From the NCBI GenBank assembly GCA_025356815.1, contig JANXQL010000137.1, positions 1-41,732 on the forward strand: a stretch of 41,732 nucleotides of DNA, given 5' to 3'. The notes under the pieces are model-generated. The model saw only the letters and a program-made list of their open reading frames with translations, was not told where the DNA came from and did no database searches. The stretch is from Pseudomonadota bacterium (GTDB taxonomy: Bacteria > Pseudomonadota > Gammaproteobacteria > Steroidobacterales > Steroidobacteraceae). The translations under genes were made by a program, and so were the position numbers. Shown piece by piece: positions 1 through 41,732 of this stretch. Every line of letters starts with the position of its first letter. The first letter of the stretch is position 1.

Positions 1-981
1 AAGGCGACGCTGCTCGGCTCGATGCTGCGCGAGATCGGCATCGATTCCTACTACGTGCTGATCAACACCAATCGCGGCGAGATCACGCGCGAGGAGCCGC
101 CGGGATTGCACTTCAATCACGCGATCCTCGCGATCCGGCTGGCGCCCGAGGTCAGCGATCCGACGCTGCTCGCGGTGGCGGAGTACCCGCGCCTGGGCCG
201 CGTGCTGTATTTCGACCCGACCGATTCGGTGACGCCGCTCGGCGGCCTCGCGGGCAGCCTGCAGGGCAACTACGGGCTGCTGGTGACCGCGGACGGCGGC
301 GAGCTGGAACTGCTGCCGCAACTGGCGCCCGCCAGCAATTCGATCGAGCGACTGGCGAAGATGCGCCTGGACGCCGAGGGCACGCTCAGCGGCGAGTTCA
401 TCGAGCGTCGCACGGGCGATCGGGCCGCCGCGGAACGCTACCGCCTGGCGTCGCTCACCCGCAGCGTGGATCGCAATCGACCCATCGAATTACTGCTGGC
501 CAATTCGATCGGCAACTACCGCATCGTCGACGCCGCGGTCGACGAGGGAGTCGGCCAGGCGCGGCCGGTGGAGTGGCGGGTCCATATTGAGGCCGAGAAG
601 TACGGCAAGCTGTCGGGCGATCTGCTGCTGGTGCGACCACGCCTGCTCGGCAGCAAGGCCTCCGGCTTCCTGGAGACGCGCGAGCCGCGCCAGCAGCCGA
701 TCGAGTTCGAAGGACCGCTGAGCGACTCCGACACCTTCGAAGTCGAGCTGCCGCCGCACTTCGAGGTCGAGGAGCTGCCGCCGCCGGTCAAGGCCGACTA
801 CCCATTCGGCTCCTATCAGAGCCACAGCGAGGTGGTCGGTCGGGTGTTGCGCTACACCCGCCGCATCGAGATTCACCAGCTGAGCGTACCGGTGGAGCAG
901 GCGGCAGACCTCAGGAACTTTTACCGGATCATCGGTACCGACGAGGGCCGCGCGGCAGTCCTGCGCCCGTCGGTTCACTGA
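1..981 (+). CDS. DUF3857/transglutaminase-like protein, C-terminal part (5' end outside window)
   Basis: The reading frame is open from base 1, so the gene is cut by the window edge; the first ATG at 22 is internal. The first residues (KATLLGSMLREIGI) match the stretch that directly follows the catalytic Cys in the CKDKATLL motif of transglutaminase-fold proteins, so the Cys should lie just upstream of the window. The His (LHFNHAI, codon at 118-120) and Asp (YFDPTD, near 212) of the triad are visible. The remaining 250 or so residues look like the beta-rich C-terminal part of proteins that carry an N-terminal DUF3857 domain. These are usually exported, and their substrates are unknown. Family assignment is fairly sure; function is not known. 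The gene converges on the next one across a strong hairpin. Confidence 0.8.
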   Translation, partial: KATLLGSMLREIGIDSYYVLINTNRGEITREEPPGLHFNHAILAIRLAPEVSDPTLLAVAEYPRLGRVLYFDPTDSVTPLGGLAGSLQGNYGLLVTADGGELELLPQLAPASNSIERLAKMRLDAEGTLSGEFIERRTGDRAAAERYRLASLTRSVDRNRPIELLLANSIGNYRIVDAAVDEGVGQARPVEWRVHIEAEKYGKLSGDLLLVRPRLLGSKASGFLETREPRQQPIEFEGPLSDSDTFEVELPPHFEVEELPPPVKADYPFGSYQSHSEVVGRVLRYTRRIEIHQLSVPVEQAADLRNFYRIIGTDEGRAAVLRPSVH

Positions 982-1015
982 TGCAGGGTCCGGGTGGCGG
1001 CGCCCGGACCCTGCA
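982..1015. terminator. Perfect 13-bp hairpin between convergent genes
   Basis: Arms TGCAGGGTCCGGG (982-994) and CCCGGACCCTGCA (1003-1015) are exact reverse complements around an 8-nt loop. The hairpin starts at the stop codon of the plus-strand gene and ends 8 nt before the stop of the minus-strand gene. Neither side has a clear T-tract, so it may act as a bidirectional 3'-end or RNA-stabilising structure rather than a classical intrinsic terminator. Confidence 0.6.
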
Positions 1016-1022
1016 GGTGCTG

Positions 1023-3056
1023 TTAGTTGTTGAGAGCGCCGGCAGCGATCCAGGACTTGATCCTGTCGATCGTCGCCTGGTCAAGATAAGGACCGCCGAG
1101 CGGCATGCGCGCACCGCTCGCCGCCGTTCCCTCCAGCTTCTGGATGACGTAGCTGTTGGCCGCGTCGCCCGGCTTCACCCGCAGCAGCGTCGGCTGCTCA
1201 TGGCTTGCGACATTCACCAGCGACGTGAATGCGTTGCCCGCGGTCAGGTTCTGCGAGCCAGGCAGGGCACCGCTGGCAGGCAGGCTGCCGTCGTGGCACA
1301 CCGAGCAGATGGGCGTGAAGATCTGCGACTGCAGCTGCGTCAGCGTGCTCGCGGCGACGCCGTTGGCGACCGTCACCGTCACCGCCGGTGAGGTGCCCAC
1401 GTTGCCGTCGACATCCGTCGCGGTCGCAGTCAGCGCGACACTGCCGTTGGCCAGGGTCGTCGTATCCCACTGTGCCGAGTAAGGCGGCGCGCTGATCACG
1501 CCGAGCGAGACGCCGCCGACGAACAGCTGAACGTTCGAGATCGTCAGGCTGTCCTGCGCGCTCGCGGTGACGGTAACGGTGCCGGCGACGCTGCCGGTGG
1601 GAGTCGTGATCGCCACCACCGGCGGCGCGTTCAGGATCGGCGCCGTGGCACCCAGGTCGATCCGGCCGTAGGCGCCGTTCGCCTCGTTGTTGGTGCCGGC
1701 CGCATAGAAGAGTGTGTTGTGCGGCTGGTTGTTGTGGTCGTTGCCAAAGGCGATGCCCCACAGCCCTGCGGACGCGAATGCCGTCCCGCCGGCGTTGGCG
1801 AGCGTGCCGACATAGGCGCCCGACGCCGCGTCGTAGCCGTTGATCCTGCCATCGCCGAAGTTGCCCACCAGCACCGCGTGGCTGAGGGTGCCGAAGTCCG
1901 CCGGCGCAAGCGCGATGCCCCAGGGCGCGTCGAGCAGGCCACCGGTCGTGACCAGATGGCGAATGAAGTTGCCGCTGGTGTCGTAGACATCGACGAGCCC
2001 CAGTCCCGCGCCGTTGACGTTGTCATGGTTGGCAGGCGGGCTCTGCTGGGCGTAGGTGACGTAGATCTGCGAGCTTCCGCCGCTGCCGGTAGGCAGCGCC
2101 TGGATGCCGAACGGCGCGTAGCCGGCAGGCAGCGTCGGGTCGACGAACGCAAAACTGGTCGCGGAGGTGGCCTGGCGCGTGAAGTGCGTGTCGAACACGT
2201 CCACCCGGCCGTTGAAGAAGTCAGTCGCGTACAGGTAGTTCGCCGTGCCGTTGCTGGCGAGCGCGAGCCCCTTGTAGACGGCGCCGCCGGCGTCGGTGTA
2301 GACGTTGATCGCGTGGCCGAGGTCCACCGATGGCGCCCAGCCGGCGATCATTCCGCCTTCACCAACGAAGATGAACGTCGCGGCGGCCGTGGCGCCGTTG
2401 GCGCTGATGGCAAAGTCGCTCGTGCCGTTGTAGATGATGCCGGTCGCGTCGAACGTGACGCCGCCGCCGCTCGCGGTGAACGCGACGACCAGCGGTGCCG
2501 CGGCCGGCTGCGCGCGTCCGTTTCCATCGTAGAGCGTCGAGGTCTGGGTGTGGTTGTTCGCGACCCACGAGAACGAGGTCGGACCGAACGCAAGTCCCCA
2601 GGGATTGATGAGGTTCGCATCCGTGACCGCTGCCCCGACCCCGGAGGTGTCGGCCACGAGGCTCGTGAACGAGTAGGCGCTAGGACCTGCGACGCTCAGC
2701 GCTGCGGAGGCGCTCGTGCTGCCGCTGTAGGTGCCACCGGAGCAGCTGAGTGTGTACGTGACCGAGCCTGCGGTGGTCGGCGTCACGGTGGCCGTGCCGC
2801 TGGCTGCCTCCGCGCCGGTCCATCCGCCGCTTGCCGAGCAGCTGTCGCCGGTCACCGAGGACCAGGTGAGCGTGGCGCTCTGGCCGAGCGTGATCGACGA
2901 TGGTGCGACGGCAATGTGGACCGCAGGAGCCTGCGGACTCGAGCTTCCGCCGCCGCCGCCACCACAGGCGGCGAGTGCGAGCACCAGAGGCAGAGTGCAG
3001 GCGAGCGCGAGCCGCCGCGCGCAGTGCGCGAATGAGTGAAGCGTGAACATGGGCAT
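1023..3056 (-). CDS. TIGR03118-family lipoprotein with Ig-like domains and C-terminal c-type haem domain
   Basis: The product is about 677 aa. A signal peptide ends in a lipobox (LALAAC, Cys31) followed by a Gly-rich linker, so it should be lipid-anchored. Residues 45-122 look like an Ig-like repeat. Residues 125-470 have the TIGR03118 pattern (INPWGLAFGPT, PWGIALAPADFG, LWGIAFGNDHNN), probably a beta-propeller. Residues 475-560 resemble a Big_7 Ig domain (PPVVAITTPTGSV). The last 100 residues carry a single CxxCH haem motif (TPICSVCHDG) and a possible Met ligand (ARMPLGGPYL). That final domain is clearly paralogous to the start of the divergent gene at 3220. An ATG at 3050 is an alternative start; the AGGGGG ribosome site suits either. 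The role may be envelope redox chemistry, but no substrate is known. Confidence 0.8.
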   Translation of the reverse strand: MPMFTLHSFAHCARRLALACTLPLVLALAACGGGGGGSSSPQAPAVHIAVAPSSITLGQSATLTWSSVTGDSCSASGGWTGAEAASGTATVTPTTAGSVTYTLSCSGGTYSGSTSASAALSVAGPSAYSFTSLVADTSGVGAAVTDANLINPWGLAFGPTSFSWVANNHTQTSTLYDGNGRAQPAAAPLVVAFTASGGGVTFDATGIIYNGTSDFAISANGATAAATFIFVGEGGMIAGWAPSVDLGHAINVYTDAGGAVYKGLALASNGTANYLYATDFFNGRVDVFDTHFTRQATSATSFAFVDPTLPAGYAPFGIQALPTGSGGSSQIYVTYAQQSPPANHDNVNGAGLGLVDVYDTSGNFIRHLVTTGGLLDAPWGIALAPADFGTLSHAVLVGNFGDGRINGYDAASGAYVGTLANAGGTAFASAGLWGIAFGNDHNNQPHNTLFYAAGTNNEANGAYGRIDLGATAPILNAPPVVAITTPTGSVAGTVTVTASAQDSLTISNVQLFVGGVSLGVISAPPYSAQWDTTTLANGSVALTATATDVDGNVGTSPAVTVTVANGVAASTLTQLQSQIFTPICSVCHDGSLPASGALPGSQNLTAGNAFTSLVNVASHEQPTLLRVKPGDAANSYVIQKLEGTAASGARMPLGGPYLDQATIDRIKSWIAAGALNN

Positions 3057-3121
3057 TAATCCCCCTCGTGAGACAACGCGCCAAATGACACATCGTCACT
3101 GCGTGGGTGTCGTCGCGCAGG

Positions 3122-3175
3122 TGCGAGGTTCTCTTTGAGCCAAAAACATATCTTCGTCGAGCAGTGAACCTCGCA
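3122..3175. promoter_or_regulatory. 10-bp inverted repeat flanking an AT-rich core in a divergent promoter region
   Basis: TGCGAGGTTC (3122-3131) and GAACCTCGCA (3166-3175) are perfect reverse complements separated by 34 bp. The spacer includes an AT-rich segment (CCAAAAACATATCTTCG) that stands out in this GC-rich DNA. The repeat lies in the 163-bp gap between two divergent genes for haem lipoproteins. It could be a pair of half-sites for a regulator serving both directions. No convincing -35/-10 pair was found, so the promoters remain unplaced. Confidence 0.4.
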
Positions 3176-3219
3176 GTCGTGCGCGGGTACGTATCCCACA
3201 CCCCTTGGCGGCGGGCGCG

Positions 3220-4050
3220 ATGCGAGATCTGGCTCGACACTGTCTACGGTTCATTCCACTGGCGACCATGCTTGCGGCATGCAGCGGCAATGGCCAGGGC
3301 CTGGACGCAGGTGGCCGACCGCTGCCGTCGGGCGGCACGGTCGGCGGCGCACTGACCGCCGATTTCGATTCGATCCAGCAGCACGTCTTCACGCCGATCT
3401 GCACCGCCTGCCACGCTGGTGGTGGCGCGCCGCAGGGACTGCGCCTGGACGCGGTCAACAGTTATGCGCTGCTGGTCGGCGTGTCGAGCAACGAGGTGTC
3501 CTCGCTGCTGCGGGTGAAGGCCGGGGACCCTGACAACAGCTACCTCATCCAGAAGCTCGAGGGTCACGCGCCAGTCGGTGCGCAGATGCCGTTCGGCGGC
3601 CCGCCGCTGCCGGCAGCGACGATTGCGGTGATCCGTCAATGGGTCAGCGACGGCGCGCTGCGCTCGCCGGTGGCGGTGGCCAGTGCGAGGTTCGCGCTGA
3701 CCGCAGCGGTCCCCGGCATGCGTGATCTGGTGTTGGAGCCACCGCTGCGCATCGTTCTGGAGTTCAGCCAGGAGCTCGATGTGACGCGGCTCGATGCATC
3801 GTCGGTGCACGTCGCCCGGGTTAGCGTCGACGGCTCGCTGCAGCCGGTGCCGGTGACCCTGACGATTCCTGCCGGCGATCCGCGCGCGCTGGTGATCACG
3901 CCGATGAGCGCCTTTGTCGCCGGCCGCTATCGGGCGACGACCGGCGGGGCCAACGCGACCGCGCTTGCGGGCATTGCGACCGGACTTGCGCCGGCGGCCG
4001 GGGGCGGCGAGACGGTGGTCTGCGAGTTTGACGTGGTCGCAGAGCGGTGA
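3220..4050 (+). CDS. Mono-haem c-type cytochrome lipoprotein with SbsA-type Ig domain
   Basis: The product is 276 aa from the ATG at 3220. An upstream in-frame TTG at 3205 is possible but adds nothing to the signal peptide. The lipobox is MLAAC (Cys21). The haem motif CTACH is at residues 61-65, with a candidate Met ligand in AQMPFGG. Residues 50-155 closely parallel the C-terminal domain of the divergent TIGR03118 protein (FTPICxxCH, LLRVKxGDxxNSYxIQKLEG). Residues 165-270 resemble a bacterial Ig-like SbsA domain (RIVLEFSQELD, LVITPMSAF). It should be an envelope electron-transfer or sensor lipoprotein. The stop overlaps the start of the next gene (TGATG), so the two are probably translated together. 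Confidence 0.8.
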   Translation: MRDLARHCLRFIPLATMLAACSGNGQGLDAGGRPLPSGGTVGGALTADFDSIQQHVFTPICTACHAGGGAPQGLRLDAVNSYALLVGVSSNEVSSLLRVKAGDPDNSYLIQKLEGHAPVGAQMPFGGPPLPAATIAVIRQWVSDGALRSPVAVASARFALTAAVPGMRDLVLEPPLRIVLEFSQELDVTRLDASSVHVARVSVDGSLQPVPVTLTIPAGDPRALVITPMSAFVAGRYRATTGGANATALAGIATGLAPAAGGGETVVCEFDVVAER

Positions 4051-5132
4051 TGCGCTGCGCCACGCCGCGATGGCTTGCGCTGCTCGCGCTGGTGCTCTGC
4101 GCGCCCGCGTCGGCGGAGCCTTACCTCGCCCTCCAAACCGGCTACAAGTGCGTCGCGTGCCACCTCAACCCAACCGGCGGCGGCTTGCGCAGCGCATTTG
4201 GCACGGTCTTCAGCGAGAACGTGCTGCCACAGTTCACGCTGCCGGCGGGGGCGCCGGTGTGGGGCGGCCGCCTGCTCGATCGACTCGCGCTCGGCGCCGA
4301 CCTGCGCACCAGCTGGGAGCGCGCGAGCACGCCGAACGTCGGCTCGCAGGGCGACAGCGGCCTCAGGCAACTGCGCGTCTATGCCGACCTCGCGCTGATC
4401 GCGGAGCGGCTGGACGTGTACCTGGATGAGTCCGTCGCGCCGGGTCGGGCGCGTGAGCTTGAGTGGTACGCGCGGCTGAACGACACGCACACCGGCTTGT
4501 ACCTGAAGGCCGGCCAGTTCTACCTGCCCTTCGGGTGGCGACTGCAGGATGCCTCGGCAATCGTGCGCGAGATCAGCGGCATCGGCATGACCGTGCCGGA
4601 CAAGGGCATCGAGATCGGTCTGGAGCGCCCGGCCTGGTCGGCGCAGGTGGACTTCACCGACGGCACCGTCAACGCAGGGGGCGGCTCCGGCCATCAGGTG
4701 ACCGGCCAGCTGGTGTGGGTCCAGTCTCGATTCCGACTCGGCTCGGCCGCCTCGTTCAGTCATTCGGCCGGTGGCGACCGACGCGTCGGCGGCGTGTTCG
4801 CCGGTGTCCGCACCGGCCCCGTCGCCTGGCTCGGCGAGGTGGACCTCGTGCGTGACGAGGGTTTCTCCGAGGGCGAGCGCCGGCTCGTCGCGGCGCTGGC
4901 CGAGGCGGACTGGGCCGTGCATCGCGGCCATAACCTGAAGCTGACGGCCGAGTTCTTCGACCCGGATCGCCGCATCGCGCAGGACCAGAAGACGCGCTGG
5001 AGCCTGGTGTACGAGTGGACGCCAGTGCCGTTCGTGCAGCTGCGCTCGGGAATCCGCCGCTACCGCGGGATTCCGCAGAACGACACCGACAATCGCCGTG
5101 TCGTGTTCGTGGAGCTGCACGCGTTCCTGTAG
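4050..5132 (+). CDS. Outer-membrane porin-like protein with an N-terminal CxxCH haem motif
   Basis: The product is 360 aa from the ATG at 4050; a GTG one codon earlier is also possible. The signal peptide probably ends at ASA|EP (residue 22). Only about 12 residues into the mature protein comes YKCVACHLNPTGGG with haem motif CVACH (residues 34-38). The rest has alternating aromatic and polar strands typical of a beta-barrel (LYLKAGQFYLPFGWRL, VVFVELHAFL at the C-terminus). The CxxCHxNPTGGG start is, to my knowledge, recurrent in uncharacterised proteobacterial porin-like proteins. Together with the upstream cytochrome lipoprotein it suggests a redox-active outer-membrane complex. A porin-cytochrome conduit is possible, but one haem would not span a membrane, so a structural or sensing role is as likely. 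Confidence 0.75.
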   Translation: MRCATPRWLALLALVLCAPASAEPYLALQTGYKCVACHLNPTGGGLRSAFGTVFSENVLPQFTLPAGAPVWGGRLLDRLALGADLRTSWERASTPNVGSQGDSGLRQLRVYADLALIAERLDVYLDESVAPGRARELEWYARLNDTHTGLYLKAGQFYLPFGWRLQDASAIVREISGIGMTVPDKGIEIGLERPAWSAQVDFTDGTVNAGGGSGHQVTGQLVWVQSRFRLGSAASFSHSAGGDRRVGGVFAGVRTGPVAWLGEVDLVRDEGFSEGERRLVAALAEADWAVHRGHNLKLTAEFFDPDRRIAQDQKTRWSLVYEWTPVPFVQLRSGIRRYRGIPQNDTDNRRVVFVELHAFL

Positions 5133-5284
5133 ACGGCCTGCGGCGCGCTTATGTCGTGCGGCTCGACGCGCCATGCCTCTTGACGCCGCCATGCGACACT
5201 TTTGTGCAGAACCTCGTCGTGACCGGGCGGTACGCATGGATGCGACCCGCACGGTCGTCGCGTTGACTGTACGAACCGGATAGA

Positions 5285-5300
5285 GCGGCCTGCCGGCCGC
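5285..5300 (+). other. Small hairpin abutting a ribosome binding site
   Basis: GCGGCC (5285-5290) and GGCCGC (5295-5300) form a 6-bp stem with a TGCC loop. It is immediately followed by the strong ribosome site GAGGAGAG (5301-5308) and the ATG at 5313. It may shape the 5' end of the DUF5666 mRNA. The rest of the 180-bp gap (5133-5312) shows no other gene or site I can support. Confidence 0.3.
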
Positions 5301-5312
5301 GAGGAGAGTTGC

Positions 5313-6842
5313 ATGCGTTCCTGGACTTCGAAAATGACGGGTGTCGCCGCAGGCTGGCGCCTGCTGACGGTCGCTGCACTGGCGACGATCATCGTGGCCT
5401 GCGGCGGCGGTGGCATGGGCAGCAGCGCGTCGCCGCCGACGGCCGTTGCAGGTCCGGCGGGCGTCTCGGTCGGTGCGATCACCGGCTTCGGCAGCGTCCA
5501 TGTCAATGGCAAGAAGTTCCAGACGACGAGCACCGTGATCCACGTCGACGGCCAGGCGGTGACGCAGAACGACCTTCATGTCGGCGACGTCATCGAAGTC
5601 AAGGCACACCACGACTCGACGACCAATACCGATGTCGCCGAGGCCATCGAGGTGCACAGCAACGTCATCGGGCCGGTTGGATCCATCGACACGGTGGGCG
5701 GCAAACTGGTCGTGCTCGGCCAGAGCGTTGTGATCTCGTCGGCAACTTCCTTCGACGATTCGATCGTCCCGGCGTCGCTGGCAGGCATCACGGTCGGCGA
5801 TATCCTGCGCGTAAGCGGCTCGACCGCGACCAACGGCGACATCCAGGCGACACGCATCGAGCGCAAGCCGGTTGGGACGACACTGCGCGTGAACGGGCTC
5901 GCCGCCGCGACCGATGCCACGGCGAAATCGCTGATGATCAATGCGCTCGTCGTCGACTTCTCCGCCGCATCGCTGTCCGACTTTCCGTCGACCGGGCCCA
6001 AGGATGGCGACCAGATCGAGGCGGTCGGCACGACCCTCGGGTCGGCCGGTCAGCTGCTCGCGACCCGGCTGGAGCTGCGCTCCGGCAAGGAGCTCAGGGC
6101 CGACGCGGGCGGCGAGTCAGAGGTACAGGGCCTGGTCACGCGCTTCGCTTCGGCCAGCGACTTCGACGTCGCTGGTCGGTCGGTCAGCACCTCGGCCGCC
6201 ACCCGCTTCGACGGCGGTACGGCGACGGATCTGGCGCTGAACGTGCGCGTCGAAGTGGAAGGTACCGTGGACGCCGCCGGCGTGCTCGCGGCGACCAAGG
6301 TGGAGATCGAGCATGCCGCCAACGCGATGATCGTCGCGCAGGCGGACGCGGTGGATGCGACCGCAGGCACGGTCACGGCGCTGGGTATCAGGATCAGCGT
6401 GGATGGGATGACCCGCTTCGAGGATCACAGCTCGGCCAGGGTCAACACCTTCAGCCTCGCCGACGTGCATACCGGCGACTGGATCGTCGTGCGCGGGACC
6501 GAGACCCCTGCCGGTAGCAACGCGATCCTCGCGGCGCGCTTCGAGCGCCGCGACGCGCAGGCGAACCCGGTATTGGCAGGCGTGGTGAAGGCGGCGACGG
6601 CGCCGACGCTCACGATCCTGTCGGTGAACATCGCGACGACCCCGACGACGGTCTTCGGCGGGGGCCCCGATGGCTCGGGCGGCTCGGGCGGCTCGGACGG
6701 CTCCGGCAGCTCGGGCGGTGGCATCAGTGCGACGACGTTCTTCACCGGACTGGTCGGCAGCATGGCCACGATCAGCGGCAGCTGGGACGGCACGACGATG
6801 ACGGCGCTCAGGGCGTCGCTCGGCAGCCCGGACGGCCACTGA
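5313..6842 (+). CDS. DUF5666-domain lipoprotein
   Basis: The product is 509 aa. The signal peptide ends in a lipobox (TIIVAC, Cys30), then a Gly/Ser linker. The body is a series of about 70-residue beta units of the DUF5666 type: ITGFGSVHVNGKKF, a VGDVIEVKA step, then AEAIEV; similar units recur around residues 120, 190, 270, 340 and 420. Such repeats resemble small beta-barrel (OB-like) modules. A low-complexity Gly/Ser/Asp stretch lies near residues 450-470. The protein should sit in the periplasm or on the outer membrane; its role is unknown. The start is well supported by GAGGAGAG 5 nt upstream of the ATG. It seems to be a single-gene unit closed by the terminator at 6904. Confidence 0.85.
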   Translation: MRSWTSKMTGVAAGWRLLTVAALATIIVACGGGGMGSSASPPTAVAGPAGVSVGAITGFGSVHVNGKKFQTTSTVIHVDGQAVTQNDLHVGDVIEVKAHHDSTTNTDVAEAIEVHSNVIGPVGSIDTVGGKLVVLGQSVVISSATSFDDSIVPASLAGITVGDILRVSGSTATNGDIQATRIERKPVGTTLRVNGLAAATDATAKSLMINALVVDFSAASLSDFPSTGPKDGDQIEAVGTTLGSAGQLLATRLELRSGKELRADAGGESEVQGLVTRFASASDFDVAGRSVSTSAATRFDGGTATDLALNVRVEVEGTVDAAGVLAATKVEIEHAANAMIVAQADAVDATAGTVTALGIRISVDGMTRFEDHSSARVNTFSLADVHTGDWIVVRGTETPAGSNAILAARFERRDAQANPVLAGVVKAATAPTLTILSVNIATTPTTVFGGGPDGSGGSGGSDGSGSSGGGISATTFFTGLVGSMATISGSWDGTTMTALRASLGSPDGH

Positions 6843-6903
6843 TTCGCCACGGCGCGGCGACCGGCGCAATGCCGGCCGGCCTCGCGCCGCGGTGACCTGC
6901 ACC

Positions 6904-6930
6904 GGCCCGGGAGGCGACTGCTCCCGGGCC
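6904..6930 (+). terminator. Intrinsic terminator after the DUF5666 gene
   Basis: GGCCCGGGAG (6904-6913) and CTCCCGGGCC (6921-6930) form a perfect 10-bp GC-rich stem with a 7-nt loop, followed by a short TTT. It lies about 60 nt past the stop at 6842 and before the next gene at 7057. The T-run is short, but the stem is very stable. Confidence 0.65.
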
Positions 6931-7056
6931 TTTGCGTCGCTGCGGCGGGGCGGTGCCCGGGGAGTGACGTGGTCGACGGGGATTTGGCGACGCACCGCAC
7001 AGATCGACCGCTGCGTCGGCGTGCGAGGCGCCGCTGGCCCCGTATACACTGCGCGG

Positions 7057-7809
7057 ATGATGTCCAGCGCAGGGAAGCCGTCGTTCGCGGGCCGTGTGCG
7101 GTGGCGCTGCCTGATCGTCGCCGCGTTGCTGGCGGTCGTCACGCCCGCGTGCCGCGCAGACGGTCCCTGGAGCGCCAGTGTCGGCGTCACGACCGACTAC
7201 GTCCTCAGGGGGGTCTCGCAGAGCTACGGCGGGGCCGCGCTGCAGGGCGCGGTCAATTACCAGAGCCTGGCAGGCTGGTTCGCCGGCGCCTGGGCGTCGA
7301 ACGTCGACCCGTATCCGTTCTATGCCAATGCGGCGGAGGTGAACCTCTACGCCGGCTACGACTGGGCACTGGGGCGGGACTGGAGCGCGCGGGCGAGCCT
7401 CACGCACTATCTGTATGCCCTCGACCCGCGGCGACGGCCCTACGACTACGACGAGGTGTCGCTGACCGTCGGCTACCAGGACCGGCTGGCCGCGACGATC
7501 TCCTACCAGCCCAACAGCATCCGCTACGCGACGCTCGGCTATCGGCGCAACAAGCCGTCGTCCTCGTATGAGTTGAGCGGGCGCTGGCCGCTGCGATGGA
7601 GCCTGTCGGTGACCGGCGGTGTCGGCTACTACGACCTGACCCACCTGTACGGCGTGGGCTACTGGTCCGGCAGCGTGGGGGTCGGCTACACGCGCGGCCA
7701 CCTCGAACTCGGGGTCACGCGGTTCTTCAGCGACGACACCGTCTACCGGCTCTTCGACGAGGGCACGGCCGACGGTCGCACGGTCGCGACCGCGCTGTGG
7801 CACTTCTAG
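7057..7809 (+). CDS. TorF-family putative porin (Gcw_chp type)
   Basis: The product is 250 aa from the ATG at 7057. The frame is open upstream to 6892, but that part runs through the terminator and has no signal-peptide character. A signal sequence (residues 10-33, ending near RADG) precedes WSASVGVTTDYVLRGVSQS, the hallmark start of TorF/Gcw_chp porins. After it come amphipathic beta strands, YAGYDW, and a C-terminal aromatic (ALWHF) as expected for BAM-dependent barrels. Family length is usually 220-260 aa, so it is complete. It should be an outer-membrane beta-barrel; the substrate is unknown. The gap to the ECF sigma gene is 42 nt, so co-transcription is possible. Confidence 0.85.
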   Translation: MMSSAGKPSFAGRVRWRCLIVAALLAVVTPACRADGPWSASVGVTTDYVLRGVSQSYGGAALQGAVNYQSLAGWFAGAWASNVDPYPFYANAAEVNLYAGYDWALGRDWSARASLTHYLYALDPRRRPYDYDEVSLTVGYQDRLAATISYQPNSIRYATLGYRRNKPSSSYELSGRWPLRWSLSVTGGVGYYDLTHLYGVGYWSGSVGVGYTRGHLELGVTRFFSDDTVYRLFDEGTADGRTVATALWHF

Positions 7810-7851
7810 CCCGGCGGAGCCGCAAAGGCCTGCGGTGAACTTGTCGGGGAG

Positions 7852-8508
7852 GTGAGGGTACCTACTGGCAAGGAACCCGGCCTCGGGCCGCGGCCAAACG
7901 GAATATCATTGGAAAAGTTAGATAAAATTCAAGAGGTTGGATCTCCTTCCGGAGCTGGCAATGAGCTCGAGCGGGAGTTGCTGCGGCGCATCAGCGGCGG
8001 TGACCGGGACGCGTTCCGGCAGCTGTACCTGCGCTACCACCGCAGGCTGGCGAGGTTCCTGTCGCGCGTCACGCGCGGCCGCGAGGATGCCGAGGAGATC
8101 GTCAACGACACGCTGTGGATCGTCTGGCAGCGTGCCGGCGAGTTTCGCAACGCCTCGCGGGTGTCGACCTGGATCATGGGCATCGCCTACCGGCGCGCCC
8201 TCAAGCTGATCCGGCGTGCCGCGACGCACTCACGGGTGATGTCGCTGGAGGGCGCCGAGCTCGAGGCGGTCGCCGTCGATGCGCTCGAGGCGGCCGACAC
8301 CCGCCAGATGCTCGAGCGGGCGCTCAAGCGCCTGCCGCTCGAGCAGCGGCTGGTGCTCGAATTTACCTACTACCTGGATCACTCGTGCGAGGAGATCGCC
8401 GAGATCATGGAATGCCCGGTCAACACCGTCAAAACCCGCATGTTTCACGCCCGGCGCAAGCTGCGTGCCGTGCTGGGTGAGGGCGCCTCGCCCAAGGCCG
8501 GAGGTTAG
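7852..8508 (+). CDS. ECF-type RNA polymerase sigma factor
   Basis: The product is 218 aa from the GTG at 7852, or 199 aa from the in-frame TTG at 7909. Region 2 is clear (DAFRQLYLRYHRRLARFLSR, then EDAEEIVNDTLWIVWQ, with FRNASRVSTWIMGIAYRRAL). Region 4 is also clear (LKRLPLEQRLVLEFTYYLDH, then CEEIAEIMECPVNTVKTRMFHARRKL). It should direct transcription in answer to envelope stress and be held by the anti-sigma factor encoded 1 nt downstream. The N-terminal 35 residues before region 2 look unstructured, and the DNA around 7900-7935 is unusually AT-rich. If the GGGTACCTACT element at 7856 is a promoter, the GTG start cannot be right and translation would start near 7909. Confidence 0.9.
   Translation: MRVPTGKEPGLGPRPNGISLEKLDKIQEVGSPSGAGNELERELLRRISGGDRDAFRQLYLRYHRRLARFLSRVTRGREDAEEIVNDTLWIVWQRAGEFRNASRVSTWIMGIAYRRALKLIRRAATHSRVMSLEGAELEAVAVDALEAADTRQMLERALKRLPLEQRLVLEFTYYLDHSCEEIAEIMECPVNTVKTRMFHARRKLRAVLGEGASPKAGG
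7856..7866 (+). promoter_or_regulatory. GGGTACCTACT element at the sigma-factor gene (copy 1)
   Basis: The 11-mer GGGTACCTACT occurs here, next to the start of the ECF sigma gene, and again just after its operon in front of the gene at 10633. In both places a TGTCGG lies upstream, but at different spacing (9 nt here, 4 nt there), so that part may be chance. It could be an autoregulated ECF promoter element; this is inference. Confidence 0.25.
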
Positions 8509-8509
8509 C

Positions 8510-9202
8510 GTGAGTATCGACCTGGAAGGGACCTCCTGCGACGCCGAGGCCGCGCGGCTGCTGCCGTGGTTCGTCAATGGCACGCTGGTGCCGGCGGACG
8601 CCGAGCGGGTGTCGCGTCACCTCGAGCACTGCGCCGTCTGCCGCGCCGACCTCGACCACGAGCGCGCGCTGCGCACGATCCTCAGGAACGACGGACCGAT
8701 CGAGTACGCCCCGCAGGCGGGCCTTGCGCTTTCGATGGCGCGGATCGACGAGATGACCCGCGACCTGCCCGTGGCCGATGCGCCGCCGCCGCCACGGGTT
8801 TCCCGCTGGCGCCGCCCGAGCGCGACCCAATGGCTCTCGGCCGCGGTGGTGGTGCAGGCCATCGGCATCGGCGTGCTCGGCTGGTCGGTGGCCGGCCGAC
8901 CGGGCGAGGACCGCGCGGCGCCGCGCTACCAGACGTTGTCTTCGGCGACGCCGGTGGCCACTGGGGTGCACCTGCGCGCGGTGTTCGCGCCGGCGATGAA
9001 GGTCGACGAGCTGCGCCAGCTGCTCGGCGCCCGGCGCCTGTACATCGTCGCAGGTCCCACCGATGCCGGCGTCTTCACCCTCGGTGCGCTCGATCCGGTC
9101 ACCGATGCGACCCGCGTGCAGGCGCTCCTGACCGACCTGCGCGGGCATCCCGAGGTGCTGTTCGCAGAGCCCGCCGCCGTCGACGGGACGTCCATCCGAT
9201 GA
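8510..9202 (+). CDS. Zinc-finger (zf-HC2) anti-sigma factor
   Basis: The product is 230 aa from a GTG 1 nt after the sigma-factor stop; the longer frame upstream overlaps the sigma gene and is not real. The N-terminus has the ZAS/zf-HC2 signature HxxxCxxC (HLEHCAVC, residues 44-51). One membrane span follows at about residues 105-126 (WLSAAVVVQAIGIGVLGWSV). The C-terminal 100 residues should be periplasmic. They look like a small alpha/beta domain (VHLRAVFAPAMKVDELRQLL, GVFTLGAL, VQALLTDLRGHPEVLFAEP) similar in kind to propeptide-like or ferredoxin-like sensor domains. It should bind and silence the ECF sigma factor at the membrane. Its stop overlaps the protease start (ATGA). Confidence 0.85.
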   Translation: MSIDLEGTSCDAEAARLLPWFVNGTLVPADAERVSRHLEHCAVCRADLDHERALRTILRNDGPIEYAPQAGLALSMARIDEMTRDLPVADAPPPPRVSRWRRPSATQWLSAAVVVQAIGIGVLGWSVAGRPGEDRAAPRYQTLSSATPVATGVHLRAVFAPAMKVDELRQLLGARRLYIVAGPTDAGVFTLGALDPVTDATRVQALLTDLRGHPEVLFAEPAAVDGTSIR

Positions 9203-10488
9203 AGCTCGCGGCACTGGCGCTCTTCGCGGCGACGCTCGCCGGCTGCGCATCGGGTCCGCCGCTGTCGTCGACCGCGACGCTGCCCGCGGCCGCCCGGGCC
9301 GTTCCCGGCGACTTCGTCGTCGTGACCATCCGCAATCCCATCGTGCCCGCACCGCTGCGCGCCGCCTCCACGCCGCGCGGCTACGATGGCGCGGGCACCT
9401 ACCGGGCCGGGGGTACCGCGCGCGCCGCCGGAGCCTCGCTTGCGGCCCAGTACGGCCTGCTGGAAGTGTCCAGCTGGCCGATCGCGATGCTCGGCGTGGA
9501 CTGCCTGGTGTACGGGCTGCCCACCGGCAGCGACCGCGCGCGGATGCTCGCGACATTGCAGCGGGACGGTCGCGTCGAGTCGGTGCAGCCCCTGCAGGCC
9601 TTCGATACCCAGGCCGCGACCTACAATGATCCGTACGCACCTTTGCAGAAGAACGTCGGCCAGATGGATATTTCCGGGGCGCATGCGTTCACGCGCGGCA
9701 AGGGCGTGCGCGTCGCCGTGATCGATACCGGCGCCGACCTCGGCCATCCGGATTTCCACGCGGGCGCGGCAAGAAGCCGCAACTTCGTCGATACCGACGC
9801 TGCGGGCTTTCTCGCCGACAGCCACGGCACGGCGGTGGCCGGCGTCATCGGCGCGGTGCCCAACAACGGCGTCGGCATTGTCGGCATCGCGCCCGAGGTG
9901 GACCTGCTGGTCTACAAGGCCTGCTGGCGCGGCACGGGCGGGGCACCTTCGGTGTGCAACACGTTCACGCTCGCGCAGGCGCTCGCGGCGGCGATCGAGG
10001 CGCACGCGGACATCATCAACCTCAGCCTCGGCGGTCCCAGCGATCCGCTGCTGACGCGCATCGTCAGGCATGGCCTCGAGGGCGGCGCGATCGTCGTCGG
10101 CGCCGTGCCCCACGACGGCCTGCGGCACGGCTTCCCGGTGGAGATCGACGGGGTGATCGCGGCCGAGGGCAGCGACGACGGGCGCGCCTCCCCCGGCATC
10201 CTGCGTGCGCCGGGCCGGGACGTGCTGTCGCTCGCGCCGGACGGGCACTACGACTTCTACAGTGGCAGCTCGCTTGCGGCCGCCGAGGTCTCCGGCGTGC
10301 TGGCGCTGCTGCGCTCGGAGCGGCCGCAGCTGACTGGCCGCGAAGCGGGCGTGCTGCTGGAGGGCTCCTCCCGCGCGGTCGGCGTCAACGCCTGCACGGC
10401 CCTGACGGCGCTGCTGCATCGGGGCCAGTGCGCCCCGACCCTCGCCTCGCCCACGGCGACGGCCGCCGCCCACCTCGACCGCCCCTGA
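9199..10488 (+). CDS. S8 (subtilisin-like) serine protease, lipoprotein
   Basis: The product is 429 aa. The ATG at 9199 overlaps the anti-sigma stop; the frame is open far upstream, but that part is antisigma DNA. The lipobox is TLAGC (Cys16). The N-terminal 140 residues may be a prodomain. The catalytic triad is complete: Asp176 in VAVIDTGAD, His209 in DSHGTAVAGVIGA, Ser358 in SGSSLAAAEVSG. The oxyanion Asn fits IINLSLGG. It should act in the periplasm or at the outer membrane. Placement in the sigma/anti-sigma operon suggests either an effector of the stress response or a protease that cuts the anti-sigma factor. The C-terminal 45 residues are low complexity. Confidence 0.9.
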   Translation: MKLAALALFAATLAGCASGPPLSSTATLPAAARAVPGDFVVVTIRNPIVPAPLRAASTPRGYDGAGTYRAGGTARAAGASLAAQYGLLEVSSWPIAMLGVDCLVYGLPTGSDRARMLATLQRDGRVESVQPLQAFDTQAATYNDPYAPLQKNVGQMDISGAHAFTRGKGVRVAVIDTGADLGHPDFHAGAARSRNFVDTDAAGFLADSHGTAVAGVIGAVPNNGVGIVGIAPEVDLLVYKACWRGTGGAPSVCNTFTLAQALAAAIEAHADIINLSLGGPSDPLLTRIVRHGLEGGAIVVGAVPHDGLRHGFPVEIDGVIAAEGSDDGRASPGILRAPGRDVLSLAPDGHYDFYSGSSLAAAEVSGVLALLRSERPQLTGREAGVLLEGSSRAVGVNACTALTALLHRGQCAPTLASPTATAAAHLDRP

Positions 10489-10549
10489 GCCTGCGTTCGC
10501 GCCGAGGTCATGCCGTCCGTGGGCGCGGGTGAACCGCGCGTGTCGGTCG

Positions 10550-10560
10550 GGGTACCTACT
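10550..10560 (+). promoter_or_regulatory. GGGTACCTACT element before the 144-aa gene (copy 2)
   Basis: This is the second copy of the 11-mer found at 7856-7866. It lies 72 nt upstream of the ATG at 10633, a normal promoter distance. If functional, it would place the orphan downstream gene in the regulon of the ECF sigma factor. The remainder of the 144-bp gap has only a weak hairpin (CGCGG/CCGCG near 10525). Confidence 0.25.
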
Positions 10561-10632
10561 CCTCAGGGGCAGCCGTGTCGCGCAGCTCCCGATGGTGCGT
10601 CGCGATTGCCATGACTCGCGGGGGGGCATTCG

Positions 10633-11067
10633 ATGAGTGACGAAATTGCAGCCGATGTGCGGCCCACGCTCGCGAAGGCGACGGCCAGCAGGCAGTCGAG
10701 CTGGCTCGACGCGATGGTGCCCGATTTGTATCGGACCTGGCGCGAGCGCTCGATCGCCCGGCAGACAAGCCGCACGGCGTTGCAGCTGTACCACGAGGTC
10801 GAGGCGACCCAGCCTGAGGTTCGCGGCGTGTCGCGCTATCGCGAGGTAGTGGCCCGGCATACCGGCGCCGACGAGCAGCGGGTGCGCCGGATCATCGCCG
10901 GGGCCGAGAGCAGCTTCGCGATCTGGCCGGTGGAGCGGCCGCTGAAGTTCCGCGACGTCGTGCAGTATCTGGTCGTGTACGAATGCCTCGAGGCCGCGCC
11001 ACGCGCGCTCGGCACGCGCTCGCGGTTGACGGGGATCATCGAGCAGGAGATCCCCGACCACTACTGA
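10633..11067 (+). CDS. Unrecognised 144-aa protein
   Basis: I do not recognise the family. The ATG follows a G-rich ribosome site (seven Gs in 10619-10626). The product has no signal peptide or membrane span, so it should be cytoplasmic, and it is rich in Arg and Glu. It is predicted mostly helical: residues 20-60 (SSWLDAMVPDLYRTWRERS, SRTALQLYHEVEA), then VRGVSRYREVVARHTGADEQRVRRIIAGAE, which could be a helix-turn-helix-like segment, and a C-terminal FRDVVQYLVVYECLEA. Codon bias matches its neighbours. It may be expressed with the ECF regulon through the element at 10550. A role in DNA or protein binding is a guess. Confidence 0.6.
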   Translation: MSDEIAADVRPTLAKATASRQSSWLDAMVPDLYRTWRERSIARQTSRTALQLYHEVEATQPEVRGVSRYREVVARHTGADEQRVRRIIAGAESSFAIWPVERPLKFRDVVQYLVVYECLEAAPRALGTRSRLTGIIEQEIPDHY

Positions 11068-11089
11068 GGGCGTGGTCGCGCTCGGGGCG

Positions 11090-13015
11090 CTACGGCGTTC
11101 CGAGCAGCTGATGCAGGGCGGCAGGCCCGTTTTCCCAGAAGACCAGCGCGACGCCCATCAGCGAGCCGCCCGCCATGACGCCCGCGGCGATCGGGAAGTT
11201 GTACAGCTCGGCGCGTGCCGGGTCGCGCTTTTCCATCGCCCAGCCGAGCACGGCGCCGGTGAAGAACAGCATCCCGTAGTACCAGTGGAACGTCCACGAC
11301 AGGCCCATGCCCGCGGCGGACGGCAGCCATCTGCCCAGCGCCGGCCAGAGCCGTGGCGCGAGCGTCAGCACTGCGCCGACCAGTGCGCCGACCGCGATCG
11401 TCCACAGCTTGAGCGTCTCCAGCGACGAAAGTCCGTGGCTCAGCGCGAGGGCGACCGCGCGCCAGGTCTGCACGGACGGCGCCGGAAACTGATCCGAGCC
11501 GAGCACGGACGGCGTCGGGACCAGCACCATGAACGTCAGCACCGTCGCCACCGAGCCGATGAAGATACCGCTGAACTGCGCCAGGAACTGCTTGCGCGGG
11601 TTGGCGCCGAGCAGGTACCCGCTCTTGAGGTCGGTCAGCAGGTCGGCGGCGGCCATGGCGCTGCCGGCGGTGATGTTCGCGCTCATCAGGTTGACGGTCG
11701 TATTGCCGGGACTGAGCACGCCGAACACCAGCTGCGGGATCTTGCCCATCGCGCCCATCGGCGTGGTGTCCGTCTCGCCGGTGACGCGGCTGGCGACCAG
11801 CGCCAGCAGGAAGGCGAGCAGCACCGCGACGACACTCTGCCAGACCGGAATGTCGAAGCTTTCCTTGGCCAGCCACGACAGCGCCACCAGCGCCACCGCC
11901 TGGCCGAGCACGAACCAGCTGGCGGGCGTCTCGATCGCGTCGATCGGCAGCGGCGCGGCGGCAGGTCCGCCGAACATCCGGCCGAGGCCTGACAGGGCGC
12001 GCGCGACCGTGCGCCACTGCAGCGCGAGCGCGAGCAGCCCCGACACGACCATGCACGAGGCGCCTCCCCACACCGTCCACTGCACGAGGTCGCGGTAGCT
12101 GCTGCTGGTGATATAGCCGTGGTGCTGCAGGTACGGAACCCAGACACACCAGCACAACGTGCCGCCGAGCAGGATGCTGGCCGCCGGCCGCAGACCCATC
12201 AGCACGCCGGCGGCGATGAACACCGGGTCCCAGACCAACGACACCGTCCGCGTCGTCCAGGCGGGCCCGAAGGTCGCCTGGTTGAGCCGGCCGACCAGGC
12301 TGCCGAGTCCGTAAGGCGCGAGCGCGGCGCTGACCAGGTGCAGGCCGTCGCTCCAGAACTGGCTGACGGCGGCGGCGATCGCCGCCCAGCTCAGCGCACG
12401 CGCCGACTGGCGCGCGCGCGCGCCCTTGGAGTAGAGCGCGCGCAACGTCTCGGCCGTGGCGATGCCGGTCGGGAAGCGCAGCTGCTCGATGTTGATCATC
12501 TGCCGCTTCATCGGGATCGCCATCGTCACGCCCAGCAGCGCGATGAAGAACACCCAGCCGATCGTAAGCCCAAGCGGCAGCGTGCGCTCGTTGATGACCA
12601 TGTAGGCGCCGAAGCCGCAGTACAGCACCGAGCCGGTCGAGTAGCCGGCGGCGCTGGCCGTCGACTGCATGCAGTTGTTCTCGAGAATCGTCATCGGCGT
12701 CTTCACAAGGCCGGTGCGCAGCAGCACGGACCACAGGCTGAACGAGGCGATGCAGGCGGTGATCGTGACGCCGAACGCCCAGCCGGACTTGAGACCGAGG
12801 TAGATATTGGTCATCGACAGCACGGCGCCGAGCAGCGTGCCCATGATGAGTGCCCGCCAGGTCAGCTGCGCCATCGAGTCGCCCTGGCCGAGGTACACCT
12901 GCTCGTACCACTGCTGCTCGATCTGCTCGGGCGTGCCCTGGAACCCCTGGACGGGCAGGGGGCGCTCGGGCGGCGCGTCGGCCGGTACGCTAGACGGGGA
13001 GGGAGTCGGGTCCAT
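11090..13015 (-). CDS. OPT-family oligopeptide transporter
   Basis: The product is 641 aa from the ATG at 13015; the frame runs to 13138, but the extra 41 residues are Arg-rich and unlike a coding start. A soluble Pro-rich N-terminus (residues 1-45) is followed by about 15 hydrophobic segments. OPT-like features include SMTNIYLGLKSGWAFGVTI, the NCMQSTASAAGYSTGS motif, QLRFPTGIATAETLRALYSKG and SANITAGSAMAAADLLTDLKSGYLLGA. It should be a proton-coupled inner-membrane importer of small peptides or metal chelates. Family assignment is solid; the substrate is not known. It is convergent with the gene before it and divergent from the DUF5690 gene. Confidence 0.9.
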   Translation of the reverse strand: MDPTPSPSSVPADAPPERPLPVQGFQGTPEQIEQQWYEQVYLGQGDSMAQLTWRALIMGTLLGAVLSMTNIYLGLKSGWAFGVTITACIASFSLWSVLLRTGLVKTPMTILENNCMQSTASAAGYSTGSVLYCGFGAYMVINERTLPLGLTIGWVFFIALLGVTMAIPMKRQMINIEQLRFPTGIATAETLRALYSKGARARQSARALSWAAIAAAVSQFWSDGLHLVSAALAPYGLGSLVGRLNQATFGPAWTTRTVSLVWDPVFIAAGVLMGLRPAASILLGGTLCWCVWVPYLQHHGYITSSSYRDLVQWTVWGGASCMVVSGLLALALQWRTVARALSGLGRMFGGPAAAPLPIDAIETPASWFVLGQAVALVALSWLAKESFDIPVWQSVVAVLLAFLLALVASRVTGETDTTPMGAMGKIPQLVFGVLSPGNTTVNLMSANITAGSAMAAADLLTDLKSGYLLGANPRKQFLAQFSGIFIGSVATVLTFMVLVPTPSVLGSDQFPAPSVQTWRAVALALSHGLSSLETLKLWTIAVGALVGAVLTLAPRLWPALGRWLPSAAGMGLSWTFHWYYGMLFFTGAVLGWAMEKRDPARAELYNFPIAAGVMAGGSLMGVALVFWENGPAALHQLLGTP

Positions 13016-13183
13016 GGGGCTCGGGTCGATGACTGAGAGGCAGCCTACCGCAGATCGACCCCGGCGCGAGCTGGCCCGCGAGCGGACTGTGAGCGGTGCA
13101 CGGGCGGGCGGGCGGGCCGCGTCACGGGCGTGTCGCATTGCTGTAGTCTCATGGCCTGAGATTCCTCGAACGGACGGTGGCTA

Positions 13184-14473
13184 TTGGGCAGCAACAACGG
13201 TTCCCTGCGGCGCTGGCTCGAGCGCGCCAACCCCGTGCTGTTCACCGCCTTCGCGGGCCTGGCGGGCTTTGCGGCGTACTTCTCCGTGTACGCCTTTCGC
13301 AAGCCTTTCTCGGCCGCGACCTTCACCGGGGTGGCGGGCTGGGACTTCCGGCTGGACTACAAGATCGCGCTGGTGCTGGCGCAGGTCATCGGCTACGCCT
13401 TTGCCAAGCTGATCGGCGTGAAGGTCATCTCCGAGCTGTCGCCGTCGCGCCGGCCGCTGGCCATCATCGTGCTCGTGCTCGGCGCCTGGGCGACGCTGAT
13501 CCTGTTCGCGCTGGTGCCGGCACCGTGGAACGTGGCGGCGATGTTCTTGAACGGCCTGATGCTCGGCATGACCTGGGGGCTGGTGTTCGGCTTCATGGAG
13601 GGACGTCGTACGGCCGAGGTGCTCGGCGCGATCGTCTGCGCGAGCTTCATCGTCTCCTCCGGCGTCGTGAAGACCGTCGGCAAGCTGCTGATGACGAACG
13701 TCCACGTCAGCCCGTTCTGGATGCCGGCCGCCGCCGGCGCGCTGTTCCTGCCGATCCTCGGGCTGTCGGTCTGGGCGCTGGCGCAGTTGCCGCCGCCGAG
13801 CGCGGCGGACGAGGCGGCGCGCGTGCGCCGCGTGCCGATGGACGGCGCCGCCCGCGCCAGGTTCCTGTCCCAGTACGGCCTGGGGATCGCGCTCCTGGTC
13901 GCGGCCTACGTGCTTGCGACCGCGCTCAGGGACTTTCGCGACAACTTCGCCGCCGAGCTGTGGGTGGCGCTGGGCCGTGGCGACGGGGCGGCGATCTTCA
14001 CCGCCAGCGAGGTGCCGGTCGCGGGCTTCGCGCTGCTGGTACTGGGACTGATCATCGCGGTGCGCGACAACCGCTGCGCGCTGATGGTGATCCACGGCGT
14101 GATCGTGGCGGGACTTGCACTGCTGGGCTGCTCCACGCTCGCCTTCCAGGCCGGCTGGATCGGGCCCGTCGCGTGGATGATCTTGAGCGGGGCGGGGCTG
14201 TACATGGCCTACACGCCGTTCAACGCGATGCTGTTCGACCGGATGATCGCGGTCGGCGGCACGGTCGGCACGGCGGGCTTTCTGATCTACGTCGCCGACG
14301 CCGCCGGCTACTTCGGCAGCTGCGGGCTGCTGCTGTGGCGAAACTTCGGCATGGTGTCGCTGAACTGGCTGCAGGTCTACGTCGCGAGCGCCTACGTGAC
14401 CGCCGTGGCCGGTGCTGCGCTCGTGCTGTGGTCGGCAGCCTACTTCTACCGGCGCACTCGCCCGGCCCGGTAG
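13184..14473 (+). CDS. DUF5690-family membrane protein (MFS-like)
   Basis: The product is 429 aa from a TTG at 13184, with GGACGGTGG upstream as ribosome site; no ATG or GTG in this frame fits the conserved N-terminus. About 12 membrane spans are visible. The sequence AAYFSVYAFRKPFSAATF near residues 30-48 and GMTWGLVFGFMEGRRTAEVLGA near 125-146 are typical of DUF5690 proteins, which resemble the major facilitator fold. Transport is likely; the substrate is unknown. The 168-bp divergent gap with the OPT gene holds G/C repeats near 13100 and no promoter I can defend. Confidence 0.8.
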   Translation: MGSNNGSLRRWLERANPVLFTAFAGLAGFAAYFSVYAFRKPFSAATFTGVAGWDFRLDYKIALVLAQVIGYAFAKLIGVKVISELSPSRRPLAIIVLVLGAWATLILFALVPAPWNVAAMFLNGLMLGMTWGLVFGFMEGRRTAEVLGAIVCASFIVSSGVVKTVGKLLMTNVHVSPFWMPAAAGALFLPILGLSVWALAQLPPPSAADEAARVRRVPMDGAARARFLSQYGLGIALLVAAYVLATALRDFRDNFAAELWVALGRGDGAAIFTASEVPVAGFALLVLGLIIAVRDNRCALMVIHGVIVAGLALLGCSTLAFQAGWIGPVAWMILSGAGLYMAYTPFNAMLFDRMIAVGGTVGTAGFLIYVADAAGYFGSCGLLLWRNFGMVSLNWLQVYVASAYVTAVAGAALVLWSAAYFYRRTRPAR

Positions 14474-14500
14474 AGGCCAGGCGCGACCCCGCCGGCGTCC

Positions 14501-15817
14501 TCAGCTGGCAGAGCCCGAGGCGCGCGCGCGTCGGGCGGTGCCGGCAAACTCCAGTCCGTGTCCCTCCGGACCGCGCTCACGGCGCCACAGCAGGATCGCC
14601 GAGGTCAGCGCGGTCAGGCTCAGCAGCCCGAAGAACCACAGCATCGTCGTGTAGCCCGCGGGGTTGGAAGGTCCGGCGTGGGCATGGTCCGCAAGCCAGC
14701 CGGCGAAGCGGTTCGAGCTCCACAGGCCCAGTGACTGCAGCATGATGATCACGCCCAGCGCGGTCCCGAGCCTGCGCGGTTCGACGATCAGCGTCGTCGA
14801 CGGCCAGATCACCGCCGGCACCAGCGCCCAGCTGACGCCCATCAGCATGGTGGAGATCCACGGGTTCCAGTCGGTCATCCCAAGCACGATGAACGTCACC
14901 GGCAGCAGTACCGTGCCTGCGCACAGCAGCAGGGCCCGGTTGCCGATCCGGTCGGCGAGCAGGCCGAACAGGGGAGTCGCGAACACCGCGGTGGCGAACA
15001 CGCCGGAGTTGACCTGGCCGGCCACCGCGTTGCTCAGCCCCTTGGCATGCTGCAGGTACTCGATCGCATAGGTCTGGCGAAACGGGAAGAACACCGCGGC
15101 GTATAGCACGTGCACGCCGAGGATCGTCCAGAACGACAGGTCGAACGACCAGATGTCCCGCCAGACGAACGGCTGGTGGACGGGCGCGGCACCGACCGGG
15201 ATCGCGCGGCGCGCATCGACGATGCGATAGGCGATCGCGGCGACCAGACCCGCGGCACAGATCGCCGCGCCCAGCCACAGCGGTGGCTGCCAGCCCTGGT
15301 CGTACAGCGGCCGGGCGAGCGTCGGCGACATGTCCGCCGAATACGAGCCGACCCGGGCAAGGCTCAGCATCAGCGCCGTCGCCAGTGCAATCCCGCTGCG
15401 CGGGAACCAGGTCGCGAGCCCCGCGATCAGCGCGATGAAGATCGCGCCCTCGCTGATGCCGAACACGAACCGGCCCGCCCACATCAGCGAGTACGGCGTA
15501 CCGATCGCCGTCATCACCGCGCCGACGAAGCCAATCGCCGCCGCCCACAGCGCGACGCGGGCCGGTCCGTAGCGGTCAACGAGGTAGCCGTTGAAGATCG
15601 CGAGCGGGATGTTCGGCAGGCTCATCGCCGCGTTCAAATCGCCGATCTGCAGCTGCGTGAGCCCGTGGGTCGTCAGCAGCAGATCGGCGATCGGCGCGAT
15701 CACATCCGATTCGTAGTAGCTGGAGAAGATCGCGAGCGCGCACATCGCCAGCACCCACCAGCGGGCGGGGGTCAGCGGGACATCGTGCGTGGCCGCGCCC
15801 GGGACCGGGCCGCTCAT
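14501..15817 (-). CDS. Major facilitator superfamily transporter
   Basis: The product is 438 aa with 12 membrane spans, the expected MFS length. The loop 2-3 motif is NGYLVDRYGPARV and the loop 8-9 repeat is GLLADRIGNRALL, both good matches to the MFS signature. The start ATG overlaps the stop of the FAD oxidoreductase gene upstream (ATGA), which implies translational coupling. The location at the end of a same-strand run that begins with phnA suggests uptake or export of a phosphonate or of the FAD enzyme's substrate. That is inference: the sequence alone does not show specificity. Confidence 0.85.
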   Translation of the reverse strand: MSGPVPGAATHDVPLTPARWWVLAMCALAIFSSYYESDVIAPIADLLLTTHGLTQLQIGDLNAAMSLPNIPLAIFNGYLVDRYGPARVALWAAAIGFVGAVMTAIGTPYSLMWAGRFVFGISEGAIFIALIAGLATWFPRSGIALATALMLSLARVGSYSADMSPTLARPLYDQGWQPPLWLGAAICAAGLVAAIAYRIVDARRAIPVGAAPVHQPFVWRDIWSFDLSFWTILGVHVLYAAVFFPFRQTYAIEYLQHAKGLSNAVAGQVNSGVFATAVFATPLFGLLADRIGNRALLLCAGTVLLPVTFIVLGMTDWNPWISTMLMGVSWALVPAVIWPSTTLIVEPRRLGTALGVIIMLQSLGLWSSNRFAGWLADHAHAGPSNPAGYTTMLWFFGLLSLTALTSAILLWRRERGPEGHGLEFAGTARRARASGSAS

Positions 15818-17184
15818 CGCAGTCTTGCGCCCTGGCGCGCGAGTTCCGCCTGCACGGCGCGGATGTCGAGCCTATCGAAGGGCTCTTCGCGCCGGATCGA
15901 GACCGCCGCGGCGACGCCCGCTCCCTGGCCGCCAACCGCGCAGCACATCATGTTGCGTGCGGAGGCGTGCGAGATCATGTCGCCGCCGATCGAGCGGCCG
16001 GCGACCAGCAGGTTGCCGACGCCCCTGGGTACCAGCGAGCGGTACGGCACGTGCCAGTAGCGGCCCGTCGTCGGTAGGATCAGCACGCCGTAGCCATCGA
16101 CGAACTCCGGGAAGATGCCGATGGCGTCGTCGAAGCGGGCCTCGCCGCGCACGTCGTCACCGGTCAGGTTGTACAGCGCGTCGATCTTGCGCGTGTCGCG
16201 CACGCCGAGGGTCATGCCGAAATTGCGCAGCTTCGCATCCTCGCAGCCCGGCATGAACTTGCGCAGCGCCTCGAGTGCGTAGATCGCCTCGCGCCGGCCG
16301 CGCATCTCGCCGATGGTGAGGTCATCGGGGTCCGTACCGTCGATCTCCGGCACATGCACGAGGTTCAGGTACGTCAAATCGCCCTGCTCGGTGACCGAGC
16401 CCCAGGTGCCTGCGATTGTGTGCAGGTAGGGCGGGATCAGTCCCGCTTCCAGCGCCTTCTTGAACGGCTTGCGCAGGAACGGCGAGAACAGCTTGTCCTC
16501 CTTGCCCGTCGTCTCGTAGTTCCACTCGCCGTTGCCGGACCAGTCGGCGTAGGTCTGCGGGTCGGCCTTGATCGCGTCGATGAAGCGCCGCTTGTTGACG
16601 CCCGACATCGAGAACATCACGGACACCGACATCATCTTCTCCTTCGGTGTCTTGTGGACCGGCGCGCCGGCGCGAGTGGCGATGTCGGCATCCCCCGTCG
16701 CGTCGATGACCCGGCGGGCGAGGATCGCCTCGCGCCCGGCCTTGCTCTCGGTGATCACGCCGCAGATCGCGCCATCGACGATGATCGGGGCGACGCACAG
16801 CCGATGCAGCAGTGGGGTGATGCCGGCCTCCTGGACCAGCACGTCGGCGACCCACTTGAACATCTCGGCGTCCAGCGCGTGGCTGAGCGACTGCGGCTCC
16901 GGCATGGCCGCGCCCATCTGCCTGGCGCGGTTCTCAAGCTCGATGCCGATGCCTTCGCAATCGACGGTGTGCTCGTGCCGGTACCAGGCGAAGCCCTCGA
17001 CCCCGACCTGGGTGATGTTGCCGCCGAAGCAGCCATTGCGCTCGAGCAGCGCAGTCCGGGCGCCGGCACGGGCGGCGGCGAGCGCGGCCGCAAGGCCCCC
17101 CGGTCCGCTGCCGACGACGAGCACGTCGGTCTCCAGCACCACATCGACGTCGCGGGCCTGTTCGCTGATCTTGCGGGTCATCAC
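15814..17184 (-). CDS. FAD-dependent oxidoreductase (PF12831-like)
   Basis: The product is 456 aa (Met1 or Met2 could start). The Rossmann FAD motif is VLVVGSGPGGLAAALAAARA at residues 21-40, followed by the acidic end of beta-2 (LLERNGCFGGN). The second motif is RRVIDATGDADIATRAG near residue 160, and a C-terminal NLLVAGRSIGGDMISHASAR completes the FAD site. This arrangement is that of the FAD_oxidored family, which also includes many uncharacterised enzymes next to transporters. Substrate is unknown. It is coupled to the MFS gene. It is separated from the ketosynthase gene by a 95-bp gap with a 12-bp hairpin. A role in phosphonate metabolism is suggested only by location. Confidence 0.85.
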   Translation of the reverse strand: MMTRKISEQARDVDVVLETDVLVVGSGPGGLAAALAAARAGARTALLERNGCFGGNITQVGVEGFAWYRHEHTVDCEGIGIELENRARQMGAAMPEPQSLSHALDAEMFKWVADVLVQEAGITPLLHRLCVAPIIVDGAICGVITESKAGREAILARRVIDATGDADIATRAGAPVHKTPKEKMMSVSVMFSMSGVNKRRFIDAIKADPQTYADWSGNGEWNYETTGKEDKLFSPFLRKPFKKALEAGLIPPYLHTIAGTWGSVTEQGDLTYLNLVHVPEIDGTDPDDLTIGEMRGRREAIYALEALRKFMPGCEDAKLRNFGMTLGVRDTRKIDALYNLTGDDVRGEARFDDAIGIFPEFVDGYGVLILPTTGRYWHVPYRSLVPRGVGNLLVAGRSIGGDMISHASARNMMCCAVGGQGAGVAAAVSIRREEPFDRLDIRAVQAELARQGARLR

Positions 17185-17230
17185 GGCTGGGTTCCTCGGG
17201 TGGCGGGCGGCGGCGACCGATCGCGGGCGC

Positions 17231-17261
17231 CATCAGGCCGTCGGAGTGTGACGGCCTGATG
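17231..17261. terminator. 12-bp hairpin between ketosynthase and FAD oxidoreductase genes
   Basis: CATCAGGCCGTC (17231-17242) and GACGGCCTGATG (17250-17261) are exact reverse complements around a 7-nt loop. It lies 18 nt past the ketosynthase stop. No T-tract follows in the direction of transcription, so partial termination or mRNA processing is more likely than full termination. Confidence 0.5.
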
Positions 17262-17279
17262 ACAGCAGGGGCAGGCAGG

Positions 17280-18407
17280 TCAGGCGCCGCGGCCTTCCGC
17301 GAAGGTGACGGAGTCGAAGCGCTTCGCGCCTGCTTCGCCGAGTTTCTTCTGGGCGCGGATCTCGTTGACCAGTTCGAGCGCGCTCTTGGGCGAGGGCGGC
17401 AGCTCGACCGCGCACGGGGCGAGCGGGGTCACCCGGGCGCCCCAGCGCAGCAGGTGCGAGGAGAGCGTGAGTCCACCGCCGAAGGCCGGCATCAGCACGA
17501 GGCTGCCGGGTACCACGCGGCCGGTTTCCACCGCCTCGACCAGCGCCACCGGTGCCGTCGCGGAGCTCATGTTGCCGTACTTCTGCACAGTCAGGAAGAC
17601 CTTGTCGGCGCTCGCGCCGGCGCGCCTGGCCACCGCGTCGATGATGCGCAGGTTCGCCTGGTGCGGCACGACCAGCGCGATGTCGTCCATCGTCACGCCG
17701 GCCCTGCGCATCACGTCCAGGCTCGCCTCGCTCATGCCCTGCACGGCCTTGCGGAAGATCTCCTGGCCGTCGAAGTCCCAGCGGGTCTGCCCGTATTCGG
17801 TGCCGAGGTTGGCGTACATCGTGCCCATGCCGCGCACGCGCAGGATCTGGCGCGAATCGGCGTAGCACTGCAGCTTCTCGGCCAGCACGCCGAGTTCCTG
17901 CTGCGAATGCTGCAGCACGACCGCCGCGGCGCCGTCGCCGAACAGCACCGCGACGTTGCGGTTGTCCCAGTCCATGTACTGGGAGATGAGCTCGACCCCG
18001 ATCACCAGCGCGTTGCGCACGACGCCGGTGCGGATCATCGCCGTGCCGATCGACAGTCCGTACATGAAGCTGGTGCAGGCGGTGTTGACGTCGAACGCCG
18101 CGGCATGGGTCGCGCCGATGCGCTGCTGCACGCCGGAGGCGCTGTTGGGGACCGTTTCGTCGTTGCTGCAACTGCCGTAGATGACAAGGTCAATGTCCTC
18201 GCCCCGCAGCCCGGCACAGGCGATCGCGCGCTCGGCGGCGACGATGGCAAGCTCGATGCCCGGCACATGCGAGATGCGCCGCTCCTTCATGCCGGTGCGG
18301 GAGGTGATCCACTCGTCGTCCGTCGGCAGGAAGGTCGCGAGGTCCTGGTTGGTAAGGACCGATGGCGGCAGGCACTTGCCCCAGCCGACGATGGCAGCAT
18401 GACTCAC
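17280..18407 (-). CDS. Beta-ketoacyl-ACP synthase III-like protein (thiolase fold)
   Basis: The product is 375 aa from the GTG at 18407, chosen because GGGGGAG lies 5 nt upstream; an ATG at 18446 would add 13 unlikely residues. The active-site triad of KAS III is intact: Cys111 in FDVNTACTSFMYG, His in VVPHQANLRIID and Asn in KYGNMSSATAP. GDGAAAVVL and the C-terminal FGGGLTLSSHLL also match. It should catalyse a decarboxylative or plain acyl transfer from a CoA or ACP thioester. Length is slightly above E. coli FabH (317 aa) owing to a C-terminal extension of about 45 residues. No ACP, FabD or FabG gene is nearby, so a housekeeping FabH role seems less likely. Its gap to phnY is 109 bp. Confidence 0.85.
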   Translation of the reverse strand: MSHAAIVGWGKCLPPSVLTNQDLATFLPTDDEWITSRTGMKERRISHVPGIELAIVAAERAIACAGLRGEDIDLVIYGSCSNDETVPNSASGVQQRIGATHAAAFDVNTACTSFMYGLSIGTAMIRTGVVRNALVIGVELISQYMDWDNRNVAVLFGDGAAAVVLQHSQQELGVLAEKLQCYADSRQILRVRGMGTMYANLGTEYGQTRWDFDGQEIFRKAVQGMSEASLDVMRRAGVTMDDIALVVPHQANLRIIDAVARRAGASADKVFLTVQKYGNMSSATAPVALVEAVETGRVVPGSLVLMPAFGGGLTLSSHLLRWGARVTPLAPCAVELPPSPKSALELVNEIRAQKKLGEAGAKRFDSVTFAEGRGA

Positions 18408-18516
18408 GTGGACTCCCCCGCAAAAGCGCTCGGCAACATCGGTCATTGTGGCCGAAATCGGCGCCGCTGCACACCGCCGGACCCCGCGCGGCCCGGCACC
18501 GCTGCGCGGTGGCCGC

Positions 18517-21160
<2,644 letters not shown>

Positions 21161-21221
21161 CTAAACCTCATCGCAGGAGACGGGCCGCGGCGCTGCTGGG
21201 CGGCGCCGGACGGGAGGCGCT

Positions 21222-21250
21222 ATTAGACTACGAGCACGGATAATTGTCGA
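21222..21250 (-). promoter_or_regulatory. Predicted sigma-70 promoter of phnA
   Basis: Read on the minus strand, TCGACA (21250-21245) as -35 and TCTAAT (21227-21222) as -10 are 17 bp apart, each matching the consensus in 5 of 6 positions. Transcription would start near 21215, giving a leader of about 55 nt before the phnA ATG. The -35 sits inside the palindromic operator, which fits repression. Confidence 0.6.
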
Positions 21251-21259
21251 CAGTTGACA
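21245..21259. promoter_or_regulatory. Predicted GntR operator upstream of phnA
   Basis: TGTCGACAGTTGACA is a 15-bp near-palindrome (TGTC...GACA arms). It differs from the site at 23438 in only 2 of 15 bases and covers the predicted -35 of phnA. Its form fits an FCD-type GntR dimer. A 113-bp gap separates phnA from the FAD oxidase gene upstream on the same strand; it holds only this site and the promoter. Confidence 0.65.
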
Positions 21260-21273
21260 AAGTTGTTCACCCC

Positions 21274-22677
21274 TCAGGCCTTGTCCGTCTTGCCGGCGGC
21301 GGTCGCGAGGCCCGCCAGCACCGCATCCCAGCGGTGCGCTCGGCGGCCGCGATCCTGGGCAGCCTCCTGGCGGCGGATCGCGTTGCGGACCACGAGTGAG
21401 CCGAGGTAGCGAAACGGTTCCGGCGGGAACTCGCCTCGCGGGCCGCGGGCCAGGCCGCTGCGGGTCCAGGCGTTGTCCTCACCCAGCGCGAGCGAGGCGA
21501 GGATCTCGCCGCCCATCCGGCTCGGGCCGACGCCGTTGCCGGAGTAGCCCAAGCCGTAGAACACGTCCGGCCGGCCGTGCAGGTGGCCGAAGAACGGCAG
21601 CCCCGTCACGGAGCGGTCCGACGCGCCGTTCCAGCTGGCCGTCAGCGGCGTCGACGCAAGCTCCGGCATGAATCGCCCGAGCGTGCGGCCGAGCGCGTCG
21701 CGGTAGGGGGACGGCGCATCGAACACCGGCCGCATCCGCCCGCCCCAGGCGAAGGTGTTGCCCCCCTTGCCGAGCATCACGCGCCCGTCGGCGGTGCCGC
21801 GGTAGTAGTGCACGAAGGTGCGCGAGTCGAGCACCGAGATGCCGCCGTCGAGGCCGGTGGCGGCGACCGCGCCGGGCGCGGGCGCCGTGATGACCATGTC
21901 GCTCGAGACGATCACGATGCTGCGCCGGAACGCGCGGAAGGTGCTCGCCATCCAGGCGTTGATCGCGACGACCACCCGCTCGGCGGTGACGGTAGCTCGA
22001 GGCGTGCGTACGCGCGGTGGCGAGCCCGGCTCGAGCGCGAGCATCGGCGTGCTCTCGTGCAGGCGGATGCCCATCGACAGTGCGACCCGTCGCAGTCCGC
22101 GCACCAGCAGGCCCGGCTGCACGGTCGCAGCCTGTGGCGAGAACCAGCCCTCCAGGGGGACCGCGGAACCGGCGCGGTGGCGGACCTCGTCCGGCGGCAG
22201 GCGCTGCCAGGAACTGATGCCGCGCGCCGCAAGCGCCGCCATCACCGCGTCCGAGGCGCCGACCTGCGCAGGTGCGGTGGCCGTGTACAGCGTGCCGTGA
22301 CGACGCCACTCGCAGTCGATGCCGTGGGTGTGCACGAACGCCTCGATATCCAGCACCGCCTGCTCGGAGGCAAGTGCGAGCCGGCATGCCTCGGCCTCGC
22401 CGTACAGGCGCCGCAGCGTCGGAAACTTCGTGGTCCAAGTGAGCACGCAGCCGCCATTGCGGCCGCTGGCGCCGGCCCCGCACACGTCCGCCTCGAGCAC
22501 GATCACATCCAGGGTCGGGCGGCGCTGTTTGGCGAGGATCGCGGCCCATAGGCCGGTGAAGCCGCCGCCGACGATCGCAAGCTCGGCCTGCGTGTTGGCC
22601 GCAAGCTGCGGTGCGCTCGCCGCGCTCTCGCCCGCCAGCGCTTGCGCGAGCCAGTAGGGCCGCTGGCGGTCCGCCAT
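21274..22677 (-). CDS. FAD-dependent aminophosphonate oxidoreductase (TIGR03329-like)
   Basis: The product is 467 aa from the ATG at 22677, 7 nt past the gntR stop; an upstream extension to 22845 overlaps gntR and is rejected. The N-terminal FAD motif is AELAIVGGGFTGLWAAILA (residues 31-49), followed by VIVLEADVCGAGASGRNGG, typical of the DAO fold. A late GLGYSGNGVGPSRMGGEILA completes the FAD site. The family near TIGR03329 was named putative aminophosphonate oxidoreductase from its genomic context, and members have been shown or proposed to oxidise 2-aminoethylphosphonate or its N-methyl form to phosphonoacetaldehyde. Here it would be a second entrance to the PhnY-PhnA route beside PhnW. 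The exact substrate is inferred. It is probably co-transcribed with gntR. Confidence 0.8.
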   Translation of the reverse strand: MADRQRPYWLAQALAGESAASAPQLAANTQAELAIVGGGFTGLWAAILAKQRRPTLDVIVLEADVCGAGASGRNGGCVLTWTTKFPTLRRLYGEAEACRLALASEQAVLDIEAFVHTHGIDCEWRRHGTLYTATAPAQVGASDAVMAALAARGISSWQRLPPDEVRHRAGSAVPLEGWFSPQAATVQPGLLVRGLRRVALSMGIRLHESTPMLALEPGSPPRVRTPRATVTAERVVVAINAWMASTFRAFRRSIVIVSSDMVITAPAPGAVAATGLDGGISVLDSRTFVHYYRGTADGRVMLGKGGNTFAWGGRMRPVFDAPSPYRDALGRTLGRFMPELASTPLTASWNGASDRSVTGLPFFGHLHGRPDVFYGLGYSGNGVGPSRMGGEILASLALGEDNAWTRSGLARGPRGEFPPEPFRYLGSLVVRNAIRRQEAAQDRGRRAHRWDAVLAGLATAAGKTDKA

Positions 22678-22684
22678 CAGCGGT

Positions 22685-23371
22685 TCAGCGCCGCGCCTGG
22701 CGGGCGGCGGCGACGGCCTTGTGCATGCGTGCGCGACTGTCGATGGCGTGCTCGCGCAGCACCCGGCCGGCGCGCTCCGAATCGCGCGAGGCGATGGCGT
22801 TGACGATGTCGGTGTGCTCGGCGTGGGAGACGGCGAAGCCGCCACCCTCCTGCAGGCCGTGCAGCCGGAACAGCAGCAGCTCCTTGGTCAGCCTGCGGTA
22901 GGTGGCCGACAGGTGGGTGTTGCCGACGAACGCGACCAGCGCGTCGTGGAACTCGAGGTTCAGCTGGTAATAGCGTGCGAGGTCACCCGCCGCGGTGGCC
23001 GCCTGCATCGCCGCGAGCATTGCGCGCAGGCGCTCGAGCTGTTCGGGCGTGATGCGCTCGGCGAGCCGCCGACCGATCAGCTCGTCGAGCACCTCGCGCA
23101 GATCGTAGACCTCGTCGGCCTCGGTGACCGACACCTCGCGCACGAACACGCCGCGGTTGCGCTCGGCGCGTACCAGCCCGCATTCCTCCAGCGCCCGCAG
23201 CGCTTCGCGCACCGGGCCGCGGCTGGTGCCGAAACGGCTGGCGAGGCTGGCCTCGTTGATGCGCTGGCCGGGGGCGAGTGCGCCGCCGAGGATCATCTGC
23301 TCGATCTCGGCCTGCACCGCCGAAGGCAGCGAATTGGCCTGCAGGAACTGCAGCGGGGTGGGCGCGTTCAT
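22685..23371 (-). CDS. GntR-family transcriptional regulator (FCD subfamily)
   Basis: The product is 228 aa. The N-terminal winged helix is at about residues 12-75 (INEASLASRFGTSRGPVREALRALEECGLVRAERNRGVFV), followed by a helical FCD effector domain (EVYDLREVLDELIGRRLAE, YQLNLEFHDALVAFVGN, EHTDIVNAIASRDSERAGRVLREHA). The two His residues and acidic residues needed for an FCD metal site are present. It should repress the phosphonate genes and lift repression upon binding a pathway ligand, perhaps 2-aminoethylphosphonate. The operator at 23438 lies between it and phnW, and a perfect TTGACA on the minus strand overlaps that operator, so autoregulation is likely. Confidence 0.9.
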   Translation of the reverse strand: MNAPTPLQFLQANSLPSAVQAEIEQMILGGALAPGQRINEASLASRFGTSRGPVREALRALEECGLVRAERNRGVFVREVSVTEADEVYDLREVLDELIGRRLAERITPEQLERLRAMLAAMQAATAAGDLARYYQLNLEFHDALVAFVGNTHLSATYRRLTKELLLFRLHGLQEGGGFAVSHAEHTDIVNAIASRDSERAGRVLREHAIDSRARMHKAVAAARQARR

Positions 23372-23437
23372 CGAGTGCGAAGCCTCCGTGAGGGGTACCG
23401 GCCAGCGTCGACTCGGGGCCCGTCAGTTGCCCAAAAG

Positions 23438-23452
23438 TGTCAACAGATGACA
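23438..23452. promoter_or_regulatory. Predicted GntR operator between gntR and phnW
   Basis: TGTCAACAGATGACA is a palindrome with TGTCA/TGACA arms and a 5-bp centre. It matches the phnA site in 13 of 15 bases. It lies in the 199-bp divergent gap. On the plus strand its right arm provides the -35 for phnW; on the minus strand its left arm reads TTGACA, a consensus -35 for gntR, though no good -10 was found on that side. Confidence 0.65.
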
Positions 23453-23475
23453 GTACGCCCGCCAGAGCTTACAGT
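23447..23475 (+). promoter_or_regulatory. Predicted phnW promoter
   Basis: ATGACA (23447-23452, 5/6 to TTGACA) and TACAGT (23470-23475, 4/6 to TATAAT) are 17 bp apart. The -35 is embedded in the operator in the same way as at phnA. Transcription would begin near 23482, leaving a leader of about 90 nt. Confidence 0.45.
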
Positions 23476-23570
23476 ATCCCGGCGCCTCCGGTAGGGCGGA
23501 CCGCCGCCGGCAGGCAGGCAGGCCGGCCCGTGGAAGGCGCCGCCCCAGGTTCCCAGCCGCGAGTACCGCC

Positions 23571-24671
23571 ATGACCGCCCCGATCCTGCTGACGCCCGGC
23601 CCGTTGACGACCTCGCTCGCCACCAAGCAGAGCATGCTGCGCGACTGGGGCTCGTGGGACGCGGACTTCAACCGCATCACTGCCCGGGTGCGCGAGCGCC
23701 TGCTCGGCGTTGTGCATGCCACCGGCACGCACGAGTGCGTGCCGATGCAGGGCAGCGGCACGTTCTCGGTCGAGGCGGCGCTCGGCACGCTCGTGCCGAG
23801 GGGTGGCCACGTGCTCGTCCCGCAGAACGGCGCCTACTGCCAGCGCATCGCCCGGATCTGCCGCATTCTCGGCCGCTCGCTCACGACCCTCGACTATGCC
23901 GAGGACGCGGCGGTGCAGGCCGCGGACGTCGACCGCGCCCTCGCCGCAAACCCCGCGATCACCCACGTCGCGCTGGTCCACTGCGAGACCAGCGCCGGCA
24001 TCCTCAACCCACTGGCCGCGATCGCTGAGGTGGTCGCCCGCCATCGCCGCAGCCTGATCATCGATGCGATGAGCTCGTTCGGCGCGCTCGAGATCGATGC
24101 GCGCACGATGCCGTTCGAGGCGGTGATCGCGGCCTCCGGCAAGTGCCTGGAGGGCCCGCCGGGCATGGGTTTTGTGATCGCAAGGCGCGAGGCGCTGCAG
24201 CGCGCCGAGGGCAACAGCCATTCGCTGGCGCTGGACCTGCACGATCAGTGGGTCTACATGCAAAAGACTACCCAGTGGCGCTACACGCCGCCGACGCACG
24301 TCGTGGCCGCCTTCGACTCGGCCATCGAGCAGTACCTCGCCGAGGGCGGGCGCAGCGCCCGCGGTGGCCGCTATGCGGACAACTGCCGCACGCTGATCGA
24401 GGGGATGGCGAGGCTGGGACTGAAGAGCTTCCTGCCGCCGGCCATCCAGGCGCCGATCATCGTGACCTTCCACGCGCCCGTCACGCCGAACTACCAGTTC
24501 AAGGCCTTCTACGACGCGGTCAAGGCGCGCGGCTACCTGCTCTACCCGGGCAAGCTGACGACGCTGGAGACGTTCCGCGTCGGCTGCATGGGCCAGCTCG
24601 GCCCGCGCGGCATCCAGGGGGCAGTCGATGCCGTGGCCGAGGTGCTCGCCGAGCTGCACGCGGCCGCGTAG
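23571..24671 (+). CDS. phnW: 2-aminoethylphosphonate:pyruvate aminotransferase
   Basis: The product is 366 aa, the usual PhnW length. It is a class V PLP-dependent transaminase. The start [15 protein letters not shown] and [12 protein letters not shown] are characteristic, as are [16 protein letters not shown] (phosphate cup), Asp165 in [15 protein letters not shown] and the PLP lysine Lys191 in [12 protein letters not shown]. It moves the amino group of 2-aminoethylphosphonate to pyruvate, giving phosphonoacetaldehyde and alanine, in the cytoplasm. No phosphonatase gene (phnX) is present, so the aldehyde should go to PhnY and PhnA. It is the only plus-strand gene of the cluster and stands alone after the operator. 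Confidence 0.95.
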
Positions 24672-24764
24672 GGTCGCTGCGCATCGGCCGCGTCCGTCGC
24701 GGGGCTGCCTGGGGCGCGGCCGGAGCGGCAGGGCGGATGTGCTCGAGGCTCGCTGCCGCCCGGT

Positions 24765-25697
24765 TCACGATGCTGCCGTCCAGGGGTCGACGTGCGTCAT
24801 GACGTTGAGGACCCGGTGCCGCTCCAGCACTCGCCGGCGCGCCTCCACCGCCACCGCGTGGCTCGCCTGCACCGAGATTCCGGCGTCGATCTCCAGGTGC
24901 GCATCGACGATGATCATGTCCCCCATCTTGCGAGTGCGCAGGTCGTGGACGCCGCGTACCCCGGGCGTGTCGCTGAGCGTCGCCCGGATGGCTTCGGTCT
25001 CGTTGCTGTCCGCGGCCCGGTCCATCAGGTCGTGCAGCGCATCCCAGCCGAACGACCACCCCATCCGCGTCACCATCAGACCCACGATAAGCGCCGCGAT
25101 CGGATCCAGGATCGGCAGCCCCGCGAGGTTGCCGAAGATGCCAACGCCCACGACCAGCGAGGACGCGGCGTCGGAGCGGGCGTGCCACGCGTTGGCGACC
25201 AACATGCTGGACTTCACGCGCTTGGCGACCGCGAGCATGTAGCGGAACAGCAGTTCCTTGGCCAGCAGCGCGCCGCCGGCCACCCACAGCGCGACCACAT
25301 GGACCGTCGCGATGCTGTGCGGATCCCGCAGCTTGAGGACGGCGGACCACAACATGCCCAGTCCGACCGCCAGCAGCAGGGCGCCGAGTGCGAGCGAGGC
25401 CGCTGTCTCGAAGCGCTGGTGCCCGTAGGCATGGTCCGCGTCCGCCTCCTTCTGGCTATGGTGGTTCGCGAACAGCACGACGAAGTCCGCAACCAAATCG
25501 GAGAAGGAATGCAGGCCATCGGCGATCAGGCCCTGCGACCGGGCGAAGATGCCAACCAGCACCTGGGCGGCCGTCAAGAGCAGGTTGACGCCGACGCTCA
25601 CCCACGTGCTGCGCGAGGCCGCTGCCGCCCGAATCCTGGCGCTGTGCTGCGCGTCGTCGGCGTCGACAACGGGCTCCTGGCTGAGCAACTCGGTCAC
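24765..25697 (-). CDS. Cation diffusion facilitator (CDF) metal transporter
   Basis: The product is 310 aa starting at a GTG (25697). Six membrane spans are visible in residues 30-215. The metal sites in TM2 (DGLHSFSDLVAD) and TM5 (NAWHARSDAASS) both have HxxxD, as in Zn/Co/Cd/Fe exporters of this family. The cytoplasmic C-terminal domain is complete (GVRGVHDLRTRKMGDMIIVDAHLEID). It should export divalent metal from the cytoplasm in exchange for protons. It follows the small HTH gene by 24 nt and the peroxidase before that, so metal and peroxide stress may be handled together. It is convergent with phnW across 93 bp. Confidence 0.9.
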   Translation of the reverse strand: MTELLSQEPVVDADDAQHSARIRAAAASRSTWVSVGVNLLLTAAQVLVGIFARSQGLIADGLHSFSDLVADFVVLFANHHSQKEADADHAYGHQRFETAASLALGALLLAVGLGMLWSAVLKLRDPHSIATVHVVALWVAGGALLAKELLFRYMLAVAKRVKSSMLVANAWHARSDAASSLVVGVGIFGNLAGLPILDPIAALIVGLMVTRMGWSFGWDALHDLMDRAADSNETEAIRATLSDTPGVRGVHDLRTRKMGDMIIVDAHLEIDAGISVQASHAVAVEARRRVLERHRVLNVMTHVDPWTAAS

Positions 25698-25721
25698 CTG
25701 TGGCGCTGCGGTGGATTCAAG

Positions 25722-25943
25722 TTATGAACGAGCGCCGTCGGCCGCTGGCCGCGCGACGGTGAGCCGGTTGGCGACCTCGCGCGCCCAGCGGCGCAGCGTC
25801 TTCGGCGACAGGCGGAGCGTCGCCGCGACGGCCGCAAGCTCGTGCGGGTGGAGCGCGATCATGCCGCCGATCTCCTGGCGAAAGCCCGCGGCCAGCCGTC
25901 CGCGCCGGCGCCGGGCGCCGGAACCTGCCAACCCGGCGGTCAT
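25722..25943 (-). CDS. 73-aa helix-turn-helix-like protein
   Basis: The ATG at 25943 overlaps the peroxidase stop (ATGA), strong evidence that it is translated. The product is very basic at its N-terminus (GARRRRGR). It then has a likely HTH: FRQEIGGMIALHPHELAAVA, then ATLRLSPKTLRRWAREVANRL. I do not recognise a named family. The second helix resembles the recognition helix of small MerR- or transposase-type HTHs. It could be a regulator of the adjacent peroxidase and CDF genes. A longer frame upstream to 26342 lies inside the peroxidase gene and is not used. Confidence 0.6.
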   Translation of the reverse strand: MTAGLAGSGARRRRGRLAAGFRQEIGGMIALHPHELAAVAATLRLSPKTLRRWAREVANRLTVARPAADGARS

Positions 25944-26971
25944 AGCAGCAGGTCGCCCGGCGTTGGCGGCAACCGCGGCATGGTCTGGCTCGGAAACGGA
26001 CCGCTCAGGCTTTCCAGAAACGCCACGAGGTCCGCCACCTCGGTGTCCGTCAGCGTCTGGTTCAGCTGCGCGCTGGCCATGACCCGAACGGCGTCGGGCA
26101 GCGTCTTGACGGCTCCATTGTGCATGTAGGGTGCCGTGTAGACGAGGTTGCGCAGGCTCGGAACACGCCACAGATGCCGGTCCGCCTCCTTGCCGGTCGA
26201 TTCGAACCGCCCCGCGTCGGCCATCAAGCCATAGGTCGCGATGTACGGGCTCTGCGCGTACACAGGAAATTTCATCAGGAAGGCCGTCCCGGGTGGCAAT
26301 GCCGGGCCGCTGAAATTGGGGCCCTGATGGCAACTCGTGCAACCGGCTGCGGCGAACTTGCGCATGCCCGACTGCTGCTGCGCGGTCAGCGCCGTCGTGT
26401 CGCCGTCGACAAAGCGATCATAGGCACTGTTCGGCGTGATCAGGGTCCGCTCGTAGGTCGCGATCGCCTTGGCGGCGTTGTCGATCGTGACCACCTCGCC
26501 GCCGCCAAACGCCTTGACGAAGGACTCCCGATAGCCGCCGATACGCCGTATCCGGTCAACCGCGGCCGGCAGGTCCTTCATGCCCATCTCGACCGGGTTC
26601 ACCACCGGGCCCTTCGCCTGGTCCTCGAGCGTCGCAGCCCGTCCGTCCCAGAACTGCGCGCTGAGGAAGGCCGCGTTCCAGACAGTCGGCGCGTTGCGAC
26701 CTCCCTTCTGGCCGTGCACGCCGATGGACGTGGGCCGATGGTCGTCGCCGCCTTCCATCACGTTGTGGCAGGTCGCGCAGGCGACGGTGCCGGTTTCGGA
26801 GAAACGCGGATCGAAGAACAGCATCTTGCCAAGCTCGACCTTGGCGGCGCTGGAGGGGTTCGCTGCCGGATCCGGTGCGTGATTGGGCAGCGATGTCCAG
26901 GTGCCGGCGGCTTGCGCCGAGGCGCTCAGCGACAGCGCCAGTAGCAGCACAGCGGCAGGATTCATGTTCAT
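25940..26971 (-). CDS. Di-haem cytochrome c peroxidase (CcpA/MauG family)
   Basis: The product is 343 aa with a signal peptide ending near AQAAG (residue 22). Two haem motifs are present: CATCH at residues 65-69 and CTSCH at 211-215, spaced as usual in the family. Other family features include LGKMLFFDPRFSETGTVAC, QFWDGRAATLEDQA, the PVEMGM segment and a late Met (APYMHNGAVKTLPDAV). It should reduce hydrogen peroxide in the periplasm with electrons from a small cytochrome; MauG-like oxidation of a protein is possible but less common. A PmrA-box-like site lies about 55 nt upstream of the start. Confidence 0.92.
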   Translation of the reverse strand: MNMNPAAVLLLALSLSASAQAAGTWTSLPNHAPDPAANPSSAAKVELGKMLFFDPRFSETGTVACATCHNVMEGGDDHRPTSIGVHGQKGGRNAPTVWNAAFLSAQFWDGRAATLEDQAKGPVVNPVEMGMKDLPAAVDRIRRIGGYRESFVKAFGGGEVVTIDNAAKAIATYERTLITPNSAYDRFVDGDTTALTAQQQSGMRKFAAAGCTSCHQGPNFSGPALPPGTAFLMKFPVYAQSPYIATYGLMADAGRFESTGKEADRHLWRVPSLRNLVYTAPYMHNGAVKTLPDAVRVMASAQLNQTLTDTEVADLVAFLESLSGPFPSQTMPRLPPTPGDLLL

Positions 26972-27022
26972 GTAGAGGCCTATTTCGTGCCAGGAGGAGC
27001 CGAGTCAGCGTACCGGTGAATT

Positions 27023-27039
27023 CTTAAGAGAGTCTTAAA
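27023..27039 (-). promoter_or_regulatory. PmrA/BasR-box-like direct repeat upstream of the peroxidase
   Basis: On the minus strand the sequence reads TTTAAG-ACTCT-CTTAAG, which fits the HTTAAK-N5-HTTAAK pattern of PmrA-type response regulators exactly. The half-sites are 11 bp apart, one helical turn, in the direction of the peroxidase gene whose ATG is at 26971. It is a short AT-rich island in very GC-rich DNA. It also contains the perfect inverted repeat TTAAGA-GAG-TCTTAA (27024-27038). The rest of the 295-bp gap (26972-27266) has no gene I can support. Confidence 0.45.
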
Positions 27040-27236
27040 GGCCGTGAGCCCGCGGCCGCGCATGCGCACGTCGGTCGCCGCTGCGGCGTCTGTGCGCGAA
27101 TCAGCCGCGCCTGAGCCTGCTGCGTGCGCTGTCGCACGGTCTGCGGCGCGAGGACATGCATTGGCGCGGCGACGAACGCGTGGCCGAGCTGTGCGTGTGG
27201 ACGAAGGTGCACGCCGCAGTGCTCGCAGGTCGAATA

Positions 27237-27256
27237 CGCCGCGATCGATCGCGGCG
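27237..27256. terminator. 20-bp perfect palindrome just past a transglutaminase stop
   Basis: The segment is a perfect palindrome centred on GATC (arms CGCCGCGATC and GATCGCGGCG). It starts 10 nt beyond the stop codon of the transglutaminase gene. As RNA it can fold to an 8-bp stem with a TCGA loop. No T-tract follows. It probably marks the 3' end of the transglutaminase operon. Confidence 0.4.
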
Positions 27257-27266
27257 GGAACGCTTG

Positions 27267-28208
27267 CTAGGCGACGCGCTCGACGTCGCAGGGGTCGTCG
27301 TCGACCTCGATGGGCTCGACGTCCACCTGCACCTGCAACTCGTGCCGACCGCCGCCGAGGATCGTGCCCCTGAGCGGCGAGACGTCGGCGAAGTCCCGGC
27401 CCCAGGCGATCGCGACGTGGTCGAGCCCGGCGGGCTTGTCGTTGGTCGGATCCAGGTCGATCCAACCGAACGGCGGCGCCCAGACCGAGATCCAGGCGTG
27501 CGAGGCGCCTGCGCCGACCGGCGTTGGCACCGCTGGCGCGTCGGACGGTGTCGCAACTCCGCGGACATAGCCGCTGACGTAGCGGGCGGCCAGCCCGTGC
27601 GCCCGCAGGCAGGCGATCATCACATGCGCGAAGTCCTGGCAGACGCCGCGTCGCTGTTCTAGCACCTCGGCGAGCGGCGTGCCTATTTCAGTGGTGCCCG
27701 GGGCATAGCTGAAGTCGCGGTGGATCTGGTGCATCAGCGCCAGCGCCGCGTCCGCGAGCGGCCGTCCCGGCGTCAGGCAGGGCGCCGCGTAGTCGGCGAA
27801 GACGCGTTTGATGCGCACATGCGCCGACTCGTGTCGAAAGCGCGCGGCCTCGAGCAGCTCGCGCGCGGGCGGCACTGCGCGATAGCGGAACTCCTCGACG
27901 ACGCGCTCCCACGCCAGCGACTCGTTCGCCGGCAGCCGCGGCCGGGCGTAGACGTCCACCTGCATGCGGCTGGTGACCGTCAGGCTCGTGTGCGGCACGT
28001 CGATCTCCAGCCGCACCAGGGGATTTCCGAACGCATCGACGCCGTCGCTGCGGTGGCCGGCCGGGATCACCTCGACGGCGTGCTCCAGGCATCGCTGGTA
28101 CGGCGCGGGCCGCGGCACCAGATGCAGCAACTGCTGCGAGATCATCACCTCGGCCTCGTACGAGTAGCGCGTGACATGCCGGACACGGTAGCGGACGCGG
28201 TTGATCAC
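27267..28208 (-). CDS. Transglutaminase-family protein (ATP-grasp/alpha-E cluster type)
   Basis: The product is 313 aa from the GTG at 28208, which overlaps the stop of the fused ATP-grasp gene. It has the bacterial transglutaminase-like N-terminal beta domain (residues 1-80: YRVRHVTRYSYEAEV). The papain-like core follows with a complete triad: Cys190 in RRGVCQDFAHVMIACLRAHG, His237 in ASHAWISVW and Asp253 in DLDPTND. No signal peptide, so it should be cytoplasmic. In this family the enzyme is thought to act as a peptidase or amidase on peptides; the true substrate is unknown. It is the last of three overlapping or near-overlapping minus-strand genes. Confidence 0.88.
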   Translation of the reverse strand: MINRVRYRVRHVTRYSYEAEVMISQQLLHLVPRPAPYQRCLEHAVEVIPAGHRSDGVDAFGNPLVRLEIDVPHTSLTVTSRMQVDVYARPRLPANESLAWERVVEEFRYRAVPPARELLEAARFRHESAHVRIKRVFADYAAPCLTPGRPLADAALALMHQIHRDFSYAPGTTEIGTPLAEVLEQRRGVCQDFAHVMIACLRAHGLAARYVSGYVRGVATPSDAPAVPTPVGAGASHAWISVWAPPFGWIDLDPTNDKPAGLDHVAIAWGRDFADVSPLRGTILGGGRHELQVQVDVEPIEVDDDPCDVERVA

Positions 28209-30664
28209 GACAGGATGGCGCGGGCGTCGAGCGTGATGTGGGCGAAGTGGCACGCGGCGATCCGGTCGGAGAGGCGCGCGGCGCCGGCGGCGAGCAGGTC
28301 GAGAGCCGTGGCGGTGGCCTCGCGCAGCGCGCTCCCCGCCGCGCCGGCCTGCTCCAGCGCCAGCAGTTCGTCGTCGCTGAGGTAGGGCAGCGGCGACTCC
28401 AGCTGGCCATCGACGCGCTGGTCGATCTCGGCGCTGACCTGGGCGAGATCCGCCGCGAGCCGCCGTTGCAGAAAGCCGATCGAGCGGGGGTGGTCTGCGT
28501 CCCGCACCAGCAGGTCGAGCATGGGCGCGAGCCGCGGGCTCGTCATGTAGCGCTGCCGGTAGAGGCGCACGCTGTCGAACGTGCCCAGCGCCCACTCGAC
28601 GTGCGCCGGCAGCAGGATCGATTCCTCGCGCAGGTGCAGCGCGAGCCGCAAGGCGGTGATCTGCAGCCGCTCTAGGCTGCGGCCGATGCGCAGCAGTCGC
28701 CAGCCGGAGTCCTGTGTCATGTCGTCGAGCGTGAAGCCAGCGAGCGCGGTGAGCGACACCGCGAGCGTATCGAGCGTCGCCGCGACCTGCTCGCGATCGG
28801 GCTCGCTGGACAGCAGGCGCTGCATCGTCGCGACCGCACCCCAGCAGCCGGAGGAAAGCCGTGCGCGGATCTGCCCGGCGCACCAGACCAGCCGGCGCAT
28901 GTCGGCCCGCAGGCCATCAGGATGCGTGTCATCGGCGAGCGCGAGCCGTACGTCGCCCTGCTCGGCGACGAGCCCCGTGCGTCGGCACTGCGCGAGAGCC
29001 ACCGGCCAGAGCCGCGGATCGATGCGCGCGCCGAGCGTCGAGCGTAGCAGGCGCGCCTTGTCCTCGGCGCGCGTGCCATACCGTCCGAACCAGAACAGGT
29101 TCTCGACGAGCCGCGAGGGGATCTCGTCCTGCGGGCGCGGCAGCCGCGTCGCGGCGGTCGACAGCGTCCGCTCGGGTGGGATCAGCGTGTCGCCCAGCAC
29201 CCAGACGTCCTTGCTGCCACCACCGCGCTGTGCGGAGACGATGTTGGCCTCGCCCGCCGGCGCGATGCGCGCAAGTCCCCCGGGGACCACCTCGAAGCTG
29301 TCGCCATGCGCGTGGGTCTGGATGCGAATCGATACGGCCTTGGCGGTCAGCGCATACGGCGGCCGGTGACGCCAGGCGGGTGCCTGCGACAGCGAGACGT
29401 ATTCCTGGCCGACGTAGGCATGGGGATAGCGGCGCAGCCGGCCGGTGAGTTCGGCGCGCGCCTCGCCAGACAGCGTCGCCCCGACGATCGGTTCGAAGCG
29501 CTGGTTCGGGTAGGTCGGCTTGATGACCAGTTCGGCCAGGTGCGTGAGCACATACTCCAGCGCCGGGCGCTCGCCGCACCACCAGGTGGCCACCGACGGC
29601 AGCAGCAGCGCTTCGTCGAGCAGGCGGCGTGCAATGGCCGGCAGGAAGCCGAGCCAGGCGGCCGACTCGAGCACGCCCGAGCCGAGCTCGTTGGCGATGC
29701 GCACACGGCCTGCGCGCACCGCGCCCAGTAGGCCCGGCACACCCAGCGCCGAGTCGCCGCGCAGTTCGAGGGGATCGCAGTAGTCGTCGTCCAGCCGGCG
29801 CAACAGCGTGTGAACGCGGCGCAGACCGCGCAGCGTCTTCAGGTAGAGCGTGTTGTCGCGCACCGTCAGATCCGGGCCCTCTGCCAGCGCGAGGCCCAGC
29901 CTGCGCGCGAGGTAGGCGTGCTCGAAGTAGGTCTCGTTGTAGGGCCCCGGCGTGAGCACGACCGCCAGCGGCGCCTCGCCCGGATCCACGGTCCGCAGCA
30001 GTTCGTCGCGCAGGCGCCCGAAGGCGCTGCCGATCCGGCGCACGTCGAGCGCGCCGAGTGGCCCGGGCAGGACCTGCTCGATGATCTCGCGGTTCTCCAG
30101 TGCATAGCCGCCCCCCGAGGGCGCCTGGGTACGGTCGGCCAGGACCCACCAGCGGCCATCGGCGCCGCGTGCAAGGTCGGTGGCGTAGATGCTCAGCCAG
30201 CGCCCCGAGGCCGGCTGCAGTCCGTGGCAGGCCCACAGGAAGTTGGGATGTCCGAACGCAATCTCGGCGGGGACAATTCCCTCCGCGATGAGGCGTTGCG
30301 GGCCGTAGAGATCAGCCAGCAGCCGATCGAGCAGGCGGGCGCGCTGCGCCAGGCCCGCCTCGAGCTGCGGCCATTCGGCCGCCGAGACGATCAGCGGCAG
30401 GGGATCGAGCGTCCACGGTCGGTCCGTTCCCTGCGGGTCCGCGTAGACGTTGTAGGTGACGCCGTTCTGGGCGATCAGCCGGCGCGTGTTCGCGATCGCG
30501 CGGCGCGCGAGGTCCTGCGGACCGGCGTCAAGCTGGCTGAACAGTGCCCGCCAGTGATCGCGAATCTGCCCGCTCGCATCCAGCAGCTCGTCATGGCGCG
30601 CCGGGTCACGCCGGTAGTCGGCCAGTATCGCGTCCATGCCGGGTTCGGGATGCGATGCGGGCAT
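28205..30664 (-). CDS. Circularly permuted type-2 ATP-grasp/alpha-E fusion protein
   Basis: The product is 819 aa from the ATG at 30664, 5 nt after the stop of the DUF2126 gene; the open frame upstream lies inside that gene. Residues 20-505 are a circularly permuted ATP-grasp domain (NGVTYNVYADPQGTDRPW, GPYNETYFEHAYLARRLGLAL, SAQRGGGSKDVWVL). Residues 513-815 are an alpha-E domain (SRLVENLFWFGRYGTRAEDKARLLRS). The ATP-grasp lysine region reads VIKPTYPNQRFEPIVG (Lys382), without the Gly-rich loop seen in the stand-alone copy at 34187. It is predicted to make an amide bond using ATP, with alpha-E as partner. The pairing is known from predicted peptide-modification clusters. Confidence 0.88.
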   Translation of the reverse strand: MPASHPEPGMDAILADYRRDPARHDELLDASGQIRDHWRALFSQLDAGPQDLARRAIANTRRLIAQNGVTYNVYADPQGTDRPWTLDPLPLIVSAAEWPQLEAGLAQRARLLDRLLADLYGPQRLIAEGIVPAEIAFGHPNFLWACHGLQPASGRWLSIYATDLARGADGRWWVLADRTQAPSGGGYALENREIIEQVLPGPLGALDVRRIGSAFGRLRDELLRTVDPGEAPLAVVLTPGPYNETYFEHAYLARRLGLALAEGPDLTVRDNTLYLKTLRGLRRVHTLLRRLDDDYCDPLELRGDSALGVPGLLGAVRAGRVRIANELGSGVLESAAWLGFLPAIARRLLDEALLLPSVATWWCGERPALEYVLTHLAELVIKPTYPNQRFEPIVGATLSGEARAELTGRLRRYPHAYVGQEYVSLSQAPAWRHRPPYALTAKAVSIRIQTHAHGDSFEVVPGGLARIAPAGEANIVSAQRGGGSKDVWVLGDTLIPPERTLSTAATRLPRPQDEIPSRLVENLFWFGRYGTRAEDKARLLRSTLGARIDPRLWPVALAQCRRTGLVAEQGDVRLALADDTHPDGLRADMRRLVWCAGQIRARLSSGCWGAVATMQRLLSSEPDREQVAATLDTLAVSLTALAGFTLDDMTQDSGWRLLRIGRSLERLQITALRLALHLREESILLPAHVEWALGTFDSVRLYRQRYMTSPRLAPMLDLLVRDADHPRSIGFLQRRLAADLAQVSAEIDQRVDGQLESPLPYLSDDELLALEQAGAAGSALREATATALDLLAAGAARLSDRIAACHFAHITLDARAILS

Positions 30665-30669
30665 CGGTG

Positions 30670-33600
30670 TCAGCGCCGGCGCAGGTCGAGCGTGAACGGA
30701 TACTCGGCCGACGGCGCCTCCAGGGGCGGTGCCAATCGACCCGGCGTGTGGCCGGTGCGCTCGAAGCGCGCCCGTCGCCGGCTTTCCGACTCGAAGGCGT
30801 TGACGGGAAAGGTGTCGTAGTGACGGCCGCCGGGATGCATCACGTGATACTGGCAGCCCCCGATCGAACGATCCATCCACGTGTCGACCAGATCGAAGCG
30901 CAGGGGTGCGTCGACGCCGAGCCCGGGGTGCAGCGAGGAGGCCGGGGCCCAGGCGCGGTAGCGCACGCCGCCGACATACTCACCGACCCGGCCGGTGGGC
31001 AGCAGCGGCACCCGCCGGCCATTGCACGCGAGCACGTAGCGGTCCGGCGCGAGTCCCGTAGTGCGTACCTCGAGCCGTTCGACCGAGGAGTCGACATAGC
31101 GCACGGCGCCGCCGCCACCGCCTTGCTCGCCCATCACGTGCCACGGCTCCAGCGCCTGGCGCAGCAGCAGCTGCATGCCGGCGACGGCGAAGTCACCGAT
31201 CTGCGGGAAGCGGAACTCCAGGTGCGGCGCGAACCAGCGCGACTGGATCGGCAGTCCGTCCGCCTGCAGCTCGGCGACCACGTCGTCGAAGTCCTGTTCC
31301 AGGAAGTAGGGCAGCATGAACCGATCGTGCAGCTCGCTGCCCCAGCGCACGAGGCGCGACGGGCGATAGGGCTTGTCCCAGAACCGTGCCACGAGGGCCC
31401 GCAGCAACAGCTGCTGCGCGAGACTCATGCGGGCATGGGGTGGCATCTCGAACGCACGCAGCTCGAGCAGCCCCAGTCGTCCCGCAGCGCCTTCGGGGGA
31501 GTACAGCTTGTCGACGCAGAACTCCGCCCGGTGGGTGTTGCCGGTGACGTCCACCAGCAGGTTGCGGAACAGCCGGTCGACGAGCCACGGCGACACCTCG
31601 CTGCCCGGCTCGGGCACCTGCGCGAGCGCGATCTCGAGCTCGTAGAGCGAGTCGTTGCGCGCCTCGTCGATTCGCGGCGCCTGCGAGGTGGGCCCGATGA
31701 ACAGGCCCGAGTACAGGTACGACAACGATGGATGATTGTGCCAGTACGCGACCAGGCTCGCCAGCAGGTCCGGCCGGCGCAGGAACGGAGAATCCGCAGG
31801 CGTCGCGCCGCCGAGCACGAAGTGGTTGCCGCCGCCGGTGCCCGTGTGCCGGCCATCGAGCATGAACTTCTCGGCCGCCAGTCGTGCCAGGCGCGCCGCT
31901 TCGTACAGGTGGGTTGTCTGCTCGACCAGCGCCGGCCAGCTCGCGGCCGGATGGACGTTGACCTCGATGACGCCGGGATCCGGCGTGATGCGCAGCACCT
32001 GCAGTCGCGGGTCGCGGGGGGGGTCGTAGCCCTCCAGGAGGACCGGCGTGTCGAGGCGCGCGGCGGCCCATTCAATCGCCGCGACCAGTTCGAGGTAGTC
32101 CTCGAGTTGGGCGAGCGGCGGCAGGAAGACATACAGCACGCCGTCACGCACTTGCGTGCACAACGCTGTCCGCACGATGCCCTCGGCGGAGACGCCGGGC
32201 GAGGGCGGCTGGCGCGTTGCGCTCGCCGCGCGCCGGCCCGGGTCCGGCTGCGGGCGGATGTTCGCCGTCGCTGCCAGAGGCGCGCGCACCACGCTCGGGT
32301 CCGCGGCGTGGACGTAGGGATAGTCGACCGCCCGTACCCAGGGTTGCGACTCCAGCGGCAGGCGATAGCCGAGCGGGGAGTCGCCCGGCAGCAGGTAACA
32401 GCGCTCGCGTCGCAGGAACCAGGGCCCGCTGATCCACGCGCGTTCGGCATTGTCGCGTGCCAAGGGCAGCACATGGCCGACGACGTGACCCAATCCGCTC
32501 TCGAAGACCGCGGCCAGTCGCCGCCGCTCCAGCGGATCCTCCAGGCGCGAGTCGAGCGGGTCGACGTTGACCGGCAGGCGGCGCTCCCGCAGCAGGTAGC
32601 AGAACGCGTCCTCGTAGGCGCGGAAGCTGTACGCCGCGCCGATGCCGAGCCGTTGCGCGACCAGTTCAAGCAGCTTGCCGCCGGTCGCGGTGGCCGTCCC
32701 TGCCGGCTGCGACTCGTCGGCAATCAGCGCGGAGTTGCGCCACAGCGGCAGTCCGTCGCGACGCCAGAAGCAGTTCAGAGACCAGCGTGGCAGCGGCTCG
32801 CCCGGATACCATTTTCCCTGTCCGAAGTGGGTCAGGCCGTGTGGCGCGTAGTGAGTCCGCAGCCGCTGGAAGAGATCGGCCGCGCGCTGTCGCTTGCGCG
32901 GCCCGAGCGCCGTGGTGTTCCACTCGGCGCCGTCAGGATCGTCGATCGAGACGAAGGTAGGCTCGCCCCCCATCGTCAGGCGGACGTCGCCCTGCACGAG
33001 CCGCTCATCGACGGCGTTGCCAGCGCTGACGATGCATCGCCACTCGTCCTCCGTGTACGGCTTGGTGACGCGCGGGGTCTCGGCGATGCGGTTGACCTGC
33101 ATCTGGTGGGAGAACTCGCACTCGCACTCGTCGATGGCGCCGCTGACCGGGGCCGCGGCGCCCGGATCGGGGGTGCACGCAAGCGGCAGGTGGCCTTCGC
33201 CGGCCAAGAGGCCAGAGGTCGGATCGAGTCCGACCCAGCCGGCACCGGGCAGGTAGACCTCGCACCAGGCGTGCAGGTCGGTGAAGTCCGCCGCCGGTCC
33301 CGCCGGACCTTCAAGGGGGCGAACGTCCGGCACCAGCTGGATCAGGTAGCCGGAGGCGAATCGAGCGGCAAGGCCCAGCCGCCGCAGCAACTGCACCATC
33401 AGCCAGGCGGAGTCGCGACAGGAGCCGGAGCCGAGCGTGAGCGTCTGCTCGGGTGACTGCACGCCAGGTTCCAGACGGATCAGGTAGGAGATCTGCTGCG
33501 ACAGGCGCGCGTTCAGTGCAACGAGGAAGTCGACGGTGCTCTCGTGCCGGTCCGGCAGCTCGGCCAGCAGCTCGGCCAGGCGCGGCGTCAGCGGCCCGAG

Positions 33601-33957
33601 CTCGCGGTAGGGTGCCAGCGAGCCGCGATCGACCTCGGCGTACTCGAACGGGAAGGCCCGCGCGTAGGGCTCGAGGAAGAAGTCGAACGGGTTGAGGACG
33701 GCGATTTCAGCCACGAGATCGACTTCGATGCGCAGCTCGTTCACCCGCTCCGGGAAGGTCAGCCGGGCGAGGAAGTTCGCGTTGGCGTCCTGCTGCCAGT
33801 TCACGAAGTGCTTCGCCGGCGTCACGGTCAGCGAATAGGACAGCACCCGGGTGCGGCCGTGCGGGGCGGGTCGCAGGCGCACGACCTGCGGACCGAGCTG
33901 TACCAACCGGTCGTAGCGGTAGTGGGTCACGTGGCGAAGGGCGACTTGGATCGACAC
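30670..33957 (-). CDS. Large transglutaminase-DUF2126 protein
   Basis: The product is 1,095 aa from the GTG at 33957, with GGAGAG 5 nt upstream; the frame is open to 34194, but the extra part is not conserved in character. Residues 1-85 are a transglutaminase N-terminal beta domain. Residues 155-260 are the core with triad Cys180 (GSGSCRDSAWLMVQLLRR), His229 (DLHAWCEVYLPG) and Asp245 (GLDPTSG). Residues 300-1,090 are DUF2126 (LTMGGEPTFVSIDDPDGAEWN, GGGNHFVLGGATP, HPSLSYLYSGLFIGPTSQAPR), a domain related in part to glutamine synthetase-like and amidoligase folds according to published analysis as I recall it. It is first in the minus-strand operon and divergent from the second ATP-grasp gene. 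Function unknown. Confidence 0.88.
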   Translation of the reverse strand: MSIQVALRHVTHYRYDRLVQLGPQVVRLRPAPHGRTRVLSYSLTVTPAKHFVNWQQDANANFLARLTFPERVNELRIEVDLVAEIAVLNPFDFFLEPYARAFPFEYAEVDRGSLAPYRELGPLTPRLAELLAELPDRHESTVDFLVALNARLSQQISYLIRLEPGVQSPEQTLTLGSGSCRDSAWLMVQLLRRLGLAARFASGYLIQLVPDVRPLEGPAGPAADFTDLHAWCEVYLPGAGWVGLDPTSGLLAGEGHLPLACTPDPGAAAPVSGAIDECECEFSHQMQVNRIAETPRVTKPYTEDEWRCIVSAGNAVDERLVQGDVRLTMGGEPTFVSIDDPDGAEWNTTALGPRKRQRAADLFQRLRTHYAPHGLTHFGQGKWYPGEPLPRWSLNCFWRRDGLPLWRNSALIADESQPAGTATATGGKLLELVAQRLGIGAAYSFRAYEDAFCYLLRERRLPVNVDPLDSRLEDPLERRRLAAVFESGLGHVVGHVLPLARDNAERAWISGPWFLRRERCYLLPGDSPLGYRLPLESQPWVRAVDYPYVHAADPSVVRAPLAATANIRPQPDPGRRAASATRQPPSPGVSAEGIVRTALCTQVRDGVLYVFLPPLAQLEDYLELVAAIEWAAARLDTPVLLEGYDPPRDPRLQVLRITPDPGVIEVNVHPAASWPALVEQTTHLYEAARLARLAAEKFMLDGRHTGTGGGNHFVLGGATPADSPFLRRPDLLASLVAYWHNHPSLSYLYSGLFIGPTSQAPRIDEARNDSLYELEIALAQVPEPGSEVSPWLVDRLFRNLLVDVTGNTHRAEFCVDKLYSPEGAAGRLGLLELRAFEMPPHARMSLAQQLLLRALVARFWDKPYRPSRLVRWGSELHDRFMLPYFLEQDFDDVVAELQADGLPIQSRWFAPHLEFRFPQIGDFAVAGMQLLLRQALEPWHVMGEQGGGGGAVRYVDSSVERLEVRTTGLAPDRYVLACNGRRVPLLPTGRVGEYVGGVRYRAWAPASSLHPGLGVDAPLRFDLVDTWMDRSIGGCQYHVMHPGGRHYDTFPVNAFESESRRRARFERTGHTPGRLAPPLEAPSAEYPFTLDLRRR

Positions 33958-34130
33958 GCGAGCTCTCCGGTGCGCTGGGTGCGCGAAGGGCGCCAGAATA
34001 ACCGTTCTCGGCGGCACTCTAGGGTGAGGTCGGCCAGACGTGGGCGGTGGATCGCACTCCTGCCCGGCGGGCGGCCGCCATGCGCAGGTTTGGTGCGCCC
34101 GATGCACCGTCCTGGGGCGGGCGTTGCCGT

Positions 34131-34160
34131 TTGAACCGAGCGCACCCGCACTGTTATGGT
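34131..34160 (+). promoter_or_regulatory. Possible promoter of the ATP-grasp/alpha-E pair
   Basis: TTGAAC (34131-34136) and TATGGT (34155-34160) are 18 bp apart, each 4/6 to consensus, and would give a leader of about 20 nt. This lies in the 229-bp divergent gap with the DUF2126 gene. On the minus strand TATTCT near 34000 could be a -10, but I found no matching -35. Confidence 0.35.
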
Positions 34161-34186
34161 CTGGACAGGTCGAGGATCGCCTGAGC

Positions 34187-35638
<1,452 letters not shown>

Positions 35639-35640
35639 CG

Positions 35641-36573
35641 ATGCTCGCGCGCACAGTCGAGAACGTCTATTGGCTGGCACGCTACCTGGAGCGTGCCGAG
35701 AATATCGCGCGCATGATCAGCGCCACGAGCAACGTCGTGCTCGACCTGCCGCGCGGCAGCACGCTGCAGTGGGCGCCGCTGATCACGATCACCGGCAGTG
35801 ACGCCGAGTTCGCGCGCCGTGGACTTGCCGCGGACGAGCGCGCGGTCGTCCACTTCCTGATCGCGGACGCTTCCAACCCGGGCTCCATCGTCGCCTCGCT
35901 GAGCGCGGCGCGTGAGAACGCCCGCACGCTGCGCGAGGTGCTGCCCACCGCGGCCTGGGAGCAGCTTAACCGCTTCTACCACGAGGTCGTCGACGAGGTC
36001 GCCGCGGGGCTGCTGCAGCGCAACCGGTTCGATCTGCTCAAGCGCGTCACCGTCAACTCGCAGGCGCTCAGTGGCCTGTTCGACGGCACGGCCAGCCGCA
36101 ACGACGCCTGGACTTTTCTGCAGCTCGGCCGCTATCTGGAGCGAGCCGACATGACCAGCCGCATCATCGACGTGCGCAGCGCCGAGCTTGCGCGGCCGTC
36201 GGCGGCCGAGGAAGACCCGTACGAGTCGATCAAGTGGATGAACGTGCTGAAGTCCCTGTCGGCCTACCAGATGTACCGGCTCGGCCGGCGCACGCGCGTG
36301 GCGCGGGGCGAGGTGCTCGACTTCCTGCTGCGCGACGGTCAGTTCCCGCGCTCATGTGCGTTCTGCCTGCGGCAGATGACGCTGGTGCTCGGGGCGCTGC
36401 CGCGCGCAGCGCAGGTGCTGGATGCGCTGGCGGCGGCGTCGCGCTACCTCGGCCAGGCCGAACTCGGGGCGCTCGACCCGCCGGCGCTGCAGCAGCTGAT
36501 CGACGAGGTGCAGGTGCATTTCAGCGCGGTGCACGCCGGCCTTGCCGGCACCTACTTCCCGGCGGCTCGCTGA
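35641..36573 (+). CDS. Alpha-E domain protein
   Basis: The product is 310 aa, all helical, starting MLARTVENVYWLARYLERAENIARMI, the signature of alpha-E proteins (DUF403). GGAGG lies 8 nt before the ATG. The internal repeat WTFLQLGRYLERADMTSRIIDVR resembles the first segment. It should act with the ATP-grasp enzyme encoded 2 nt upstream; a catalytic role has not been shown for this domain. It is the separate counterpart of the C-terminal half of the fused protein at 28205. A proteasome-like Anbu peptidase gene, often part of such clusters, is not found after it. Confidence 0.9.
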   Translation: MLARTVENVYWLARYLERAENIARMISATSNVVLDLPRGSTLQWAPLITITGSDAEFARRGLAADERAVVHFLIADASNPGSIVASLSAARENARTLREVLPTAAWEQLNRFYHEVVDEVAAGLLQRNRFDLLKRVTVNSQALSGLFDGTASRNDAWTFLQLGRYLERADMTSRIIDVRSAELARPSAAEEDPYESIKWMNVLKSLSAYQMYRLGRRTRVARGEVLDFLLRDGQFPRSCAFCLRQMTLVLGALPRAAQVLDALAAASRYLGQAELGALDPPALQQLIDEVQVHFSAVHAGLAGTYFPAAR

Positions 36574-36582
36574 CCGCCGGGA

Positions 36583-38607
36583 TCAGCCGCGATAGCAGGT
36601 CAGGGCGTCGCCGAGCGCCGCGCGCAGCTCCCCCAGCCACGGCTCGTAGTGGCGCCACAGGTCGAGCCCCTCGCGGTAGATGGGCTGGCGCACCTGTTCT
36701 GAGCTTGCGGTGCGAATGCTCCGCTCGGTCTTGTGGAACTCGACGCAGCCCTGCTCGAAGCGCAGGCCGCAGTAGTCCAGGATCCTGCGTACGCTGCCCT
36801 CGAGGTCCTCGACTACGTCCTCGTGCTGGACCCGCAGTACTCGCCTCGGCAGTGCGCTGTTCCAGTGCGTCATCAGCTCCAGGTACGTTCGGTAGTAGCG
36901 GGCGATGTCGTCGATGCTGTAGCAGAACTCCTGCCCGCGGGCGAACAGTTGCTTGAGGTTGCCGAAGCAGCAGGCCATCGGCTCGCGCCGGGCGTCGATG
37001 ATCTTCGCGTTCGGCAGCATCAGGTGGATCAGGCCGACGTGGCGGAAGTTGTTCGGCATCTTGTCGATGTAGAACGGCTTGCCGGTACGGTAGATCCGCG
37101 TGTCGGCGAGGTACTTCTCGCCCAGCGCCAGGAACTCGTCCGCGGACATCGACGCCAGGCACGCCGGATAGCGCGGATTGCTGTAGTCCGGGTTGTAGCC
37201 CTGCAGGTCCAGCGCCGCGCGCGGGATGTTGGCCAGCTCCTGGGTGCCTTCCACCTGCGAATGCGAGGCGAGGATCTGCTCCAGCAGCGTCGAGCCCGCG
37301 CGCGGCAGGCCGAGGATGAAGATCGGCTCAGCGCTCGCCGCTCCCCAGCCCTGGCGCGCCTCGAAGAACGCGCGCGTGCAGGTGGCCTTCTGGTTCGCGG
37401 TGTTCTGCTCGAGCAGTTCCGGGCGGTAGCGGCTCTCGGCGCGCTTGAGTGCGTTGCCGCGCTCGTAGTAGCGCCAGGAGAGGTCGTACTGCTTAAGGTC
37501 CTCGTGGGCCTTGCCGAGTGCGAAGCACAGGTGGTAGCGGTCGATCGTGGCGATCGAGGGGTCCGCCTCGGAGGCCTGCAGGTGCGCGATCTCCTCGGCC
37601 GAGAACTGGTAGGTCTTGAGGTTCGCAAGGCTCCAGTACGCGTCGCCGAAGTTCGGGCGGACCGCGATGGCCTGGCGGTACTGCTCGACCGCCTCCGGGC
37701 GCCGGCCGAGCGTCTTGAGCGAGTGGGCGATCGACAGGTGCAGGTCGGCCGCGGCGCGCGAGCCGGGATCGGTGTCCGCGAGCACGGCGGAAAAGCCGCG
37801 GATGCCGCCTTCGTGGTCACCGAGGCCCACGGTCGCGGTGGCTCGCAGGGTCCGGTAGTCAATGCTGCGGGGGTCGAGCTTGAGCAGCGTGTCGAGCTCA
37901 GCCAGCGCCTCGAGATGCTTGTGGCGGTCGAGCAGCACGCAGGCGTAGTCGCGCCGCAGCTCGATGTAGCCCGGTTCCATCTGCAGCGCCGCTGACAGCA
38001 GGATCTCGGCGTCGTCGAGGATGTCGTGCGCCACTCCGAGGCGGGCGAGCAGGCGCATGGCCTCGACATGATCGCCATGCTGCAGCAGGAACGCCCGGAT
38101 CAGCTTCTCCGACGCGACCAGGTCGCCCTCGCAGAACAGCCCGGTCGCCGTGACCACCTGCGCCGGCATGGCCTTGAGCTTCTGCGCGTGGTCCGCAGCC
38201 ACCTGCTGGTGTTCGCGGTCGCCGATCAGCTTGTACAGGCCCTCGAGCATGCCCCAGGTGGCGGGCAGGGCGGGGTTGATGCGCACCGCCTGCTCATAGG
38301 CCTCGATGGCGTGTGGGGCGTCCTTGAACGCGACGTAGCAGTGGCCACGCTCCTGATAGAGCAGGCTCGCGCCGGGGTGGTGGCGCTCCATGTCGGTAAG
38401 CGTCGCCAGGGCATCGCTGACTCGACGGGTCTGGCGCTGGCCGAGCGCCAGCAGGTAGAGCACGTCGCGGTTCTCGGGGTAGCTCGCGCGCAACGTCGCG
38501 GCCGCCGTCACCGCGTCCTCGAAGCGCTGCTCCCGCAGCAGCTCGCGAATCCGCTGCACCTCGAGCTCGGCACTGGCGGGCGCTGGCGGCTGTGACGTCA
38601 CCGTCAT
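36583..38607 (-). CDS. Tetratricopeptide-repeat sulfotransferase
   Basis: The product is 674 aa from the ATG at 38607, chosen because an open extension to 38673 runs through a terminator hairpin. Residues 10-400 hold about ten TPR units (ALPATWGMLEGLYKLIGD, PNFGDAYWSLANLKTYQF). Residues 425-670 are a PAPS-dependent sulfotransferase: 5'-phosphosulfate loop in FILGLPRAGSTLLEQILASH, followed by IDKMPNNFRHVGLI and the 3'-phosphate site IIDARREPMACCFGNLKQLF. It has no signal peptide. It should move a sulfuryl group from PAPS to a small molecule, peptide or glycan, with TPRs giving partner binding. Such genes are often found near TonB-dependent receptors in related bacteria. The acceptor is unknown. 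Confidence 0.9.
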   Translation of the reverse strand: MTVTSQPPAPASAELEVQRIRELLREQRFEDAVTAAATLRASYPENRDVLYLLALGQRQTRRVSDALATLTDMERHHPGASLLYQERGHCYVAFKDAPHAIEAYEQAVRINPALPATWGMLEGLYKLIGDREHQQVAADHAQKLKAMPAQVVTATGLFCEGDLVASEKLIRAFLLQHGDHVEAMRLLARLGVAHDILDDAEILLSAALQMEPGYIELRRDYACVLLDRHKHLEALAELDTLLKLDPRSIDYRTLRATATVGLGDHEGGIRGFSAVLADTDPGSRAAADLHLSIAHSLKTLGRRPEAVEQYRQAIAVRPNFGDAYWSLANLKTYQFSAEEIAHLQASEADPSIATIDRYHLCFALGKAHEDLKQYDLSWRYYERGNALKRAESRYRPELLEQNTANQKATCTRAFFEARQGWGAASAEPIFILGLPRAGSTLLEQILASHSQVEGTQELANIPRAALDLQGYNPDYSNPRYPACLASMSADEFLALGEKYLADTRIYRTGKPFYIDKMPNNFRHVGLIHLMLPNAKIIDARREPMACCFGNLKQLFARGQEFCYSIDDIARYYRTYLELMTHWNSALPRRVLRVQHEDVVEDLEGSVRRILDYCGLRFEQGCVEFHKTERSIRTASSEQVRQPIYREGLDLWRHYEPWLGELRAALGDALTCYRG

Positions 38608-38625
38608 GAAATTACCTACAAAAAC

Positions 38626-38653
38626 AAAGGGCGGACATCGCTGTCCGCCCTTT
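38626..38653 (-). terminator. Strong intrinsic terminator after the TonB-dependent receptor gene
   Basis: AAAGGGCGGACA and TGTCCGCCCTTT form a perfect 12-bp stem with a 4-nt loop. On the minus strand it is followed by GTTTTTG. It ends 18 nt before the ATG of the sulfotransferase gene, so read-through or a promoter within the hairpin region is needed for that gene. The A-rich flank also gives a possible T-run on the plus strand, but nothing there needs it. Confidence 0.88.
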
Positions 38654-38696
38654 GAGTGTACCGCAACCGTCACCGGCCGCGGTCGAGTCGCTCAGA

Positions 38697-41411
38697 TCAG
38701 AACTTCAGGGCGACCTTCACGCCGAGGACGCGCGGACGCAGCGGCAGCTCCGCCTTGATGAACTGACCGCTCGAGGTGAACGTGCTGGCGTTCTCGTTCG
38801 AGAGGTTCTGCCCATAGACCTGCACGTCCCACGCATCCTTCGAGATCCCGAAGGTGGCGTCGTAGGTGTTGTAGGACGGCTGCTTGTAGCGCAGCCAGGT
38901 CGTGTAGGGCACCGGCACGCCTTCGCCCGATGGGAACGAACTCGGCTGGTTGTTCATGTCGTCCGTGTGGTTCATGCCGACCATCGCGAACGCCTTGTAG
39001 TCGCCGCTCGTCCAGTCGTAGCGCGCACGCATGTTGAACTGCAGCTTCGGCGAGAAGGCCGGCGTGTCGCCGACCGCGCCGAGCGGGTTCGTCAGTGCCA
39101 CGTTCTTGCCGCCGATGCGCACCTGATCGATGCACGTGCCCTTCGGGATCGGGTTGCCCGGCGTGTACAGGGTCACGCCCGCCGACACGAGGCACGGCGA
39201 GGTCGTCTGCTTGGCGTCGTTGTCCGACAGCGAGCCCATCAGGGTCAGGCCGTCGGTCACCTTCGCCGTCACCTGCAGCTCGAAGCCCTTGACGCGATAC
39301 GTCGGTCCGTTCGTGCCGAACGTCGTATTGCCGTAGGCGGTCGGGTTGTAGATCAGCGTCTGCACGTCCTTCCAGTCCATCTGGTAGTACGAGCCGTTCA
39401 CCTGCAGGCGGTGGTTCAGGAACTCGGACTTGAAGCCGATCTCATTGTTGACCAGCGAGTCCGGCGCGAAGCTGAGCGGCTTCACGAACTGGTTGACCCG
39501 GTGCGCGCCCGCGACGGTGCTGGCGAGCACTTCGTTCGGGAGCGGCACGCCGGCTGCATCGAGCCACAGGCGGGTCACGCCCTTGGTCGTGCGGTTGAAC
39601 GCGCCCGGGCGGTAGCCCTGCGAGAACGTGTAGTAGACCATCGTGTCGGCGGTCGGGTGCCAGGTGAGGTTGGCGCGGCCCTTGACGCCGGTGAACTTCG
39701 CGGTGTGCAGTTCCGAGTCGCGGATGCCCGTGACCGGATTCGGATCGAGGCCGCCACCGATCGGCGTGGCCAGGCAGTCGCCGTTCGCGACGTTGACGCA
39801 AGCGCCACCGGTGCCGTACTGGGAACCGACCTCGTTTTCCGTGTACTTGTAGTAGCGCGCGCCGACCGTCGCGGTCAGCACCTTGGGGATGATGTCGTAG
39901 TCGATGGAGGCGAACGCCGCGGTCTGCTTGTAGCCGCGCTGCAGGTCCTCGCCGAAGTTCACGTAGTCGTTACGCGGATTCGGATTGATGGCCGCGTTGA
40001 TCGGCGTCACGTTGCCGAGGCAGATCGGACCGCCATCAAGTGCCGCCGCGAGGTTCGCGGTCGTGCAGGACGGGATCGTCTTCTGCAGGAAGTCCATGCT
40101 GTCCTTGATCTGGAAGTCTTCCCAGAACAGGCCGACGAGGCCGCGCAGGCGGTTCTCGTCAGGCGTGGCGAGACGGAATTCGTGGCTCTGGTGGGTGCTC
40201 TCGATCTTGTCGTGCCAGCCCATGACCGGCGAGTAGCAATGCGCCGGACCGGCGCCGCCGAAGTTCGAACCGCCGCCGCCGACGCAGGAGTAGTAGAACC
40301 CGCCCGGCGTGCGCGCGTAGTTCGTGTAGTCCATGTTCTGGTCGACGTGACGGGTCATGTACGCGCCGGTATAGACCAGCTTGAGGTCGCCGGCCTTGCC
40401 GTTGAGGGTCCACGCCGTGCTTGACACCTTGTCCTTGTTCCACGCCGGCATGAACGACGTCTCTTCGAGCGGGCCAAGCGGGGTCAGGCCGACGCCGATT
40501 GGCATCTGGACGCTCATGCCTTCGGCGTCCATGTTCTGGTAGCTCTGCTGGACCAGCGCGCTCCAGTCGTCGTTGAACTGGTACAGCGCCGACAGGCGGA
40601 AGCCCTGGTAGCTGACCGGGTTCTGCGCGCGCTTGGCGATGGCGTAGTTGTTGTACGTGTCCAGCTGCGCCGGGTACGACGAGCTGTAGGCGCTCGGACC
40701 GGTGTCGACGGCCGGGTTGCGCGTGAACGTCGTCGGGACGTTGTCGATGTAGCCGCCGCGGTGATCGTTGTAGAACACGCCGCGGACTGCGAGCTTGTCG
40801 GTGATCAGCGGCAGGTTCAGCACGGCGGTGAGGGCCGTGTTCGGATCGCCGTGGGCGGTGGTGCCGTAGCTCGCCTCGGCGCGGCCCTCGGTCACGTTCA
40901 GCTTCGGCTTGTTGGTGATGTAGCGGATCGCGCCGGCCTCGGCGCCACCGCCGAACAGCGTGCCCTGCGGACCTTCGAGAACTTCCACGCGCTCCATGTC
41001 GACCATGTAGATGTCGAGGTTGCGCGCCGGGAAGGTCATCGACTGGTCGTCGAGGTAGGTCGCGACGTTCGGGAACGGCGCGATCGAGGCCGAGGACTGG
41101 CCGCCGGCGAAGCCGGCCGACAGGCCGCGCATGAAAATGTTGCCCTGACCCGGGCCGTTGGTGCCAAAGGTCACGTTCGGCAGCATCTTGATGACGTCGT
41201 CGAAGGTCGTGATGCCCAGCTTCGACAGCGAGTCGCCGCTGATGGCCTGAATCGTGATGGGGACGTTCTGAATCGACTCCGACCGGCGCTGGGCCGTGAC
41301 AACGATCTCTTCGATGCCGAACGAATTGGTGGCATCGGCGGCAAGGGCCGCGCCGGCTGGCGCGGCAAGCGCGGCCATGATGGCGTAGGCGAGTTTCGGA
41401 TTGGTTTTCAA
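38697..41411 (-). CDS. TonB-dependent receptor
   Basis: The product is 904 aa from a TTG at 41411, chosen because GGAGA lies 5-6 nt upstream and the N-terminus is then a clean signal peptide (MKTNPKLAYAIMAALAAPAG, cut near ALAA|D). An open frame to 41729 has no such features. FGIEEIVVTAQRRSES (31-46) is a TonB-box-like start. The plug follows (VPITIQAISGDSLSKLGITTFDDVIKMLPNVTFG; LEGPQGTLFGGGAEAGAIRYITNKP), and the barrel ends at RPRVLGVKVALKF with a terminal Phe. No N-terminal STN domain, so no FecR-type signalling. The ligand is unknown; it could be a peptide, glycan or siderophore. Confidence 0.93.
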   Translation of the reverse strand: MKTNPKLAYAIMAALAAPAGAALAADATNSFGIEEIVVTAQRRSESIQNVPITIQAISGDSLSKLGITTFDDVIKMLPNVTFGTNGPGQGNIFMRGLSAGFAGGQSSASIAPFPNVATYLDDQSMTFPARNLDIYMVDMERVEVLEGPQGTLFGGGAEAGAIRYITNKPKLNVTEGRAEASYGTTAHGDPNTALTAVLNLPLITDKLAVRGVFYNDHRGGYIDNVPTTFTRNPAVDTGPSAYSSSYPAQLDTYNNYAIAKRAQNPVSYQGFRLSALYQFNDDWSALVQQSYQNMDAEGMSVQMPIGVGLTPLGPLEETSFMPAWNKDKVSSTAWTLNGKAGDLKLVYTGAYMTRHVDQNMDYTNYARTPGGFYYSCVGGGGSNFGGAGPAHCYSPVMGWHDKIESTHQSHEFRLATPDENRLRGLVGLFWEDFQIKDSMDFLQKTIPSCTTANLAAALDGGPICLGNVTPINAAINPNPRNDYVNFGEDLQRGYKQTAAFASIDYDIIPKVLTATVGARYYKYTENEVGSQYGTGGACVNVANGDCLATPIGGGLDPNPVTGIRDSELHTAKFTGVKGRANLTWHPTADTMVYYTFSQGYRPGAFNRTTKGVTRLWLDAAGVPLPNEVLASTVAGAHRVNQFVKPLSFAPDSLVNNEIGFKSEFLNHRLQVNGSYYQMDWKDVQTLIYNPTAYGNTTFGTNGPTYRVKGFELQVTAKVTDGLTLMGSLSDNDAKQTTSPCLVSAGVTLYTPGNPIPKGTCIDQVRIGGKNVALTNPLGAVGDTPAFSPKLQFNMRARYDWTSGDYKAFAMVGMNHTDDMNNQPSSFPSGEGVPVPYTTWLRYKQPSYNTYDATFGISKDAWDVQVYGQNLSNENASTFTSSGQFIKAELPLRPRVLGVKVALKF

Positions 41412-41732
41412 GACGGTCTCCCCGAGGGCGGTGGTTCGAACATTCAAGACAGGCAACTCAAAAAAACTTCCGCGCGGGCGCTTCGCGCCGCGGGCGGACT
41501 TCAGGCTTCGTCGCGCTCCATTGCAGGCGCACGTCGCGGACACGCGTATCCAAGCAGCGTGGCACGCAGCAGCGAGCGCGCCACTGCGAGCAACACCAAG
41601 CTGATCCTGTAGCACTCCCCTGACAGCGGCGTTTTTACAACACTCACCGCTTTCGATCATCTTACCTATTGCACCATTGCGGTTTGGTGACATGCAATGC
41701 TTTGGGGCGACTTTTTCACGAACTGTCATCCA
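41412..41732 (-). other. 5' region of the TonB-dependent receptor gene (non-coding, to window edge)
   Basis: This 321-bp stretch holds no gene I accept; the 106-codon extension of the receptor frame is judged accidental. It contains the terminator-like hairpin at 41470. Near 41668-41698 there is a dyad, ATTGCA (41668-41673) with TGCAAT (41693-41698), with the inner ACC/GGT also pairing. This second dyad could be an operator. I could not place a promoter with confidence; it may lie beyond the window. Confidence 0.4.
41460..41493 (-). terminator. Terminator-like hairpin in the receptor leader (possible attenuator)
   Basis: On the minus strand CCGCG-GCGC, a GAA loop and GCGC-(CCG)-CGCGG form a 9-bp stem with a 3-nt bulge (41493-41470), then AAG and seven Ts (41466-41460). 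It lies about 50 nt upstream of the receptor start codon and in the same direction, so it would cut the leader transcript unless relieved. Confidence 0.5.

What the first reader, a model, noticed from the sequence alone, without database searches (positions are those of the whole stretch)
27267..36573. Five-gene transglutaminase / ATP-grasp / alpha-E cluster with a duplicated ATP-grasp/alpha-E pair, no Anbu peptidase in view
Two transglutaminase-fold proteins with full Cys-His-Asp triads, two circularly permuted ATP-grasp enzymes and two alpha-E domains lie together. One ATP-grasp/alpha-E pair is fused, the other is split and divergent. Comparative work (Iyer, Aravind and colleagues on amidoligases) predicted that such sets make or attach peptides, but no product is known to me. 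The tight overlaps (5-nt gap, GTGA overlap, 2-nt gap) show the parts are made together. The usual proteasome-like Anbu gene is not seen here.
Basis: partly seen in the sequence, partly recalled or inferred. Interest (0 to 1): 0.75.

Follow-up and report, generated by a model that had tools for sequence, protein, structure and literature searches.

The report
Amide-ligase/transglutaminase cluster with likely dead ATP-grasp

The parts
27267..28208 (-). Small transglutaminase-like protein, 313 aa, GTG start; triad C190-H237-D253
   Evidence: PF08379 1.9e-22 and PF01841 5.3e-22; Cys 74, His 74, Asp 73 of 74 relatives
28205..30664 (-). Fused CP-ATP-grasp/alpha-E protein, 819 aa; ATP-grasp part predicted inactive (LADRTQ in place of LEDNLR; no GSGGYG loop)
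   Evidence: PF14403 5.7e-142, PF04168 4.5e-46; 78 fused vs 36 split compared; three further fused proteins
30670..33957 (-). Large transglutaminase-like protein with C-terminal DUF2126 GS-like domain, 1095 aa, GTG start; triad C180-H229-D245
   Evidence: PF09899 E=0, 1310 bits, PF08379, PF01841; triad 85 of 85; GS fold
33958..34186 (.). Divergent intergenic (promoter) region
34112..34128 (+). Sigma-54-like -24/-12 match CTGGGGCGGGCGTTGCC, 75 nt before the ATP-grasp ATG; weak, not conserved in the nearest relative
   Evidence: score 12.2, 2% of 200 shuffles as high; relatives aligned
34187..35638 (+). Split CP-ATP-grasp protein, 483 aa; E167, N169, D326-D327-K328, K375 and GSGGYG loop present, predicted active
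   Evidence: PF14403 hit 34427-35557, 550 bits; 3n6x E=5.1e-155
35641..36573 (+). Split alpha-E protein, 310 aa, all helical
   Evidence: PF04168 276 bits; AlphaFold2 pLDDT 90.9

Best explanation
An amide-bond-making and amide-bond-cutting system, probably called up when nitrogen is short. Shown: domain content, intact triads, likely GS-like fold of DUF2126, conserved order, loss of the predicted catalytic residues in the fused ATP-grasp. Inferred: the GS-like DUF2126 domain uses ATP to join an acid (by analogy glutamate or a glutamyl peptide) to an amine; the transglutaminase-like domain fused to it and the separate small one cut or exchange that amide through Cys-His-Asp; the fused ATP-grasp/alpha-E protein no longer ligates and serves as a substrate-holding or scaffold subunit; the divergent split ATP-grasp/alpha-E pair is a true ligase of the Anbu-operon type that adds further residues. 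Anbu, encoded elsewhere in this genome, may trim products in some species but is not required.
Against: No substrate or product known. Pseudo-ligase status rests on sequence: the link of E167/N169/K375 to metal and nucleotide is by motif likeness to E. coli Gss and recall; profile alignment to Gss was not significant, and the K375 position is still K in 56 of 78 fused copies. The DUF2126 model is of middling confidence (pLDDT 69.6) and no Foldseek hit passes 1e-3 (best 8.5e-3). The window's own sigma-54 match is not conserved in its nearest relative. Of seven loci picked for Anbu nearness three show no fused gene in the stretch fetched (G401, G075, G419; G419 is cut by a contig end), and Sphingomonas and Tsukamurella have fused-TG pairs with no DUF2126 in the stretch fetched, so the parts also act apart.
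Confidence: 0.45

Rival explanations
1. Peptide or metabolite assembly line in which both ATP-grasps and DUF2126 are active ligases and the transglutaminases attach or cyclise the product (first reader, extended).
For: Class prediction of Iyer et al. 2009 as cited in PMC5666114 and PMC6376114 (passages); split ATP-grasp and DUF2126 look intact.
Against: Fused ATP-grasp lost the predicted catalytic residues in every copy checked. No conserved small-peptide ORF of 50 aa or more turned up at a fixed place beside the core (clusters in 10 or more loci only).
Confidence: 0.2
2. Protein-tagging system: ligases add a peptide tag to proteins, the transglutaminase-like enzymes act as de-tagging peptidases, and Anbu degrades or trims tagged proteins.
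For: Anbu co-occurs with DUF2126 (81 of 129 vs 80 of 268 genomes) and lies within about 11 kb of it in at least 9 genomes (read from the tables), next to it in some.
Against: 48 of 129 DUF2126 genomes have no detected Anbu; Yersinia Anbu showed no peptidase activity and no stable operon partner (PMC6376114, passages). The association is not corrected for phylogeny.
Confidence: 0.2
3. Amine-nitrogen salvage: DUF2126 gamma-glutamylates a small amine for catabolism (as GmaS and PuuA do, recalled) and the transglutaminase-like enzymes release glutamate and ammonia.
For: Closest folds include GmaS and 1-naphthylamine GS; nitrogen control; link with urea-metabolism domains in marine metagenomes (PMC3597751, passages).
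Against: No accessory enzyme or transporter turned up at a fixed place beside the core across genera; the ATP-grasp/alpha-E units remain unexplained.
Confidence: 0.15

Closest known systems
Anbu operon (CP-ATP-grasp, alpha-E, transglutaminase, Anbu)
   Same: Same ATP-grasp, alpha-E and TG families; this genome also holds a canonical copy on contig C173
   Different: Window set has no Anbu, adds DUF2126 fused to a TG and a fused, probably inactive ATP-grasp/alpha-E
Iyer et al. 2009 predicted peptide-tagging system (CP ATP-grasp plus GS-like ligase, NTN peptidase, alpha-helical domain; abstract recalled, paper not held)
   Same: Names this combination of parts
   Different: I could not read the text, so whether it notes an inactive fused ATP-grasp or nitrogen control is unknown to me
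Burkholderia cenocepacia I35_5080-83 (PMC5491218, passages)
   Same: ATP-grasp, alpha-E, TG, large TG, the order seen in Burkholderia locus L113
   Different: There NtrC/sigma-54 control is measured; the passages seen name no function
Glutamine-synthetase-like amine ligases (GmaS, 1-naphthylamine GS)
   Same: Fold of DUF2126
   Different: 6-15% identity in the rows listed; DUF2126 is 818 aa and fused to a TG domain; its circular permutation is recalled, not tested
rlo operon of Pseudomonas aeruginosa (PMC12239564, passages)
   Same: ATP-grasp plus transglutaminase-like protein plus peptidase
   Different: ATP-grasp likened to RimK, inactive membrane TG, aspartic protease; not the same families

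Membership tests
DUF2126/alpha-E/CP-ATP-grasp/TG amidoligase set | TG-DUF2126, fused CP-ATP-grasp/alpha-E and small TG on one strand | tested here: met
   Window; 70 of 71 loci with room
DUF2126/alpha-E/CP-ATP-grasp/TG amidoligase set | GS-like fold of DUF2126 | tested here: met
DUF2126/alpha-E/CP-ATP-grasp/TG amidoligase set | Amide ligase activity and its product | not testable with these tools
   needs biochemistry
Anbu operon | Split CP-ATP-grasp then alpha-E | tested here: met
   34187-36573
Anbu operon | Anbu gene in the same locus | tested here: not met
   the genome's only match is on C173
Active ATP-grasp ligase (split protein) | Predicted Mg/ATP residues E167, N169, K375, Gly-rich loop | tested here: met
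   E167, N169, K375 36 of 36
Active ATP-grasp ligase (fused protein) | Same residues | tested here: not met
   E167 and N169 equivalents kept in 0 of 78; also absent in Granulicella, Tsukamurella, Sphingomonas
Catalytic transglutaminase-like proteins | Cys-His-Asp triad | tested here: met
   both TGs
NtrC/sigma-54 regulon | -24/-12 promoter in the window | tested here: inconclusive
   score 12.2, 2% of shuffles as high, not conserved in G008
Anti-phage defence systems | match to PADLOC models | tested here: not met
   0 families for each of the 5 proteins

The most novel reading that the evidence does not exclude
The fused ATP-grasp/alpha-E protein is a clade-wide conserved pseudo-ligase, kept as the substrate-presenting subunit of a TG/GS-like make-and-break amide machine that bacteria of several phyla carry and many Pseudomonadota switch on through NtrC and sigma-54 when nitrogen runs short, with or without Anbu: a nitrogen-responsive amide tag or store of unknown chemistry.
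Probability: 0.35. Interest if true: 0.72.

Novelty: new member of a known kind. Interest (0 to 1): 0.5.

Why it matters
About a third of the Pseudomonadota genomes sampled (129 of 397) carry DUF2126, and no product turned up in the papers I could search. Knowing that the fused ATP-grasp is probably dead, that the ligases to assay are DUF2126 and the split ATP-grasp, and that nitrogen starvation is the likely inducing condition turns an open prediction into a direct experiment.

Tried and rejected
Cluster is decaying: rejected; all five frames are open, both triads are conserved and DUF2126 has many invariant positions in 16 relatives.

Recent duplication of the pair: rejected; fused and split ATP-grasps are separate clades (100/100), and the window's split copy and the C173 copy fall in different starred sets (the tool warns of long branches).

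Conserved small peptide or accessory gene: none found at a fixed place (ORFs of 50 aa or more, clusters in 10 or more loci; shorter pieces not examined). The largest clusters span 16 loci; the members shown are Pseudomonas, except one cluster that also holds L073 and Marinobacter L109 but lies scattered from -6.8 to +11.4 kb. A neighbouring aldehyde dehydrogenase seen in 11 loci proved to be a Pseudomonas neighbour, with only a distant match in the window.

First ER motif of the fused alpha-E lost: I thought so at first; one search shows it kept in most copies (E 60, R 65 of 69, 4 gaps); only the window's own copy and a few others differ.

Catalytic mapping onto E. coli Gss by profile alignment: not significant; only the motifs look alike.

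AlgH/YqgE match inside the fused protein (E 8.5e-4 in NCBIfam, 0.049 in PDB): taken as chance, far below the curated cut-off.

Literature: DUF2126 gives no paper in the held library; searches with ATP-grasp, Anbu, alpha-E, DUF403/404/407, NtrC and amidoligase and with mycobacterial locus names showed me no report of an inactive fused ATP-grasp or of a product; I saw listings, and passages of eight papers. Subscription papers are mostly not held.

Full report
What is there. Five open genes fill 27267-36573. On the minus strand run TG-DUF2126 (30670-33957, 1095 aa), a fused circularly permuted ATP-grasp/alpha-E protein (28205-30664, 819 aa) and a small transglutaminase-like protein (27267-28208, 313 aa), spaced by a 5-nt gap and a 4-nt overlap. 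Divergently, on the plus strand, lie a split ATP-grasp (34187-35638) and alpha-E (35641-36573), 2 nt apart. What was missed is that the large protein is mostly DUF2126 (PF09899, 1310 bits).

Anbu. The same genome has, on contig C173 (L008), ATP-grasp 8426-9841, alpha-E 7482-8426, TG 6663-7469 and Anbu 5869-6600, all minus. Over 397 Pseudomonadota genomes DUF2126 is in 129 and Anbu in 161; 81 have both (81 of 129 vs 80 of 268, odds ratio 4.0, Fisher P 6e-10, not corrected for phylogeny), and 48 of 129 have DUF2126 with no Anbu detected. Reading the two place tables by eye, Anbu lies within about 11 kb of DUF2126 in at least nine genomes (G065, G069, G075, G092, G100, G196, G301, G401, G419; the Anbu table was cut short). 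Eight regions were then fetched, seven of them from these nine: in G069 and G100 Anbu directly precedes TG-DUF2126, in G401 and G075 it follows. In the main set Anbu is in the locus in 2 of 58 loci with room on both sides, and in L074, which lacks that room.

Conservation of the locus. With nine stretches from relatives and the window that is 90 loci, of which 87 hold the DUF2126 gene. Of 71 with at least 5 kb beyond it, a fused gene is on the same strand in 71 and the small TG also in 70 (the exception, L139, ends in the contig; in L136 the pair lies upstream). A split pair is within reach in 28 of 58. The same core is in Granulicella, Acidobacteriota (its DUF2126 is 45% identical over 835 residues). 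Against a fixed unit: G401, G075 and G419 show no fused gene in the stretch fetched (G419 starts at a contig end), and Sphingomonas and Tsukamurella have the fused-TG pair with no DUF2126 in the stretch fetched. No other gene was found at a fixed place beside the core across genera (limits told under Tried and rejected).

The fused ATP-grasp. I aligned the copies from these loci whose matched stretch was long enough (shorter ones were dropped): 78 fused and 36 split. Split copies keep E167, N169, D326, D327, K328 and K375 in 36 of 36 and the Gly-loop positions in 35-36. In the fused copies the E position is A 40, S 23, G 10, N 4, R 1; the N position R 76, H 1, Y 1; none keeps D326, D327 or K328; the loop pattern is met in 1 of 78 against 35 of 36; the K375 position is K in 56. 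Elsewhere, fused proteins of Granulicella, Tsukamurella and Sphingomonas show the same loss, while split proteins of Deinococcus and Tsukamurella and a Paenibacillus protein keep the motifs. Many other residues stay fixed in the fused set (for example Q107 and R108, 78 of 78), so this is a conserved change and not decay. That E167, N169 and K375 bind metal and nucleotide is inferred from likeness to Gss motifs and from recall; profile alignment to Gss was not significant. The fused alpha-E domain keeps both ER motifs in most copies (first: E 60, R 65 of 69; second: E665 67, R666 68 of 69), although the window's own copy has T in place of the first E.

Tree. In a 50-row tree the fused ATP-grasps (8 rows put in) form one clade (100/100) and the split ones another; the window's split copy sits in a starred set of 11 with 3 rows from Anbu-bearing loci, apart from the C173 copy. 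The three pairs of this genome are old paralogues.

Regulation. With a consensus matrix of my own, scores of 10 or more occur within 150 nt upstream of TG-DUF2126 in 43 of 84 and of the split ATP-grasp in 24 of 41 (a few of these rows are fragments), but of the fused gene in 5 of 79, the small TG in 5 of 74, and control ORFs in 32 of 711. Controls include spurious ORFs, and related species are not independent. NtrC-like dyads (score 17 or more) are also more frequent: 15 of 84 and 10 of 41, against 1 of 79 for the fused gene and 16 of 589 controls. PMC5491218 (passages) lists I35_5080-83 of B. cenocepacia, an ATP-grasp, alpha-E, TG and large TG, with values of -6.0 to -9.4 in an ntrC mutant, which I take as fold changes. 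PMC3597751 (passages) links these domains with urea metabolism in marine metagenomes. PMC5666114 (passages) cites nitrogen induction of Anbu. The window's genome has RpoN and NtrC, but its own motif at 34112-34128 is modest and not conserved in G008, its nearest relative with the cluster. Nitrogen control is therefore well supported for the family and open for the window.

Verdict. A member of a predicted, widespread and uncharacterised class. What this work adds is the probable pseudo-ligase, the promoter statistics, the location of Anbu and the missed GS-like domain. The mechanism in Best explanation is mostly inference beyond these facts.

Noticed in passing
25940-26971 (-): Di-haem cytochrome c peroxidase/MauG-like protein just beyond the cluster (PF03150).
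   Followed up: no
36583-38673 (-) and 38697-41729 (-): TPR-sulfotransferase and TonB-dependent receptor directly after the alpha-E gene.
   Followed up: no
L008 4658-5584 (-): 308-aa ORF after Anbu on C173 with no Pfam or NCBIfam match at E 0.001.
   Followed up: partly
window 5313-6842 (+): Protein with two matches to DUF5666, a domain of unknown function.
   Followed up: no
window, fused protein residues 569-642: Weak AlgH/YqgE-like match inside the alpha-E part, probably chance.
   Followed up: partly
L113: Burkholderia sp. TSV86 carries split ATP-grasp, alpha-E, a third TG, TG-DUF2126, fused protein and small TG in one row; the first four match the order of the NtrC-dependent I35_5080-83.
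   Followed up: partly
window fused protein, residue 531: The window's fused alpha-E has T where 60 of 69 copies have the E of the first ER motif.
   Followed up: partly
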